A stretch of DNA of 64,000 bases, taken from assembly GCF_900116765.1 (NCBI RefSeq), contig NZ_UETC01000001.1:124001-188000 (forward strand), given 5' to 3'. This DNA comes from Jannaschia seohaensis. Its GTDB lineage: Bacteria; Pseudomonadota; Alphaproteobacteria; Rhodobacterales; Rhodobacteraceae. Below are positions 1 through 64,000 of the stretch, one piece after another. A model generated the notes under the pieces. The model saw only the letters and a program-made list of their open reading frames with translations. It was not told the DNA's origin and searched no databases. How positions within the stretch are numbered: position 1 is the first letter of the stretch; each line of letters begins with the position of its first letter. The position numbers were made by a program, and so were the translations under genes.

Positions 1-933
1 CTGGCTGCCTATACGGCGATCGGTCTAGGGATCGGCGCCGCGGGCACCTCCTTCCTGGCGCTGCTGGCCACCGCCGCCCCGGACGACAAGCGCGGCGCGG
101 CGGCAACCCTGGCCTGGTTGATGCTGATCGCGGGGGCGATCCTGGCCTCGGTCGGCGTGGGCCTCGCGCTGGAGCCCTATTCCCCCGCCCGGCTCGTGCT
201 CGTGGTCGGGGCCGCCGCGCTGGTGGCCTTCGGGCTGACGGTCCTCGCAACCTGGAGGATGGACGACCGGCCCAGCGCCGCCCCGCCCGCCTCGGTGCCG
301 CTCAGGGCCGCGCTCCGCGCCGTCTGGGCCGATTCGAGCGCGCGGCGCTTCACCGGCTTCGTCTTCCTGTCGATCCTGGCCTTCCACCTGTCGGAGCTGA
401 TCTTCGAGCCCTTCACGGGTCATGTCCATGGGCTGCCGCCCGACAAATCGACGACCCTGTCCGGCGCCAAGGACGGCGCCGCCCTGCTCGGCATGCTGGC
501 CGCCGGGGGCCTCGCCCATTTCCGTATCGGGACCTTGCGCGCCTGGGCCATGACCGGCTGCGTCGTCTCGGCCCTGGGGCTGGTAGCGCTCGGCGCCGGG
601 GCGCCTCTGGTGCCGGCCACGCTGACCCTGGGCCTCGGGAATGGCTTGTTCGTCGTCGGCGCCATCGGGTCGATGATGCGCCTCGCCGCCTCCCGCGCCT
701 CGGCGGAGGGCACGACGATGGGCGTCTTCGGCGCGGCGCAAGCCATCGCCGCTGGCCTCGCCGTGGTCGCCGCCACCGCAACGCTGGACCTGCTCCGCAC
801 GGTGCTGCCCGACCCCACCGCCTATGGCACGCTCTTCGTGCTGGAGGCTCTGCTCTTCCTCGGCGCCGCTCTGATGGCGGCCCGCGTCCTGGGCTCCGCG
901 CCCGCCGCCCCAACCGCCATCCCCGGAGAGTGA
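1..933 (+). CDS. bch2: PucC/LhaA-family transporter-like protein Bch2 (Orf428), 5' end outside window
   Basis: The reading frame is open from the first base, so the N-terminus lies upstream of the window; 310 residues are visible. The protein is strongly hydrophobic, with repeated Gly/Ala/Leu-rich membrane segments of the major-facilitator fold. Members of the PucC/LhaA/Bch2 family sit in the inner membrane and are thought to assist light-harvesting complex assembly or pigment delivery. The assignment leans on context: the gene directly precedes bchP and idi, the order bchG-orf428-bchP-orf176 known from Rhodobacter. Its TGA at 931-933 lies 2 bases before the bchP ATG. A different PucC paralogue cannot be excluded. 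Confidence 0.8.
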   Translation: MAAYTAIGLGIGAAGTSFLALLATAAPDDKRGAAATLAWLMLIAGAILASVGVGLALEPYSPARLVLVVGAAALVAFGLTVLATWRMDDRPSAAPPASVPLRAALRAVWADSSARRFTGFVFLSILAFHLSELIFEPFTGHVHGLPPDKSTTLSGAKDGAALLGMLAAGGLAHFRIGTLRAWAMTGCVVSALGLVALGAGAPLVPATLTLGLGNGLFVVGAIGSMMRLAASRASAEGTTMGVFGAAQAIAAGLAVVAATATLDLLRTVLPDPTAYGTLFVLEALLFLGAALMAARVLGSAPAAPTAIPGE

Positions 934-935
934 CC

Positions 936-2126
936 ATGCCCCAGACCTTCGACGTCGTCGTCATCGGGGGCGGCCCCTCGGGCGCCACCGCCGCCGCGGA
1001 CTTGGCGCGGCTTGGCCGCTCCGTCGCACTGATCGACCGGGCGGGGCGCATCAAGCCCTGCGGCGGCGCCGTGCCCCCCCGTCTGATCCGCGATTTCGAG
1101 ATCCCCGACGATCAGCTCGTGGCGCGCATCAACACCGCGCGGATGATCTCCCCCACCGGACGCCGCGTCGATATCCCCATCGAGGACGGCTATGTCGGCA
1201 TGGTCGACCGCGAACATTTCGATGAGTTCCTGCGCGTCCGTGCGGCCGAGGCCGGGGCGGTGCGCCTGACCGGCACCTATCTGCGCATCGAACGGGCGGG
1301 CAATGTCGCCACTGTCGTCTACCGCGACAAGGCCAGCGGGGAGGAGCGGCGGCTCGACTGCCGCCTCGTGATCGGGGCCGACGGGGCCCGTTCGGCGGTG
1401 GCCCGCAGCGAAGTGCCCGGCGGGCGCGAGATCCCCTATGTGATCGCCTATCACGAGATCATCGAAGCGCCGGCGGCGGTCGGCTCCTACGATCCCGCCC
1501 GCTGCGACGTGGTCTATGACGGGGCGATCAGTCCCGATTTCTACGGCTGGGTGTTCCCACATGGGAAGTCGGCCAGCGTCGGCATGGGCACGGGCCGCGA
1601 CGGCGTCGACCTGAAAGCGGCCACCGCGGCTCTGCGCGCGGCCAGCGGCCTCACCGACTGCCCCACGATCCGGCGCGAGGGCGCGCCGATCCCGCTCCGC
1701 CCGCTCGACCGCTGGGACAATGGCAAGGACCTCGTGCTCGCCGGAGACGCCGCGGGCGTCGTCGCGCCCAGCTCGGGTGAGGGGATCTTCTACGCCATGG
1801 TCGGAGGCCGCGTCGCCGCCGTCGCCTGCGAGAAGGTTCTCACCACCGGCAAGGCCGCCCATCTCCAATCCGCGCGCAAGCTTTTCATGAAGGACCACAA
1901 GGCCGTCTTCCGCATCCTCGGCGCCATGCAGGACGCCTATTACAAGTCCGACGAGCGGCGGGAGCGGTTCGTGACCCTGTGTCACGATGTCGACGTGCAA
2001 CGGCTGACCTTCGAGGCCTATATGAACAAGGAACTCGTAAAGGCTCGGCCCATGGCGCATATCAAGATCGGCATCAAGAACCTCGCCCATCTCGCAGGGA
2101 TCGTCCCGGCCACGGGGCGGGCATGA
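936..2126 (+). CDS. bchP: Geranylgeranyl-bacteriochlorophyll reductase BchP
   Basis: A 396-residue FAD-dependent reductase of the geranylgeranyl reductase family. It reduces the geranylgeranyl tail of bacteriochlorophyll to phytyl, late in pigment synthesis. The N-terminus carries the dinucleotide-binding signature VVIGGGPSGATAAADLAR, followed by a glycine-rich region around PCGGAVPPRLI and a second FAD motif LAGDAAGVVAPSSGEGI near residue 270. I chose ATG 936 rather than GTG 930, because GGAGAG at 925-930 is correctly spaced only for the ATG. The stop overlaps the idi start (ATGA), so the two are probably translationally coupled. Confidence 0.95.
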   Translation: MPQTFDVVVIGGGPSGATAAADLARLGRSVALIDRAGRIKPCGGAVPPRLIRDFEIPDDQLVARINTARMISPTGRRVDIPIEDGYVGMVDREHFDEFLRVRAAEAGAVRLTGTYLRIERAGNVATVVYRDKASGEERRLDCRLVIGADGARSAVARSEVPGGREIPYVIAYHEIIEAPAAVGSYDPARCDVVYDGAISPDFYGWVFPHGKSASVGMGTGRDGVDLKAATAALRAASGLTDCPTIRREGAPIPLRPLDRWDNGKDLVLAGDAAGVVAPSSGEGIFYAMVGGRVAAVACEKVLTTGKAAHLQSARKLFMKDHKAVFRILGAMQDAYYKSDERRERFVTLCHDVDVQRLTFEAYMNKELVKARPMAHIKIGIKNLAHLAGIVPATGRA

Positions 2127-2653
2127 GCAGCCTCATCCCTGCCTGGGTCGACGGCAAACTGGTGCCGGTCGACAAGCTCGAAGTCCATGAGCGCGGACTG
2201 CGGCATCCGGCCGTCTCGGTGTTCGTGATGGAGGGCTCTCGCGTGCTGATCCAGCGGCGGGCCTTGTCCAAATACCATACGCCCGGACTCTGGGCGAATA
2301 CCTGCTGCACCCATCCGCATTGGGGGGAGGCTACGGCGGCCTGCGCCAGCCGTCGCCTGGAAGAAGAGCTGGGGATCACGGGTTTGCGCATGCGCCCCCG
2401 CGGGACGCTCGAATATCGTGCGGATGTGGGCGGCGGGCTGATCGAGCATGAGGTCGTCGACGTATTCACCGCCGACGCCCCTGCCTCCCTGTCCGTGACG
2501 CCCCATCCGGACGAAGTCGATGCGACCCGCTGGGTCGATCTCTACGACCTCGCCGCCGAGATTCGGCGCCATCCCGGGCGCTTCACGCCCTGGCTCCGCA
2601 TCTACATGACCGAGCATATGGACTCGATCTTCGGCGTCCTGAACCGCGCCTGA
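2123..2653 (+). CDS. idi: Isopentenyl-diphosphate delta-isomerase (type I)
   Basis: A 176-residue Nudix-fold enzyme that interconverts isopentenyl and dimethylallyl diphosphate, feeding precursors to bacteriochlorophyll tails and carotenoids. The family cysteine motif is visible (NTCCTHP, near residues 60-66), followed by a Nudix-like RRLEEELGI stretch with the metal-binding glutamates and a C-terminal tryptophan-containing WLRIYM segment. The length equals that of the photosynthesis-cluster 'orf176' proteins. ATG 2123 overlaps the bchP stop. It is the last gene of the plus-strand bch2-bchP-idi unit and converges on pufC. Confidence 0.95.
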   Translation: MSSLIPAWVDGKLVPVDKLEVHERGLRHPAVSVFVMEGSRVLIQRRALSKYHTPGLWANTCCTHPHWGEATAACASRRLEEELGITGLRMRPRGTLEYRADVGGGLIEHEVVDVFTADAPASLSVTPHPDEVDATRWVDLYDLAAEIRRHPGRFTPWLRIYMTEHMDSIFGVLNRA

Positions 2654-2817
2654 CCGCAGGGCGGCGGGGCGCGCTCACCGAGCGGCGCCGACCGAAAGCC
2701 GGTCGCCCTTTCCTTCATGCGGCGGCAAGGCTGCAATCTTCCTGCTTGGCCACCACCCCCGCCCGACCCGTCGGTCCGCGGACAATCACCGCGCGGCCCG
2801 GGGCGGTCCGCCGCTCC

Positions 2818-2880
2818 CTTCTTCTGGCCGGAAATACTCCGGGGGGCGCCGAAGGCGTGGGGGCAGAGCCCCCTCCTCCC
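2818..2880 (+). repeat. Dispersed AAATACTC-plus-hairpin element, copy A
   Basis: A CTTCTGGC-like box, then GAAATACTCC, then a GC-rich hairpin GGGGGC-AGA-GCCCCC. The same arrangement recurs near 8255, 18659 and (rearranged) 38366, each time in a gap between genes. It may act as a terminator or REP-like element. Confidence 0.55.
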
Positions 2881-2914
2881 CTTTCAGCCCGTGCAGGAGC
2901 TCCCAAAACGACGA

Positions 2915-2938
2915 CGCGCGCCCCCACGGGGGCGCGCG
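2915..2938 (-). terminator. Intrinsic terminator after pufC
   Basis: An inverted repeat with arms at 2915-2924 and 2929-2938 (CGCGCGCCCC / GGGGCGCGCG) around a 4-base loop. On the minus strand the stem is followed within a few bases by a TTTT run (AAAA at 2904-2907 on the plus strand), as expected for Rho-independent termination of the puf superoperon. The stem could also stop transcription coming from idi. Confidence 0.8.
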
Positions 2939-2960
2939 CCATCTCGCCGTCGTCCGACTG

Positions 2961-4070
2961 TCACTCGTAGACGGGCGGCTCTGTCGAGGCGAGCTCCGGC
3001 CAGTCCGCGGCCATGTTCAAGCCCTGCATCGGCTTGTTGTAGCCTTTGTGACAGGTCTTGCAGGCCGCCTTGGGGGCATCGGCATAGACCGGGCCCAGGC
3101 GATGCTCCGGATATTCCGGACCCAACGGCTCAAGGAACTCGTTGTTCATTCCCCGCACCATCTCGATGGCCAGCGATGCGGCCCCCCATTGCGGGGTGAA
3201 CTGCGCCCCATCGTAGAAGGCACGGCTGTTGTGGCAGAACACGCAGTTCACGCCCAGCGAATTGGCGAAGTAGTTCATCAGCGAGTAGGTCCGCTCGGCA
3301 TCCTGGATAGAGGCATAGTCCCCCTGCCCAGGCGTGCCGGCGACGCGGCTCTCGAGGTCGTGCACCACGATGATGTTGTCCTCGTAGAGATAGCGATAGA
3401 GCGCGTCCGACGGCAGCGAGGTGAACTGAGACTGAACGGTCGCGCGGTTCTGCACCGCCGCCCAGCCCTCGGTCGCCTCGGTCACCGGGTCGATCCGGAA
3501 CCAGATCTCGGACGGCACATTCTCGCCGCGGTGGCAGGTGTAGCAGTTTACCCCGACCTCCGCGTTGTAGTTGACGTGCGCGCCCCACTCCTCGTTGATC
3601 CACTGCGTCATCTGGATCATCCGCCGGGCGACGATCTTGGTGTAAAGGCTGTCATCGGCGTAGTCCCCCTCATCCGCGCCAGCGTGACAATAGGCACAGC
3701 CCTGATCGGGGGCGACCCAGAGTGTCATCGCGTTCATCAGCCGGTTGAAGTTCCCCTCCGAGACGCCGCCCAGAACCTGGACGTTCTCGTAGATCTCCGA
3801 GGCCAGCGGTTCCCCTTCTTCACGGGGATAGGGCGGCTCGGAGTAGTACTCCTCCAGAGTGGGATCCGCCGTCATGGTCGCGATGGAGGGGATCTGCATC
3901 CCCGTCCCACGAGGGCCGGTCTGGTTGAACTCGTCGTTGAACGGGTTCCCCCAGCTCACTACCAGCGTTGCCAGGACCACTGCGCCGCCCAGAGCCCCGA
4001 TCAGGATCGCCGGACCGTAGATGTTGGTCGGGTTCTCGGAGTTCCAGTCATTGAACCATTTGGGAAACAT
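2961..4070 (-). CDS. pufC: Photosynthetic reaction-centre tetrahaem cytochrome c subunit PufC
   Basis: A 369-residue cytochrome subunit that re-reduces the photo-oxidised special pair from the periplasmic side. It carries four CxxCH haem motifs (CAYCH, CYTCH, CVFCH, CKTCH). An N-terminal membrane segment at about residues 18-40 acts as the anchor; there is no lipobox cysteine, as in other Rhodobacterales PufC proteins. ATG 4070 was chosen because it overlaps the pufM TGA and begins a typical [10 protein letters not shown]-terminus. It is the last gene of the puf operon. No pufX-like frame follows, so the complex is of the PufC-containing type. Confidence 0.97.
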   Translation of the reverse strand: MFPKWFNDWNSENPTNIYGPAILIGALGGAVVLATLVVSWGNPFNDEFNQTGPRGTGMQIPSIATMTADPTLEEYYSEPPYPREEGEPLASEIYENVQVLGGVSEGNFNRLMNAMTLWVAPDQGCAYCHAGADEGDYADDSLYTKIVARRMIQMTQWINEEWGAHVNYNAEVGVNCYTCHRGENVPSEIWFRIDPVTEATEGWAAVQNRATVQSQFTSLPSDALYRYLYEDNIIVVHDLESRVAGTPGQGDYASIQDAERTYSLMNYFANSLGVNCVFCHNSRAFYDGAQFTPQWGAASLAIEMVRGMNNEFLEPLGPEYPEHRLGPVYADAPKAACKTCHKGYNKPMQGLNMAADWPELASTEPPVYE

Positions 4071-5047
4071 CAGTTCGCCTCCGGGACATAGAACTCGTAG
4101 CCATAGGGCTCGAGATAGGTGGGGGCGAAGTGGTGCTCTTGCGCCCAGATGAACCAGTTGTCGACGACCGTCCCGGTGAGCAGGATGCCGATTCCGCCGG
4201 TGATCGGGGTCAGCACCGCGAACCACCAGGCCCAGCGATGGATGCCTTCCATCGTGGCGTTGAAGCCCATGGTCCAGCGCCAGAACAGGCCTGCGCGCTC
4301 AGACGCGGTGCCGCGGTCGTAGATCTGCTCCAACTCCCGGTCGCCGCCATAGCGGGTGACCGCCAGGATCGTGCCGCCATGCATCGCAAACAGCAGGACC
4401 GAGCCATAGAGGAACACGATCGAGAGCGCGTGGAACGGGTTGTAGTAAAGGTTACCGTAGCGGATCGAGAAGGCCGTCGTCCAATCCAGGTGCGCGAAGA
4501 TGCCATAGGGCACCGCCTCGGACCAGGAGCCCATCAGGATGGGCCGGAAGAGACCCAGCACCAGGAAGAGCCAGATCGCGGCGAGGAACGCCCAGGCGAC
4601 ATGCTTCCCCATCCCGTGCTGCTGCGCCAGGAAGTAGGAGCGCGCCCACCAGGACATCACCGAGACCAGCAGGAAGAAGCTGGAGATGATGTACCAGCCC
4701 CCGTCCTTGAGCGGCGGCATCGTCAGCCCGTATTCAGGCGAAGGCGGGTCGAGCGACAGCCAGAACAGCTGCCGGATGAACTCCGGGATCGACCAGCCCA
4801 CCTGCGCGAGGAAGTTGAAGCCGATGATGTTGAGCCACAACGTCCCGGTGATCAGCGAGATCACCCCGAAGAAGCCCAGATAGATCGGCCCGAGCTGGGC
4901 GTTGCCGATCAGGCCGAACAAGGTCGAGAAGGACGCGCTCTTGGTGCGCTCGCGGTGCATCTCGTTGGCGTTGTCCATGCCCATCTCGGGCGCGCCCTGG
5001 ACCTGCACCTGGGTGAAGATGTTCTGATATTCAGGCCACCAGCTCAT
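4070..5047 (-). CDS. pufM: Reaction-centre M subunit
   Basis: A 325-residue integral membrane protein with five transmembrane helices. Together with PufL it binds the bacteriochlorophyll special pair, bacteriopheophytins, quinone QA and the non-haem iron. The sequence opens with [13 protein letters not shown] and has the helix-loop patterns of the L/M family, including the region [20 protein letters not shown] with iron and QA pocket residues. It overlaps pufC by ATGA and follows pufL by one base, consistent with coupled translation. Confidence 0.98.
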
Positions 5048-5048
5048 A

Positions 5049-5888
5049 TCACAATCCTCCCGTCGCGGGCCAGATCGGCAGCGTCAGCCACCAGTTCCAC
5101 CATTCCGGCCAGCCCTTGGTCCAAACCGGACCGCTGATGATGATGCAGACCGCGGACCAGAAGCCCGCATTGATGGCCAAGAGGAAGCCCAGGCGGTGGA
5201 TGCCCAGCGTCCCGATCGAGTAGCCGATGAAGTCGCGGAAGAACGTGTCCTCGTGATCCGGGGTCTTGGCCTCCTCGCCCTTTTCGGGATTGGCGGCGGA
5301 CAGGATCAGCGCCCCGTGCAGCGCGAGCGCGAAGGTGGTGGTGAAGAACAGCGTCACCGCCAGCATATGCGCCGGGTTGTAGTGGAAGTGCAGATAGGCG
5401 TAGCCCGTATTCGACACCCAATCGAGATGGGAGAAGATCCCGTAAGGGAAGGCATGCCCCCAGGCGCCCATGAAGAAGGGGCGGAAGACGTTGAGGGTGA
5501 CGAAGGCGAAGATCGCGAAGCTGAAGGCGAAGGGCACGTGATAGCCCATGCCAAGCTTGCGGCAGATCTCGACTTCCCGCAGCGCCCAGCTGACAAAGGC
5601 GCCCACCGCGCAGAACGTGATGATCTGCCACAGCCCGCCTTCCCGCAGCGGCGCCATGCCGAGGCCGACGCTCAGATCGGGCGGCGCGATGTTGATCAGC
5701 CAGGGATTGAAGACACCCTGCCAGGACGCGCCGATGAATATGAGGATGGTGCCGAGCAGGGCGAAGAACGCGCCCGATACACCGAAGAAGCCGACATAGA
5801 ATGGCCCCACCCAGAAGTCGAACAAGTCGCCCCCGATAAGCGTCCCGCCACGGACGCGGTATTTTCTCTCGAAGCTGAGCAATGCCAT
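5049..5888 (-). CDS. pufL: Reaction-centre L subunit
   Basis: A 279-residue L subunit of the type-II reaction centre, holding half of the special pair and the QB site. It starts with the diagnostic [21 protein letters not shown] and contains the [16 protein letters not shown] and [16 protein letters not shown] helices with conserved histidine ligands. GGAGG six bases before ATG 5888 supports the start. A 117-base gap with a very strong hairpin separates it from pufA. Confidence 0.98.
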
Positions 5889-5965
5889 TGGCAGCCTCCG
5901 CGCTTTCGGGACGGTCTTCGGGCGCGAGGATCGAGCCGCGCGAGCCGTCGGTTATCTTGGGAGTT

Positions 5966-5997
5966 GGATCGCGGGCGGGCGGACCCGCCCGCGATCC
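5966..5997 (-). promoter_or_regulatory. pufA-pufL intercistronic mRNA hairpin
   Basis: A perfect 14-base-pair inverted repeat (arms 5966-5979 and 5984-5997) with a 4-base loop lies between pufA and pufL. In Rhodobacter, hairpins at this position stabilise the pufBA part of the transcript, so that light-harvesting subunits are made in excess over reaction-centre subunits. The same role is inferred here. Confidence 0.85.
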
Positions 5998-6005
5998 GGG
6001 GTGGG

Positions 6006-6173
6006 TCACTCGCCTGCGAGACGGGCCGCCTGGCTCAGCTCGAACCAGTTGTAGCCGTCATAGGACAGCAGCACGAGATGGATCATCGCCGCGAGCAGGA
6101 AGAGGAAAACCCCCTGCGCCACGAAGACCCTGCGGGGGTCGAAGACCAGCCAGATCTTGTAGAACTTGCTCAT
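6006..6173 (-). CDS. pufA: Light-harvesting LH1 alpha polypeptide
   Basis: A 55-residue antenna polypeptide encoded by a short frame read directly from the sequence. It begins [20 protein letters not shown], typical of LH1 alpha, followed by one membrane helix with the bacteriochlorophyll-ligating histidine in the [10 protein letters not shown] segment, and a Tyr/Trp-containing GYNWFEL tail. AGGGG precedes the ATG. It lies 12 bases after pufB, and together they form the LH1 alpha/beta pair. Confidence 0.96.
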
Positions 6174-6185
6174 AATCTATCCCCT

Positions 6186-6341
6186 TCAGAACGCGAACCA
6201 GGGGAACACGATGTAGGTGAGCAGGTGGGCCACGACGGCGACTGCCGAAAACAGCCAGAGCCCGCTCAAATACACCGCGTGCAGTTCCTGGGCCTGCTCG
6301 TCGGTCAGACCTGTGAAGGACAGGTCGGTTCTGTCAGCCAT
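6186..6341 (-). CDS. pufB: Light-harvesting LH1 beta polypeptide
   Basis: A 51-residue LH1 beta chain that starts [20 protein letters not shown] and has the conserved [13 protein letters not shown] lead into one membrane helix. The bacteriochlorophyll ligand histidine is in VVAHLLTYI, and an aromatic PWFAF end follows. AAGGAG seven bases before ATG 6341 fixes this start; an upstream in-frame start at 6371 has no such support. It forms the antenna ring with PufA around the reaction centre. Confidence 0.97.
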
Positions 6342-6552
6342 TGGAGAACTCCTTAAGGACTGACGCCGCACACCCTGCGGCCGGGCCCCGGCGCCGCCTC
6401 ATTGCGACGCCGGCCGTCCGTCCCCCCTGGGAGGGGACGGAACCGGTCGCTCCCCACCGCCCGGCCACGGGAGAGGGAGCCTATTGGTCCCCCGGCGTGT
6501 CTGACGTGCCGGGGTATCTGGAAGGCGTCCCCGAGGGGGCGCCCGGGTCCGC
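6342..6552 (-). promoter_or_regulatory. pufQ-pufB leader with hairpins
   Basis: A 211-base gap between pufQ and pufB. It contains a 7-base-pair hairpin CCCCGGC/GCCGGGG (arms 6490-6496 and 6508-6514) and a weaker GTCCCC/GGGGAC stem near 6420-6440. In Rhodobacter the region upstream of pufB is an mRNA processing and 5'-stabilising leader; that role is inferred. Confidence 0.5.
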
Positions 6553-6774
6553 TCAGATCGAGCAGATCGTGGTCGTCACGTCCCGCGCGCGGCGGACGGC
6601 ATCGGTCAGGATGCCCGGCCGCGGGGTCGGATCGGAGGTCAGGATCGCACCGCCCGCGCGCAGCGCCGCCAGAGGCAGCGACAACGCGAAGACCGGCACG
6701 AAATAGGCCTTGTATTCCCAGCCGGGTGCCTTTCGCGCACGCGGCATTGGGGTATTCGATGTCATGTCAGACAT
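6553..6774 (-). CDS. pufQ: PufQ, bacteriochlorophyll/photocomplex accessory protein
   Basis: A 73-residue protein with one hydrophobic segment ([15 protein letters not shown], about residues 25-39) and a basic, soluble C-terminal half. This size and layout, and the position between bchZ and pufB, identify it as PufQ, which promotes bacteriochlorophyll formation in Rhodobacter by a mechanism not fully resolved. ATG 6774 lies inside the bchZ end, with an 8-base overlap, so translation is probably coupled. Confidence 0.88.
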
Positions 6775-8242
6775 GGCTGTCCTCCTTGGCGTCGGATGAG
6801 GGGGCGAGACGCGCGACGGTGTCACGATCGACACGCGACGCGCCTGCCTTAAGCGCCGCCCGCTCCGCGTCGTCGCGGAGCGTCTTGGCGGCGGAGATGC
6901 GCGTGAGCACGGGAAACTCCGCAACGATCCGGTCGAGCAGAGCTTGCGCCTCGGGCTCCCACGGGAAGTCGCGTTTGAGCGGCGTGGGCGTCGCCTCAGC
7001 GGCATCCATCTCGCTGCCCAGCGGCAGGATGTGAAACAGCGCGTCGAAGAGGCCGTTGCAGATCTCCTGCAAGAGATAGGTCGCGCCGGCATAGCCCATG
7101 AAGGGCGTGCCCGTGGCCCGCCGGATCGCCGCGCCCGGAAAGCTCGCGGGAATGAAGGCGGGCTTCGGGCCGTGCCCGCCGGCCATCTCGGCAAGATACA
7201 TCTTCTCGTTGATCGACCCCATCAGCACCAGCGGCCGCTTGCCGTGGATGTCGGCGCGCACCTTGTCGTTGTCGGACTTCTTGCCCGCCACCCGCGCGGT
7301 CGCGAAGGCGCAGGGCAGGCCCAGATCGTCCTCGAGATACTTCCGCACGCCGCGGGCATAGGTCTCGTTCGCGACGATCCCGAAACTGGCCGTGGCGAAG
7401 AAATCCTGCGTGACGGAGCGCCAGAGATCCCAGACCGGCTTCAGCGTCGAATGCTTCTCGGTCTCGATGAAGGGCTCGGGGTCGAGCCCGGTCAGCTCGC
7501 CCAGCTTGCGCAGGAAGAGGGTCGTCGACTCCACCCCGATGGGCGCTTGCAGATAGGGCTTGTCCAGTACCTCGGCCAGGCCGCGCCCGAACTCCCGGTA
7601 CATGACGACATTGACGTCGGCGTTCACCAGGTTGCGCATCTCGGCCAGGTGACTGCCCAGCGGCATGACCATGTTGATCTCGGCCCCGATCCCTTCGACC
7701 AGCCGGCGGATCTCATGGAGATCCGAGGCCATGTTGAAGGTGCCGTACATCGGGCCGAGGATGTTCACGCGGGGCTTGGCGCCCTCGGGGCGCTTGGCCT
7801 CCTTCGGCATCCGGCCCTTGGTCATCCCGAACTCGGTGAAGATCCAGGTCATGGCCCGGTCGGCGGCCTGCCACTGATCCTCGTCGATGGTGCGCGGCAG
7901 GAAGCGCTGGATATTGGTGCCCTCGGGCGTGACGCCGCCGCCGATCATCTCGGCGATGGAGCCGGTGACGACCACTGCGGGCAGGGCCGGATCCAGCGTG
8001 CCCCAGGCCCGTTTCATCGCGCCCTCGGTGCCGTCGCGGCCCAACTCCTCCTCACCCAAACCGGTCGTCACGATCGGCAGCTCATGGGGCGGCAGCGCGT
8101 CGGTATAATGCAGCACGGATGTGACAGGCAGGTTCTCGCACCCCACAGGCCCGTCGATCACAACCTGCAAACCCTTCACGGCGCAGAACGCATAGACCGC
8201 GCCCCAATAGCCTCCGGCCCTGTCGTGATCCTGGATCAGCAT
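6767..8242 (-). CDS. bchZ: Chlorophyllide a reductase subunit BchZ
   Basis: A 491-residue nitrogenase-like catalytic subunit. With BchY it forms the heterotetramer that reduces the C7-C8 bond of chlorophyllide a using electrons from BchX. The N-terminal [21 protein letters not shown] region carries the conserved cysteine, and [22 protein letters not shown] is followed by a C-terminal extension typical of BchZ. It is separated from bchY by 82 bases that hold a hairpin element and is coupled to pufQ downstream. Confidence 0.97.
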
Positions 8243-8254
8243 GGGATCGCACTC

Positions 8255-8300
8255 TCATCTTGCCCGAAATACCTCGGGGTCCGGGGCAGAGCCCCGGTCC
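8255..8300 (+). repeat. Dispersed AAATACTC-plus-hairpin element, copy B
   Basis: A CATCTTGCC box, then GAAATACCTC, then the GGGGTCCGGGGCAGAGCCCC hairpin, between bchY and bchZ. It is nearly identical to the copy at 18659-18705. Within an operon it may cause partial termination or stabilise one transcript end. Confidence 0.6.
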
Positions 8301-8324
8301 TGCCATATGCCGCGTGCGCCCCCA

Positions 8325-9824
8325 TCAGATCATCTGCGCGGCCTTCTCGGCCCGCGCCTTCTTCTCGAGTTTCTTTTGCTGCATCGCCCGAAAGTCGGGC
8401 CGAAGGTTCGGATCGCCTTCCCAGACGCCCGCCGTATCTCCGTGACCGACGCCCTCGAAGAAGCCGCGCATCTTCGCCATGCGGTCGCGATTGCCCATCG
8501 CCGCCGTCACCACCTGCTGGAGCGATCCGGCCCCTGCGGGTCCCATCAGCGGCCGCGCCGAGATGAGGTTGGTGAAGTAGAGCGACGGGATGCCCAGCTC
8601 CTTCGCCTTCTGGACCACGGGCGTCGTGCCGATGGCCAGGTCGGGGCGCAGGCCCTCGACCACGGCGAGGTCGTCCTCCAGCGAAGCGCGGAATTTGACA
8701 GTGACGCCCCGCGCCTCCAGCCACTCGCGATCCGGAGCGGACCAAGGCGTCTTGGGGCAGGCCGTGCCGACATATGGCACGTCGGCCCCGCTTTCGATCA
8801 GCAACCGCGCGACCAGAAGCTCGGAGCCCTCATAGCCCGATACGGTGATCGTCCCATCGACCCGAGCGCCTGAGAGCGCCCCGCGAATCGCGGGCAAAAA
8901 CTGGTTCTGCGCCTCGGCGATTTTCGCCGCCGAAATCCCGAACGCATCGCCGACTGAGGCGAGCCACGCCGCGGTTCCGTCGACGCCGACAGGCGCCGAA
9001 GGGAGGATCGGGCGTCCGGCCGCCTGAAACTCCCGCACGGAGGCGGTGTAGAACGGGTGGATCGCGGCGACAGCGCCGCAATCCAACGCAGAATAGAACT
9101 CGCGCCACTCACGGCAGGGAACGACCGGACCTGCCGCCAGACCGAGTGGCGCGAGCATTCCAGCCAACCCCAAGGGATCGGCTGGAAACATTTCGCCCAA
9201 CAGCGTCACTGTCGGACGATCTTCCCGCCCGCCTTGCGGGGCGGGCACGGGGCCGGCCGCCGCTTCCTTGCGGGCATAGGAAAGCATGGCGGCGGCGAGG
9301 ACATCCTTCGCCTCCGCATGGGTCGGGATGCCGAAGCCCGGCACGTCGATGCCGATGATCCGCACCCCGTCGATCTCGTCGGGCAGAAGCCGCAGCGGCA
9401 CGCCGCTGGCGGTCGGCACGCAGAGATTTGTCACGACGATCGCGTCCAGCTTCGCCGGATCGGCCAGCTTGTGAACGGCCTCGCGGATGTCCTCGAAGAG
9501 CTTGCCGGTGACCAGCGTCTCGCTGTCGAAGGGCACGTAGCCGACCGAGCGGCGCGCGCCGTAAAAGTGGCTGACGAAGGAGAGGCCGTAGACGCAGCAG
9601 GCGGAGCCGCTGAGTACGGTCGCCACCCGTTTCATCCGCAGACCGACGCGGAGCGAGCCGAAGGCGGGGCACATGCTTTGCGGCTTGTCGTGGGGGCCGA
9701 CGGGATAGTCCGCCTTGAAGCGGTCGAGCAGATCGCCTTGACCGGCCTCCCGCGCCGCCTGCTCCATCGTCTCGGACGAGGTGCAGCCACCCTCTTTGGC
9801 GATATGGCGTCCGTCGTCAGGCAT
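8325..9824 (-). CDS. bchY: Chlorophyllide a reductase subunit BchY
   Basis: A 499-residue partner of BchZ in chlorophyllide a oxidoreductase. The conserved cysteine-containing segments are visible (SMCPAFGSLRVG near residue 55, GSACCVYGLSFVSH soon after, and VVTNLCVPTASGVPL). ATG 9824 was chosen because it overlaps bchX by 8 bases and gives a normal family length. A longer frame upstream would read through bchX and is rejected. The basic Lys-rich C-terminus ends at TGA 8325-8327. Confidence 0.96.
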   Translation of the reverse strand: MPDDGRHIAKEGGCTSSETMEQAAREAGQGDLLDRFKADYPVGPHDKPQSMCPAFGSLRVGLRMKRVATVLSGSACCVYGLSFVSHFYGARRSVGYVPFDSETLVTGKLFEDIREAVHKLADPAKLDAIVVTNLCVPTASGVPLRLLPDEIDGVRIIGIDVPGFGIPTHAEAKDVLAAAMLSYARKEAAAGPVPAPQGGREDRPTVTLLGEMFPADPLGLAGMLAPLGLAAGPVVPCREWREFYSALDCGAVAAIHPFYTASVREFQAAGRPILPSAPVGVDGTAAWLASVGDAFGISAAKIAEAQNQFLPAIRGALSGARVDGTITVSGYEGSELLVARLLIESGADVPYVGTACPKTPWSAPDREWLEARGVTVKFRASLEDDLAVVEGLRPDLAIGTTPVVQKAKELGIPSLYFTNLISARPLMGPAGAGSLQQVVTAAMGNRDRMAKMRGFFEGVGHGDTAGVWEGDPNLRPDFRAMQQKKLEKKARAEKAAQMI

Positions 9825-10818
9825 CGTCGTAGACGACCTCCAGCGACGGCTTGGGTTCGTAGTTCTTGCCGCGCATGTCGGCATCGGTCGCAGGCTGCAA
9901 CACGACGCCCGCGCCGGTCTCGGAGCCGTCGAACAGGGCCAGCAGCCCGTCCTGGTCCAGCGGCGCCGGACGCACCGGCGGCGCAGCGGCGACGTTCTCG
10001 CCCAGGGCCGCGAACAGGCCGCCCCATTGCGAGGCTTCGGTGCCGACGATCTGGTAGTTGGCGGACTTCTTGCGCAGGTCGTCATCCTGCGGGATCGAGG
10101 CCAGAACCGGGATGCCCGCCGCCGCGGCGAAGGCCTGCGCCTCGCCCGAGCCGTCATCCTTGTTCACGACGAGGCCCGCGACACCGACATTGCCGCCCAG
10201 CTTGCGGAAATACTCCACCGCCGAGCAGACATTGTTGGCAACATACAGGGATTGCAGGTCGTTGGAGCCGACCAGGATCACCTTCTGCGCCATGTCGCGC
10301 GCGATCGGGAGGCCGAAGCCGCCGCAAACCACGTCGCCCAGGAAGTCGAGCAGGACGTAGTCGAAATCCCAGTCATGGAAGCCCAGCTTTTCGAGCAGCT
10401 CGAAGCCGTGGATGATGCCGCGCCCGCCGCAGCCGCGGCCGACCTCGGGCCCGCCGAGCTCCATGGCGAAGACGCCGCCCCGCTTGAAGCAGACATCGCC
10501 GATGGCGACTTCCTCGCCCGCGAGCTTCTTGCGGGTCGAGGTCTCGATGATCGTTGGGCAGGCCTTGCCGCCGAAAAGCAGGCTGGTCGTGTCCGATTTC
10601 GGGTCGCAGCCGATCAACAGCACGCGCTTGCCCTGCTCGGCCATCATGTGGCTGAGATTGGCGAGGGTGAAGGACTTGCCGATGCCGCCCTTGCCGTAGA
10701 TCGCGATGATCTGGGTCTTCTTGGTGGCCTCGGTCGGGATCACGTCAGCCAGATCCTCGGAGGCCTCGTCGCGGAGTCGCGCGGAGAAGTCCTTCAGGTT
10801 GGGGACATCGAGGCTCAT
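9817..10818 (-). CDS. bchX: Chlorophyllide a reductase iron protein BchX
   Basis: A 333-residue NifH-like ATPase that delivers electrons to BchYZ. It has the P-loop [16 protein letters not shown] near residues 45-60. The two cysteines that bridge the [4Fe-4S] cluster between dimer halves are in GRGCGGRGI and [10 protein letters not shown], and [10 protein letters not shown] is also present. ATG 10818 overlaps the bchC TGA. The order bchC-bchX-bchY-bchZ matches other purple bacteria. Confidence 0.97.
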
Positions 10819-11753
10819 GCGGTGTGCTCCCAATCGAGGATCATCTTGAGACAGTCGGGCGCGTCGAAGGCCTGGGCATAGGCCTCGGCCGCGTCGCGCG
10901 CGGGTCGCGTATGGGTGATGAGGCCGTGGAGGCTGAGCAGCCCGTCCTCCACCAAGTCGCGGGTGGCGACGAGGTCGTCGCGGGTCCATTCGGCGCTGAT
11001 GCGGAACCGGGCCTCGCGCATGAAGGCCGGCGGATAGGCGAAGGCGACGGGCTTGGGGTAAAAGCCCGCCAGCACGATCTCGCCGCCCTTGGCCAGGCGC
11101 CCGACCAGATCGTCGAGCAGCGCGGCGTTGCCCGAGGCGTCGTAGATGGTGGCATAGTCGCGCCGCTCATCGGTGGCGGGGTCGATCACGTCATACCCCT
11201 CGGCGCCGCCGCGGCGGGCCGGCTCGACCTCCCACACAGTGGGAGACCCACCGGCGGCCACGGTCAGCCGGGCCAACAGGCGGCCGAAGGCGCCATGACC
11301 CACGATCAGTTCGGGGAGGTCCGTGCGCAGACCGACGATGGCATGGCGCGCCGTCGCGGCCAGCGCCAGAAGCGCGCCCTCCGCCCCATGGGCCGGGTCG
11401 ATCTTGACCAGACGCTCGGCGGGCGTGACCACGCGGGACGAGGCCGCGCCAAACAGGCCGCGCGCGCCGGTATAACAGTCGGCCCCGGGCACGAAGACGC
11501 GATCACCGGGACGCAAGGCATTGGTTTCATGGGCCTCGACCACCTCGCCCACGGCCTCGTAGCCGGGGACGAGCGGATAGCCCATGCCGGGAAAGGGGGG
11601 CATCTCGCCGGACCAGAGCAGCCGCTCCGTCCCGGTGGAAATGGCGGATTGCCGGATGTCGACAACGACCGAACCCGCCGCTGGATCGGTCAGCCCGAGC
11701 GCATCGAGGGAAATGGCCCCCGGTCCGGACATGATGATCGCCTGCGTTTGCAC
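10815..11753 (-). CDS. bchC: Bacteriochlorophyllide dehydrogenase BchC
   Basis: A 312-residue zinc-free member of the medium-chain dehydrogenase family. It oxidises 3-hydroxyethyl-bacteriochlorophyllide a to the 3-acetyl product. The protein starts [19 protein letters not shown], the usual BchC opening, and carries [12 protein letters not shown] and [13 protein letters not shown] in its N-terminal half. GTG 11753 is preceded five bases upstream by GGGGAGAG; an upstream ATG at 11801 would fall in the promoter region. It is the first bch gene downstream of the TTGACA promoter that overlaps a PpsR-type palindrome. Confidence 0.95.
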
Positions 11754-11801
11754 GGTCTCTCCCCACTTTTCGGGCGGCCTCATGGACTCACCCTTTGACA
11801 C

Positions 11802-11830
11802 ATTGTCGCGGACCCACCCGCATATGTCAA
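11802..11830 (-). promoter_or_regulatory. Sigma-70-type promoter of bchC
   Basis: On the minus strand TTGACA (11830-11825) is followed after exactly 17 bases by GACAAT (11807-11802), about 50 bases before the bchC GTG. The -35 overlaps the PpsR-like palindrome, an arrangement that suits repression by occlusion. Confidence 0.7.
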
Positions 11831-11842
11831 TCTACCTAGACA
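11825..11842. promoter_or_regulatory. PpsR/CrtJ-type operator TGT-N12-ACA upstream of bchC
   Basis: A match to the PpsR/CrtJ consensus TGT-N12-ACA in the crtF-bchC gap, placed over the bchC -35 box. PpsR represses bch and crt promoters under oxygen in purple bacteria. Confidence 0.75.
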
Positions 11843-11864
11843 GATGGACTGTCAAAGTTTTGGA

Positions 11865-12977
11865 TCATTTTCGCGCATCAAGGACATGAGTCACGAAGGG
11901 CCGAGTCGTCCCCGCATCGCGAATTCGGCCGAAGCCCGCACGCCTCAGCAGCGCGACGATCTCCTCGGGCGAGCGCGCGCGCCCGGTTCTCATCGCCATG
12001 CAATAAAAAGCAAAATAGGCGTCACCGGCCCGGTGCGGCGCGGCGCCTCCGGTCATCGGCTCGCTGACGATCAGGCGCCCGCCCTCGGGCAGCGCGGTGT
12101 GAACCGCACGCAGCAGCGCCAGCACCGTCTCGTCCGCATGGTCGTAAAGCACCCGCACCAGCGTGACAGTGTCCGCTCCCTCGGGCAGCCGGTCATCCCG
12201 GAAGCTCCCGGGCGTGATCCGGGCGCGCGCCGACAGCCCCGCCTCGGCGAAGGTCCGCGCCGCGGCGGGGGCCACGGCAGGCAGATCGAAGAGATGCAGG
12301 TGCGGTCCGGAATGGCGCGCTCCAAGCGCGGCCAGGAAGGCCCCAGCGCCACCGCCCACGTCCAGAACCTCGCTGGCCCCCGACAGATCGACGCGCGACA
12401 GGGTCTCCTCGGCGACGAGGGCTTGGCTCTCGGTCATCAGGCGGGAATAGCGCGCGGCGACATCCGGGGCCTCGGCGGCGGCGGCGCCGAAGACATAGGG
12501 CCAGAACCGCGCCAGCTCCGTCTCCTCCCCGCGCAGGACGCCCAGCGGGTCGGAGAGATCGCGATAGAGAACGGAATGGTGCGAGACCATCGCCTCCAGC
12601 CCCGGCACGCCCAGCATCGCCGCACCCCGGCGGGCCAGGGAATAGGTGCCATGGCGCTTGCAAAAGAGGCCAAGCGCCACCGCCGCATCGCAAAGCGCGG
12701 CCATACGCGCGGCGGGAATGCCGGTGCCCCGCGCCAGCGCCTCGGCGCTCTGGGATGCTTCGAACAGGCGGTGCGCCAGGCGCAGCTCGACCACGGCCCA
12801 AAGCACCTGCGAATGCACGAACCCCGCCACGAGATCGAACAGCGCCTCTCCATCCCGGCGCGCGATGCGGCGCAGGCCCGGGACGCGGGCGCAAAACGTC
12901 TGGAACCGGCGCGACGCGACGAGCCGCGTGGCCCAGCCCGCGCGGCGCGGGCGGGCCGGCGGCTCCAGCGCGGTCAT
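11865..12977 (-). CDS. crtF: Demethylspheroidene/hydroxyneurosporene O-methyltransferase CrtF
   Basis: A 370-residue SAM-dependent methyltransferase that methylates the 1-hydroxyl group of carotenoids, giving the methoxy end of spheroidene-type pigments. An N-terminal helical dimerisation domain (LVAGFVHSQVLWAVVELRLA) precedes the SAM-binding core VLDVGGGAGAFLAALGARH and the VRVLYDHADETVLALLRAVH segment. The start overlaps the crtE stop (ATGA). It ends just before the regulatory region of bchC, so crtEF and bchCXYZ-puf can form one superoperon. Confidence 0.93.
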   Translation of the reverse strand: MTALEPPARPRRAGWATRLVASRRFQTFCARVPGLRRIARRDGEALFDLVAGFVHSQVLWAVVELRLAHRLFEASQSAEALARGTGIPAARMAALCDAAVALGLFCKRHGTYSLARRGAAMLGVPGLEAMVSHHSVLYRDLSDPLGVLRGEETELARFWPYVFGAAAAEAPDVAARYSRLMTESQALVAEETLSRVDLSGASEVLDVGGGAGAFLAALGARHSGPHLHLFDLPAVAPAAARTFAEAGLSARARITPGSFRDDRLPEGADTVTLVRVLYDHADETVLALLRAVHTALPEGGRLIVSEPMTGGAAPHRAGDAYFAFYCMAMRTGRARSPEEIVALLRRAGFGRIRDAGTTRPFVTHVLDARK

Positions 12978-13843
12978 TGGGCAGGCGTTGCGATATGCGC
13001 CGGGGTCAACCGGGCAGCGGTGCGGTTCACCATGTCGGCCAGCATCGCCTCGCCCGGGCAGGCCGGAATGGAGGCGATGGCCCCCGACAGGATGTCCTGA
13101 AGACGCCGAATCGCGCCATCGACGCCATAGCTCGCCACGGCCGAGGGCCGGTCATGGGCGGCGTCCTGCCCCATGGGCTTGCCGGTCTCGGCGGAGGGTT
13201 GCAGCACGTCCAGCAGGTCGTCGGCCACCTGGAACGCCTCACCGATCCGCGCGCCGAGCTCGGTCCAGGGCTCGGCCTCCTGGCCGGCGGCGATGGCGCC
13301 CATGCGGGTAGCCGCGGTGAACAGCGCGCCGGTCTTGGCCCGGTGATAGGTGGCGAGGTCGATCTGGTCCTCGCTCTCCCAGCCCTGCCCGGCGCAGATG
13401 CCATGGGGCATCCCGGTATAGCGCGCCAGCTCCGCCGTGAGACGGATGGCCCGGGCGGGGTCGATGGCCCCCGCCTCGGCCAGCGTATCAAAGCCCTGAA
13501 CGATGAGCGAATCGCCCGTCAGCACCGCCAGCGCCTCGCCATAGGCGCGGTGGACCGAGGGCTTGCCCCGGCGGGTCGCGGCATCGTCGAAGCAGGGCAG
13601 GTCGTCATGGACCAGCGAGGCGCAGTGGATCAATTCCAGCGCGGCTCCCGCCGCATCGGACAGCGCGGGCCTGTCATCGCCGCAGGCACTGGCCACCGAC
13701 AGAAGGATCGTCGGGCGGATCCGGGCGCCGCCGGGCTTGACCGCGTGCCGCAGCGCGGCCGCCAGCTTGGGCGGCGGCAAGGCGGCGGTGGCGCGGTCGA
13801 GGGCGCGGTCGATGCTGCCTTCGATACGGGCGGAGAACGGCAT
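12974..13843 (-). CDS. crtE: Geranylgeranyl diphosphate synthase CrtE
   Basis: A 289-residue trans-isoprenyl diphosphate synthase that supplies C20 units for carotenoids and bacteriochlorophyll tails. Both aspartate-rich motifs are present: HDDLPCFDD in the first half and QVADDLLDV in the second, with the GGARIRP substrate region before them. ATG 13843 has GAGGT five bases upstream and gives a normal length; much longer in-frame extensions lie antisense to crtD and are rejected. It is divergent from crtD, with two PpsR palindromes in the 96-base gap. Confidence 0.95.
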   Translation of the reverse strand: MPFSARIEGSIDRALDRATAALPPPKLAAALRHAVKPGGARIRPTILLSVASACGDDRPALSDAAGAALELIHCASLVHDDLPCFDDAATRRGKPSVHRAYGEALAVLTGDSLIVQGFDTLAEAGAIDPARAIRLTAELARYTGMPHGICAGQGWESEDQIDLATYHRAKTGALFTAATRMGAIAAGQEAEPWTELGARIGEAFQVADDLLDVLQPSAETGKPMGQDAAHDRPSAVASYGVDGAIRRLQDILSGAIASIPACPGEAMLADMVNRTAARLTPAHIATPAQ

Positions 13844-13864
13844 GGCGGACCTCGGGGCTGGACA

Positions 13865-13882
13865 TGTCACATCAAGATGACA
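13865..13882. promoter_or_regulatory. PpsR/CrtJ-type operator 1, crtE-crtD gap
   Basis: A TGT-N12-ACA palindrome just upstream of crtE. Its distance to the second site is 23 bases start to start, about two helical turns, which suits cooperative binding. Confidence 0.75.
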
Positions 13883-13887
13883 GATGG

Positions 13888-13905
13888 TGTCAGACAGTTT
13901 GGACA
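13888..13905. promoter_or_regulatory. PpsR/CrtJ-type operator 2, crtE-crtD gap
   Basis: A second TGT-N12-ACA site between the divergent crtE and crtD. PpsR/CrtJ is known to bind paired palindromes at crt and bch promoters; both transcription units may be controlled from here. Confidence 0.75.
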
Positions 13906-13939
13906 GTTTCGCCTGTCTGTCAACTCGGACGGAGGGAGG

Positions 13940-15598
13940 ATGCGCGACAGGGTTATCGTGATCGGCGCCGGCATTGGAGGGCTTTCTGCCGCGATGCGTC
14001 TTGCCGCGCGTGGCTGTGACGTCCTCGTGCTGGAACGCGCGGCGGAGGTCGGCGGCAAGATGCGCACCCTGCCCAGCGCGGCCGGGCCGGTCGATGCGGG
14101 CCCCACCGTCCTGACCCTGCGCGACGTCTTCGAGGAGCTTTTCGTCGCGTGCGGCACCACGCTCACGGAGCATGTCACGCTCGAACCGCTGGTCGTGCTG
14201 GCGCGTCACCACTGGGCCGATGGGAGCGCGTTGGATCTCTACGCCGATCCCGAGCAGTCCGAGGCGGCGATCCGTGCCTTCGCCGGGGGCGCGGCGGCGG
14301 CGGCCTTCTACGACTTCCACCGCGATACGGCACGGCTGTTCGATGCGTTCGACGCGCCGATGATGCGGGCCAGCGCGCCGACGCTCTGGGGCATGACCGG
14401 CGTGGTCGCCCGCGATCCGAGCCTGATACCGGCGATGGCGCCGGGCCGGACGCTCGCCGGAGCGCTGGCGCGGCGGTTCGACGATCCCCGCTTGCGGCAG
14501 CTTTTCGGACGCTACGCGACCTATGTCGGCGGCGACCCGACCGCCTCTCCGGCGCTGCTCTCGCTGATCTGGCAGGCCGAATCGCGGGGCGTCTGGTCGG
14601 TCGCGGGCGGGATGCACCGGCTCGCAGCCGCAATGCGAACGGTGCTGGAGGGGCTTGGAGCTCACGTGATCTGCGACACTCATGTCGACCGGATCGAACA
14701 GACGGGCGGCCACGTCTCCGCGATCCATGCGGGCGGCACGCGCCACCCCTGCGACGTGGCCGTCTTCAACGGCGATCCGGCGGCGCTGCATCGCGGCCTG
14801 TTGGGGCCGGTCCGCCTGCCCGCCCGCGCCGTCAGCCCCCGAAGCCTCTCGGCCTTCGTCTGGTCCTTCGCCGCCCGCGTCACAGGACGACCGCCCACAC
14901 ATCACAACGTCTTCTTCGCCGATACCCCGAACTCCGAATTTCCCGAGATCGGCCTCGGCCTGCTGCCCTCGGACCCGACCCTCTATGTGTGCGCGCAGGA
15001 TCGCGGCGACGGCCCCGCGCCCGAGGGGGCAGAACGCTTCGAGATCATCGTCAACGGCCCGCCCCGGGCCGCCACCGCCCCGAACCCGGAGGAGATGGAG
15101 CAATGCCGCGAGACCACCTTCCTCCGACTGGCGCGGATGGGACTGACCTTCGACATCACCCCGGAAACGGACCGGCTGACCACGCCGGAGGGCTTCGCGA
15201 CCCTGTTCCCGGCCTCGGACGGATCCCTTTACGGGCGGAGCCCGCACGGGACCCTGGCGGCCTTCGCCCGGCCCACGGCGCGGACCGCGCTGCCCGGGCT
15301 TTATCTGGCGGGGGGCGGAACGCATCCGGGAGCGGGGTTGCCGATGGCGGCCCTGTCCGGCAAGCTCGCGGCCGAGGCGATCTGCACGGACCTCGCTTCG
15401 ACCTCGCCGTCCCGCCGGACGGCTATGCCTGGTGGTATGTCGACGGGATCAGCGCCTGCGGCACCCGCGCCGTCTCGGTCATCGCCTTCATCGGCTCCGT
15501 CTTCTCGCCCTGGTATCGTTGGAGCGGACGGCGCGACCCCGACGACAACGTCTGCATCAACGTCGTCACCTACGGCCGGGGCGGTCGCTGGACGATGA
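13940..15598 (+). CDS. crtD: Methoxyneurosporene/hydroxycarotenoid 3,4-desaturase CrtD
   Basis: A FAD-dependent carotenoid desaturase that introduces the 3,4 double bond. The N-terminus is the dinucleotide fold VIVIGAGIGGLSAAMRLAAR, and the C-terminal family signature GGGTHPGAGLPMAALSGK begins at about residue 457. GGAGGGAGG precedes ATG 13940. Family members end about 20 residues after this signature (near 15400). Here the frame stays open for about 66 more codons of low-complexity Ser/Pro/Ala sequence to TGA 15598, overlapping crtC by over 200 bases. The tail may be an unusual extension, or an indel may have removed the normal stop. Confidence 0.85.
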   Translation: MRDRVIVIGAGIGGLSAAMRLAARGCDVLVLERAAEVGGKMRTLPSAAGPVDAGPTVLTLRDVFEELFVACGTTLTEHVTLEPLVVLARHHWADGSALDLYADPEQSEAAIRAFAGGAAAAAFYDFHRDTARLFDAFDAPMMRASAPTLWGMTGVVARDPSLIPAMAPGRTLAGALARRFDDPRLRQLFGRYATYVGGDPTASPALLSLIWQAESRGVWSVAGGMHRLAAAMRTVLEGLGAHVICDTHVDRIEQTGGHVSAIHAGGTRHPCDVAVFNGDPAALHRGLLGPVRLPARAVSPRSLSAFVWSFAARVTGRPPTHHNVFFADTPNSEFPEIGLGLLPSDPTLYVCAQDRGDGPAPEGAERFEIIVNGPPRAATAPNPEEMEQCRETTFLRLARMGLTFDITPETDRLTTPEGFATLFPASDGSLYGRSPHGTLAAFARPTARTALPGLYLAGGGTHPGAGLPMAALSGKLAAEAICTDLASTSPSRRTAMPGGMSTGSAPAAPAPSRSSPSSAPSSRPGIVGADGATPTTTSASTSSPTAGAVAGR

Positions 15599-16320
15599 CC
15601 GACCGGGGCCGCGCGGCCCTCAGGCTAACGGCGGAGAGCTTCACGGTTGGGCCGTCCTGCCTCAGATGGGAGGGCGAGCGTCTGGTCATCGAGATCGACG
15701 AGATGTCAACGCCCCACGCCCAGCCCTTGCGAGGAACGATCACGGTGGCGCCGACGGCGCTGACCGATGTCGAAGTGCCGCTCACGCCCGATGGCGCCCA
15801 TGTCTGGCGCCCCTTCGCGCCCACGGCCGGGATCAAGGTCGATCTGAACCGCCCCGGCTGGCGCTGGGACGGGCATGGCTATCTCGACGCGAATTTCGGG
15901 ACGCGCGCGCTGGAGGCGGATTTCGGCTATTGGACCTGGGGGCGGTTTCCGGTCGGGGACGGCTCGGTCGCCTTCTACGACGCGGCCCGGACGGACGGGT
16001 CGCAGTTGTCGGTCGCGCTGCGCTTTGGGGCCGATGGCAGTTGCGCGGAGATCGAGGCGCCCCCGCTGCAACGCTTCCGCCGCTCGAACTGGCTGGTGCG
16101 CCGCGAAACCCGCTGCGACGCGGGCCACGCGCCCCGACAGGTCAAGGCGATGCTCGACGCGCCCTTCTACAACCGCTGCGCCGTCGAGACGGTGATCGGC
16201 GGCGAGCGGACAGTCGGGGTGTTCGAGGCGCTCGATCTCGACCGCTTCCGCGGGCCCTGGCTGATGCCGATGCTGGCGGTCCGGGTGCCGCGGCGGGCGG
16301 GCTGGCGCTTCCCGGAGTGA
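15382..16320 (+). CDS. crtC: Hydroxyneurosporene/carotenoid 1,2-hydratase CrtC
   Basis: A carotenoid hydratase that adds water at the 1,2 position to create the hydroxyl methylated by CrtF. The recognisable N-terminal core [19 protein letters not shown] is followed by [15 protein letters not shown], and the frame ends in [10 protein letters not shown]. No ATG, GTG or TTG lies in frame close upstream of the conserved core. The nearest plausible start is CTG 15382, four bases after GAGG, giving 312 residues. The coordinate is therefore a best guess, and the gene overlaps the end of the crtD frame by one frame shift. Confidence 0.8.
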
Positions 16321-16429
16321 GGGCGAAATCGCTTCGAAGCTATATGCGTGGGGTTTCCTCCGCCAAGCCCGCGCCCCATATCGGCCCGCAAAGGACACTT
16401 GCGCCCCTTCAGGGCGACGGAGACGGACC

Positions 16430-16981
16430 ATGAGCGACTTTCCCGGCTGGCACGGCACCACCATCATCGGCGTCCGCAAAGGCGGCCGCGTCGTCGTCGC
16501 GGGCGACGGGCAGGTCAGCGTCGGCCAGACCGTGATGAAGGGCACGGCGCGCAAGGTGCGCCGGCTGGCGCCTGGCCGCGCCGAAGTGGTCGCGGGCTTC
16601 GCCGGCTCCACCGCCGACGCCTTCACCCTGCTGGAGCGGCTGGAGAAGAAGCTGGAAGCCACGCCAGGCCAGTTGCAGCGCGCCAGCGTCGAACTGGCCA
16701 AGGACTGGCGCACGGACAAGTATCTCCAAAAGCTGGAAGCGATGCTGATCGTCACCGACGGGCGCGACCTGTTCGTCATCACCGGCGCGGGCGACGTTCT
16801 GGAGCCGGAGCATGACGTGACCGCCATCGGCTCGGGCGGGAATTATGCGCTCGCGGCGGCGCGCGCGCTGATGGACAGCGACATGGACGCGGAAGCGATC
16901 GCGCGGCGGTCGATGGCGATCGCCGCCGATATCTGCGTCTACACCAACGGCAATCTGACGGTGGAAAGCATCGGCGGCTGA
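16430..16981 (+). CDS. hslV: ATP-dependent protease peptidase subunit HslV
   Basis: A 183-residue threonine protease of the proteasome-like HslVU complex in the cytoplasm. The catalytic N-terminal threonine is Thr10 in [14 protein letters not shown], exposed after removal of a nine-residue leader. The Lys-bearing [12 protein letters not shown], the [12 protein letters not shown] stretch and the [14 protein letters not shown] segment are all present. It precedes its ATPase partner hslU, with an unusually long 330-base spacer. It is outside the photosynthesis cluster proper. Confidence 0.96.
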
Positions 16982-17311
16982 CGCTCATCGAGCCTGCTCG
17001 GCTCTCTTCGCTTGGGGCACCGCGTGCAGATGTCGGTGTGGCGCCTGCGGCACCGGCGCGCCGTGAGTATTTGAGAACCCGTGATGGAGAGGCGCGGGGC
17101 TCCCCTCATCTCAGCCCTGCGCCGCCCGTGGTATGCGTTGCTGCGAGCATGGCGGATTAAGTCGAAGTCGCTCGACACGCTCTGAGGCGGGCCGGCCAGG
17201 CTGCGGGCGTTTAGCCGTCGCGGGCGGAACGCCTCGCCCCGCTCCCGCCCACGTCACCGCCGTTGCGTTTCCGGGAGCGCCGTCCCAAGTAGCGGAGCGA
17301 AGGAGAGACCC
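16982..17311. other. hslV-hslU spacer
   Basis: A 330-base gap. It contains an inverted form of the AAATACTC box (GAGTATTTGAG near 17067) but no clear gene, promoter or RNA. AAGGAGAG immediately before hslU is its ribosome-binding site. Confidence 0.5.
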
Positions 17312-18610
17312 ATGACCGACCTGACCCCGCGCGAGATCGTCTCCGAACTCGACCGCTTCATCATCGGCCAGAAAGAGGCCAAGCGCGCCGTCGCCGTGGC
17401 GCTGCGCAACCGCTGGCGGCGCAAGCAGCTGGGCGACGATCTGCGCGAAGAGGTCTATCCCAAGAACATCTTGATGATCGGCCCCACCGGCGTCGGCAAG
17501 ACCGAGATCTCGCGCCGCCTCGCCAAGCTGGCCCATGCGCCCTTCCTCAAGGTGGAGGCGACCAAGTTCACCGAGGTCGGCTATGTCGGCCGCGACGTGG
17601 AGCAAATCGTCCGCGATCTGGTCGATTCCGCCCAGCTGATGATCCGGGAGCGGATGCGCGACGAGGTGAAGTCCAAGGCCCATTCCGCCGCCGAGGAGCG
17701 GGTGATCGAGGCGCTTGCGGGCGAGCATGCCCGCGAAGGCACACGCGAGGCCTTCCGCAAGAAGCTGCGCACGGGCGAGTTGGACGACAAGGTGATCGAG
17801 CTTGAGGTCGCCGACACCTCAAACCCAATGGGCATGGCGATCCCGGGCCAGCCCGGCATGGACCAGATGGCCAATCTGGGCGAGATCTTCGGCAAGATGA
17901 TGCAGCGCCGGGTCAAGAAGCGGATGACCGTCGCAGCCTCCTACGACCTGCTGATCGAGGAGGAGGCAGATAAGCTGCTCGACCCCGAGACGGTCACGCG
18001 AGAGGCCGTGCGCGCCGTCGAGCAGAACGGGATCGTCTTCATCGACGAGATCGACAAGGTCGCCGCCCGCCAGGACGCGCGCGGCGGCGATGTCAGCCGC
18101 GAGGGCGTGCAGCGCGACCTGCTGCCGCTGATCGAGGGCACGACCGTCTCGACCAAGCACGGGCCGGTCAAGACCGACCACATCCTGTTCATCGCCTCGG
18201 GCGCCTTCCACATCGCCAAGCCCTCGGACCTCCTGCCCGAGCTTCAGGGCCGCCTGCCGATCCGGGTGGAATTGCGCGCCCTGACCGAAGCCGATTTCGT
18301 GCGCATCCTGACCGAGACAGACAACGCGCTGACCCGGCAATACACCGCGCTGATGGCGACCGAGCAGGTCACCGTGACCTTCACCGAGGAAGGGATCGCC
18401 GCCCTCGCCCGGATCGCCGCGCAGGTGAACGAGAGCGTCGAGAATATCGGCGCGCGCCGCCTCTATACGGTGCTGGAACGCGTCTTCGAGGAACTCAGCT
18501 TCGAGGCCCCCGACAAGGGCGGCACCGAGGTCGTGATCGACGCGCCTTTCGTCGAGGCCCAGCTGGGGGAGTTGGCCCGCTCCACCGATCTCAGCCGATA
18601 CGTCCTCTGA
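17312..18610 (+). CDS. hslU: HslU ATPase, unfoldase of the HslVU protease
   Basis: A 432-residue AAA+ ATPase that unfolds substrates and feeds them to HslV. The N-terminal [19 protein letters not shown] leads to Walker [10 protein letters not shown] (about residues 57-65). The I domain follows in the middle. Walker B is [10 protein letters not shown] near residue 245, and sensor regions with [12 protein letters not shown] come before the C-terminal LSRYVL tail that docks on HslV. AAGGAGAG upstream supports the ATG. Confidence 0.97.
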
Positions 18611-18658
18611 TCTCGCCGACAGGCTGCAGGGTCTCCACAGGGAAGGCACGAAGACCCC

Positions 18659-18705
18659 CCTTCTTCCCTGGAAAAATATCCCGGGGTCCGGGGCAGAGCC
18701 CCGGT
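18659..18705 (+). repeat. Dispersed AAATACTC-plus-hairpin element, copy C
   Basis: CTTCTTCCCTGG, then AAAAATATCCC, then the same GGTCCGGGGCAGAGCCCCGG hairpin as at 8271-8298, here between hslU and the MFS gene. It could terminate hslU transcription. Confidence 0.6.
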
Positions 18706-18735
18706 CCGACGGCTCCCTCCGGCTAGGCCTCCGAC

Positions 18736-19959
18736 ATGGCGCGCAGCATCCCCAGTTTCGCTTTCCTGCGCGAGAACGCCCCCTTCCTCAGCGCGGGCGT
18801 GACCCTCGCCTTCACGTCGAGCTACGGCCAGACCTTTTTCATCGCGCTCTTCGCGGCGCAGATCATGGCGGCCTTCTCTCTGAGCGACGGCCAGTGGGGC
18901 TTGCTCTACGCCCTCGCCACGACGACGTCGGCCGCAGTCATGGTCTTTGTCGGCCCCGTCACCGACCGGCTTCGCATCCGGCATCTCGCGGCCTTGTCCG
19001 GGCTGGCGCTGGCGGGGGCCTGCCTGCTGATGGCGGGGGCATGGCATTGGGCGGTGTTGGGCCTGTCGGTCTTCGCGCTGCGCTTCGCGGGCCAGGGGAT
19101 GATGAGCCATCTCGCCGCGCTGGCGATGGCGCGCTGGTTCGTGGCGGCGCGGGGCCGGGCGCTGTCGATCTCGGCGATGGGATTCGCCCTCGGGCAGGCG
19201 GTGCTGCCCATCCTGTTCGTCGCCGGGATGGCGCTGGTGGACTGGCGCGTTCTTTGGGTGATCGCGGCGGGGCTGGTCCTGGCGACGATCCCGCTGGTGA
19301 CGCGCCTGTTGCGGGCGGAGCGGACGCCGCAATCGCTGGCGCAAGAGACGGCGGTCGCGGGCATGGGCGGCCATCACTGGACCCGCGCCGACATGCTGCG
19401 CCATCCGCTGTTCTGGATGCTGACGCCGCTCTTGCTGGGGCCCCCGATGTTCGGGACGGCGCTATTCTTCCACCAAGTTCATCTCGTGGCCGAGAAGGGC
19501 TGGACGCTGGCCGGCTATGTCGCGCTGCTGCCCGCCTTCACCGCCGTGTCGGTCGCGACGACGCTAACCTCGGGCGCGGTGCTGGACCGTATCGGCGCGG
19601 GGCGGATGATGCAGGTCTACATGCTGCCCTACGCGCTCGCCTTCCTGCTGATGGGCAACACGGAGACGCTGGCCGGCGCGGCTGTGGCGCTGCTGATCTT
19701 CGGGATGGGCACGGGCTTGCAGGCGACCGTGCCCACCGCCTTCTGGGCGGAGTTCTACGGCACGCGCCACCTGGGCGGGATCAAGGCGCTGTCGACGGCA
19801 ATCATGGTGCTGGGCTCTGCCATCGGGCCGGGGATCACGGGGGTCGCCATTGATCTCGGCATCGACTTCCCCTCGCAGATGGGGGTGATCGCAGCGTTTT
19901 TCCTGGGGGCGGGCGCGTTGGCCGCCCTGGCGGTCGAGACCGCGCGCCGGGCGGCGTGA
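18736..19959 (+). CDS. Major-facilitator transporter, substrate unknown
   Basis: A 407-residue inner-membrane protein with about 12 hydrophobic segments in two halves, split by a hydrophilic loop near residues 195-215. The MFS loop-2-like VGPVTDRLRIRHLA is visible after the second helix. Its overall pattern resembles monocarboxylate/oxalate-type MFS carriers, but no substrate-defining motif is recognised. The gene lies alone between hslU and the haloperoxidase-like locus, and a strong convergent hairpin ends it. No functional link to the neighbours is shown. Confidence 0.85.
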   Translation: MARSIPSFAFLRENAPFLSAGVTLAFTSSYGQTFFIALFAAQIMAAFSLSDGQWGLLYALATTTSAAVMVFVGPVTDRLRIRHLAALSGLALAGACLLMAGAWHWAVLGLSVFALRFAGQGMMSHLAALAMARWFVAARGRALSISAMGFALGQAVLPILFVAGMALVDWRVLWVIAAGLVLATIPLVTRLLRAERTPQSLAQETAVAGMGGHHWTRADMLRHPLFWMLTPLLLGPPMFGTALFFHQVHLVAEKGWTLAGYVALLPAFTAVSVATTLTSGAVLDRIGAGRMMQVYMLPYALAFLLMGNTETLAGAAVALLIFGMGTGLQATVPTAFWAEFYGTRHLGGIKALSTAIMVLGSAIGPGITGVAIDLGIDFPSQMGVIAAFFLGAGALAALAVETARRAA

Positions 19960-19966
19960 GAAGGGT

Positions 19967-19995
19967 GGCCGCGGCGGGGGAGACGCGCCGCGGCC
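19967..19995. terminator. Bidirectional hairpin between convergent genes
   Basis: A 10-base-pair perfect inverted repeat (GGCCGCGGCG at 19967-19976 and CGCCGCGGCC at 19986-19995) with a 9-base loop in the 40-base gap between the MFS gene and the haloperoxidase-like gene. No U-run follows, so it may act as a weak terminator or transcript stabiliser. Confidence 0.55.
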
Positions 19996-19999
19996 GGGG

Positions 20000-21541
20000 T
20001 CAGGCCTGGCGCGTCCACCAGGCCCGAAGCGCGTCTGCACCGCCCGCGCCGTCCTCGTTCCAGATCGTGACGGGCGGGTCATCGCGCGCGGGTGCGGCCT
20101 TGATCGTCAACCCGTCGCCGTCGAACGAGGTCAGGCGCATGGTCGTCGGCCAGGGCGATGCCGCCGCCTCTTCGGTGAGAAGACGCACGGCGATCCGCTC
20201 GCCCTGGCGCAGGGCGGCATGGGCCGCCTCGGGCGTGGCATCGCCCGCGAAGACGCAGCCCATGGCGAGGTTCGCCGCCAGCTTGTCGAGCTCCCCCAGG
20301 AGCATCAGCGGCGCCGCAGCCACCGGGCGCAGGTCCTGCGGATTCTCGGGACAGGTCTGCCAAGCGCAGGACAGGGGGGCGTCCGGCCCGGTCAGGGCGC
20401 GCAGCGCCCCCAGCGGCGCCGGTCCAGGGCGGTCGAACATCTCGAAGCAGGCCTTGAGGATCGTCACGCAGGCCCCCGCAGCCAGAGCGGGGGCGATGCC
20501 GCGCGTCGCGGACGGATGCGCCATCGGCAACAGCGCGTTCGTCTCTTCCCCCAACGGACCCAGGGCGCCGCGATCGGGCCAAAGCGCGTTCTGATAGGCG
20601 TTATGCGCGGCCACCCGCTGGAGCAGACCGCGCTCCGACAGAACCTCCGCCATCCGGGAGAAGCCCTCGCCCGCCATACCGAGCGCCCGATCACGGTCGC
20701 CGGACCAGGCCAGGGCGAGCCCGGCAGCAAGCGCTTGGGGACCCAGCGACCGGCGGTCGTGCCGATCCGTGCGGGCCGCCCGAGCTGCGCGGCTCGCGGC
20801 CTCGGTCACCAGGGACAGAATATGGGACGGACCGAACGGCGCATCCGCGTCCGAGGCGGCACCGGAACCCGACAGCCCGGCCCCGAGCGGGATCCCGGCC
20901 TCCAGCAGAACGAGGCAGGCCGTCAGCGGCGCTTGAAACGGCGCGTCCAGGCAGACCCGGCTGACCAGATCCCTCGGCGTGGCGACGAAATGCGCGAAGC
21001 GCTCCAGCCGGGGTGTCACTGCGCCGCGCCGATCGCGCGCATTCTGCCACCCGGCCCAATCCGTCCCATAGTCGAGACGGCTGAGATAGCCCGCGACATG
21101 CTGGCTGAGTCGTTGCGTGCCATAGCTGACCAGGCCGGACCGCACGCCAGCACCGGCCTCTCTCGGATCGATGCCACCGTCCCGCTCGACGCCCCCGCCG
21201 ATCAGGAGAAGCTGCGAGACATAGGGTCCCTGACGCGCCCCATCCATGCGCCCGCGCAGCAAGCTGTCTGGGGCCACCCCGTCCGGATCGCCCGGCATCA
21301 TGCGCGCCAGCGCCGCCACCTGCGGGTCCGTCCCCCACTGCGCGAATTCGCAATCCCGCAGCAGCCCCGCGCCGTAGAGCGCCGCCATGTCGGAAATGGC
21401 GCTCTCCGAACTGGGGGCGACCCCGCTCTGCGACAGCACACCGCCCAGCGCATGGAGCTGGGGCGCCCTGGCGCCTGCCGCCTCCTCATCGCGCGCCCCG
21501 TCCGGGGCCGGGCCTCGATCGGAAACGAGTCTCAAGGTCAT
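20000..21541 (-). CDS. Vanadium-haloperoxidase-like protein lacking the vanadate ligands (pseudoenzyme)
   Basis: A 513-residue protein with no signal peptide or membrane segment. Family landmarks of bacterial vanadium haloperoxidases are visible: GPYVSQLLL (residues 105-113), FVATPRDLVSRVCLDAPFQA (185-204), GPSHILSLVTEAASRA (237-252), LLPMAHPS (337-344), AGACVTILKACF (355-366) and LDKLAANLAMG (418-428). The vanadate ligands appear replaced: Pro351 where GHATVAGACVT-type proteins have the histidine, Cys429 for the Arg of GRNMAGVHWR, and Ala435 for its histidine. So the fold is probably kept without catalysis. It is divergent from a second, intact family member, and a scaffold or regulatory role is possible. 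Confidence 0.72.
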   Translation of the reverse strand: MTLRLVSDRGPAPDGARDEEAAGARAPQLHALGGVLSQSGVAPSSESAISDMAALYGAGLLRDCEFAQWGTDPQVAALARMMPGDPDGVAPDSLLRGRMDGARQGPYVSQLLLIGGGVERDGGIDPREAGAGVRSGLVSYGTQRLSQHVAGYLSRLDYGTDWAGWQNARDRRGAVTPRLERFAHFVATPRDLVSRVCLDAPFQAPLTACLVLLEAGIPLGAGLSGSGAASDADAPFGPSHILSLVTEAASRAARAARTDRHDRRSLGPQALAAGLALAWSGDRDRALGMAGEGFSRMAEVLSERGLLQRVAAHNAYQNALWPDRGALGPLGEETNALLPMAHPSATRGIAPALAAGACVTILKACFEMFDRPGPAPLGALRALTGPDAPLSCAWQTCPENPQDLRPVAAAPLMLLGELDKLAANLAMGCVFAGDATPEAAHAALRQGERIAVRLLTEEAAASPWPTTMRLTSFDGDGLTIKAAPARDDPPVTIWNEDGAGGADALRAWWTRQA

Positions 21542-21686
21542 GATCCACCCTCATGCGGCGGCCTGATTCGGCCCCTTCGACCCTATGTCGCAGGAGGGGC
21601 GTGATTTTTGCGTGAACCGGGCCGTCTCTGGGCAGACGAAGCCGATAACGGTGGTAGGTCCTGACCAAGGGGAATCGGGAGACACC
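21542..21686. promoter_or_regulatory. Divergent promoter region of the haloperoxidase-like locus
   Basis: A 145-base gap between the divergent starts. It must contain promoters for both directions. I find no good TTGACA/TATAAT pair and no clear direct repeats for the nearby SARP-like regulator. GGGAG sits six bases before ATG 21687. Confidence 0.4.
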
Positions 21687-22742
21687 ATGCCTTTTGCCAA
21701 TGCTCAGAACGCGCAGAATGCGCAAAATGCCCAGAACGCACAAAACGCTCAGAACGCGCAGAACGCCCAGTCGGAGCTGAGCCATGCGGGCCAGGGCACG
21801 TCCTCCCGGCTCAGCGCCGCGCTAGACGCGGTCGCGATCGCGCTGCCGGGCCAGGTCCCTGCCACCGCCGTGGCCCAGCCGATCCCCTCCCCCGATCCCG
21901 AGCGGGCGCTGCGCCGTCTGAATGCCCGCCACCGGGAGATCCTGCTGGTGCAGGAACTGGTCGACGGGATCACCGTCTCCGACGCGTCCGGCGCGGCCCA
22001 GGTCACGACGCCGCAAGGCAGCGCCACGCTGACATCGCCGTTCCACGGTCTCTCCGGCGCGGCGTTGGAGACGGCGGCGCAACAGGCGCTGGCCCCGATC
22101 CTCGCCCGCCGCTGGCTGCGGGCCGAGCGGATGAACGAGATCCTGGAGCAGCAGTCGGACCTCATCAGCTTTCTGGCGCTGGTCCATCCGATCTCGGCGG
22201 CGACCCATCCGATGACGATGACGCTTCTGTCCGCGATCCACGCCGCGACCACGCAGATCACCGTGCAGGCCAAGGCGCTGCTCTCGGTCTCGCGGCCCGC
22301 CGATCTGAGCTCCGCCGTCGCGCCAGTCATCCAGACGCCCGCCCATAGCGCCGCCCCCAGCGGCCATGCCACCGAAGCCTTCGGCCTGGCCTTCGCCCTG
22401 GAGGCCCTGATCTTCGGCGGCGCCAGCCGGGAATTGCGCCTGATCGCCGCCCGCATCGAAGAGAACCGCGTCGTGGCGGGCGTCCATTACGAGCATGACG
22501 GCTATATGGGACGGACCCTGGCCGCGCTGCTGGCCCGGGTCTTCGCCGACCGCATGGGGCTCGGCGCGACGGCGCCCGCGCCCGCCGACATGTGGCCCGG
22601 CTCCGGCGAGGACGGCGTGCTGGGCTCGAACCATGCGGGCCAGTCCGGGCGGCCTGCCATCGTTCAGAGCCAGACCGCGGGCGTGGGCGACACGCGCGTC
22701 GCGCTCCTGACGCGCCTCGCCCTGGCCGAAATCGGGGGCTGA
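21687..22742 (+). CDS. PAP2/vanadium-haloperoxidase-type protein with N-terminal Asn-Ala-Gln repeats
   Basis: A 351-residue soluble protein. The complete PAP2/haloperoxidase phosphate-vanadate signature is present: K196-x6-R203-P204, PSGH at 224-227 in TPAHSAAPSGHATEAF, and R261-x5-H267-x3-D271 in NRVVAGVHYEHD. It could be a phosphatase or a vanadate-dependent haloperoxidase; the surrounding sequence looks more like the latter. Residues 5-28 are eight perfect Asn-Ala-Gln triplets. No signal peptide is seen. ATG 21687 follows GGGAG, and three bases separate its stop from the protease start. It is divergent from the degenerate paralogue. Confidence 0.78.
   Translation: MPFANAQNAQNAQNAQNAQNAQNAQNAQSELSHAGQGTSSRLSAALDAVAIALPGQVPATAVAQPIPSPDPERALRRLNARHREILLVQELVDGITVSDASGAAQVTTPQGSATLTSPFHGLSGAALETAAQQALAPILARRWLRAERMNEILEQQSDLISFLALVHPISAATHPMTMTLLSAIHAATTQITVQAKALLSVSRPADLSSAVAPVIQTPAHSAAPSGHATEAFGLAFALEALIFGGASRELRLIAARIEENRVVAGVHYEHDGYMGRTLAALLARVFADRMGLGATAPAPADMWPGSGEDGVLGSNHAGQSGRPAIVQSQTAGVGDTRVALLTRLALAEIGG
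21699..21770 (+). repeat. Eight tandem 9-base repeats encoding Asn-Ala-Gln
   Basis: Eight 9-base units of the form AAYGCNCAR encode eight Asn-Ala-Gln triplets. The third positions vary between units (GCT, GCG, GCC, GCA; CAG, CAA), so the peptide is conserved more than the DNA, which argues for selection on the protein rather than recent slippage. Confidence 0.95.
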
Positions 22743-22745
22743 GCA

Positions 22746-24476
22746 GTGCTGCGCCTGACCGACGCGGCCTCGGCGCCCCTGGACGACCTGCCGGAAGAGG
22801 CGCTCGCCAGCTATCTCGAACTCTGCCTCGCCCGCGACCCCGACGCGCCGCTGTGCCGGCTGCATCGCGGCGCCGACGCCGTGACACTGGCGCCTCTCGA
22901 CCAGAGCAGCTTGCGCGGGGACGTCGAAGCCTGTCTCGCAGGCGCCGCGCCGTCTGAGGACGGCGCGGTCGGCGCGGATGTCCTGGCGGTCGCGCCCGGC
23001 TTTCCCGTCGGAACTCTCTCGGTACCGCTGCCAGCCGCCCGCAGCGCCGTGCCGGGGCCCGAGACCCCCGCCCAGATCGGCCTGATCGACGCGGGCATCG
23101 CGTTCTGGAACCCGAACATCCTCAATGTCGAGATCCGCTCGGTCGGCCATCTCGCGCCCGCGCAGGCGGGGGGAGTCGAACGCCTCGCCAGCAGCGAGAT
23201 CGATGCGGCCATCGCCCGAGGCACCGCGCCCGAGGGCGACCGGGCCAATCGCCGGATGCTGGCGGCCGCCTTCCCCGGCTCCGTCCATGCGCCCCAAGCG
23301 GGACGCCCGCCGCTGGTCCGCCCCGGACAGGTCGCCCACGGGACCGCGATGCTCGACGCGATCGCCCGCACCGCGCCGCCACGCAGCCGGCTGCACGCGC
23401 TGGAATTGCCGCGGGCGGTGCTGCGCGACTCGACCGGCATCCGGATGCGCGCCGTCCTGCCACTGGCCCTGGCCGCGATGGCGGACATGGCGGCGCGGGC
23501 GACCCAGCCGAACATGCCGCTGCGGCTGGTCGTCCTGCTCTCCTACGGGTTTCCCGGCGGGCCGCAAACCGGCGCGGACCCGGCCTTCCTGCGCGCGGTG
23601 ACCGCCGTGCTCGATGCGCTGGCCGCGCGCAACATCCTGCTGGAGCTGATCCTGCCCACGGGCAACCACCTGCAAGGCCAGAGCGTCGCGCATCTGCCCG
23701 ACCCCGAGGGCGGCGCCCGCCCGCCCCTGACCTGGCGCATCCTGCCCGGCGACCACTCCAACAACCGGCTGGAGCTGTTCCACGCGCCCGGCCGCCCCGC
23801 GCTGACCCTGACGGCGCCGGATGGGACGGAGGTGACGCGGGCCGAGGGACGCAGCTTCGCCCTGCTCAGGGACGACGACCGGATCGTCGGGCTGATCTAC
23901 ACGCGGCGCGCCTCGGACAGCCTGGAGAGGACCGAAGTCATCCTGTCGGGCCGGGGACCGGACGGCGCCGGACCGGGCGCGCCCTTCGGAGCCTGGCGCG
24001 TCGCGCTGGGCGGCCCGGGGCCGGCCCGGGCCTATGTGCGACGGGACGATTCAGGCTTCGAGGACGACCGCGCTGCGCCCTTCCGCCGCTCCTGGTTGGA
24101 AGATCCGGCCTATCGGCCGCGGGACGCCATGGGCCTGCCCGGCACGGATGACAGCAGCCACGCGGACAGCCTCGTGCGCCGGGCGGGGACGATCTCGGTG
24201 CTCTGCACGGGGCGGGATCCGAGGCTCCGTTCGGTCGGGGCGCACTGGTCCGGCGGGGATGGCACCCACCCCGCGGTCTACGGCGGGCTGGAGGCGGACT
24301 CCGCCGACGCGCCCGTCGCGCGGCTTGCCGTGGACGGGCCGGGGCCGTTCATGGGCATGCCCCTGCGCGGCGACGGCAGCGACCGGCTGTTCCGGCTGCG
24401 CGGCACCTCCATCGCGGCGGCACTCCATGCCGGCGAGCGCGCCGCGCCTCAGGCCCCGACCAGCGCCTCGGCATAG
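22746..24476 (+). CDS. Subtilisin-like serine protease (S8 family), no signal peptide
   Basis: A 576-residue protease-like protein. The catalytic triad is readable: Asp115 in IGLIDAGI, His198 in VAHGTAMLDAI and Ser555 in LRGTSIAAALHAG, with the oxyanion Asn307 in LPTGNH. The Asp-His spacing (83 residues) is long. There is no secretion signal; about 105 N-terminal residues precede the domain and might be a pro-region. Translation appears to start at GTG 22746, three bases after the preceding stop, so it is coupled to the PAP2/haloperoxidase gene. The 3' end overlaps the convergent regulator by 28 bases. Confidence 0.8.
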   Translation: MLRLTDAASAPLDDLPEEALASYLELCLARDPDAPLCRLHRGADAVTLAPLDQSSLRGDVEACLAGAAPSEDGAVGADVLAVAPGFPVGTLSVPLPAARSAVPGPETPAQIGLIDAGIAFWNPNILNVEIRSVGHLAPAQAGGVERLASSEIDAAIARGTAPEGDRANRRMLAAAFPGSVHAPQAGRPPLVRPGQVAHGTAMLDAIARTAPPRSRLHALELPRAVLRDSTGIRMRAVLPLALAAMADMAARATQPNMPLRLVVLLSYGFPGGPQTGADPAFLRAVTAVLDALAARNILLELILPTGNHLQGQSVAHLPDPEGGARPPLTWRILPGDHSNNRLELFHAPGRPALTLTAPDGTEVTRAEGRSFALLRDDDRIVGLIYTRRASDSLERTEVILSGRGPDGAGPGAPFGAWRVALGGPGPARAYVRRDDSGFEDDRAAPFRRSWLEDPAYRPRDAMGLPGTDDSSHADSLVRRAGTISVLCTGRDPRLRSVGAHWSGGDGTHPAVYGGLEADSADAPVARLAVDGPGPFMGMPLRGDGSDRLFRLRGTSIAAALHAGERAAPQAPTSASA

Positions 24477-26047
24477 CCCGTCTTGCGCAGGGTCAGCAGC
24501 GGATAGTCGGGGCGAGTGAGATGCGAGATCAGGAAGCCCGGCTCATGCCGCGCCAGCTTTTCGGCATGAAGCCGCGCCGCCGTCCGGTCCCCCCGGATCA
24601 GATCCAGCGCCACGAGGTAACGCAGGGCGGGCCGGAACGCCCGGTTCTGGGCATGGGCCGCCCGGGCGGAGCGGTGGGCCAGTTCCAGATCGCCCATGCC
24701 CAGCGCCGTCAGACAGACCTCCATGTCCCAGGCATAGGCGTTGGGCAGACCGTCGGCGCAGAGCCGCCCGGCCTGCGCCAGCCGGTGCGCCTCGGCCCGC
24801 TCGCCCGAGATCAACGCGACCTGCGCCGCCGCATAGAGCGCATAAGGATTGCGGTCGCAGGCCCGCAGCCCCGCCTGCGCCAGATAGGCGGCGCGGTCGA
24901 CATCGCCCTCCAGCTCCAGCGCGACACGGGCCGCGAGCGAGGCGATGAGCGGGTTGTCGGGACGCAGGTCGAAGGCCTCCTCGGCCAGGGCCGACGCCTC
25001 GGCCGCGATCGGGCCCCGGTCGATGAATTCGAGGCTCCGGGTCAGCCCGGCGAAGCCCCGCCAGGCCAGGGCCAGCGGCAGCGCGTCCCCGGTCGAGAGC
25101 GCCGCAAGCTCCGTCTCGGCCAGACGGAGCTGCTCCCGGTCGCCGGTGAAGAGGCGCGCCGCAGCCCCCTGCAACGCCATCACGCCGGAGCGATCGGTCA
25201 GCCGATAGGCCCGGAGCCGCGCGCTGATCTGCGAAATCGCCGTCGAGGCGAAGCCGGGCAGCCGGTGCCCCTCGGCGATCTCGCGCAGGTCCAGCGGCAT
25301 CCGCGCCCGGCCCGACCAGATGAAGCGCCGGTTGGCATCGGCCAGCGCGCGCAGATGCACCGTCCAGCAGCCGTCCTCCTCCACCGCCGCGGCGAGTTCG
25401 ATCCTCAGAAGGCGCGTGCCGCGCAGAGCCGAGGGCGGGACGGGCTCATGCGCGTGGTAGATGTCGGTCACGCCCTCGGCGGCAAAGCGCGAGGCCAGGT
25501 GATCCGCCAGCGTCGCCGTCAGATAGTCGGAGTCCACGTCACCGGGTCCGGGCAGCAGGACGATCTCGACGCTGGTCCGATCCGGCGGCCGCGCGCGGGG
25601 CGCCTCGGGATGGCGCGGCGCGTCGTCCTCGCCCGCGCGCACCTCCCGCAGCCAATCGTCGAGCGCCGGGTCGACATGGTCGAGCGTCTCCAGCAGGTCG
25701 GCACCGCTCTCCGCATCGCCCCGATCCAGCCGGACCTCTTGGGACAGGGACACCACCAGCGCATCCCGCGTGTCCAGGAGATCGGCATCCGGGCCCAGCG
25801 CCTTGCGCAGGTTGCTCAGCGCGCGCCGCAGGCTGGCCTGCGCCTGGGTGGCGGAGCGGGACGACCAGAGCGTGCCGCGCAACGCCTCACGCGTGCGCGT
25901 CCGCTGCGGCGCGAAGGCCAGCAGCGCGAGAATCGCGCATTCCTTTCGCCGCGCCGGGGTCAGATCCGTGCCGTCGGACCGCAGCACACGAAAACGGCCG
26001 CGCGCGTATAGGGTCACCCGGACGGTGCCGGACATCGCCTTCGCCAC
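24449..26047 (-). CDS. SARP-like transcriptional regulator with TPR-type C-terminus
   Basis: A 532-residue protein. Residues about 8-95 form an OmpR-type winged helix of the kind in SARP/BTAD activators (ILALLAFAPQRTRTREALRGTLW, then QASLRRALSNLRKAL). A middle region (about 130-250) resembles the flavoprotein-like or receiver-type linkers of such proteins but is unassigned. The C-terminal half is a run of helical repeats rich in Ala/Leu/Arg, consistent with TPRs. GTG 26047 has a purine-rich AAGGAAAGG upstream; ATG 26035 is an alternative. It converges on the protease gene, and regulation of the locus is inferred from adjacency. Confidence 0.75.
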   Translation of the reverse strand: MAKAMSGTVRVTLYARGRFRVLRSDGTDLTPARRKECAILALLAFAPQRTRTREALRGTLWSSRSATQAQASLRRALSNLRKALGPDADLLDTRDALVVSLSQEVRLDRGDAESGADLLETLDHVDPALDDWLREVRAGEDDAPRHPEAPRARPPDRTSVEIVLLPGPGDVDSDYLTATLADHLASRFAAEGVTDIYHAHEPVPPSALRGTRLLRIELAAAVEEDGCWTVHLRALADANRRFIWSGRARMPLDLREIAEGHRLPGFASTAISQISARLRAYRLTDRSGVMALQGAAARLFTGDREQLRLAETELAALSTGDALPLALAWRGFAGLTRSLEFIDRGPIAAEASALAEEAFDLRPDNPLIASLAARVALELEGDVDRAAYLAQAGLRACDRNPYALYAAAQVALISGERAEAHRLAQAGRLCADGLPNAYAWDMEVCLTALGMGDLELAHRSARAAHAQNRAFRPALRYLVALDLIRGDRTAARLHAEKLARHEPGFLISHLTRPDYPLLTLRKTGYAEALVGA

Positions 26048-26118
26048 AACCTTTCCTTTCCTTGAGGGCCGGACGAAAGCCGAGCGTTCGCTTTATGTCA
26101 ACGATCTTGAGCGGTGGG

Positions 26119-26994
26119 TCAGCCCAGCAGCGGCAGCAGCATCACCAGGCTGATCGCCACGATCACCGCGCCGCCCAGAAGGTGCAGCACCCCCGCCGTC
26201 ACCTGAAACGAGGCCGTCTCGCCGGAATGGACGAGCTGGCGCGCGACCACGCCGGAGGCCGCCACCGACGCATTGAACGCCGCTGTGCCGAGCCCCATGG
26301 CGAGAACCGCGAGAATGCCGACCATCATCACATCGAGCCGCGCCGCGATCGCCAGAAGCAGCAACGCGCCCGAGCAGGGCCGGACCGCCACGCTGAAGAC
26401 CAGCGCCGCCGAGTCCCGCCAGGAAGACAGTTCCGCCACCGCCTCGGGCGCGGGGCCATGGGCATGGCCGCAGGACTGGCAGACCGGGGCGGGCGCGCGC
26501 GCCTGAGCCACCAGGCGCATCCCCCGCGCCACGATCACGCCGCCGATTGCGGCGAAGAGCGCATAGCTGAGCGGCGCGAGCCACTCCTCGACCACATCCA
26601 CCGCCGCCGTCGAGCTGAGCAAGGACACCCCGCCGACCAACGCCGTCACCAGGAGGATCGCCATGAGCGCCTGCCCGAGCGCGGAGACGACCGAGAGCGC
26701 CACCATCCGCCGCAGCGTCGCCTGGGTCGCCAGCGCCGCCCCGCCCAACAGGATCTTCCCATGCCCCGGGCCCAGCGCATGGACGAAGCCATAGGCGAAG
26801 GTCGCGGCACAAAGCGACAGGATCGCCGTAGGGCTGCCGCTTCGCACGGCGCGCAGGCTGCGGGCCATCGCGTCCTGGAACTCCCGCTGGGTGGCGACGG
26901 CCCAGGCCATCACCGCGTCCCACGGAACCAGCAGCGCGGCGAGCGCGAGCACCGCCAGCGCGCCGAGCGAAACGGTCTGCCGCGTCAGTTGCAT
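26119..26994 (-). CDS. NicO/RcnA-type nickel/cobalt (or other metal) exporter
   Basis: A 291-residue membrane protein of the NicO family. It contains the family motif FVHALGPGHGK in an early helix, a second RPCSGALLLL motif, and a His/Cys-containing loop CQSCGHAHG (near residues 172-180) that likely binds metal. About six to seven transmembrane segments are apparent. Its start overlaps by 10 bases the stop of the upstream DUF1007 gene, its usual partner. The metal is not defined by the sequence; nickel and cobalt are the usual family substrates. Confidence 0.85.
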   Translation of the reverse strand: MQLTRQTVSLGALAVLALAALLVPWDAVMAWAVATQREFQDAMARSLRAVRSGSPTAILSLCAATFAYGFVHALGPGHGKILLGGAALATQATLRRMVALSVVSALGQALMAILLVTALVGGVSLLSSTAAVDVVEEWLAPLSYALFAAIGGVIVARGMRLVAQARAPAPVCQSCGHAHGPAPEAVAELSSWRDSAALVFSVAVRPCSGALLLLAIAARLDVMMVGILAVLAMGLGTAAFNASVAASGVVARQLVHSGETASFQVTAGVLHLLGGAVIVAISLVMLLPLLG

Positions 26995-27611
26995 GTCAGC
27001 AGCACGGTCTCGGCAAAGGCTTCGCCCACATTGGGGTCTTCCGGCATCTCTTCCTGCGAGAGCGCGGCCAGTTGCGCGCGCAGATCCATCGCGCCGTCGT
27101 CCAGATCCGGCTGGATCACGTCGACCGCGCAGCCTTCGGGCGCGACGGCCTCGGTGGTGTAGGCGTAGTAATAGCCGGGGTCGTAGATCTCCACGCGCAG
27201 CCCATCAGCCGGGCGCGGCGCTTCGAAGGGCAGCGTGAAGGCGACCCAGATGCGCTGATCCTCCTCGCCCGCGCTCGCATGGCGGGGCGCGGCGAAACCC
27301 GGTCCCTCGCCGATATGCAGATCGCCGGTATAGCCCGGCGGCCAATCCGTCTCGCCCGCGGCGATCATGGCGAAATCCACCGCGTCCAGCACGCCGTCGC
27401 GGTCCGGGTCGAGATCCAGGATCTCCCAGAGCGTGAGCGAGGTGAACGCGTCGTAATGCCAGCGCACGGTCAGGGCCGTGACGTCGCCCTCCGCGTTGCG
27501 CTCGAACCCGATGGTGGTGTCGGCGAAGACATGCGGATGCGCCGCCCCCGTCCCGGTCGACAGACCGAGAGCCATGAGCCCCGCCATTCCGATCCCCAGC
27601 GCTCGAATCAT
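26985..27611 (-). CDS. DUF1007-family periplasmic protein, NicO partner
   Basis: A 208-residue secreted protein: hydrophobic signal peptide (IRALGIGMAGLMALGL) with cleavage near GAAHPHVF. The AHPHVF start of the mature protein is a hallmark of the DUF1007 family and offers histidines for metal. A DLDPDRDGVLDAVDF segment looks like an EF-hand-type loop. Cysteines occur near the C-terminus. ATG 27611 (AAGGGA upstream) was preferred to a longer in-frame start that would add an implausible N-terminus. It is coupled with NicO and probably escorts or senses the exported metal. Confidence 0.85.
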   Translation of the reverse strand: MIRALGIGMAGLMALGLSTGTGAAHPHVFADTTIGFERNAEGDVTALTVRWHYDAFTSLTLWEILDLDPDRDGVLDAVDFAMIAAGETDWPPGYTGDLHIGEGPGFAAPRHASAGEEDQRIWVAFTLPFEAPRPADGLRVEIYDPGYYYAYTTEAVAPEGCAVDVIQPDLDDGAMDLRAQLAALSQEEMPEDPNVGEAFAETVLLTCN

Positions 27612-27710
27612 CTTCGGTCCCTTTCGACGTGTCCCGGACATAGGTGTCTCACCGTTTGTGCAAAAGCCTCCGCTCAGGCGCAGCCCCGCCACAGGCGCCC
27701 GACCGCCGGT

Positions 27711-28109
27711 TCAGCCCGAGGCGATCTCGCCGCCCAGCGACTCGAGGATCGGGCAATCGGGCCGCTGATCCCCGGCGCAGGCCCCGATCAGATGCGCCAG
27801 CGTCTCTCGCATCTCGCGGAGATCGGCAATCCGGGCGTCGATCTCTCCCAGCTGCGCCTCGGCGATGGCCTTCACCTCCGCACTGGAGCGCGCCTCATCG
27901 TCCCAAAGCGCCAGCAGCGTGCGGCACTGCTCGATCGGAAATCCCAGGGACCGCGCACGCCCGACGAAGTTCAGCTTGTGAATGTCCGCGTCGGAGAAGC
28001 TGCGATAGCCGTTCGCGGAGCGCTTCGGCCGGACGAGATCGATTTCTTCGTAGTAGCGGATCGTCTTGGCGGGCACGCCGGTGCGCGCGGACGCATCGGA
28101 AATATTCAT
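27711..28109 (-). CDS. cueR: Copper-responsive MerR-family regulator CueR
   Basis: A 132-residue MerR-type activator: MNISDASARTGVPAKTIRYYEEIDLV is the winged helix, followed by a long dimerisation helix. A C-terminal loop CAGDQRPDC (Cys-x7-Cys) is the Cu(I)-binding signature of CueR rather than of mercury or zinc relatives. GGGAGG precedes ATG 28109. It is divergent from copA, with its presumed operator between them. Confidence 0.92.
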   Translation of the reverse strand: MNISDASARTGVPAKTIRYYEEIDLVRPKRSANGYRSFSDADIHKLNFVGRARSLGFPIEQCRTLLALWDDEARSSAEVKAIAEAQLGEIDARIADLREMRETLAHLIGACAGDQRPDCPILESLGGEIASG

Positions 28110-28121
28110 GCGGGACCTCCC

Positions 28122-28142
28122 TTGACCTTCCAGCAACTGGAA
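28122..28142 (+). promoter_or_regulatory. CueR operator/promoter of copA
   Basis: TTGACC (28122-28127) is followed by the dyad TTCCAG-CAA-CTGGAA (28128-28142), the position and shape of MerR-family operators that sit in a long spacer. A -10 about 19-20 bases downstream is poor (CATCTG), typical of promoters needing activator-induced DNA twist. The dyad is 42 bases before copA. Confidence 0.7.
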
Positions 28143-28184
28143 CCCCCATCTGCATAGTCAAGTCAAGCACGGCGGAGGATTCCC

Positions 28185-30659
28185 ATGTCGGACCAGAGCA
28201 TCACCCTTCCCCTCTCGGGGCTGACCTGTGCCGGTTGCGCCGGGCGGGTCGAGCGGGCGCTCGCCAAGGTGCCCGGCGTGTCCGCGGCCGCCGTGAACTT
28301 CGCCACGGGCAAGGCGACCGTCGACGGCACGGCGGGGCGCGCCGATCTCGTTCAGGCGGTCGAGGCGGCAGGCTATGCCGTCCCCTCCCGCACGGTCACG
28401 CTGACCATCGAGGGCCTGAGCTGCGCCGGATGCGTCGGCCGGGCGGAGCGGGCGCTCGCCGCCGTCGACGGTGCGGACGAGGTCTCGGTCAACCTCGCCA
28501 CCGGGCGCGCGACCGTCACCGGCTGGGCCGAGGAAGCGGCGCTGATCGACGCCGTCACCGCCGCCGGGTATCCAGGGCGGCCAGTTGCGGACGCGACCAC
28601 GCCCGCGGACACGGGCGACGATGAAGCCCAATCGATGCGCCGCCGCGCCGGGCTGGCGGCCCTGCTGACAGCGCCTGTCTTCGTCCTGGAGATGGGCGGG
28701 CATGTCTTCCCTGCCTTCCACCACTGGATCGCCGGGACCATCGGCATGCAGACCAGCTGGGTGATCCAACTGGTGCTCACGACCCTGGTCCTCGCCGGCC
28801 CGGGGCGCGTCTTCTACGCCAAGGGCCTGCCCGCCCTGCTCCGGCGGTCGCCCGACATGAACGCGCTGGTCGCGCTGGGCACGACGGCGGCCTATCTCTA
28901 TTCACTCGTCGCGACGCTCACCCCGGGCGTGCTGCCGCCCAATAGCGTCGCCGTCTATTACGAGGCCGCCGCCGTCATCGTGACCCTGATCCTGATCGGC
29001 CGCTGGCTGGAGGCCCGGGCCAAGGGCCGCGCCTCCCAGGCCATCGCGCGGCTGGTAGGACTGCGCCCGGCCACCGCGCATGTGCGCCGCGCCACCGGGA
29101 TCGAGCAAACCCCTGTCGCAGCGCTCGCCCCCGGGGACATCATCGAAATGCGCCCCGGCGCGCGCTTTCCGGTCGATGGGATCGTCACCGAGGGCACCGG
29201 CACCGTCGACGAGTCGATGCTCACCGGAGAGCCTCTGCCCGTGGCCAAAGCGCCCGGCGACCCCGTGACCGGCGGCACGGTGAACCAGACCGGCGCGCTG
29301 GTCTTCCGCGCGACGGCGGTCGGAGCCGACACGCAACTGGCCGCGATCATCCGTCTGGTCGAGGCGGCGCAGGGCGGCAAGCTGCCGATCCAGGCGGTGG
29401 TGGACCGGGTCACGGCCTGGTTCGTGCCCGCCGTGCTGGCCATCGCGGCGCTGACCTTCGCGCTCTGGCTGACGCTGGGCCCCGACCTCGCCCATGCGGT
29501 GGTGGCGGGCGTCGCCGTCCTGATCGTCGCCTGTCCCTGCGCCATGGGGCTGGCCACGCCGGTCTCGATCCTGGTGGGCACGGGGCGCGGGGCCGAGATG
29601 GGCGTGCTGTTTCGCAAGGGCGCGGCGCTGCAACGGTTAAGCGAGGCCCAGGTCGTCGCCTTCGACAAGACCGGGACCCTGACCGAAGGGCGTCCGCGCC
29701 TGACCGATCTGGAGCTTGCGCCGGGCCAAGACCGCGAGACGGTGCTGTCGCTGGTCGGCGCGGTCGAGGCGCGCTCCGAGCATCCTCTGGCGCGGGCCCT
29801 GGTCGAGGCGGCGCAGGGGCTGCCCCTGCCCGAGTTGTCCGATTTTGAGGCCGTTCCCGGCATGGGCGTCTCGGCGGAGGTGGCGGGCCGGCGCGTCCAG
29901 ATCGGCGCGGCGCGCTACATGGCATCGCTCGGGTTCGAAGCCGGTCCCTTGGCCGAAGCCGCCGACCGCTTCGCCGCCGGCGGCGCGACGCCGATCTTCG
30001 CCGCGGTCGAGGGCCGGGTCGCCGCCGTTCTGGCGGTGGCCGACCCGATCGCCGACGCCACCCCCGCCGCGCTGGCCGCGCTGCGCGCCCGGGGCGTGCG
30101 GCTGGCCATGATCACCGGCGACGACCGCCGGACGGCGCAGGCGGTGGCGCGGGGCCTCGGCATCGACGACGTCGCCGCCGAGATACTGCCCGACGGCAAG
30201 GCGGCGGCTGTCGCCGATCTCCGCGCGCGCCACGGTGTCGTGGCCTTCGTCGGCGACGGCATCAACGACGCGCCCGCCTTGGCCGAGGCCGATATCGGCG
30301 TGGCGCTCGGCACCGGCACCGATGTCGCCATCGAGGCGGCCGAAGTCGTCCTCGTCTCCGGCGCGCTGACGGGCGTGCCCAACGCCCTGGCCCTTTCGCA
30401 GGCGACGCTGCGCAATATCCGGCAAAACCTGTTTTGGGCCTTCGCCTATAACGCGGCGCTGATCCCCGTCGCGGCGGGCGTTCTCTGGCCCGCCTTCGGG
30501 CTGCAACTGTCGCCGATGCTGGCGGCGGGGGCGATGGCGCTGTCATCGCTCTTCGTCCTGGGCAACGCCTTGCGCCTGCGCGGCTGGCGGCCCGCGGCGC
30601 GGAGCCAGCAGACCCCAGCGCCGGCGGCGGTCCCGGCGGGGCAGGCGCGCCCCGCCTGA
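28185..30659 (+). CDS. copA: Cu(+)-exporting P1B-type ATPase CopA
   Basis: An 824-residue inner-membrane copper pump. Two N-terminal heavy-metal-binding domains carry CAGC motifs (residues about 15-20 and 83-86). These are followed by transmembrane helices, the actuator TGEPLPV, the ion-path CPC motif in [13 protein letters not shown], the phosphorylation site DKTGTLTEG, the SEHPLARAL motif, [16 protein letters not shown], and the Cu-specific YN (FAYNAALIP) and MxxSS ([15 protein letters not shown]) helices. ATG 28185 has GGAGG upstream. It is expected to be induced by copper through CueR. Confidence 0.96.
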
Positions 30660-30679
30660 CCGGAGCGCTTGCGCTCCGG
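30660..30679 (+). terminator. Hairpin after copA
   Basis: An inverted repeat CCGGAGCGC-TT-GCGCTCCGG immediately after the copA stop. No U-tract follows, so termination may be partial. Confidence 0.55.
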
Positions 30680-30738
30680 CCCCCGGCCATGCAGGGGTGC
30701 GGACCATGCCCCGCGCGCTGCCTCTCCGCTGATCGGCC

Positions 30739-31443
30739 ATGGACGACCTGCTGGCCGGGTTCGCCGCCGCGTTCCGCCTGATCGTCACCCTGGACGCGGA
30801 GCTAATCGAGATCACGCTGCTGTCGTTGCGCGTCACGCTCACCGCCGTGGCGATCGCCTGCCTCATCGGCCTGCCGCTGGGGGCCTGGCTGGCGGTGCGG
30901 CGCTTCCGCTTCCGCCGCACTGTGATCGCCACGCTCAACGCGCTGATCGGCCTGCCGCCGGTGGTGGTGGGTCTCGTGGTCTACCTCATGCTCTCGCGCT
31001 CGGGCCCGTTCGGCGTGCTGGATCTGCTCTTCACACCCACGGCGATGATCGTCGCGCAGGTGGTCATCGTCACGCCCCTGGTCGCCTCCATCGCCCATCA
31101 GGCCATGCGGGAGCTCTGGGCCGAGTATCACGACCTGCTGATCTCGATGGGCGCCTCCCGGTGGCAACGGATGGCCACGCTGATCCTGGACGGGCGCCGG
31201 GCGCTGCTGACTGCGGCGCTGGCGGGCTTCGGCCGCGCCATCGGCGAGGTCGGGGCGATCATGATCGTGGGCGGCAATATCGACGGCGCGACCCGGGTCC
31301 TGACCACCGCCATCGCGCTGGAGACCGGGCGTGGCGACTTCGCCTTGGCGCTGGGGCTGGGGATCGTCCTGATCGCGCTGGCGCTGATCGTGTCCGGCGC
31401 GAGCCATTGGGCCATGCGGACGGAGCGGCACGGGCGATGGTGA
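30739..31443 (+). CDS. tupB: Tungstate ABC transporter permease TupB
   Basis: A 234-residue inner-membrane permease of the TupB/ModB type. Several hydrophobic helices surround the coupling motif, EYHDLLISMGASRWQRMATLILDGRRALLTAALAGFGRAIGEVGA, read here as the EAA-like loop. It overlaps tupC by seven bases, making a BCA operon in which the permease comes first. There is no molybdate riboswitch or ModE site in the preceding 79 bases. Confidence 0.85.
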   Translation: MDDLLAGFAAAFRLIVTLDAELIEITLLSLRVTLTAVAIACLIGLPLGAWLAVRRFRFRRTVIATLNALIGLPPVVVGLVVYLMLSRSGPFGVLDLLFTPTAMIVAQVVIVTPLVASIAHQAMRELWAEYHDLLISMGASRWQRMATLILDGRRALLTAALAGFGRAIGEVGAIMIVGGNIDGATRVLTTAIALETGRGDFALALGLGIVLIALALIVSGASHWAMRTERHGRW

Positions 31444-32144
31444 GCCTGCTGCCCCTGCGCCTGGAGGGCGCCGCCCTGGTCCGCCGAGGCCGGACCCTGG
31501 TCGGCCCCATCGACCTGGACCTGCCGGCGGGCGACGTCACCGCGGTGATCGGGCCGAACGGATCGGGCAAGACGTCGCTGTTGCGGATGATGCACGGACT
31601 TCAGCCCGCACGCGGCCGGATCCGCTGGTCGGTGCCCGAGGCCGAGGCCCGGCAGCGCCAGGCCTTCGTCTTTCAGCGCCCCATCGTCCTGCGGCGCTCG
31701 GTCGCCGCCAACCTCGCCTACCCGTTGCGGCTGCGCGGTGTCCCGCGCGAAGAGGCCCGTGCAAGGGCCGATGAGCAGGCCCGCCGCTTCGACCTCACGA
31801 CCCTCCTGACACAGCCCGCCCCCTCCCTCTCCGGCGGCGAACTCCAGCGCCTCGCCCTCGCCCGCGCGCTCATCACCGAGCCCGAGCTGCTCTTCGCCGA
31901 CGAGCCCTGCGCCGCCCTCGATGGCCGCGCTACCCGCGCGGTCGAGACCCATCTCGCCCGGGCCGCTTCTCGCACGACGCTGGTTCTCGCCACCCATGAC
32001 ATGGGCCAGGCGCGGCGCATCGCCACGCGGGTGATCTTTCTGCTCCATGGCCGCGTCCACGAAACCGGGCCCGCCGACGCCTTCTTTTCGGACCCACAGA
32101 CCGAGGCCGCCCGCGCCTTTCTCAGAGGAGACATTGTCGAATGA
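31437..32144 (+). CDS. tupC: Tungstate ABC transporter ATP-binding protein TupC
   Basis: A 235-residue ATPase: Walker A GPNGSGKTSLL, Q-loop VFQRPIVLRRSV, signature LSGGELQRLALARAL and Walker B LLFADEPCAALDG, with the H-loop histidine in LATHDMGQARR. It energises the TupB permease. ATG 31437 lies inside the end of tupB, and its own stop overlaps tupA by ATGA. Confidence 0.88.
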   Translation: MVSLLPLRLEGAALVRRGRTLVGPIDLDLPAGDVTAVIGPNGSGKTSLLRMMHGLQPARGRIRWSVPEAEARQRQAFVFQRPIVLRRSVAANLAYPLRLRGVPREEARARADEQARRFDLTTLLTQPAPSLSGGELQRLALARALITEPELLFADEPCAALDGRATRAVETHLARAASRTTLVLATHDMGQARRIATRVIFLLHGRVHETGPADAFFSDPQTEAARAFLRGDIVE

Positions 32145-32944
32145 TCCTAGCCCTCCTGCTGATGCTTCTGACCACCCTTCCGGCCAGCGCCGAGACGCTG
32201 CGCATGGCCGTCACCACCTCGTTCGACGCCTCAGGCCTCGCGGACATCCTCTTGCCCGAGATCGCGGCAGAAACAGGCATCGATGTCCAGCTTCTGGTGG
32301 TCGGCACCGGCCAAGCCCTGCGGCTGGGCGAAGCGGGCGATGTCGATGCAGTCCTCGTTCATTCCCGCGCCGCCGAGGAGTCCTTCGTGGCCCAAGGCCA
32401 TGCCACCCACCGGCGGGAGATCATGTATAACGATTTCGTTCTGATCGGGCCGGTCTCCGACCCAGCCGAGATCGCCGACGCCCCCGACGCCGCCACCGCC
32501 CTGGCCCGCATCGCGGCCGCGGGCACGCCCTTCGTGAGCCGCGGCGACGACAGCGGAACCCACAAGGCGGAGCTGCGCCTGTGGAACGCCGCAGAGCTCT
32601 CCCCCGAGGGCGGCTGGTATCGCCCCGTCGGCGCCGGGATGGGCGCGGCCCTGAACACGGCGGTGGCGATGGGGGCCTATGTGCTGTCGGATCGCGCGAC
32701 ATGGCTCAATTTCGGGAACCGTGACGACATGACCATCCTGTTCGAGGGAGATCCCGCGCTCTTCAACCAATATGCTTACCTGCCCGTGGCGCCGGACCGG
32801 CACCCGCATGTGCCCCATGACAGGGCGCTCCGGCTCGAAGACTGGCTCACCGGCCCGCGCGGTCAGGCTCTGATCGACGGCTACACGATCGCGGGCGAAC
32901 GCCTCTTCACCGCCAACGCCACCCCCCGGGAGGCGCGCCCTTAA
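32141..32944 (+). CDS. tupA: Tungstate-binding periplasmic protein TupA
   Basis: A 267-residue secreted binding protein. The signal peptide is ILALLLMLLTTLPASA, with cleavage before ETLRMAVTTSFDASG. The TTSFDASG motif corresponds to the TTTSxxxSG oxyanion-binding motif of TupA, and SRGDDSGTHKAELRLW is the second binding region. The gene order tupB-tupC-tupA differs from the more common ABC order. Tungstate rather than molybdate is favoured by the motif but not proven. Confidence 0.88.
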   Translation: MILALLLMLLTTLPASAETLRMAVTTSFDASGLADILLPEIAAETGIDVQLLVVGTGQALRLGEAGDVDAVLVHSRAAEESFVAQGHATHRREIMYNDFVLIGPVSDPAEIADAPDAATALARIAAAGTPFVSRGDDSGTHKAELRLWNAAELSPEGGWYRPVGAGMGAALNTAVAMGAYVLSDRATWLNFGNRDDMTILFEGDPALFNQYAYLPVAPDRHPHVPHDRALRLEDWLTGPRGQALIDGYTIAGERLFTANATPREARP

Positions 32945-33226
32945 CCCAGCCCGACATCCTGGTCCTGATAAGCGACCAGCACACCGGCACGCTCTTCCCG
33001 GACTACCCCACCGACGGACTGCGCACCCCAGCCGACGCGGCGGGCCGCCCGCCCGGCCTATTTCGACACTCTCCTCGATCTCCACGAAACCGCAACGGAG
33101 GCGCTTCAAGGGCGCGACGACACCCGGCGGACGGCCGCCTTCCTTTCCCTCTCAGACCATGGCGATACGCCGGGCGGGCCGCTGACCGACCCGGCCTCGG
33201 TCGCCTTCGATCCCGGCCCCCCCTAG
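32944..33226 (+). pseudogene. Remnant of a sulfatase/alkaline-phosphatase-superfamily gene
   Basis: Between tupA and the SDR gene two fragments of a type-I sulfatase can be read. Frame 1 from 32944 gives PDILVLISDQHTG, the start of choline-sulfatase-like proteins. Frame 2 gives YFDTLLDLHETATEALQ followed by TAAFLSLSDHGDTPGGP, the SDHGD metal-site motif, ending at TAG 33224-33226. The fragments are close together and in different frames, so a large internal deletion plus frameshift has destroyed the gene. No start codon remains. The last four bases overlap the SDR gene on the other strand. Confidence 0.7.
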
Positions 33227-33999
33227 CCCAGCATCCCGAGATCGCCGTCGATGGCGATCGCCTGGCCCGAGATCGTCGCGCCGCTGGGCGAGGCCAGGAA
33301 CAGCACCTGATCGGCGATCTGGCGCGGGGTGACGTAATCCTTGATCGATGCATAGGCGAAGGCCTCGGCCTCGATCTCGGCCATCGTGCGGCCCTGGGCC
33401 TGGGCGCGCGCCTCCATCACGCGCCGCTGGCGGTCGCCCGCGACGAGGCCCGGCAGGATCGCGTTCACCGTGATCCCGTCGCCCCCCAGCTCCCGCGCGA
33501 GGGATTTGGTCAGGCCGATCACCCCCCATTTCGCCGCCGCGTAGGGCGCGCGATTGGCGAAGCCCAGGCGCCCCGCCGCCGAGGACATCATCACGATCCG
33601 TCCCCGGTCCGAAGCCCGCAGCGCGGGGATGGCCGCGCGGGTGACGTAGAACGCCCCCGTCAGGCAGACATCGAGCGTGCGCGCCCAATCCGCCGCGTCG
33701 ACCTTTTCCAGCGGCGCGGTCGGCCCCGCGATGCCCGCATTGTTCACCAGCAGGTCCAGCCCGCCCAGCGCCGCCACCGCCTCGGACACGAAGGCGCCCG
33801 CCTCCGCCTCGTCCGCCACGTCGCAGCGCCGGGCAAAGAGCTCCGCGTCGGCGGCGCGGGCCGCGCCCAGCGCGTCCTCGTCCAAATCGCAAAGCGCCAC
33901 CCGCGCCCCCGCCTCACGCAGCGCGCGCACGATCTCCAGCCCGATCCCCCCGGCCCCGGCGGTCACCAACGCGCGGACCTCTCCAAGATGCAGATCCAT
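33223..33999 (-). CDS. Short-chain dehydrogenase/reductase, substrate unknown
   Basis: A 258-residue classical SDR: cofactor motif TAGAGGIGLEI near residue 14, NNAGIAGP, catalytic Ser in VMMSSAAGRLGF and Tyr/Lys in YAAAKWGVIGLT. The Asp in CDLDEDAL after the second strand suggests NAD(H) over NADP(H). ATG 33999 follows GGAGGA. Substrates of such enzymes range from sugars to 3-oxoacyl thioesters, and nothing nearby defines it. It ends inside the sulfatase remnant. Confidence 0.85.
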   Translation of the reverse strand: MDLHLGEVRALVTAGAGGIGLEIVRALREAGARVALCDLDEDALGAARAADAELFARRCDVADEAEAGAFVSEAVAALGGLDLLVNNAGIAGPTAPLEKVDAADWARTLDVCLTGAFYVTRAAIPALRASDRGRIVMMSSAAGRLGFANRAPYAAAKWGVIGLTKSLARELGGDGITVNAILPGLVAGDRQRRVMEARAQAQGRTMAEIEAEAFAYASIKDYVTPRQIADQVLFLASPSGATISGQAIAIDGDLGMLG

Positions 34000-34136
34000 A
34001 TCCCGTCCTCCTGCCAGCATGGGATATGACATGCCGCGCGACGGCAAGCCCTCCCGGAGCAATCGGGTGGGACCGATCTTTCGCATCCGAAAGGATTAAG
34101 GCAAGTTGACCTCTCGGTCGCGAGTTTGGAGGCGTT

Positions 34137-34979
34137 ATGGATCGAGACTTTGGCCCACCGGTCGCCATCGGTGGGCTCGGCGGCAGTGGGACGCGGATCT
34201 TTTCGGCGCTGCTCCAGGCGGCAGGGTTCCGGAACGGAGAGGACTTGAACAAGGCCTTGGACATGCTTTGGTTCACGATCCTGTTCAAGCGCCCAGACTT
34301 CGCCCGCGCCTGCCCCAGCGAAGCGGCGCTCGATCAGGCCGTGCGACTGTTCCACGATGCGATGACGCATGGCCTCTCGGGGCGCATGGGCCCTGAGGAT
34401 CGGGCGCTCCTGGACCGGCTGCGGCGCGATCTTCCGCCGCATGGAAACTGGACGTCGGGGGCCATTGCGGAGAATGTCGACCGCCTGATCGCCAGTGGAC
34501 CGAAACCCCCCGGCCCATGGGGATGGAAAGAGCCGAACACGCATATCTTTCTCTCCGCGCTGGACGCGCGTTTCCGGGGCCTGCGTTATATCCACATCGT
34601 GCGCGATGCGAACGACATGGCCCTGTCCCGAAACATCAATCAGCTGAAACTCTGGGGTCCGAACCCGCCCGAGGACGCGCCCCTCCCGGTCCGACAGCTC
34701 CGCTTCTGGACCAAGGCGAACGCGCGGGCGCTGGATTACGGGGCGACCATGGGCGAGCGTTTCCTGGTCATCTCCTACGAGGATTTCTGCGCCCGGCCCG
34801 GGCTCCATTGGGAGCGGCTCAAGGCCTTTCTGGGACCGGAGGCGCACGGAGAGTTCCCCTCGGACCTCGTCAACCCCACGACGATCGGACGGGGCGCGGC
34901 GTTGGAGCACATCCCGGAGGCGGACCTCGCCGCCGCCGAAGCGGTCACCGCCCGCGTCGCCGCATTGGGGCGCGTCTGA
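34137..34979 (+). CDS. Sulfotransferase-family protein
   Basis: A 280-residue protein with a PAPS-type 5' phosphosulfate loop at the N-terminus (IGGLGGSGTRIFSALL) and the 3' phosphate motif later (LRYIHIVRDANDMALSRN). WGWKEPNTHIFL and FLVISYEDFCARP are further family-like segments. It is probably cytosolic, transferring sulfonate to a sugar, lipid or small molecule. A GGAGG box precedes the ATG. It stands alone next to the sulfatase remnant, which hints at a former sulfur-ester locus. Confidence 0.75.
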   Translation: MDRDFGPPVAIGGLGGSGTRIFSALLQAAGFRNGEDLNKALDMLWFTILFKRPDFARACPSEAALDQAVRLFHDAMTHGLSGRMGPEDRALLDRLRRDLPPHGNWTSGAIAENVDRLIASGPKPPGPWGWKEPNTHIFLSALDARFRGLRYIHIVRDANDMALSRNINQLKLWGPNPPEDAPLPVRQLRFWTKANARALDYGATMGERFLVISYEDFCARPGLHWERLKAFLGPEAHGEFPSDLVNPTTIGRGAALEHIPEADLAAAEAVTARVAALGRV

Positions 34980-34983
34980 CGCC

Positions 34984-35571
34984 TCAGCCGCGCCGAAGAT
35001 AGACGTAATAGGCACCGGAGCCGCCATGGCTACGACTGGCCTCGGTGACCTGGAGGACGACAGAGGCGAGCGGAGGCATCGCAAGCCAGGTCGGAACCTG
35101 ATGCTTCAGCACGCCGAGGCGGTTGGGCATAACCGTGTCCGAGGGCTTGGACTTGCCCTTGCCGGTCACCACCAGAACCAGCCGCTTGCCCTCCGACTGG
35201 GCCGACATCACGAAGCGCGCGAGCGCAGGCTGCGCCTGAGCCAGGGTCATGCCGTGCAGGTCCAGCTTGGCCTCGGGGCGCAGCTTGCCGGACTTCATGC
35301 GCTTATGCGTCTTGGCATCCATCCGAAGCGGGGCCGCCGCGACCTGCTCCGAGATGGTCGGAGCAAGGGAATGGGCCGAGCCCCGCGCCTTGGCCCGCGC
35401 ACCGAGCGTAAAGGGCTGGATGGCACGCGGCGCGGGCACGGGGCGCGGCTTTCTCGGCGGTTCGGCCTCCGGCGGGGGCGCGTCGCGGCGCGCGGCATCC
35501 AGGGGGTCGGTGCTGCGTGTGTAGCGCTGCCACAGCTCCCGATCCTCGGCGCTGAGGCGGCGCCGCCTCAT
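34984..35571 (-). CDS. Smr-domain protein
   Basis: A 195-residue protein with a basic, disordered N-terminal half and a C-terminal Smr (small MutS-related) domain: LDLHGMTLAQAQ, VLVVTGKGK and GGSGAYYVYLRR. Smr domains nick DNA or RNA junctions in some proteins and cleave mRNA at stalled ribosomes in others; the role here is unknown. The start overlaps mltA by ATGA, so it is the last gene of a timA-mltA-smr unit. Confidence 0.88.
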   Translation of the reverse strand: MRRRRLSAEDRELWQRYTRSTDPLDAARRDAPPPEAEPPRKPRPVPAPRAIQPFTLGARAKARGSAHSLAPTISEQVAAAPLRMDAKTHKRMKSGKLRPEAKLDLHGMTLAQAQPALARFVMSAQSEGKRLVLVVTGKGKSKPSDTVMPNRLGVLKHQVPTWLAMPPLASVVLQVTEASRSHGGSGAYYVYLRRG

Positions 35572-36452
35572 CTGGGCATCAGCGGCGTCATCCGCCCGGC
35601 GAGGTTCATCTCACCGGCGGCCTCACCCGCCGCCGCCCCCGTGCCATGGAACAGGTCCAACCGGCCCGGCCCCTTGATCGCCGACCCGGTATCCTGCGCG
35701 ATGCAGAGCCGGCTGACCCCCGGCGCATGGATCCAGACCGGCGTGCCCAGCGGCGTATGGGCGGGATCGCAAGCGACGCTGCGCCCCGCGGTCACCGGAC
35801 AACCCATGGTCCCGATGGGTCCGTCCTCGGGCGGGCCATCCTGGACGCGGAAGAACACGTAAGACGGATTTTCGTCCATCAGCGCCCGGCCCCGCGTCGG
35901 ATCGGCCCGCAGCCAGTCCTTCAGTTGCTCGGCCGTCAGGTCCATCCCGAACACCTGCCGCTCGATCAGGATCTGGCCGATGGAGCGGTAGGCGTGGCCA
36001 TTGCCGCCCCCATAGCCCAGACGCAGGGTCGAACCGTCGGCCAGGCGCAGACGGCCGGATCCCTGCACCTGGAGGAAGAAGCGGTCGACCTCGTCCCGCA
36101 GCCAGGCCAGCACATAACCGTTGAGCCGCGTGTCGATCTCGGACCGGCGCAGGGAACACCCGCCATCGGGCAAAGCATGGACCGGGACCGGAAATTCCAG
36201 GGTTCGGGTCAGCGATGCGTCGAGCTCGGGCTCATAATAGCCGGTGATCCGCGCGGCGATGTTGCGGGCCGGCGTGAACCGGGTCTCGAAGAAGGCGCGG
36301 GCCGAGGACGCTGTCCGCGCCGCTTCAGCCAGGGGATGATCCTCCATCCGCCGAAAGGCCGCGAGCGCGGCTTCCAGGTCGTCGCCGTCCCAGCCGTCCG
36401 GCGGAACGAAGGGCGCGCGGGCCGAGAGCGTGGGATCGGGCCGGGCCGTCAC
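35568..36452 (-). CDS. mltA: MltA-domain lytic transglycosylase, without a visible signal peptide
   Basis: A 294-residue protein with MltA/3D domains: ITGYYEPELDAS, VQGSGRLRLADGS, YRSIGQILIERQV and the catalytic Asp in AQDTGSAIKGPGRLDLFHG. The enzyme class cleaves murein to anhydro-muropeptides. Normally MltA is a lipoprotein, but here the N-terminus (TARPDPTLSARAPF) has no signal. GTG 36452 follows the timA stop by three bases in the same frame, so no longer start is possible. Export or anchoring by stop readthrough is an open question. Confidence 0.9.
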   Translation of the reverse strand: MTARPDPTLSARAPFVPPDGWDGDDLEAALAAFRRMEDHPLAEAARTASSARAFFETRFTPARNIAARITGYYEPELDASLTRTLEFPVPVHALPDGGCSLRRSEIDTRLNGYVLAWLRDEVDRFFLQVQGSGRLRLADGSTLRLGYGGGNGHAYRSIGQILIERQVFGMDLTAEQLKDWLRADPTRGRALMDENPSYVFFRVQDGPPEDGPIGTMGCPVTAGRSVACDPAHTPLGTPVWIHAPGVSRLCIAQDTGSAIKGPGRLDLFHGTGAAAGEAAGEMNLAGRMTPLMPR

Positions 36453-36455
36453 GCG

Positions 36456-37115
36456 TTAGCCGCCCGTCGCCACCAGCTTCCAGTTGGGATCGGTCGAGCC
36501 CATCTCCCGGGCGAAGGTCCAGACATCGCGCTGCTTCTTGATCTCGTTCGGATTGCCCTCGACAATCGTGCCCTCGCTGTCGCGCACGACCGATGTCAAT
36601 TCACCGACGAAACGCAACGTGATCTGGGCCTCGTTCGTATCGCGCTCGAACTCCGCCTCCAGGAGGGTGGTCTCGCGCACGCCGATGAAATTGGCGTCGA
36701 TCTTGAGGCCCTTGTCCTCGCGGTCGGCGATCACGCTGAGAAAGGCCTCGTAAACATCCTCCGACAGAAAGTCCTGCACCTCGGATAGATCGCCGTTCTC
36801 GAAAGCCATCAGGATCATCTCGTAGGCGCCGCGCGCGCCGGACACGAATTCCGAGACGATGAAACCAGGCTCGGCCAGCTTCATGGCGGACAGTGCCTTG
36901 GCGCTTTCGGTGCCGTCATCGACATGATCGGTGATGTCGCGATCTGGACCGCCTTCGATCACCTCGAAATCGCGGCGCACGGGCGGCTCGGATCGGCCCT
37001 GAACGGCGGTCGGCTTTTCGAAGCCGGTCCGTTTGCCCAAAACGTTCTTGAGACGGATGACGAGGAACAGGGCGATGCCGGCAAGGACAAGAAGTTGTAT
37101 CACGGCGTCGTTCAT
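36456..37115 (-). CDS. timA: Tim44-domain protein TimA
   Basis: A 219-residue protein with an N-terminal membrane anchor (DAVIQLLVLAGIALFLVIRL), a charged linker, and a C-terminal Tim44-like domain (FENGDLSEVQDFLSEDVYEAF, then ITLRFVGELTS). In Caulobacter-type bacteria the homologue TimA is a membrane protein related to mitochondrial Tim44. ATG 37115 begins the anchor. It is divergent from fxsA, as in many alphaproteobacteria, and immediately upstream of mltA. Confidence 0.85.
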   Translation of the reverse strand: MNDAVIQLLVLAGIALFLVIRLKNVLGKRTGFEKPTAVQGRSEPPVRRDFEVIEGGPDRDITDHVDDGTESAKALSAMKLAEPGFIVSEFVSGARGAYEMILMAFENGDLSEVQDFLSEDVYEAFLSVIADREDKGLKIDANFIGVRETTLLEAEFERDTNEAQITLRFVGELTSVVRDSEGTIVEGNPNEIKKQRDVWTFAREMGSTDPNWKLVATGG

Positions 37116-37211
37116 CCCTATCTCGGCTCCGTCCAATGCGGGGTTGGTATCGCACCCGATGGACATATGTAAGGCCCGCGAAGGGTCAAGGACCGATCGG
37201 AGGGGACGACC

Positions 37212-37718
37212 ATGTGGCTGCTGCTGATCTTTATCGGTGTTCCCCTGTTGGAGATCGCCCTTTTCATCCAGGTGGGCGGGCTTTTGGGTTTGTGGCCGAC
37301 GCTGCTGATCGTCGTCCTCACCGCAATCGCCGGGACATATCTGGTGCGCCGGCAGGGGTTGGCGCAGCTAGCCGAGGTCCAGCAGTCCTTCGAGCGGCTT
37401 AACGATCCGACGCGGCCGCTGGCCCATGGCGCGATGATCCTGGCCTCGGGGCTGTTGCTGCTGACCCCGGGCTTTTTCACGGATGCCGTGGGCTTTGCGC
37501 TGCTGATCCCGGGCGTGCGCGACGCGGTGATGCGCTATGTCCGGTCGCGTGTGGAGGTGCAGTCCTTCACGATGGGCCAGCCGGGGCCGCATCCAGGTCG
37601 GGGCCCCGGGCCTCACCACCCGCCCCAGGACGACGTGATCGAGGGCGAGTATGTCGAAATGCCGCGCCGCGACGGCCCGTCGGGTTGGACCGACCCGGAT
37701 GCGGCACGCCGCGACTGA
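37212..37718 (+). CDS. fxsA: FxsA-family membrane protein
   Basis: A 168-residue inner-membrane protein with three hydrophobic segments. It contains the family motif GTYLVRRQGL after the second helix and LLTPGFFTDAVGFALLIPGVR. The C-terminal tail is Pro/Gly/His-rich. FxsA was named for suppression of F-plasmid exclusion of phage T7, and its normal role is unclear. GGAGGGG precedes the ATG, and secB follows in the same direction. Confidence 0.93.
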   Translation: MWLLLIFIGVPLLEIALFIQVGGLLGLWPTLLIVVLTAIAGTYLVRRQGLAQLAEVQQSFERLNDPTRPLAHGAMILASGLLLLTPGFFTDAVGFALLIPGVRDAVMRYVRSRVEVQSFTMGQPGPHPGRGPGPHHPPQDDVIEGEYVEMPRRDGPSGWTDPDAARRD

Positions 37719-37788
37719 GCGCCAGTTGTAGCCTCGCCGGGCCTCTGCTAGGCCGGGCCGGACCATTTTCCAGACCAAGGACGCCAAG

Positions 37789-38343
37789 ATGGCCGATCAA
37801 GACGACGCTCCGAAGCCCGACGCCGCGCCCGCGGCCGACGCCCCGCAGGCCGCGACCCCCAACGGCGCCGCCCAGCCGCAGAAGGCGCCCAACATGCAGG
37901 TGCTGGGCCAGTTCATCCGCGACATGTCCTTCGAGAATGTCGCCGCCCAGAAGGGCCAGACGATGGACGGCTCGCCCGATATCAACGTCCAGGTCGGGCT
38001 CGACGCCCGCAAGCGCCCCCAGGAAGGCCAGTTCGAGGTCGCGACCAAGCTCAATATCACCGCCAAGAAAAAGGGCGGGGACGAGGCGATCTTCGTGATG
38101 GAGCTGGACTATGCCGGCGTCTTCGCGATCCAGAACGTGCCCGAGAACCAGCTGCATCCCTACCTGCTGATCGAGTGCCCGCGGATGCTGTTCCCGTTCC
38201 TGCGCCGCATCGTCTCGGACGTGACGCGCGACGGGGGCTTCCCGCCGCTCAACCTCGAGAACATCGATTTCGTGTCGCTCTATCGCAACGAGATCACGCG
38301 CCGGGCCCAGGCGCAGGGCGCGCAGCCGACCCAGCAGGCCTGA
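37789..38343 (+). CDS. secB: Protein-export chaperone SecB
   Basis: A 184-residue cytosolic tetrameric chaperone that holds preproteins for SecA. An acidic/Ala-Pro N-terminal extension of about 30 residues precedes the core starting at VLGQFIRDMSFEN. Family segments FVMELDYAGVF and LIECPRMLFPFLRRIVSDVTRDGGFPP are present. The Gln-rich C-terminus is typical of alphaproteobacteria. It converges on dnaQ. Confidence 0.96.
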   Translation: MADQDDAPKPDAAPAADAPQAATPNGAAQPQKAPNMQVLGQFIRDMSFENVAAQKGQTMDGSPDINVQVGLDARKRPQEGQFEVATKLNITAKKKGGDEAIFVMELDYAGVFAIQNVPENQLHPYLLIECPRMLFPFLRRIVSDVTRDGGFPPLNLENIDFVSLYRNEITRRAQAQGAQPTQQA

Positions 38344-38365
38344 CCGGCCCCCGGTCGGAACCGCG

Positions 38366-38412
38366 GGGAGGGAGGCGCTGCCCTCCCCCCTCTTCTGGCT
38401 AAAAATACTCAG
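38366..38412 (+). repeat. Dispersed AAATACTC-plus-hairpin element, copy D (rearranged)
   Basis: A hairpin GGGAGGG...CCCTCCC followed by TCTTCTGGCT and AAAAATACTC. The box is as in the other copies, but the hairpin precedes it. It is located between the convergent secB and dnaQ and probably ends secB transcription. Confidence 0.55.
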
Positions 38413-38449
38413 ATCCCGCCGCCTGCACTCCGCGCGGCGTCGGGCGGGA

Positions 38450-39136
38450 TCACAACGCTTTCCACAGCGCGCCCTCCCCCAGAGAGTCGACGAAGGCCGC
38501 ATGGGCCGCCCGCTCCTCGTCCGAGAGACGCGAGGGCAAGGGGCTGAGCCGCGCATAGGCCTTCCACGCGCCCTCATCGTCGGAAGCGCGGCGCCGCGCG
38601 GGGCCGGCCAGGGTCAGGCTGGTCTGACGTCCCCCGATCAGCTCCAGATAAACCTCCGCGAGAATCTCGCTGTCGAGCAGCGCGCCATGTTTTTCCCGCG
38701 ACGAATTGTCCACGCCGAACCGGCGGCAGAGCGCATCCAGCGAGGCCGGGGAGCCCGGGAATTTCGCGCGCGCGATGGCGAGCGTATCGACCGCCCGCTC
38801 CATCGGCAGGAGGGGTAGGCCCATCCAGCCCAGTTCCGCGTTGAGAAACTTCATGTCGAAGGCCGCATTGTGGATCACCAGCTTGTCGCCGCCGATAAAG
38901 TCCAGGAACTGCTGGCCGATCTGTCCGAAGACCGGAAAATCCTTGAGGAAATCGTCGCCCAACCCGTGCACCTCGAAGGCGCCCTGGGGCATGCTCCGCT
39001 CGGGGTTGATATATTGGTGATAGGTGCGGCCCGTGGCCACGTGGTTGATCAGCTCGACGGCGCCGATCTCGACGATCCGGTCGCCGGACTCGGGCTCGAA
39101 CCCGGTGGTCTCGGTGTCGAGGACGATCTCTCTCAT
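38450..39136 (-). CDS. dnaQ: DNA polymerase III epsilon subunit (proofreading exonuclease)
   Basis: A 228-residue DEDDh exonuclease: ExoI DTETTGFEP, ExoII HNAAFDMKFLNAELG, ExoIII with HGALLDSEILAEVYLEL. The C-terminal tail has the segments that bind the polymerase alpha subunit. It overlaps coaE by ATGA. Together with coaE, aroE and maf it forms the conserved cluster left of the alphaproteobacterial origin. Confidence 0.96.
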   Translation of the reverse strand: MREIVLDTETTGFEPESGDRIVEIGAVELINHVATGRTYHQYINPERSMPQGAFEVHGLGDDFLKDFPVFGQIGQQFLDFIGGDKLVIHNAAFDMKFLNAELGWMGLPLLPMERAVDTLAIARAKFPGSPASLDALCRRFGVDNSSREKHGALLDSEILAEVYLELIGGRQTSLTLAGPARRRASDDEGAWKAYARLSPLPSRLSDEERAAHAAFVDSLGEGALWKAL

Positions 39137-39699
39137 CTCAGCTCCTCCAGGATGGCGTCGACTTGGGCGGCGGCGGCCTCAAGCGTCGTCGTCTCGATGA
39201 CATAGTCGGCGCGGGCGCGCTTTTCCGCGTCGGGCATCTGCTTGGCCAGGATCGCCTCGAACGCCGCCTCGGTCATGGTCCCGCGCTCCAGCACGCGGGC
39301 GCGCTGCACCTCGGGGGGCGCAGTGACGGTGATGGAGCGGTCCACCGCAAGACCCGTTTCGAACAGGAGCGGCACGTCGAGCAGGACGATCGGCGCGTCG
39401 GTCTCGGCCAGGAAGGCCGCACGGTCCGCGGCGACGAGGGGATGGACGATAGCCTCGACGCGCTTCAGCGCCGTGGGGTCGGCGGTGATGACCTCACGCA
39501 GGGCGGAGCGGTCCACGGTGCCGTCTCGCACGACCTCGGGGAAGGCGGCGCGAAGCGGCGCGACGGCGGCCCCGCCCGGGCCGTAGAGGCGATGCACCGC
39601 CGCATCCGCATCCCAGACCGGGACGCCACGCTCCGCGAACATCCGCGCCGTCGTGGTCTTGCCCATGCCGATGGAGCCGGTGAGGCCGAGGACGATCAT
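39133..39699 (-). CDS. coaE: Dephospho-CoA kinase
   Basis: A 188-residue kinase that completes CoA synthesis by phosphorylating the 3'-hydroxyl of dephospho-CoA. P-loop GLTGSIGMGKTT at the N-terminus, then VPVWDADAAVHRLYGPGG and VLLDVPLLFETG, are typical. Both ends overlap neighbours by ATGA (aroE upstream, dnaQ downstream), indicating a tightly coupled operon. Confidence 0.96.
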   Translation of the reverse strand: MIVLGLTGSIGMGKTTTARMFAERGVPVWDADAAVHRLYGPGGAAVAPLRAAFPEVVRDGTVDRSALREVITADPTALKRVEAIVHPLVAADRAAFLAETDAPIVLLDVPLLFETGLAVDRSITVTAPPEVQRARVLERGTMTEAAFEAILAKQMPDAEKRARADYVIETTTLEAAAAQVDAILEELR

Positions 39700-40511
39700 G
39701 CCAGCACCGCCGCACGCAACGCCTCGTCCACCCGCGGCTCGGCTCCGAACCAGGCGTGGAAACCGGGAACCGCTTGATGCAACAGCATCCCCAGACCGTC
39801 CACGACTGGATGTCCCCGGGCGCGGGCGGCGGCGAGAAGCGGCGTCTCCAGCGGGGTGTAGACGATATCGGTGACGGTCGCCGACGGGTCGAGGCCGGCG
39901 AGGTCGAGATCGAGCGGCGGCTTCCCGGTCATCCCCAAGCTGGTCGTGTTCACGAGCAGGCCATGGCCCGGAAGTGCCTGGGCAGCGTCGATCCAGGGAA
40001 CGGTCGTCACCCGGTCTCCAAACAGCGCGGCCAGAGCCTCGGCCCGGTCGGCACTGCGGTTGGTGAGCGTGACATGGGCCGCGCCTTCGTCCAGCAGCGC
40101 GGCGATCACCCCCCGCGCGGCCCCACCCGCCCCAAGGACGAAGGCCGGGGCGCGCACGTCTCGATGTCCCGCCCCCTGCGCAAGGTTGGCGGTAAAACCA
40201 TAGCCGTCGGTATTGTCCGCCAGGATACGCCCTTCCTGGAAGGTCAGCGTATTCGCGGCACCGACCGCCCTGGCGCGGGCCGTGGTCTCGTCCGCCAGAG
40301 CGAAGACGGCCTCTTTATGCGGAATCGTGACGTTGATCCCCCGGAATCCGAGCCGCGGCAGCAGGGCCAACGTCGCCTCCAGATCATCGGCCCGGACATG
40401 GAGCGGCACGTAATGGCCATCGATGCCATATCGGCGCAGCCAATGGCCGTGAAGACGCGGAGAACGGCTATGGGCAATCGGGTCGCCGATCACGCCAGCA
40501 AGCAGGGTCAT
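39696..40511 (-). CDS. aroE: Shikimate dehydrogenase AroE
   Basis: A 271-residue NADPH-dependent enzyme of aromatic amino-acid synthesis. The substrate-binding SRSPRLHGHWL, catalytic Lys in NVTIPHKEAVF, Asp-containing ADNTDGYGF and the nucleotide-binding VLGAGGAARGVIAAL are present. The start overlaps the maf stop. Confidence 0.96.
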   Translation of the reverse strand: MTLLAGVIGDPIAHSRSPRLHGHWLRRYGIDGHYVPLHVRADDLEATLALLPRLGFRGINVTIPHKEAVFALADETTARARAVGAANTLTFQEGRILADNTDGYGFTANLAQGAGHRDVRAPAFVLGAGGAARGVIAALLDEGAAHVTLTNRSADRAEALAALFGDRVTTVPWIDAAQALPGHGLLVNTTSLGMTGKPPLDLDLAGLDPSATVTDIVYTPLETPLLAAARARGHPVVDGLGMLLHQAVPGFHAWFGAEPRVDEALRAAVLA

Positions 40512-41089
40512 GCGGCAATCTCCCCTCGGGTCACCAGATAGTCGATCAGCGGCAGCAGCGGCAGACCCAGCACGCTGAAGAAATCGCCGCGCACCTGGTG
40601 GAAAAGCCGGGCGCCCTCCCCCTCCAGCGTATAGGCGCCGGCGGAATGGCGGATCGTGTCCCAGTTCCGGGCCACGTAATCGTCGAGATAAGCGGGCGAG
40701 GCGGGGCGCATGACCATGGTGACGTCGCCGACATGACGCCAGACTGGGCGGCCATCCTCCGCCAGGACGGCGGCGGAATGCAGCTTATGCGATCCCCCGC
40801 GCAGCCGCATGAGTTGGGCCACGGCCGCCTCGGGGCTGGCGGGTTTGCCCAGCAGCTCTCCCTGATGGTCCAAGGTCTGGTCGCAGCCGAGCACGAGCCC
40901 CGGACGCCGCACGCGAAGCGCCTTGAGTTCCGCCAGGGCGTCCGCCACCGCGCGCGGCCCATGTCCCTCGGCCAGGAGCGCCTCGCGCACGCTCGCCTCG
41001 TCGACCCGCGCGGGGACGGCTTCGAAGGGGATCGCGGCGTCGGACAGCATCTTCTGCCGGGTGCGGGAGGAGGAAGCGAGGGTCAGCAT
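40508..41089 (-). CDS. Maf-family nucleotide pyrophosphatase
   Basis: A 193-residue Maf protein, hydrolysing non-canonical or certain canonical nucleoside triphosphates. The N-terminus MLTLASSSRTRQKML has the Ser/Arg phosphate-binding motif. VLGCDQTLDHQGELLGKP is the Asp/Gln-containing active-site region, and GAYTLEGEGARLF the third. I chose ATG 41089 over the longer frame because this gives the standard start. It is the gene bordering the predicted origin. Confidence 0.92.
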   Translation of the reverse strand: MLTLASSSRTRQKMLSDAAIPFEAVPARVDEASVREALLAEGHGPRAVADALAELKALRVRRPGLVLGCDQTLDHQGELLGKPASPEAAVAQLMRLRGGSHKLHSAAVLAEDGRPVWRHVGDVTMVMRPASPAYLDDYVARNWDTIRHSAGAYTLEGEGARLFHQVRGDFFSVLGLPLLPLIDYLVTRGEIAA

Positions 41090-41468
41090 GTGGATCGTTT
41101 CGTGAGCAACCGGTCGGGAAACCCTGTCGAGAGGGCGGGGAGAAATGGCCCCTCGCGGGCGTTGGGGGAGAACTGGCCCGTTCCTAGAGGGTTCTGGCAA
41201 AGTTATCCATGGGGAGGAATGGCGTTCCGCGGGACGCTCCGAGCGGTCGAGCCGATGGCTTATTCCCTGAGTCGCTCACAGATCCGTCCCCGGGTCAAAG
41301 CCCGTCAAATCGGACTGAATCGCGGGATATCCACCGACATGCCTGGGCGATATCTCCCGTGTGGACAGATTTGAGGACAGGATTCCATCCCCGTTCTTCA
41401 ACCGTCCATCTACAACTATCTTCCTTTCTTCTATTTTTCTAAGAGGGAGGCCGAGAAGTGGAGGTGAG
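41089..41468. other. Predicted chromosomal replication origin (oriC)
   Basis: A 379-base gene-free gap between maf and hemJ, the position of the origin in Caulobacter and relatives (hemE/hemJ on one side, maf-aroE-coaE-dnaQ on the other). Four 7-of-9 matches to the DnaA box TTATCCACA occur: 41089-41097 and 41360-41368 (minus orientation), 41203-41211 and 41327-41335 (plus). A pyrimidine-rich, AT-richer stretch at about 41396-41445 may be the unwinding region. Flanking genes mostly point outward. No perfect box is present. A rival origin elsewhere cannot be excluded. Confidence 0.65.
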
Positions 41469-41900
41469 ATGGACCTATATCTTTGGGCCAAGGCGCTGCA
41501 TGTCATCTCGGTGATCGCGTGGATGGCTGGCCTGTTCTACCTGCCCCGGCTCTATGTCTATCATGTCGAACAACAGGACGCCGTCCCCGAGATGGTCCCC
41601 GTGCTGGAAGTGATGGAGCGGCGATTGCTGCGGGCGATCATGACCCCGGCGATGATCTCGTCCTGGCTCTTCGGGTTGATCATGGTGGGGATGGGCGGCG
41701 TCGATTGGGGCGCGGTCTGGCCCTGGCTGAAGGCCGCCAGCGTCCTCGCCATGACCTGGTTCCACTTCTGGTGCGCGGGGCAACGAACCGCGTTGGCCGC
41801 CGGTCACGCGCAGGTCAGCGGCCGAGGATACCGGATGATGAACGAGGTGCCGACGGTGCTGATGATCGTCATCGTCGTCTCGGTCATCGTCAAGCCGTGA
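41469..41900 (+). CDS. hemJ: Protoporphyrinogen IX oxidase HemJ
   Basis: A 143-residue membrane protein. MDLYLWAKALHVISVIAWMAGLFYLPRLYVYH carries the conserved histidine and Arg/Tyr residues of HemJ, the oxidase used where HemG/HemY is absent. Four hydrophobic segments are visible, and AMTWFHFWCAGQR holds further conserved residues. GGAGGTGAG just before ATG 41469 supports the start. It makes protoporphyrin IX for haem and bacteriochlorophyll, so it connects this region with the pigment cluster. Confidence 0.93.
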   Translation: MDLYLWAKALHVISVIAWMAGLFYLPRLYVYHVEQQDAVPEMVPVLEVMERRLLRAIMTPAMISSWLFGLIMVGMGGVDWGAVWPWLKAASVLAMTWFHFWCAGQRTALAAGHAQVSGRGYRMMNEVPTVLMIVIVVSVIVKP

Positions 41901-42045
41901 GCGGCGGGCGCTGGTTGACAGCGTGATCCTGGGCGCTTAGCTGACGAGTGCACGGAGAGCCGTCCTGGCTCGGACCCGTTTTCCCGATTTTCAAAATGGC
42001 GCCGCCCCGATGGGCCCGCGCGCCTCCCCGACGGAGCTTCGCCCC
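41901..42045 (+). promoter_or_regulatory. rho leader region
   Basis: 145 bases before the preferred rho start contain a perfect TTGACA (41915-41920) without a convincing -10, a GAGCC/GGCTC hairpin (41957-41971), and T-rich stretches just after it. This could be the hemJ terminator or an attenuator in the rho leader. Confidence 0.45.
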
Positions 42046-43359
42046 ATGCGCGACGATATCCCTGGTGCCACGGATGGCGCCATCGAGCAGCCGACCGGCA
42101 CCCTGAACCTGCGCGACCTGAAGGCGACCTCGCCCAAGGCGCTGGTCGATATGGCCGAGGAACTCGAAATCGAGAACGCCTCGACCATGCGCAAGGGGGA
42201 GATGATGTTCTCCATCCTGCGGGAGCGGGCGGATGAGGGCTGGGAGATTTATGGCGAGGGCGTCCTGGAAGTGCTGCAGGACGGGTTCGGCTTCCTGCGC
42301 TCGCCCGAGGCGAATTATCTGTCGGGGCCGGACGACATCTATGTCTCGCCGGACATGATCCGCCAGCATAGCCTGCGGACCGGCGATACGGTCGAAGGCG
42401 TGATCCAGGCGCCCGACGACAACGAGCGCTATTTCACGATCACAAAGGTCACGCAGATCAACTTCGAGGCGCCGGAGAAGGCGCGGCATAAGGTGTCCTT
42501 CGACAACCTGACGCCGCTTTATCCGGATGAGCGGCTTAAGCTTGAGATCGAGGATCCGACGATCAAGGACCGGTCTGCTCGCATCATCGACCTTGTCGCG
42601 CCGATCGGGAAGGGTCAGCGCTCCCTGATCGTGGCGCCGCCGCGTACGGGTAAGACCGTGATCCTGCAGAACATCGCGAAGTCGATCGAGACGAACCACC
42701 CGGAATGCTACTTGATGGTGCTGCTGATCGACGAGCGGCCCGAAGAGGTGACGGACATGCAGCGCTCGGTGAAGGGCGAGGTGATCTCCTCGACCTTCGA
42801 CGAGCCGGCCACGCGGCACGTGGCCGTGAGCGAGATGGTGATCGAGAAGGCGAAGCGTCTGGTCGAGCACAAACGAGATGTTGTGATCCTTCTAGACTCA
42901 ATCACAAGACTTGGTAGGGCCTATAACACCGTCGTGCCGTCCTCGGGCAAGGTGCTGACCGGTGGTGTCGATGCGAACGCCCTCCAGCGGCCGAAGCGCT
43001 TCTTTGGCGCGGCGCGTAATATCGAAGAGGGTGGCTCGCTGACCATCATCGCCACGGCACTGATCGATACCGGCTCGCGGATGGATGAGGTGATCTTCGA
43101 AGAGTTCAAGGGCACCGGCAACTCCGAGATCGTTCTGGACCGGAAGGTCGCGGACAAGAGGGTGTTCCCGGCCATGGACATCCTCAAGTCCGGAACCCGG
43201 AAGGAAGATCTGCTGGTCGACCCGAAGGATTTGCAGAAGACCTTCGTGCTGCGCCGGATCCTGAACCCGATGGGCACCACCGATGCGATCGAGTTCCTGA
43301 TCTCGAAGTTGAAGCAGACGAAGACGAATGCGGACTTCTTCGACTCGATGAATTCCTGA
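42046..43359 (+). CDS. rho: Transcription termination factor Rho
   Basis: A hexameric RNA helicase of 437 residues that ends transcription. An N-terminal [21 protein letters not shown] and RNA-binding cold-shock-like part ([23 protein letters not shown]) precede Walker A APPRTGKT, the [16 protein letters not shown] region, Walker [17 protein letters not shown] and the R-loop. ATG 42046 is preferred; ATG 42010 would add 12 residues and has no better ribosome-binding site. Placement next to hemJ and mnmE is standard in alphaproteobacteria. Confidence 0.96.
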
Positions 43360-43371
43360 CGGCGCGATGCC

Positions 43372-44655
43372 ATGGCAGACACGATCTATGCCCTGGCGAC
43401 GGCGCCCGGGAAGGCTGGCGTGTCGATCGTCCGCATCTCCGGACCCGGTGCTTTCCACACATTAGAAGCACTGGGGGCCCGTCGCGGCGCGGCCCGGGTC
43501 GCGCGATTGCAGAACATTCTGGATGGCGACGGGACCGTTCTCGACCAGGCCCTGACGTTGACATTCGAGGCCGGCGCCAGCTTTACCGGCGAAGACGTCG
43601 TTGAGTTGCATCTGCATGGGAGCATCGCGGTTCAGCGCGCGACCTTGAGGCGGATCTCCGAGATTGGCCTCGCTCGGCCCGCTGAAGCTGGGGAGTTCAC
43701 CCGGCGCGCCTTGATCAACGGCCGGATGGATCTGACCGAGGTCCAGGGTCTCGCCGATGTGATCGAAGCGGAGACCGAGGAGCAACGTCGAGCGGCGATG
43801 CGCGTCCTGAACGGCCAGATGTCCGATCTGGTTCTGAGCTGGCGGACGCGGATCGTTCGGGCGTCCGCCTTGCTTGAGGCCACGATCGACTTCGCGGATG
43901 AAGAGGTCCCCGTGGACGTTCTCCCCGAAGTGATGGACCTGCTGGGCGGCGTCCTCGGGGAAATGCAGGCTGAGGTGGACGGCGTCAGCGCGGCTCAGTC
44001 TTTGCGCGACGGGTTTACGGTCGCCATCGTCGGCGCGCCGAATGCGGGGAAGTCGTCCCTGCTGAACGCCATCGCGCGCAGTGAGGTTGCTCTGGTCTCG
44101 GAGATCGCGGGAACGACGCGGGACGTGATTGAGCGGGCCATTGATCTTCGGGGATACAAGGTCCTGCTCTCGGATACGGCCGGGCTCCGGGAAACCGACG
44201 ATCCGATCGAGAAGCTCGGCGTTCAGAGGGCGGAACGTGTGGCGCGGGGGGCAGACCTCAGGATCTTCCTGCACGAGGAAGCAGAGCCGCCGGCTTTTCC
44301 CATCGCCCGTCAGGATGGCGATCTCGTTCGGCGGTCGAAATGTGATCTCCACGGAGAACCTGGGCTGTCCGCGCGGACGGGCGAAGGACTGGAGACGCTT
44401 CTTTCCCAAATCGCGGACCGTTTGGAGGAAATGGCCGGATCAGCCGGTTTCGTGTCGCGGGAGAGGGATCGCGCCGCCCTGATCTCCGCCATCGATATCT
44501 TGTCCTCCGTGACGGCCGGTGGATTTGACCAGGGTGTGGAGTTTGTCGTATCCGACCTGAGATCCGCGATTAGGAATCTTGAGCGCGTCGTCGGTAAGAT
44601 CGACGTCGAAGACGTGCTCGACGAGGTCTTCCGGTCCTTCTGTCTCGGAAAATAG
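43372..44655 (+). CDS. mnmE: tRNA uridine-5-carboxymethylaminomethyl GTPase MnmE
   Basis: A 427-residue GTPase that with MnmG modifies the wobble uridine of certain tRNAs. The N-terminal tetrahydrofolate-binding part begins [24 protein letters not shown]. The G domain has G1 [10 protein letters not shown]2 EIAGTTRD and G3 DTAGLRET. The G4 position reads RSKCDL, with Ser instead of the usual Asn of NKxD, and the segment is short. The C-terminus FCLGK is the catalytic FC(I/L/V)GK motif. It is next to mnmG, as usual. Confidence 0.95.
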
Positions 44656-44657
44656 GA

Positions 44658-46526
44658 GTGTTTCACGTGAAACATCGCCAATTCGATGTCATCGTCGTCG
44701 GGGCTGGCCATGCTGGGACCGAGGCCGCTCATGTTGCGCATCGGATGGGTGGGCGCGTTGCGCTCGTCACCATGGCACCCACGGATTTGGGGGCGCTGTC
44801 CTGCAACCCTGCCATCGGTGGCCTGGGTAAGGGGCATCTCGTTCGCGAGGTCGACGCACTCGGCGGTCTGATCGGACGTGCGGCGGATGCGGCCGGCATC
44901 CAGTTTCGCCTCCTCAATCGGAGCCGCGGACCCGCTGTGCAAGGGCCACGGGCTCAGGCGGATCGCGATGCGTATCATCGTGCAATCCAATCCGAATTCA
45001 GTGCGGGCGCTGGACCGGAGGTGATCTTCGGCGAGGTTTCCGATCTCCTTCAGGATAGCCAAGGACGCGCTTGTGGTGTGACACTCGTCGATGGGTCGGA
45101 GATCAGCGGCCAGGCGGTCATTCTGGCGACCGGAACATTTCTCGGCGGACGAATCCTGATCGGCCATGAGGCGCAGGCTGGTGGACGCATCGGAGCCCGC
45201 CCCGCAGCCCGTCTGGGCCAGCGTCTTCGGGACCTGGGTCTCGACGTTCGACGATTGAAGACCGGTACCCCGCCCCGCTTGCGTCGACAGTCGATCAACT
45301 GGGGAATCCTGGACGACCAACCGGGCGATCCTGAGCCGACGCTGTTTTCGTTCCTCAGTAAGGGTCCCGTTCTGCGGCAGGTCAGTTGTGGCATCACAAC
45401 AACCAATGCGGCGACCCATGAGATCGTGCGGGAGAATTTGGGTCTCTCGGCGATGTATGGTGGCATGATCGAGGGTGTGGGTCCCCGTTATTGCCCGTCC
45501 ATCGAGGACAAGATCACGCGCTTTGCGGATAAGGACTCCCACCAGGTCTTTCTCGAACCGGAGGGGCTGGAGTCCGATCTGGTCTATCCGAACGGTATCT
45601 CGACATCCCTTCCGGCGCAGATTCAAGAGGCTTATGTTCGGACCATTCATGGCCTTGAGAATGCCGAGATCGTGCGCCCTGGCTACGCCATCGAGTACGA
45701 TTACATCGACCCGCGTGGCCTGACTCGCGACCTCCAGCTCTCCGAAATTCCCGGCCTGTTCCTTGCCGGTCAGATCAATGGCACCACCGGCTACGAGGAA
45801 GCAGCGGCGCAGGGGCTTGTTGCCGGGATCAACGCGGTGCAATTCGTACGGAATGAGGCGCCGACGGTCTTCGAGCGGCTTGAGAGTTATATTGGCGTGA
45901 TGGTCGACGATCTCATCACGCGCGGCGTGAGTGAGCCTTATCGGATGTTCACCTCTCGCGTTGAGATGCGTCTAACGGTTCGCGCCGATAACGCGGACGA
46001 ACGACTGACCCCGCTCGGCATTCAGCTCGGGTGTGTCGACGCCAAGCGGGCAGGCATCTTTGGCCGGAAGATGGATGATATCGAGAGACTGAAGTCCGAC
46101 TTGTGCTCCGTCGAGCGGACCAAGAGTGAGGTTCTAGATGGGCCTCGAAGCGGTGCACCGCGCAGTCTCTATGCGCTGTTGAGCGATCCGGACGTCTCGA
46201 TCGATGCGGTCCGGTCGTGCCTTGATGGAGAGCGGGACGAAGACGACGCGATTTGGGATCAGGTTTGGCGCTCGTCTCTCTATGAGAATTACCGCGTTCG
46301 CGCGGAGCGAGAGGCGAACATGTTGCGACGGGACGAGGCTGTCGCCTTGGGTTTGGAATTCGACTACGACGTGGTTGGTGGGCTGACCACGGAGCAACGG
46401 GAAAAGCTGAAGCGTCTGCGGCCAGAAACGGTCGGTCAGGCGTCCCGTATCGAGGGGATGACCCCGGCGGCCCTCGTCGCACTTCTGGCAGCGACCAAAT
46501 CGAGACGGGCAGCTTCTGCGAGATGA
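44658..46526 (+). CDS. mnmG: tRNA modification enzyme MnmG (GidA)
   Basis: A 622-residue FAD-dependent partner of MnmE. The FAD-binding [22 protein letters not shown] is followed by [24 protein letters not shown] and conserved cysteines, and HPLGIQL-type and [10 protein letters not shown] segments later. GTG 44658 begins MFHVKH, encoded by the parS palindrome, as in other Rhodobacterales; a GTG at 44667 is an alternative. It overlaps rsmG by ATGA. Confidence 0.96.
44659..44674. promoter_or_regulatory. parS centromere site 1
   Basis: The perfect 16-base palindrome TGTTTCACGTGAAACA, the ParB-binding parS consensus, overlaps the mnmG start codon. ParB loads here and, with ParA, moves the origin region to daughter cells. 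Confidence 0.95.
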
Positions 46527-47119
46527 CGACGGGTGACATTCGCGAGGATGTTTCACGTGAAACACTCGAGAAATACGTAGATCTGCTGATCCGGTGGAAC
46601 CCGAAGATCAACCTCATCGCCCCCGGCACGGTCGACGAGATCTGGACACGCCATATCGAGGATAGCCTTCGCGTCGTAGATGCGCTTCCGGTCTGCGGAA
46701 AACGTCTCCTTGATCTCGGTAGTGGCGGCGGACTGCCAGGCATTCCGATTGCGATCATGCGACCCGACCTAGATGTCTCGTTGCTCGAGGCCGATGCCCG
46801 GAAAGCGGCCTTTCTTCAGACCGTGCGGCGGGAACTCGGTATGTCCTACGATGTCCGTAGGGCCCGGATCGAGGCCTTCCCTCCACATGAGGCGGATATC
46901 ATTACCGCGCGGGCCTTGGCGCCCCTGGTTGAGCTTCTCCGCTTGGCCGTGCGTCATGGAAAAGACGACACGGTCTACATATTTCCGAAGGGGTTGCGAT
47001 GGCAGAGCGAGGTGGAAGAGGCTAAACTCCGCTGGACTTTCAACGTGACCCCAAAGACCACCGAGAGGGCCGGAGCCGGGCCTGTGCTCGTGCTCGAAAA
47101 CGTCAAGGATCGACCGTGA
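46523..47119 (+). CDS. rsmG: 16S rRNA G527 methyltransferase RsmG (GidB)
   Basis: A 198-residue SAM methyltransferase. An N-terminal segment with [22 protein letters not shown] precedes the SAM motif [17 protein letters not shown] and [14 protein letters not shown] parS site lies inside codons 9-14 (the encoded stretch is DVSRET). Start overlaps mnmG (ATGA) and the stop overlaps parA (GTGA). Confidence 0.95.
46549..46564. promoter_or_regulatory. parS centromere site 2
   Basis: A second perfect TGTTTCACGTGAAACA palindrome, inside rsmG, about 1.9 kb from the first and 0.6 kb upstream of parA. Confidence 0.95.
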
Positions 47120-47910
47120 AAAGAAAGCGAATTTTCAGCATCGCAAACCAGAAAGGCGGCGTGGGAAAGACGACCACGGCGATCAATCTCGGCGCCGCTC
47201 TGGCGATGCGAGGCAAGAGCGTCGTCATCATCGATCTTGACCCGCAAGGAAACGCGTCCACGGGCCTCGGAATTGAGAGGGGTGCGCGCGCCAAGACCGT
47301 CTATGACGTGCTGCTCGGGTCCGATTCGGTCGAGACGGTGGCCCGGCCCACCGATGTCGAAAACCTCGCGATTGTTCCCGCGACCATGGATCTCAGCTCA
47401 GCCGATGCAGAGTTGATGTCCACGGCGCGCCGCGTCGTCCACCTCCGCAATGCGCTGCGCCATCGGTCGACGCCATTCGACTATGTCCTGATCGACTGTC
47501 CTCCCTCCCTGAACCTGCTGACGATCAACGCGTTCGTCGCATCCGATGCCGTCATCGTCCCGCTTCAGGCGGAATTCTTCGCCCTCGAAGGTCTGTCTCA
47601 GCTTCTGCTGACGGTCCGCGAAGTCCGGGAGACGGCGAACTCGGATCTGCGGATCGAGGGCATCGTCCTCACCATGTTCGACAAGCGGAACAATCTCTGT
47701 CTCCAGGTCCAGGAGGACGCGCGTGCGAATCTCGGCGATCTCGTCTTCAAGACGCAGATCCCGCGCAACGTCCGTCTCAGCGAGGCGCCGAGCTATGCGA
47801 TGCCCGTGCTGAATTACGATCCGACCTCGCGCGGCGCGATCGCCTATCGCGCGCTTGCCAGCGAACTGCTCGAACGCAACGCCATTACGAAGGATCCCGC
47901 GCATGTCTGA
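47116..47910 (+). CDS. parA: Chromosome-partitioning ATPase ParA
   Basis: A 264-residue deviant-Walker ATPase (KGGVGKTT at residues 16-23) with DLDPQGN, switch-region DYVLIDCPPSLNLL and the family segment PLQAEFFALEGLSQL. GTG 47116 overlaps the rsmG stop (GTGA). It drives segregation of parS-bound ParB. It is typical chromosomal ParA, not a plasmid type with an N-terminal DNA-binding domain. Confidence 0.96.
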   Translation: MKRKRIFSIANQKGGVGKTTTAINLGAALAMRGKSVVIIDLDPQGNASTGLGIERGARAKTVYDVLLGSDSVETVARPTDVENLAIVPATMDLSSADAELMSTARRVVHLRNALRHRSTPFDYVLIDCPPSLNLLTINAFVASDAVIVPLQAEFFALEGLSQLLLTVREVRETANSDLRIEGIVLTMFDKRNNLCLQVQEDARANLGDLVFKTQIPRNVRLSEAPSYAMPVLNYDPTSRGAIAYRALASELLERNAITKDPAHV

Positions 47911-48799
47911 GACCGGACAGAGAAGGCCCATGCGCCGTGGTCTATCGGCCTTGATGGCTGATATTGGCGTCGACGCGGACGACGCCTCGTCCAAGAGGCC
48001 TGTCACCGGAGATCGGCAGGTGCCGATCGAGCAGATCCGCCCGAACCCGAATCAGCCGCGCCGCCAATTTGACGAGGAGCGTCTGTCGGATCTCGCTGCG
48101 TCTATCTCCGCCAAGGGCGTGCTTTCGCCTCTGATTGTGCGGCCGATCTCGGGCGAGGACGTGCTCTATGAAATCGTGGCCGGCGAACGCCGGTGGCGCG
48201 CGGCCCAGCGTTCCGGTCTCCATGAGGTCCCTGTTCTCGTACGGGAGTTCGACGACACTGAAGTGCTGGAAGTCGCGATTATCGAGAACATCCAGCGTGA
48301 CGATCTGAATGCGATTGAAGAGGCATCGGGTTATCGCGATCTCATCGAACGCTTCGGCCACACCCAGGAGCAGCTTTCGACGCAGCTCGGCAAGTCGCGG
48401 AGCCATGTCGCCAATCTGATGCGACTCCTGAAGCTCCCGGACTCGGTGCAGAACCGCCTTCGCTCCGGAGAAATTTCTGCCGGCCACGCCCGCGCCCTCG
48501 TGACGGCGCCGGACCCGGAAGCCCTGTCACAAAAGGTCGTCCGGGAAGGCCTGTCGGTCCGCGAAACGGAAAAGCTCGCAAAGGGCGCGCGACCGTCCAA
48601 GCAGTCGCGCCCGAAAGCCGCCGAGAAGGATGCCGATACCCGCGCCCTAGAAGGCGACCTGACCGCCGCGCTCGGCCTCCTGGTCCAGATCGCGCATGTC
48701 CCCGGCGACGAAGGGGGACATGTGTCGATCCGCTATCGATCGCTCGATGAGTTGGACCGGCTGTGCAATCTGCTTTCCAACGGCCTAGGCGACACTTAA
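47903..48799 (+). CDS. parB: Chromosome-partitioning protein ParB
   Basis: A 298-residue CTP-dependent clamp protein. VPIEQIRPNPNQPRRQFDEE leads into the ParB/Srx domain with the CTP-binding IVAGERRWRAAQ, then IIENIQRDDLNAIEEA and the helix-turn-helix TQLGKSRSHVANLMRLLKLP. The C-terminal segment is the dimerisation domain. ATG 47903 overlaps parA by 8 bases. The 3' end overlaps hemW by 15 bases in convergent orientation. Confidence 0.96.
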   Translation: MSETGQRRPMRRGLSALMADIGVDADDASSKRPVTGDRQVPIEQIRPNPNQPRRQFDEERLSDLAASISAKGVLSPLIVRPISGEDVLYEIVAGERRWRAAQRSGLHEVPVLVREFDDTEVLEVAIIENIQRDDLNAIEEASGYRDLIERFGHTQEQLSTQLGKSRSHVANLMRLLKLPDSVQNRLRSGEISAGHARALVTAPDPEALSQKVVREGLSVRETEKLAKGARPSKQSRPKAAEKDADTRALEGDLTAALGLLVQIAHVPGDEGGHVSIRYRSLDELDRLCNLLSNGLGDT

Positions 48800-49951
48800 C
48801 TCGGCGACGATCGCGTTCAAAAGCAGAGTTCCGCGCTCGGTTGCCCGCAGCCGCCCCGCTTCGAGCGCGATCAATCCGTCCTCTGAGAGCCGAGCGATCG
48901 TGCCCGCGCTGATCTCTCCGCCGAGCGATTTGACCCGCTCCAGGTCGATGCCTTGCCGCCGCCGCAGCCCCATCATGACGTATTCGTCAATGATATCGGC
49001 GCGGTCCAAAATCTCCGAGTGGAGCAGTCCAACCCCCTGCCCTTCGACAGCCGTGAGCCAATCGTTCGGCATGGCCCGGTTGACGGTCGCGCGCCGGCCA
49101 TTGGCGCCGCCGACGCGCCCATGTGCGCCCGGCCCGATGCCTAGCCAGTCCCCGCCTTGCCAATAGATCAGATTATGTCGGCTCTCCTGCCCCGGTCGGG
49201 CATGGTTCGACACCTCATAGCGAGGCAGACCGGCGGCTTCGCACCGCTCCTGCGTCACCTCGTAAAGGGCGACGGCCCGGTCCTCGTCCGGTAGTCCCCT
49301 CAAGCCGCCGGCCTGAGCCCGATCCCAAAAGGCGGTCCCCTCCTCGATCGTCAGCTGGTAGAGTGAAAGATGGTCGGGCCCCATCGTCATGGCCTCGCTC
49401 AGCTCCCTCCGCCAATCCGCAAGATCCTGGTCCTGCCGCGCGTAGATCAGATCGAAGGACACACGGTCGCAGACACTACGCGCGATCTCATAAGCCCGAC
49501 GTCCCTCTGCCGCGTTATGCAGCCGCCCGAGCCGCTTCAGAGACAGATCATCAAGCGCCTGCAATCCAACCGACATCCGCGTGACACCGGCGTCCATGAA
49601 GCCCTGAAAGCGCGCCGATTCCACCGACGTGGGGTTGGCTTCCAACGTGACCTCGAGATCGTTCGCCATGGTCCACAGGCCCCGGATCTCGGCTAGAATG
49701 TCATGGGTTACAAACGGATCCATCAGCGACGGCGTGCCACCGCCGAAGAACACCGACGACACCCGACGCCCTGGCGTCCGCTCGGCCCAATAGCGCAATT
49801 CCGCCAGGTAGGCATCTCTGAACCGCGCCTGATCCACCTTCGCGCTGACATGGGAGTTGAAGTCGCAATAGGGACATTTGGCCGCGCAGAACGGCCAATG
49901 CACATAGATCCCGAACCCGGATCTTTGCCATGTTTCTGTTTCGTTCTTCAC
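48785..49951 (-). CDS. hemW: Haem chaperone/radical-SAM protein HemW
   Basis: A 388-residue radical-SAM protein: GFGIYVHWPFCAAKCPYCDFN gives the CxxxCxxC [4Fe-4S] motif (the second and third cysteines precede F-N-S-H, as in HemW). GGGTPSLMDP and the VTLEANPTSVE motif follow, and the C-terminal HemN_C-like part includes EYVMMGLR. HemW relatives insert haem rather than oxidise coproporphyrinogen. A GTG start (49951) is the only good one, with no strong ribosome-binding site. It is convergent with parB. Confidence 0.92.
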   Translation of the reverse strand: MKNETETWQRSGFGIYVHWPFCAAKCPYCDFNSHVSAKVDQARFRDAYLAELRYWAERTPGRRVSSVFFGGGTPSLMDPFVTHDILAEIRGLWTMANDLEVTLEANPTSVESARFQGFMDAGVTRMSVGLQALDDLSLKRLGRLHNAAEGRRAYEIARSVCDRVSFDLIYARQDQDLADWRRELSEAMTMGPDHLSLYQLTIEEGTAFWDRAQAGGLRGLPDEDRAVALYEVTQERCEAAGLPRYEVSNHARPGQESRHNLIYWQGGDWLGIGPGAHGRVGGANGRRATVNRAMPNDWLTAVEGQGVGLLHSEILDRADIIDEYVMMGLRRRQGIDLERVKSLGGEISAGTIARLSEDGLIALEAGRLRATERGTLLLNAIVAELSVA

Positions 49952-49968
49952 TGTCAGACGCTCGGTTT

Positions 49969-49987
49969 AGTGACGCAATGCGTCACT
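49969..49987. promoter_or_regulatory. Palindrome upstream of hemW
   Basis: An 8-base-pair perfect inverted repeat AGTGACGC-AAT-GCGTCACT, 18 bases before the hemW start. It could be an operator or a hairpin ending rdgB transcription; no U-run follows. No regulator is recognised for it. Confidence 0.5.
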
Positions 49988-50056
49988 CGCAAAGAAGGGT
50001 CCATCGCGACGTAGCCGCTTCTCCGACCGCGGCTCCCCTCGACCACAGGCGCAGAG

Positions 50057-50668
50057 TCACGCGCCTGCGTCCAGCGCTGCCTTCAGCTTCGCCATGGCCC
50101 GGGCGCGATGAGAGATCGCGTTCTTCTCCTCGGTGGGCATCTCGGCGAAGGTGCGGTCGTGCCCATCCGGGATGAACATTGGATCGTAACCATGACCCGT
50201 CTGCCCCCGGATCGGCCAGATCAGCCGCCCCGGTGCGTCGCCCTCGAAGACGGCTTCGGACCCATCGGGCCAGAGCATCACCAGGGTGGCGCGGAACCGC
50301 GCCCGCCAGGGTTGCGGCGCGGCACGGGCGATCAGCGCGTCATGGGTGCGCGTCATCGCCAGCATGAAATCGCGCCCTGTCGGTGTCTCGGCCCAATCGG
50401 CGGTGTGGATCCCCGGCTGGCCATCGAGAGCCTCGACTTCCAGCCCCGAGTCGTCCGCCAGGGCCGCGAGGCCGGTGGCAGCCACGGCGGCCCGCGCCTT
50501 GATGCGGGCGTTGCCGAGGAAAGTCGTCTCGATCTCCTCCGGCTCCGCGAGGCCGAAATCGGCATTCGACCGGCAGGTGATCCCGAGCGGAGCGAACAGC
50601 GCCGAGAACTCCTCCAGCTTGCCCGCGTTATGCGTAGCGATGAGCAGGGTGTCGCCCAGCGGTTTCAC
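50057..50668 (-). CDS. rdgB: Non-canonical purine NTP pyrophosphatase RdgB
   Basis: A 203-residue ITPase-fold enzyme that removes dITP/XTP from nucleotide pools. [28 protein letters not shown] and [17 protein letters not shown] are the diagnostic motifs, followed by [23 protein letters not shown] 50668 overlaps the rph stop (GTGA), giving a normal N-terminus. It is the second gene of an rph-rdgB unit. Confidence 0.96.
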
Positions 50669-51378
50669 GCGACGGCCGCCTTCTGTGCGGCGACGAGGTT
50701 GGCCACGCCCGCTTCGGCCAGGGCCAGCAGCGACTCGAACTCGTTTCGGCTGAAGGTCGCGCCCTCGGCGCTCGCCTGCACCTCGATCATCCGGCCCGCG
50801 CCTGTCATCACGAAATTGGCGTCCGTCCCGGCCTCGCTGTCCTCCGGATAGTCGAGATCGAGCACGGGCTGCCCCGCATAGATCCCGCAGGAGACCGCCG
50901 CGACGTGATCCAGCAGCGGGTCCATGGTGATGTCCCCCGCCTTCATCAGCTTGTTGACGGCCAGGCGCAGCGCGACCCACCCGCCGGTGATCGAGGCACA
51001 GCGCGTGCCCCCATCGGCCTGGATCACATCGCAATCGACGGTGATCTGCCGCTCGCCCAGGGCCTGACGGTCGATCCCCGCGCGCAGCGAGCGTCCGATC
51101 AGCCGCTGGATTTCTTGCGTGCGGCCGGACTGCTTGCCCGACGCCGCCTCGCGCCGCATCCGCGTCGTGGTCGCGCGCGGCAGCATCCCGTATTCCGCCG
51201 TCACCCAGCCCTGGCCGGTATTGCGAAGGAAGGGCGGCACCCGCTCTTCCAGCGACGCGGTGCACAGCACATGGGTCTCGCCGCAGCGGATCAGGCAGGA
51301 CCCCTCCGCATGCTTGGTCACATCCGTCTCGATGGAGATGTCCCGCATCTGGTCGAGCGCGCGTCCCGAAGGTCTCAT
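50665..51378 (-). CDS. rph: Ribonuclease PH
   Basis: A 237-residue phosphate-dependent exoribonuclease trimming tRNA 3' ends. [19 protein letters not shown] and [18 protein letters not shown]-like segments (including the catalytic arginines), [18 protein letters not shown] and the [19 protein letters not shown] region are all typical. Start ATG 51378. It is divergent from hrcA, an arrangement that is conserved. Confidence 0.96.
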
Positions 51379-51445
51379 CCGTCATCCTCGCTGTCTGGGC
51401 GTGTCGGGCTTCTCGCGCGCCGCTGGCCTGCGCGCAAGGGCGCGA

Positions 51446-51474
51446 TTGACCCGGGCGGCGGAGATGAATACATC
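51446..51474 (+). promoter_or_regulatory. Possible promoter of hrcA-grpE
   Basis: TTGACC, 17 bases, then TACATC in the rph-hrcA gap, about 40 bases before the hrcA start. No CIRCE repeat (TTAGCACTC-N9-GAGTGCTAA) is present here. Confidence 0.45.
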
Positions 51475-51515
51475 CCAGTCGCCCCATGGAAAAAGGGCCC
51501 CCATAGAAAAGGCCG

Positions 51516-52586
51516 ATGACCGACAACGCCCAGATCCTGTCCGAGATGAATGACCGCTCCCGCGAGGTGTTCCGCCGCGTGGTCGAGGGGTATCTCGGCA
51601 CGGGCGATCCCGTCGGCTCCCGAACGTTGACGCGGACCATGTCCGAGAAGGTCTCGGCCGCGACCATCCGCAACGTGATGCAGGACCTGGAGTTTCTGGG
51701 CCTGATCCAGGCACCCCATGTCTCCGCCGGCCGGATCCCGACCCAGGCGGGCCTGCGCATGTTCGTCGACGGCCTGCTGGAGGCCAAGCTCGGGGACGAG
51801 GATCGCGACCGGATCGAGGCGACGGTGGACGCCACCGAATCCGACGTTGCCGCCATGCTCGACCGGGTCGGCAGCGCGCTCTCGGGCATCACGCAGGGCG
51901 CGTCGCTGGTGCTCGCGCCCAAGCACGAGGCGCCGGTCAAGCATATCGAATTCGTCTCGCTCGCCGCCGATCGGGCCCTGGTGGTGCTGGTCCATGCCGA
52001 TGGTCATGTCGAGAACCGCGTCTTCGTTCCGCCCCCGGGCCAGACCCCGTCCTCGATGCGCGAGGCGGCCAATTTCCTCAATTCGCTGGTCCAGGGCCGC
52101 ACCCTATCGGACATCCGTGCGTTGATGGGCGCCGAGATCGAGGCCCACCGCGCCGAACTGGACGGCCTCGCCGCCGATCTGATCGACAAGGGCCTCGCCG
52201 CCTGGGAAACCGATGGCGACCGGGGGGATCGCCTGATCGTTCGCGGCCGCGCCAATCTGCTGGCCGAGGGGGCCGACCCCGAGGATCTGGAGCGCATCCG
52301 AACCCTGTTCGACGACCTGGAGCGCAAGCGTGACATAACCGAGTTCCTGCAACTGACCGAGGAAGGCGAAGGCGTCCGCATCTTCATCGGCTCCGAGAAC
52401 AAGCTTTTCTCGCTATCGGGTTCCTCTCTGGTGGTTTCCCCATATATGAACGCGGACCGACGAATCGTCGGCGCGGTGGGCGTCATCGGCCCCACCCGAC
52501 TGAATTACGGACGCATCGTCCCGATCGTGGACTACACGGCACAATTGGTCGGGCGAATGTTGTCCGGCCCGAATACGAGAGGCTGA
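51516..52586 (+). CDS. hrcA: Heat-inducible transcription repressor HrcA
   Basis: A 356-residue repressor of CIRCE-controlled chaperone genes. A winged helix with DPVGSRTLTRTM and ATIRNVMQDLEFLGLIQAPHVSAGRIPTQAGLR is followed by the GAF-like and dimer domains, ending with PTRLNYGRIVPIVDYTAQLV. It is directly upstream of grpE, three bases apart, as in many proteobacteria. Confidence 0.95.
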   Translation: MTDNAQILSEMNDRSREVFRRVVEGYLGTGDPVGSRTLTRTMSEKVSAATIRNVMQDLEFLGLIQAPHVSAGRIPTQAGLRMFVDGLLEAKLGDEDRDRIEATVDATESDVAAMLDRVGSALSGITQGASLVLAPKHEAPVKHIEFVSLAADRALVVLVHADGHVENRVFVPPPGQTPSSMREAANFLNSLVQGRTLSDIRALMGAEIEAHRAELDGLAADLIDKGLAAWETDGDRGDRLIVRGRANLLAEGADPEDLERIRTLFDDLERKRDITEFLQLTEEGEGVRIFIGSENKLFSLSGSSLVVSPYMNADRRIVGAVGVIGPTRLNYGRIVPIVDYTAQLVGRMLSGPNTRG

Positions 52587-52588
52587 GC

Positions 52589-53167
52589 ATGGCTGACCCG
52601 AAGGAGACCCCGTTCCTCGACGACCCCGAGGAGATGGAGGAGTTCGATCTGGACGCCGCACTGGAAGAAGAGGGTGAAAGCGGCCCTCCGCAGCGCGCCT
52701 CGGAGCGTGCGAGCGCCCAGCTGGAGGCCGTCACGGCCGAGCGCGACGAGTTGCGCGACCGGCTCATGCGTTCGCTTGCCGAGGCCGAGAACGTCCGCAA
52801 GCGTGCGGCGCGCGACCGCGCCGAGGCCGAGCAGTATGGCGGCTCCAAGCTGGCCCGCGACATGCTGCCGATCTACGACAACCTCTCGCGCGCGCTGGAC
52901 GCGGCGGGAGAGAACAGCGCCATCAGCGAAGGCATCGAGCTGACAATGAAGGAGCTGGTCGGCGTGTTTGCCAAGCACGGCATCACATTGGTCGCGCCGC
53001 AACAGGGCGACAAGTTCGACCCCCAGGTCCATCAGGCCATGTTCGAGGCACCTGTCCCCGGCACCAAGGCCGGCGAGATCATTCAGATCGCCGCCGTGGG
53101 CTTCATGCTGCATGACCGGCTGCTGCGCCCCGCGCAGGTCGGCGTGTCCTCGACCCCGGCCAGCTGA
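52589..53167 (+). CDS. grpE: Nucleotide-exchange factor GrpE
   Basis: A 192-residue nucleotide-exchange factor for DnaK. It has an acidic start (FLDDPEEMEEFDLDAALEEEG), a long coiled coil (RERASAQLEAVTAERDELRD-like region around residues 40-65), and the four-helix/beta domain KLARDMLPIYDNLSRALDAA plus VHQAMFEAPVP and VGFMLHDRLLRPAQVGVS. It is in an operon with hrcA. Confidence 0.95.
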   Translation: MADPKETPFLDDPEEMEEFDLDAALEEEGESGPPQRASERASAQLEAVTAERDELRDRLMRSLAEAENVRKRAARDRAEAEQYGGSKLARDMLPIYDNLSRALDAAGENSAISEGIELTMKELVGVFAKHGITLVAPQQGDKFDPQVHQAMFEAPVPGTKAGEIIQIAAVGFMLHDRLLRPAQVGVSSTPAS

Positions 53168-53173
53168 GGGGAA

Positions 53174-53191
53174 GGCGGGGAAATCCCCGCC
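53174..53191. terminator. Convergent hairpin between grpE and mutS
   Basis: A perfect GGCGGGG-AAAT-CCCCGCC inverted repeat. A second GGCGGGG-type stem lies at about 53218-53234 across the mutS stop. Probably ends both transcripts. Confidence 0.6.
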
Positions 53192-53225
53192 CTATACCCT
53201 CTCCGGTCGGACCGTAGGGCGGGGG

Positions 53226-55838
53226 TCACCCCGCCTTCCCTGCCATCTGCTTGAGCTCATAGACCAGGTCCAGCGCCTCCCGCGGGCTGAGCGTATCCGG
53301 CAGAACTTCCGACAGCCGTGCTTCCACCGCGCTGGCCTTCACGGGCACAGGCGCTGGCGGCGGGGCTGCCCGGAATAGCGGCAGGTCGTCGATCATCGCC
53401 TTGGCTTTGCCGCCGCCCTCGCGCTCTCCTTCTTCCAGTGCCGTCAGCACCTCTCTCGCGCGCGCGACGACCGCTTCCGGCAGGCCCGCCAGCTTCGCCA
53501 CCTGGACCCCATAGGACCGGTCCGCCGCCCCTGCCCGCACCTCGTGCAGGAAGATCACGTCGCCTTCCCACTCGCGCACGGCGACGGTCGCGTTCTCGAC
53601 CCCGTCCAGCTTGGACGCGAGCGCCGTCATCTCGTGGTAATGCGTGGCAAACAGCGCCCGGCAGCGGTTCACGTCGTGCAGATGCTCCAGCGTGGCCCAG
53701 GCGATGCTGAGCCCGTCATAGGTCGCCGTGCCGCGCCCGATCTCGTCCAGGATCACCAGCGCCCGGTCGTCGGCTTGGTTCAGGATCGCTGCGGTCTCGA
53801 CCATTTCGACCATGAAGGTCGAGCGCCCTCGCGCGAGATCGTCCGACGCCCCGACCCGGCTGAACAACTGGCTGACGACGCCGAGATGCGCCGCGTCCGC
53901 GGGCACGAAGCTCCCCATCTGGGCCAGGACGGCGATCAACGCGTTCTGGCGCAGCCAGGTCGACTTGCCCGCCATGTTCGGCCCGGTCAGCAGCCGGATC
54001 GCGGCGCCATCGCTGGCGCTCAGCGCGGTGTCGTTCGCTACGAAGGGCGTGCCGTCCCGCTTCAGGGCGCGCTCCACCACCGGATGCCGCCCCGCCGTGA
54101 CCTCGAAGGCACGGGAGCTGTCGATCACCGGGCGGCACCAGCCTTCTCCCCGCGCCAGATCGGCCAGCGCCGCGGCCACGTCCAGCTCCGCCAGCGCGCG
54201 CGCGGCGGCGAACAAGCCGTCCGCCTGCTCCAGAACGGCGGCGCGAAGCGAAGCGAAGATGCGTGCCTCGATCTCCTGCGCGAGGCCGCCCGCGTTGAGG
54301 ATCTTGGTCTCCAACTCCGACAGTTCCACGGTCGTGAAGCGCACCTGATTGGCCGTGGTCTGGCGATGGATGAAGCGGTCGTCGGCGCGCATCTTCGCGG
54401 CATGGACCGCCGTCGTTTCGATGAAGTAGCCCAGCACGTTGTTGTGCTTGACCTTCAGCGAGCCGATCCCGGTGGCCTCGACATATTGTCCTTGGAGCGC
54501 GGCGATGACGCCGCGGCCCTCGTCGCGCAGGCGCCGCGCCTCGTCCAATTCCGCGTCGAAGCCCGCCGCCACGACGCCCCCGTCCCGGAGCAGCATCGGC
54601 GGCTCCGCCACCAAGGCGCGGTCCAGCAGGTCGTGGAGCGGTTCCAACCCCACGAGGTCTGCGATATCAAGGGGCAGATCCGTGTCGTGGAGCGCGGCGT
54701 GAAGCGCCTCCGCGCCCTCCAACGCGCCCCGGATCGCCGCCAGATCCCGCGGCCCGCCCCGGTCCAGCGACAGCCGTGACAGCGCCCGGTCCAGGTCGGG
54801 CACCCGGCGGAGAAGGTCGCGGGCGCGGCCTGCCTCTCCGTCCCGTTCGACGCACCAGGCCACCGCGTCCAGACGCCCCCGGATCACCTCGACCACCGCC
54901 GAGGGCGCCGAGACGCGCCGTTCCAGCAGCCGCGCGCCGCCCGCCGTCACGGTCCGGTCGATGGCCCAAAGCAGCGAGCCATCCCGGCCGCCCGCCGCGC
55001 CGCGCACCAGTTCCAGGTTGCGCCGGGTGGCCGCGTCGATGGCCATCAGCTCCGACGCCGCCTCCCGCCGGGGCGGGCGCAGCAGCGGCAGCCGCCCGCG
55101 TTGGGTCAGTTCGACATATTCGACCAGCGCCCCCATCGCGCCCAGCTCCGCCCGGTCGAAGGCGCCGAACCCGGCCAGGGTGTCGACCTCGAACAGCCGC
55201 GTCAGCCGCGTCTCCGCCGAGCCGCTGTCGAAGGCGCTCGCGCCGAGCGGCGTCGCCGCCGCCCCCAACTCCTCGACCACGGCCGCCGCGTCCGAGCCCT
55301 CGGCCAGCACCACCTCTCGCGCGCCCAGCCGCGCGAGGTCCGGACCCAGCCGCACACGCGGGCAGGGCGCGACGTGAAACGCCCCCGTGGAGATATCCGC
55401 CCAGGCCAGCGCCCCCTGCCCCCGCACCTCGGCAAAGGCCGCCAGCCAGTTATTCGCCCGCGCCTCCAGCAGCGTGTCCTCGGTCAGCGTCCCCGGCGTG
55501 ACCAGCCGCACGATCCCGCGCTTCACGACCGATTTGGAGCCCCGCTTCTTCGCCTCTTCCGGGCGTTCTAGCTGTTCGCAGACGGCGACACGGAATCCCT
55601 TTCGGATCAGCGTCATAAGATAGTTTTCGGCGGAATGGACCGGCACCCCGCACATGGCGATATCCTCGCCCAGATGCTTGCCCCGTTTGGTCAGCGCGAT
55701 GTCCAGAGCCGCCGCCGCCGCGACGGCGTCGTCGAAGAACAGTTCGTAGAAATCGCCCATCCGGTAGAACAGCAGGGCATCCGGCGCCTCTGCTTTGATC
55801 TCCAGATATTGCGCCATCATCGGCGTGACAGACGTCAT
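53226..55838 (-). CDS. mutS: DNA mismatch-repair protein MutS
   Basis: An 870-residue mismatch-recognition ATPase. The mismatch-reading Phe-x-Glu is in LLFYRMGDFYELF (near residue 30), and GVPVHSAENYLMTLIRKGFRVAVCEQ follows. The ATPase core contains LLTGPNMAGKSTWLRQNALI and ILDEIGRGTATYDGLSIAW, with ATHYHEMTALA nearby. Length is normal. It converges on grpE and is followed upstream by a 357-base gap before maeB on the other strand. Confidence 0.97.
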   Translation of the reverse strand: MTSVTPMMAQYLEIKAEAPDALLFYRMGDFYELFFDDAVAAAAALDIALTKRGKHLGEDIAMCGVPVHSAENYLMTLIRKGFRVAVCEQLERPEEAKKRGSKSVVKRGIVRLVTPGTLTEDTLLEARANNWLAAFAEVRGQGALAWADISTGAFHVAPCPRVRLGPDLARLGAREVVLAEGSDAAAVVEELGAAATPLGASAFDSGSAETRLTRLFEVDTLAGFGAFDRAELGAMGALVEYVELTQRGRLPLLRPPRREAASELMAIDAATRRNLELVRGAAGGRDGSLLWAIDRTVTAGGARLLERRVSAPSAVVEVIRGRLDAVAWCVERDGEAGRARDLLRRVPDLDRALSRLSLDRGGPRDLAAIRGALEGAEALHAALHDTDLPLDIADLVGLEPLHDLLDRALVAEPPMLLRDGGVVAAGFDAELDEARRLRDEGRGVIAALQGQYVEATGIGSLKVKHNNVLGYFIETTAVHAAKMRADDRFIHRQTTANQVRFTTVELSELETKILNAGGLAQEIEARIFASLRAAVLEQADGLFAAARALAELDVAAALADLARGEGWCRPVIDSSRAFEVTAGRHPVVERALKRDGTPFVANDTALSASDGAAIRLLTGPNMAGKSTWLRQNALIAVLAQMGSFVPADAAHLGVVSQLFSRVGASDDLARGRSTFMVEMVETAAILNQADDRALVILDEIGRGTATYDGLSIAWATLEHLHDVNRCRALFATHYHEMTALASKLDGVENATVAVREWEGDVIFLHEVRAGAADRSYGVQVAKLAGLPEAVVARAREVLTALEEGEREGGGKAKAMIDDLPLFRAAPPPAPVPVKASAVEARLSEVLPDTLSPREALDLVYELKQMAGKAG

Positions 55839-56195
55839 TCGGCCCCCCGGCGGAAAACTCGGGGAGACTACTCACCGGGACGGGGAGCCGAAAGTCGAAA
55901 GCCGTCAGACCGCGTCTCTCCCGAACCGGGCCGCCCTCGGGCGCGACAGAGGCGAGGGATTCAGAGACCGAAAGAATGCGCCCGTCCCTTTCGATCTCCT
56001 GCGCGACCGTCCTCCAAGGCCCGTATGCCTTGCCGAATTGTGGGGAAAGTCGGGAGCGCGCTGCAACTTCTCGCGCGATATGCGGCGCTTGCGTCAGGGT
56101 CCGTCGGGCCGGCTTGACCCCCGGCCCTCTCGCGGACCCTACCCGTGGCCGAAACGCTCCGCTACACCATCCCGACGACCACGGGGGGAGACGAC
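55839..56195. other. mutS-maeB divergent gap
   Basis: 357 bases between divergent genes. A TTGACC box at about 56111-56116 with no clear -10 partner is the only promoter-like signal seen. An open frame from GTG 56145 would extend MaeB but lacks a ribosome-binding site. Confidence 0.4.
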
Positions 56196-58457
56196 ATGGC
56201 CGGACGCAGCAAGATCACCGATTCGGAGGCGCTCGCCTACCACCTGGAACCGAATCCGGGGAAGATCGAGATCACCGCCTCGACCGCGATGGCGACGCAG
56301 CGCGACCTGTCGCTCGCCTATTCCCCGGGTGTCGCCGTCCCCTGCGAGCGCATCGCCGAGGATCCGAGCCTCGCCTATGACTACACGACCAAGGGCAACC
56401 TAGTCGCCGTGATCTCCAACGGCACCGCCGTTCTGGGTCTGGGCAATCTCGGCGCGCTGGCCTCCAAGCCGGTGATGGAGGGCAAGGCGGTGCTCTTCAA
56501 ACGTTTCGCCGACGTCAACTCCATCGACCTGGAGCTCGACACCGAGGACGTCGACGCCTTCGTCTCGGCGGTGAAGCTGATGGGCCCCTCGTTCGGCGGC
56601 ATCAACCTGGAGGACATCAAGGCCCCCGAATGCTTCATGATCGAGAGCCGTCTGAAGGAAGAGATGGACATCCCCGTCTTCCATGACGACCAGCACGGCA
56701 CGGCGGTCATCTGCGCGGCGGGACTGATCAACGCGCTGTATCTGTCGGGCAAGAAGATCGAGGAGTGCAAGATCGTCCTCAACGGCGCAGGCGCGGCCGG
56801 GATCGCCTGTATCGAGCTGCTGAAATCGATGGGCGCGCGGCACGAGAACTGCATCACCTGCGACACCAAGGGCGTGATCTATCAGGGCCGCACCGAAGGC
56901 ATGAACCAGTGGAAGTCGGCCCATGCGGTCAACACCGACCTGCGCACCCTGGAGGAGGCGATGGTCGGCGCCGACGTCTTTCTCGGTGTCTCGGCCAAGG
57001 GCGCCGTTACCCAGGCCATGGTCGAGAGCATGGCCGAGAACCCGATCCTCTTCGCCATGGCGAACCCCGACCCGGAGATCACCCCGGAGGACGCCCACGA
57101 GATCCGTCCCGACGCCATCGTCGCCACCGGCCGGTCGGATTATCCCAACCAGGTCAACAACGTGTTGGGTTTCCCCTATCTCTTCCGCGGCGCGCTCGAC
57201 ATCCATGCGCGCGCCATCAATGACGAGATGAAGATCGCCTGCGCCGAGGCGCTCGCCGCGCTCGCCCGCGAGGACGTGCCCGACGAGGTCGCCATGGCCT
57301 ATGGGCGCAAGCTCACCTTCGGGCGCGACTACATCATTCCGACGCCCTTCGACCCGCGCCTGATCCACGTGATCCCGCCCGCCGTGGCGCGCGCGGGCAT
57401 GGATACCGGCGTCGCGCGGCGGCCCATCGTCGACATGGAGCGCTATACCCACGATCTCCGCGCGCGGATGGATCCGACCGCGTCGATCCTGCAAGGGCTC
57501 AGCGCCCGCTCGCGTCAGGCCCAGGCCCGGATGATCTTCGCCGAGGGCGACGACCCCCGCGTGCTGCGCGCCGCCGTCGCCTATCAGCGCGGCGGGTTCG
57601 GCAAGGCGCTGGTGGTCGGCCGGCCCGACGACGTGAAGGCCAAGCTGGAGGCGGCGGGTCTCGCTGATGCGGTGCGCGAGCTGGAGGTGGTGAACGCGGC
57701 GAACACGCGCCATCTCGATAGCTACAAGAGCTTCCTCTACGAGCGGCTGCAACGGCAGGGCTACGACGCTCAGGACATTCACCGCCTCGCCACCCGCGAC
57801 CGGCATGTCTTTGCCGCGCTGATGCTGGCCCACGATCACGGAGACGGGTTGGTCACGGGGGCGACGCGCAAATCCGCCCATGCCATCCGTCTGCTCGATC
57901 ACGTCTTCGACATCCTCAAGAACCCCGAGGCGGTCGGCATCACCGCCGTGCTGCATCGGGGCAAGATCGTGCTGATGGGCGATACGCTGGTCCATGAATG
58001 GCCCGACGAGGAGGACCTCGCCACCATCGCCGAGGCCGGCGCGCGCGTCGCCCGCGCGCTGGGCATGGAGCCGCGCGTGGCCTTCGTCAGCTTTTCGACC
58101 TTCGGCTATCCCGTCTCGGAACGGGCCGAGAAGATGCATCACGCGCCTGCCGTGCTGGAAGCGCGCGGCGCGGATTTCGAATATGAGGGCGAGATGACCG
58201 TGGATGTTGCCCTAAACATGGAGGTCGCGGCAAATTATCCGTTCTCGCGTCTCACCGGCCCCGCCAACGTGCTGGTCGTGCCTGCCCGCCATTCCGCTTC
58301 CATCTCGGTCAAGCTCATGCAGGAGATGGCCGGCGCGACCGTGATCGGGCCGATCCTGACCGGCATCGACAAGCCGGTGCAGATCGCGTCCACCGGATCG
58401 ACGGCCAGCGACATCCTGAACATGGCGCTGTTGGCGGCCTGCCGGGTCGGGGGCTGA
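56196..58457 (+). CDS. maeB: NADP-dependent malic enzyme with C-terminal phosphotransacetylase-like domain
   Basis: A 753-residue enzyme. Residues about 1-400 are the malic-enzyme domain (LAYSPGVAVPCERIAEDP, FGGINLEDIKAPECFMIE, VFHDDQHGTAVI, VLNGAGAAGIACIELLKSMG). From about residue 440 comes a domain of the phosphate acetyltransferase family (RMIFAEGDDPRVLRAA, LVTGATRKSAHAIRLL), which in MaeB is regulatory rather than catalytic. It converts malate to pyruvate and NADPH. GGGGGAG five bases before ATG 56196 sets the start. Confidence 0.95.
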   Translation: MAGRSKITDSEALAYHLEPNPGKIEITASTAMATQRDLSLAYSPGVAVPCERIAEDPSLAYDYTTKGNLVAVISNGTAVLGLGNLGALASKPVMEGKAVLFKRFADVNSIDLELDTEDVDAFVSAVKLMGPSFGGINLEDIKAPECFMIESRLKEEMDIPVFHDDQHGTAVICAAGLINALYLSGKKIEECKIVLNGAGAAGIACIELLKSMGARHENCITCDTKGVIYQGRTEGMNQWKSAHAVNTDLRTLEEAMVGADVFLGVSAKGAVTQAMVESMAENPILFAMANPDPEITPEDAHEIRPDAIVATGRSDYPNQVNNVLGFPYLFRGALDIHARAINDEMKIACAEALAALAREDVPDEVAMAYGRKLTFGRDYIIPTPFDPRLIHVIPPAVARAGMDTGVARRPIVDMERYTHDLRARMDPTASILQGLSARSRQAQARMIFAEGDDPRVLRAAVAYQRGGFGKALVVGRPDDVKAKLEAAGLADAVRELEVVNAANTRHLDSYKSFLYERLQRQGYDAQDIHRLATRDRHVFAALMLAHDHGDGLVTGATRKSAHAIRLLDHVFDILKNPEAVGITAVLHRGKIVLMGDTLVHEWPDEEDLATIAEAGARVARALGMEPRVAFVSFSTFGYPVSERAEKMHHAPAVLEARGADFEYEGEMTVDVALNMEVAANYPFSRLTGPANVLVVPARHSASISVKLMQEMAGATVIGPILTGIDKPVQIASTGSTASDILNMALLAACRVGG

Positions 58458-58460
58458 ATG

Positions 58461-58492
58461 CTGCATCTGCACTTGCTTTTTCTGCGGTGCAG
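58461..58492 (+). promoter_or_regulatory. PhaR-like operator upstream of the PHB esterase gene
   Basis: CTGC-GGT-GCAG at 58482-58492 is a perfect CTGC-N3-GCAG dyad, and CTGC-ATCT-GCAC at 58461-58472 is a near copy. CTGCN3-4GCAG has been described as the target of the polyhydroxyalkanoate regulator PhaR in Rhodobacter. Sites are 52-83 bases upstream of the ATG. Confidence 0.6.
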
Positions 58493-58543
58493 CATAGCCT
58501 CGCGCAAGCACGCGCTTCCGCGCGGTCCCTGCAAGGAGGCCCC

Positions 58544-59587
58544 ATGGCCGACATGACCGAGATCCTTCGCCTCGTCCGGGACGGCCGCCTGGGGGCCGCG
58601 ACCGACGAGATCCAGCGGACCCTCCGCGACCGCGCGGCCGGCCGCACGCCTGAGCCGCCGATGAAGGACGTGACCCCGATACCGACGGCGCTGCCCGGCG
58701 CCGTTGCTGCCCCTCCGAACCGGGGCAAGCGCGTGCGTCCCCGCAAGGCGGCATGGCACGCGGCGGGGGCGGAAGGTCGGCCGGTCACCGCGCCGGCCCT
58801 GCCCTCGGGCGCTGAATGGCTCTCGCAGCAAGGCGCCCTGCCCTATCGTCTTTTCGTTCCGTCCGCGCCGGCGGCGGAGGCGCCGGTGATCGTGATGCTC
58901 CACGGCTGCACCCAAACGCCCGAGGATTTCGCGGCCGGAACGGCGATTTGCGCGGCAGCCGACGCCATCGGCGCCCATGTCATCTTCCCCGAGCAGACGC
59001 GCCGGACCAACGCCAATCTCTGCTGGTCCTGGTTCGAACCCGCGCATCAAGGCCGCTCTGGCGAGGCGCAAGCCATCGTCGCGATCACGGAGTCCGTCCG
59101 CGCGGGTCTTGGCGCGCCCCGGCCTGTCCATGTCGCGGGCCTCTCGGCGGGCGGTGCGATGGCGGCGATCCTGGGCGCGCGCTACCCGGAGGTCGTGCGC
59201 TCCGTCGCGATCCATTCGGGTCTGCCGGTCGGCGCGGCGCGCGACTTGGCCTCCGCTTTCGCGGCAATGAAAGCGGGCGGCCCGTCGGAGGGACCGCTGC
59301 CGGTGCCCGCCATCGTCTTCCACGGAATGGCGGATCGGACGGTCGCCCCGGCGAACGGGGCCGCGTTCCTGGCCGATCATTTGGGGCAGGCGGACATCTC
59401 GGCGACCGAGCGTGGCGGCCGTCGCGCCACCATCTCGGCCGTCGCGGCGCCGGTCCGGATGGAATTGTGGGAGATCGAAGGGTTGGGCCACGCCTGGTCC
59501 GGTGGCGACCCGCGTGGCAGCTATGCCGATCCGGTCGGACCGGACGCCACCGCCGAGATGATGCGCTTTTTCGCGCAGACGCGCTGA
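58544..59587 (+). CDS. PHB-depolymerase-family esterase
   Basis: A 347-residue alpha/beta hydrolase. A Pro/Ala-rich N-terminal part of about 100 residues precedes PVIVMLHGCTQTPEDFAAG (oxyanion region), the nucleophile VAGLSAGGAMAA, a DRTVAPANG motif with the catalytic Asp and LGHAWSGGDPRGSY with the His. No signal peptide is evident, so it may act inside the cell on stored polyhydroxybutyrate or a related ester. AAGGAGG precedes ATG 58544. PhaR-like dyads upstream support a link to storage-polymer control. The substrate is inferred. Confidence 0.85.
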   Translation: MADMTEILRLVRDGRLGAATDEIQRTLRDRAAGRTPEPPMKDVTPIPTALPGAVAAPPNRGKRVRPRKAAWHAAGAEGRPVTAPALPSGAEWLSQQGALPYRLFVPSAPAAEAPVIVMLHGCTQTPEDFAAGTAICAAADAIGAHVIFPEQTRRTNANLCWSWFEPAHQGRSGEAQAIVAITESVRAGLGAPRPVHVAGLSAGGAMAAILGARYPEVVRSVAIHSGLPVGAARDLASAFAAMKAGGPSEGPLPVPAIVFHGMADRTVAPANGAAFLADHLGQADISATERGGRRATISAVAAPVRMELWEIEGLGHAWSGGDPRGSYADPVGPDATAEMMRFFAQTR

Positions 59588-59594
59588 AACGAAA

Positions 59595-59618
59595 GAGGGG
59601 CGCCGTTGAGCGCCCCTC
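59595..59618 (-). terminator. Intrinsic terminator after dnaJ
   Basis: A GAGGGGCGC-CGTTGA-GCGCCCCTC stem of nine base pairs (arms 59595-59603 and 59610-59618). On the minus strand it is followed by CTTTCGTTTC, so it probably ends dnaJ transcription; it may also serve the esterase gene. Confidence 0.8.
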
Positions 59619-59625
59619 CTCTCGG

Positions 59626-60786
59626 TCACTGGGTCATATCGTCCCAGAACCCTTTGACCTTGCGGAAGAATGTGTCGCCCTTCGGGTTGTTGTCCTCGCC
59701 GAGCTTCTCGAACTCGCGCAGCAGTTCCTTTTGCCGCTGGCTGAGGTTGACCGGCGTTTCGACGGCCAGTTCGATGAACATGTCGCCCGTGACGCCGCCG
59801 CGCAGCGCGGGCATGCCCTTGCCGCGTAGCCGCATCTGCCGCCCGGTCTGGGAGCCCTGGGGCACCTTCACCCGGCTCCGGCCGCCATCGATCGTCGGCA
59901 CCTCGACCTCGCCGCCCAGAGCCGCGGCGGTCATCGCCACCGGCACCTGGCAGTAAAGGTTCACCCCGTCGCGCTGGAAGATCGGGTGATCCTCCACCTC
60001 GATGAAGATGTAGAGGTCGCCGGTCGGTCCGCCGCGCAACCCGGCTTCGCCCTCGCCCGAGAGGCGGATGCGGGTACCGGTCTCGACGCCCGCGGGCACG
60101 TTGACCGAAAGCTGCCGCTCCTTCTCGACGCGGCCGCCGCCACCGCAGGCGGAGCAGGGATTCTTGATGATCTGGCCCGCGCCCGAACAGGTCGGGCAGG
60201 TGCGCTCCACGGTGAAGAACCCCTGCTGCGCCCGCACCTTGCCCATTCCGGCACAGGTGGGACAGGTGGCGGGCTCGCTGGCCCCCTCGGTCCCTTTGCC
60301 GTCACACTTGGAGCATTTGACCGCGGTCGGCACGGTGATCGTCTTCTGATCGCCTGTGAAGGCCTCTTCCAGGGTGATGCGCATGTTGTAGCGCAAGTCC
60401 GAGCCGCGGGCCGCGCGGGTGCGACTGCCACGGGCGCCGCCCGGCTGGCCGCCCATGAAGTCGCCGAACAGATCCTCGAACACGTCCGAGAAGGCCGAGG
60501 CGAAATCGCCCTGCCCCTGCGGCCCGGCGCCCGGACGACGCGGTCCGCCTCCCATGCCGCCTTCGAAGGCGGCATGGCCGAAGCGGTCGTAGGCGGCCTT
60601 CTTCTCCGCGTCCTTCAGGACGTCATAGGCCTCGTTCGCCTCCTTGAACTGCGCTTCGGCGTTCGGGTTGTCGGAGTTGCGGTCGGGGTGAAGCTCCTTC
60701 GCCTTTTTGCGATAGGCCTTCTTGATCTCGTCGGCGCTGGCGCCCCGCGCGACGCCGAGCGTCTCGTAGTAATCACGTTTCGCCAT
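59626..60786 (-). CDS. dnaJ: Co-chaperone DnaJ
   Basis: A 386-residue type-I J-protein. J domain with HPD (LHPDRN, residues about 31-35), Gly/Phe-rich linker, four zinc-binding CxxCxGxG repeats ([32 protein letters not shown]) and the C-terminal client domain. ATG 60786 follows GGAGAG. It is downstream of dnaK with a 68-base gap containing a terminator-like hairpin. Confidence 0.97.
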
Positions 60787-60803
60787 GGTTCTCTCCAACG
60801 AAA

Positions 60804-60830
60804 AGGCCGGCCCGGGTCACGGGCCGGCCT
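60804..60830 (-). terminator. Intercistronic hairpin between dnaK and dnaJ
   Basis: AGGCCGGCCCG-GGTCA-CGGGCCGGCCT, an 11-base-pair perfect stem, followed on the minus strand by TTTTCGTT. It resembles an intrinsic terminator and may reduce dnaJ relative to dnaK or stabilise dnaK mRNA. Confidence 0.75.
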
Positions 60831-60854
60831 CGTTGTTCCATGGGCCCGAGGATG

Positions 60855-62774
<1,920 letters not shown>

Positions 62775-62881
62775 TTCGTGTTCCTCTCTAGGCGATTTGC
62801 TCGGCCGGAGCCCGTATCGGCACCCCGGTCCTCATCCCATGAATGCGAAGGGGTGGCGCCCCGTCTCGCGGTTCGGGGGGT

Positions 62882-62910
62882 ATATAGGAGGGGGGTTTTG
62901 ACCTCGCAAG
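62882..62910 (-). promoter_or_regulatory. RpoH-type heat-shock promoter of dnaK
   Basis: On the minus strand CTTGCG, 17 bases, then CTATAT, about 110 bases before the dnaK ATG. This matches the alphaproteobacterial sigma-32 pattern CTTG-N19-CYATNT. The -35 lies within the 5' region of the divergent alkB-like gene. Confidence 0.75.
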
Positions 62911-62943
62911 GACGTGATGGGGATGAAATCTGCGGAGGTTTCG

Positions 62944-63540
62944 ATGCGAGAGATCAGAGGATTTCGCTTGTTCGACGGCTTTCTGCCGTCAGACAGCCAA
63001 GCCCGGATGGTGGACGAGGTCCGGGAGGTGGTGCGGGCGGCGCCGCTCTTTCAGCCGGTGACGCGGCGGGGTCAGGCGCTTTCGGTGCGAATGACCTCCG
63101 CGGGGCGGCTGGGCTGGGTGACGGATCGGCGCGGCTATCGTTATGAGGCGGCGCATCCCTCGGGCGCGTCCTGGCCGCCGATCCCGCCCTCGGTTCTGGA
63201 CGTCTGGAAGGCGGTCGCGCCCGAAGCGCGCGCCCCCGACAGCTGCCTCGTGAACTGGTATGCGCCGCAGGCCCGCATGGGCCTGCATCAGGACCGGGAC
63301 GAAGCCGATTTCAGCCAGCCGGTGGTGTCGATCTCGCTGGGCGACGATGCGCTGTTCCGCATCGGCAACCGGGAACGGGGCGGCCGGACCGAAAGCGTCT
63401 GGCTCCGCTCCGGCGATGTGGTGGTGATGGGGGGCGAGGCGCGGCTGACCTTCCACGGGGTCGACCGGATCGCGCCGGGCAGCTCGACGCTGCTGGAGGC
63501 GCCGGGGCGGATCAACCTGACGCTCCGGGTGGCGGGCTAG
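62944..63540 (+). CDS. alkB: AlkB-family 2-oxoglutarate/Fe(II) dioxygenase
   Basis: A 198-residue DNA-alkylation repair dioxygenase. The iron ligands are H-x-D in MGLHQDRDEADFSQPVVSI and a distal His in LTFHGVDRI; the 2-oxoglutarate-binding Arg is in RINLTLR, and NWYAPQARM is also present. GGAGG six bases before ATG 62944 sets the start over upstream ATG/GTG codons. It removes methyl groups from damaged bases. Confidence 0.93.
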   Translation: MREIRGFRLFDGFLPSDSQARMVDEVREVVRAAPLFQPVTRRGQALSVRMTSAGRLGWVTDRRGYRYEAAHPSGASWPPIPPSVLDVWKAVAPEARAPDSCLVNWYAPQARMGLHQDRDEADFSQPVVSISLGDDALFRIGNRERGGRTESVWLRSGDVVVMGGEARLTFHGVDRIAPGSSTLLEAPGRINLTLRVAG

Positions 63541-63593
63541 ACACGGCCGGCCCGTGGCGGCCCCCTGGGGTCCCTATTGTCGGTTGGTCGGGT

Positions 63594-64000
63594 CTACCGT
63601 CCGAGGCTGCAACAGCCCGAAAGCACGCCATCGGTGCCCAGGGCGTCGAAGGTCAGCCCATATTCCCGGTCCGACATGAAGTCCGAGCAGGTCTCCCAGG
63701 AGATCACGCCGTCGATCCAGCGCCCCTCCGGCAGGGCGATGCGTAGGCCGTGCCGGTCGCGCCGGTTGGCCGACGCCATCCGCGCGATCACCTGACCCTG
63801 GATCGACGTGTCGGGCGTGGAGAAGGTCGCGGCGCGGTCGTCGATGTCGATGGACCAGAACGGCTCCGTCCCGAAGCACTGCTGGACCGGGGGATAGGCG
63901 CCGGTCCACTGCCCCGGCTGCCTTTGCAGGAAGGCGAGCGAGACCCAGCCGGTGCCCTCGGCGGTGTTCACCAGACCCCAGGTCAGCGCCTCGTTCGGGC
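63594..64000 (-). CDS. COG3650-like protein, 5' end outside window
   Basis: About 135 residues are visible, open to the end of the window, so the N-terminus is missing. GTEPFWSIDIDD, TWGLVNTAEGTGWVSLAFLQ and the C-terminal CSDFMSDREYGLTFDALG resemble COG3650-type periplasmic/membrane proteins of unknown role. Cysteines at CFGTEP, ETCSDF and GCCSLGR could form disulfides. Another in-frame GTG at 63971 is inside the conserved region, so the real start is upstream. Confidence 0.65.
   Translation of the reverse strand, partial: PNEALTWGLVNTAEGTGWVSLAFLQRQPGQWTGAYPPVQQCFGTEPFWSIDIDDRAATFSTPDTSIQGQVIARMASANRRDRHGLRIALPEGRWIDGVISWETCSDFMSDREYGLTFDALGTDGVLSGCCSLGR

Follow-up and report, generated by a model that had tools for sequence, protein, structure and literature searches.

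The DNA analysed here, a stretch of 64,000 nucleotides from Jannaschia seohaensis (the window), carries four adjacent genes, A to D (Table 1), and raises the question of whether they form one functional unit and what such a unit might do. A preliminary description had read them as a compact four-gene module of a dead haloperoxidase, an intact PAP2/haloperoxidase, a subtilisin-like protease and a SARP/BTAD-TPR regulator. Gene calls confirmed the positions of all four genes, the GTG start of C 3 bases after B and the 28-base overlap between the C and D genes; the start of B, which had been placed at 21585, is most likely at 21687, where an ATG lies behind GGGAG. Neither a signal peptide nor another export signal was recognised in the four proteins when their N-termini were read by eye. 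At its front end B carries the tripeptide NAQ eight times in perfect tandem, an array absent from the preliminary description.

Table 1 Features of the locus, in positions of the window
Feature	Position	Strand	Description
A	20000-21541	minus	513 aa; predicted dead vanadium-bromoperoxidase homologue; neighbour, outside conserved module
B	21687..22742	plus	PAP2/acid-phosphatase-like enzyme, 351 residues; ATG start after GGGAG
(Asn-Ala-Gln)8 array of B	21699-21770	plus	eight perfect tripeptide units, scrambled codons
C	22746-24476	plus	divergent S8 (subtilisin-type) protease; starts with GTG, 3 bases behind B
D	24449-26047	minus	regulator: wHTH + TolB-like domain + TPR superhelix
TPR superhelix of D	24455..25264	minus	part of D covarying most with array unit

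We first consider what each protein is. Among solved vanadium bromoperoxidases, A matches 5lpc (E 5e-35), yet in the alignment with 5lpc the stretches corresponding to SPMHPSYGAGH and GRDWAGVH, the His and Arg motifs which we take to hold the catalytic residues, are gone. Because these stretches are lost, A is, as judged from its sequence, a dead bromoperoxidase, as had been proposed. In a single-sequence search, A-like genes adjoined 6 of 109 modules, the window included, and A is therefore placed outside the conserved module; the pseudoenzyme was ruled out as a module part. No A relative was present among the neighbours listed for 80 named loci, and the initial genome scan with A alone returned zero relatives.

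B matches the PAP2 profile at 28 bits (cut-off 27.2), and K196, R203, S225, H227, R261 and H267 are invariant in 33 aligned relatives. B has the K, R, (S)GH, R, H pattern, presumably the oxyanion-binding motif of vanadium haloperoxidases; its oxyanion-binding residues are common to these enzymes and acid phosphatases. Among solved structures, class A acid phosphatases come closest in fold (7f17 and 7f18; E 5e-5 for 7f17), and the first haloperoxidase homologue among the fold matches appears only at E 0.14. The modelled structure of B is nearer acid phosphatases than haloperoxidases. Thus, the PAP2 assignment and the conserved residues stood, whereas haloperoxidase as the closest fold did not, and nothing was found that points to the halogenated or quorum-quenching product once suggested.

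C of the window has no Pfam match on its own, Peptidase_S8 (PF00082) included. This family is matched by 29 of 41 C relatives at E 0.01, and the triad (Asp114/115, His197/198, Ser554/555) and the oxyanion Asn (N306) are invariant in all 41, which upholds the reading of C as a subtilisin-like S8 protease. D is modelled as a wHTH (residues 1-94), a TolB-like alpha/beta domain (157-251) and a TPR superhelix (262-531), and its best fold match is the periplasmic domain of CadC. TPR_19 is matched by 24 of 39 D relatives at E 0.01, and Trans_reg_C by D at 23.6 bits, under the cut-off of 26.2. Of the SARP/BTAD-TPR label, the TPR part and, in the model, the wHTH were retained, but the BTAD family is absent among the profile hits of D and its relatives.

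Do these genes travel together? Of 201 related loci, mostly in Proteobacteria, 196 combine B with an S8 protease (C) and a regulator containing a TPR domain (D); a single search alone yielded 519 relatives. Enzyme, protease and regulator form a conserved three-gene B-C-D module, far wider than the preliminary description had guessed, and only A drops out of it. At 20 more distant B-like loci, the array was present in 19 and a D homologue in all 20, with a weak match to the C profile in 2. Both the output domain of D and the protease vary among distant relatives: the output is of the transcription type in the window and a cyclase domain in some relatives, and at 4 of the 12 distant loci listed (L257-L259, L265) no protease was recognised next door. 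To look at D homologues that do not neighbour B, we also took 40 loci, although a few of these were known to adjoin a weak B, and called an array from 4 copies upwards, or from 6 upwards for dipeptides. The 32 without a B-profile match had no array, apart from one HE x6 stretch, which lies in an unrelated ORF about 3 kb away. Three with only 20-28-bit B matches also had none, and among five with 66-85-bit matches the array was found in three (GQ x14, LHKS x6, NK x8) and not in L304 or L310. A literature search, with most subscription papers outside its scope, returned no description of the B-C-D module. Together, array enzyme, protease and TPR regulator appear to be a widespread bacterial system without known description.

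The distribution itself suggests one possible function. Within the order, 130 of the 341 sampled genomes carry B, one genome can hold different modules (for example L122-L124), and copies occur on 35 plasmid records, 11 of them conjugative; Phaeobacter gallaeciensis DSM 26640 has a plasmid copy. Such patchy spread would suit a conflict (defence) module, in which D holds the enzyme effector B inactive through the array until the protease frees it on infection. However, PADLOC models matched 0 families among A-D, on which a known defence family was rejected, phage records gave just two partial B matches (29 and 34% of B), and the output of D is transcription or a cyclase, not a simple inhibitor fold. 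We therefore regard a defence role as improbable.

We then turned to the array, which is found in 194 of the 196 loci holding B, C and D, in 91 different units. Unit length is 2, 4, 5 or 6 residues in 12 of the 194 arrays, and across arrays 1791 unit copies are perfect and 38 imperfect; the array criterion was satisfied by 1/194 matched regions in C and 0/194 in D. Many units have a high content of N, Q, G or S, and charged units exist (AGR, NGR, HAK, GKE, NAE). In the model of B the array region is of low confidence (residues 1-37, pLDDT below 50). Codon agreement between neighbouring units is 0.28 versus 0.44 expected, and lies under expectation in 83 of 92 arrays. Since the codons of adjacent units resemble each other less than randomly drawn ones would and the units are near-perfect, selection acts on the peptide: the arrays are under protein-level selection. 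The alternative, that slippage at a hotspot generates short repeats whose peptide is irrelevant, would account for the 5, 6 and 7 copies among Phaeobacter strains, but is scarcely credible given this codon pattern and a unit unchanged in 52 of 52 (non-independent) pairs with core identity of at least 95%. Nineteen close pairs had 0 amino-acid changes and 230 synonymous ones over 468 array codons; because these pairs were preselected for the same perfect array, this count was left out as evidence.

Two other ideas about the array were rejected. No second (NAQ)n protein that might serve as its target exists in the same genome, B being the sole carrier of the pattern. The other was that C or D holds a mimic of the unit as a self-processing site: three-mer matches numbered 59 versus 52.7 shuffled in C (97 loci) and 30 versus 35.0 in D (96 loci).

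Unit identity does, by contrast, covary with the TPR and TolB-like parts of D, and not with C. Given B and C distances, unit distance correlated with the D TPR (rho 0.186, 0/200 permutations) and not with its HTH part (-0.004). Over 100 dereplicated window-type loci, the values were 0.126 for TPR A helices, 0.128 for TPR B helices and 0.114 for TolB (each 0/500), against 0.053 for HTH (11/500) and -0.005 for C. Where B cores are distant, the unit was shared at 0.31 for neighbours by TPR A helices, 0.24 by B helices and 0.16 at random. In all these tests shared descent was controlled through distances alone, and B core columns rank among the top covarying ones. None of 443 C columns exceeded z 3, and C was rejected as the main reader of the unit. 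Some signal for C is seen in other tests: it correlates with a rotation-free unit distance (0.092, 0/200), its columns reach z 3 in a small subset of loci, and it predicts which class the third unit residue belongs to as well as TPR A helices do at 2 of 3 thresholds.

Within the TPRs, over all loci, 16/83 A-helix columns versus 3/85 B-helix columns lie above z 2.5, and the A-helix correlation that remains once B helices are accounted for is 0.139 (0/200), versus 0.031 (24/200) for the reverse. By column, the window-type subset agrees (10/83 versus 3/85, p 0.006), but 50 other loci have no A preference (7/84 versus 8/85), and by distance, given the rest, the window-type subset gives 0.034 (26/500) for A and 0.052 (6/500) for B helices. 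The preference is thus not robust, and these last two results imply that it may partly reflect the split between D types. At a single position, D332 is W/F/Y in 12/12 loci with K/R as third unit residue and R/K in 34/37 loci with an aromatic one, an apparent complementarity that follows clades and is suggestive only. The exceptions are ENW, SGW and one GGF locus; units with K/R elsewhere (GKE, GKM, RAQ) and the four-residue GGGR do not follow the pattern.

Could the covariation be a by-product of shared descent, with arrays sticking to one another and assembling B into filaments? Perfect copies of a changing unit would suit self-association, as would the N, Q, G or S richness, but the charged units do not, and the unit tracks the sensor part of D beyond B core and C distances. 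We consider such assembly quite improbable.

The reading we favour, and hold to be probable if only just, is that the B array is a private ligand of the D TPR in a B-C-D signalling module, with the protease as switch. B, C and D would constitute one module, in which the TPR superhelix of D would recognise, as its cognate ligand, the flexible array at the N-terminus of B. The extended repetitive peptide would lie in the concave groove, perhaps with about one short unit per TPR, and unit and receptor would have coevolved into a private lock and key for each module. Binding would tie the enzyme to D and set its output; C would most likely cut or trim the array or B, switching the complex. We infer the groove binding, the one-to-one register and the sign of regulation; the protease as switch, like the trigger sensed, is a guess. 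A related scheme is an RRNPP-like one, in which the protease would cut the array into many copies of a short signal read by the D TPR. Identical copies, a protease next door and covariation of the unit with a TPR protein all fit, and RRNPPA systems include protease-cut tandem propeptides (PMC11343458). We nevertheless find it unlikely: the array is fused to a conserved enzyme with no export signal seen by eye, its 2-3-residue units are shorter than the 5-10 residues given there for RRNPPA peptides, and four of the 12 distant loci listed above lack a recognised neighbouring protease.

More broadly, and tentatively, the private-ligand reading may extend to a natural modular recognition code, in which TPR superhelices of many species read enzyme-borne arrays of one repeated short unit, one unit per TPR and with freedom enough for many species to hold private pairs, one input design of array enzyme and protease being plugged into transcription or cyclic nucleotide outputs. 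If so, the 91 units would provide a large natural set of matched repeat-peptide/repeat-protein pairs, on which the rules of modular peptide recognition could be tested directly and from which orthogonal parts for design could be taken; an input would be supplied for a set of TPR regulators and cyclases, and a peptide-TPR signalling logic would operate in Gram-negative bacteria. Irrespective of what they bind, the arrays show cleanly how selection can hold a peptide repeat near-perfect and its DNA unrepetitive.

How does this system compare with known ones? The B core shares its fold and conserved predicted catalytic residues with class A acid phosphatases and vanadium haloperoxidases of the PAP2 superfamily, from which B differs by its N-terminal array and conserved partner genes. 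Like CadC and SARP/BTAD-type one-component regulators, D has a wHTH followed by an alpha/beta and helical sensor; it differs from them in that its model has no membrane helix (by eye) and a long TPR superhelix, and in its regular association with the array enzyme and, at most loci, the protease. RRNPP(A) systems (PMC11343458) have adjacent peptide-source and TPR-receptor genes with a regulatory output, proteases and some tandem propeptides; here a TPR protein adjoins the array-bearing B, which would be the candidate peptide source. Instead of a small secreted propeptide with a short pheromone, the array sits within a 351-residue enzyme (export judged by eye); near-identical units of 2-6 residues are built into that enzyme, the unit varies between species, and most of the loci are from Proteobacteria, while that source reports no identical internal duplication. 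Finally, designed superhelical repeat proteins (Wu et al. 2023, PMC10115654) bind 4-6 tripeptides in tandem, each helical repeat reading one unit, as proposed here; scaffold and targets are artificial there, whereas B and D would be a natural pair with an inferred fit.

Gene calls placed the four genes as in the preliminary description, which had read them as a possible module of a dead and an intact haloperoxidase-like protein, an S8 protease and a SARP-like regulator. They are referred to here as A to D.

Genes of the locus in the window
Gene	Position	Strand	Assignment
A	20000-21541	minus	bromoperoxidase homologue, catalytic motifs lost
B	21687-22742	plus	PAP2-family enzyme, catalytic residues conserved
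C	22746-24476	plus	divergent S8 protease
D	24449-26047	minus	winged helix, TolB-like domain and TPR superhelix (structure model)

The N-terminus of B, whose start at 21687 is preceded by GGGAG, reads MPFA-(NAQ)8, i.e. it carries a tandem array of a short peptide unit. An (NAQ)3 pattern occurs nowhere else in this genome. The array is modelled at pLDDT <50 (low confidence) and is probably flexible. The D model has a mean pLDDT of 90.7 and a pTM of 0.72, and a fold search with it returned the CadC periplasmic domain and TPR superhelices as top matches. Gene A, a single copy in its genome, is a casual neighbour of the module. In two loci (L092, 182-2425; L144, 9058-11055), an ORF resembling bromoperoxidases, with GAGH motifs that look intact and no Pfam match, lies near an array module. 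In the window, the module is adjoined (26119-30659) by a NicO-type metal transporter and, by eye, DUF1007-like, MerR-like and copper P-type ATPase genes; further along, GC content at 41001-50000 is 0.60-0.64 against ~0.69 immediately outside, and this stretch is possibly an acquired segment.

Of 248 genomes searched in the family, 9 gave a match to C, the window's own among them; a class sample gave matches in 9 of 385. Eight neighbourhoods were fetched from the C matches; seven contain B, each time with an N-terminal tandem array and each time with a different unit. With a B profile, matches came from 130 of the 341 genomes sampled in the order and from 22 of 398 in a phylum sample. The locus set (n = 201) comprised the window, relatives L011-L018, 100 loci hand-picked from the order-wide matches listed (mostly high-scoring), the best 80 named loci of a collection scan (at least 593 stretches, at least 519 relatives) and 12 plasmid loci. 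Named hosts among the matches listed include Roseobacter-group genera, Microvirga, Bradyrhizobium, Rhizobium, Thalassobaculum, Paraburkholderia, Polaromonas, a Chromatiales symbiont and one Anaerolineae MAG. B was found in 200 of the 201 loci; C is absent from L233 and D from L014, L223 and L231, all four at contig ends, and 196 loci hold all three genes. Four gene orders occur; the one in the window, where D converges on B and C, is the least frequent (9/194).

In 194 of the 196 loci with all three genes, B has an array of three or more copies (186 distinct B cores, eight being duplicates). The unit has three residues in 182 arrays, four in 9, and two, five and six in one each; after rotation there are 91 distinct units, and copy number is 5-12 in 156 arrays. 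Two loci lack such an array: L100 has just two copies, and in L087 the B protein is without its SGH motif and C is spread over two frames. Applied to the matched regions of the partners, the same test was passed by 1/194 C and 0/194 D. L224 is the sole C match carrying an array itself, (TPA)7. In L015, one ORF (12598-14541) joins a SARP-like winged-helix head, a stretch resembling B after its array and an S8 domain, possibly through deletion fusion or an assembly artefact.

Internal units are nearly all perfect (1791 versus 38 imperfect, the latter confined to 34 of the 194 arrays). Codons were compared in the 92 arrays that a script detected with four or more copies in the first 109 loci: agreement by position is 0.28 between neighbouring units and 0.37 between any two units of an array, against an expectation of 0.44 from codon usage within the locus concerned, and neighbouring units fall under expectation in 83 of the 92. 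Thus, DNA repetition is avoided while the peptide repeat is kept, the avoidance acting through selection or through quick loss of exact repeats. Where core identity is 95% or higher, the pairs, which are not independent, have an identical unit in 52/52 cases and equal copy number in only 27/52. Phaeobacter strains have (NSF)5, 6 or 7. With greater divergence, units change one residue after another along the B tree (NAL/DAL, SGV/TGV, GGAN/GGAD).

Twenty weaker B-like loci from the order-wide scan, fetched as intended negative controls, failed as such: 19 carry an array and all 20 a D homologue. The C profile gave only two matches there, both weak. In 12 of these loci we inspected the neighbouring proteases. 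Six have a different S8-like protease adjoining (Pfam-confirmed in L271 and L273, by eye in L263, L266, L268 and L269) and two a papain-like one (in L275 at E 0.002, under the cut-off; in L276 judged by eye, without Pfam match); in L257-L259 and L265, no protease was recognised next door. The D N-terminus also varies, with cyclase domains in L257 and L271 and a winged helix in L018. The constant core is the array enzyme and the TPR protein. Among 40 loci with D homologues, chosen mostly away from B, an array lies beside D in only three, always within a B-like ORF; two more B-like ORFs there are without array. The window's genome has three additional D homologues (L279, L280, L281), without B or array neighbours.

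We then turn to covariation of the unit with its partners. The 182 loci with tripeptide units have an effective number of 91; columns exceeding z 3 against the three unit positions number 6, 4 and 5 of 381 in D, 4, 3 and 2 of 289 in B, and 0 of 443 in C. Over 142 dereplicated loci, given B and C distances, unit distance correlates with the D TPR (0.186) and middle region (0.178; 0/200 permutations each), and not with the HTH (-0.004, 47 columns) or the segment after it (0.017, 53 columns). In TPR domains generally, A helices line the concave groove. Over all loci, columns above z 2.5 number 16/83 in the TPR A helices of the D model and 3/85 in its B helices, at similar entropy (1.56 and 1.67). 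Partial Mantel values, likewise over all loci, are 0.139 (0/200) for A helices after control for B helices, B core and C, 0.031 (24/200) for B helices given A helices, and 0.007 (86/200) for C. In 3085 close pairs, without permutation, A helices give 0.398 versus -0.093 for B helices. At B core distances >0.55, the fraction of the unit in common with the three nearest loci is 0.31 by A helices, 0.24 by B helices, 0.25 by C and 0.16 at random.

Because 50 of the 182 loci, about a quarter, have a different D N-terminus, the tests were repeated on the 132 window-type loci (100 dereplicated). A helices (0.126), B helices (0.128) and TolB (0.114) all held (0/500 each), the HTH was weaker (0.053, 11/500) and C, given D helices and B, nil (-0.005). 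A helices no longer surpass B helices, however: when each is conditioned on the other and on the remaining parts, A helices retain 0.034 (26/500) and B helices 0.052 (6/500). By column, A helices again exceed B helices (10/83 versus 3/85, p 0.006), with D residues 332 and 336 again top. The 50 other loci show no A-helix excess (7/84 versus 8/85), and C columns also reach z 3. With a rotation-free distance, C keeps 0.092 (0/200); at B core distances >0.6, unit share is 0.254 by A helices versus 0.231 by B helices (p 0.045), and as a guide to third-residue class, C equals A helices for two of the three thresholds tried. That the unit covaries with the TPR/TolB region of D is therefore well supported, and the concave groove is the likely but still putative site.

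The simplest account would be that the B array is a ligand of the D TPR domain; passages of PMC10115654 describe designed repeat proteins that bind tripeptide repeats in this way. The protease, present in most loci seen and differing in type between them, would be a natural candidate for the switch, a step that we infer, as we do the sign of regulation. B, C and D belong to known families, annotated on public plasmids as phosphatase PAP2 family protein, S8 family serine peptidase and, for D, mostly winged helix-turn-helix domain protein; in the literature searched we found no description of the array, its unit diversity or the array-TPR pairing. We know of no system in which enzyme-borne arrays with a freely varying repeated unit serve as receptor ligand, and we therefore consider the module new in kind. 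The nearest kind is RRNPP peptide sensing, as portrayed in passages of PMC11343458.
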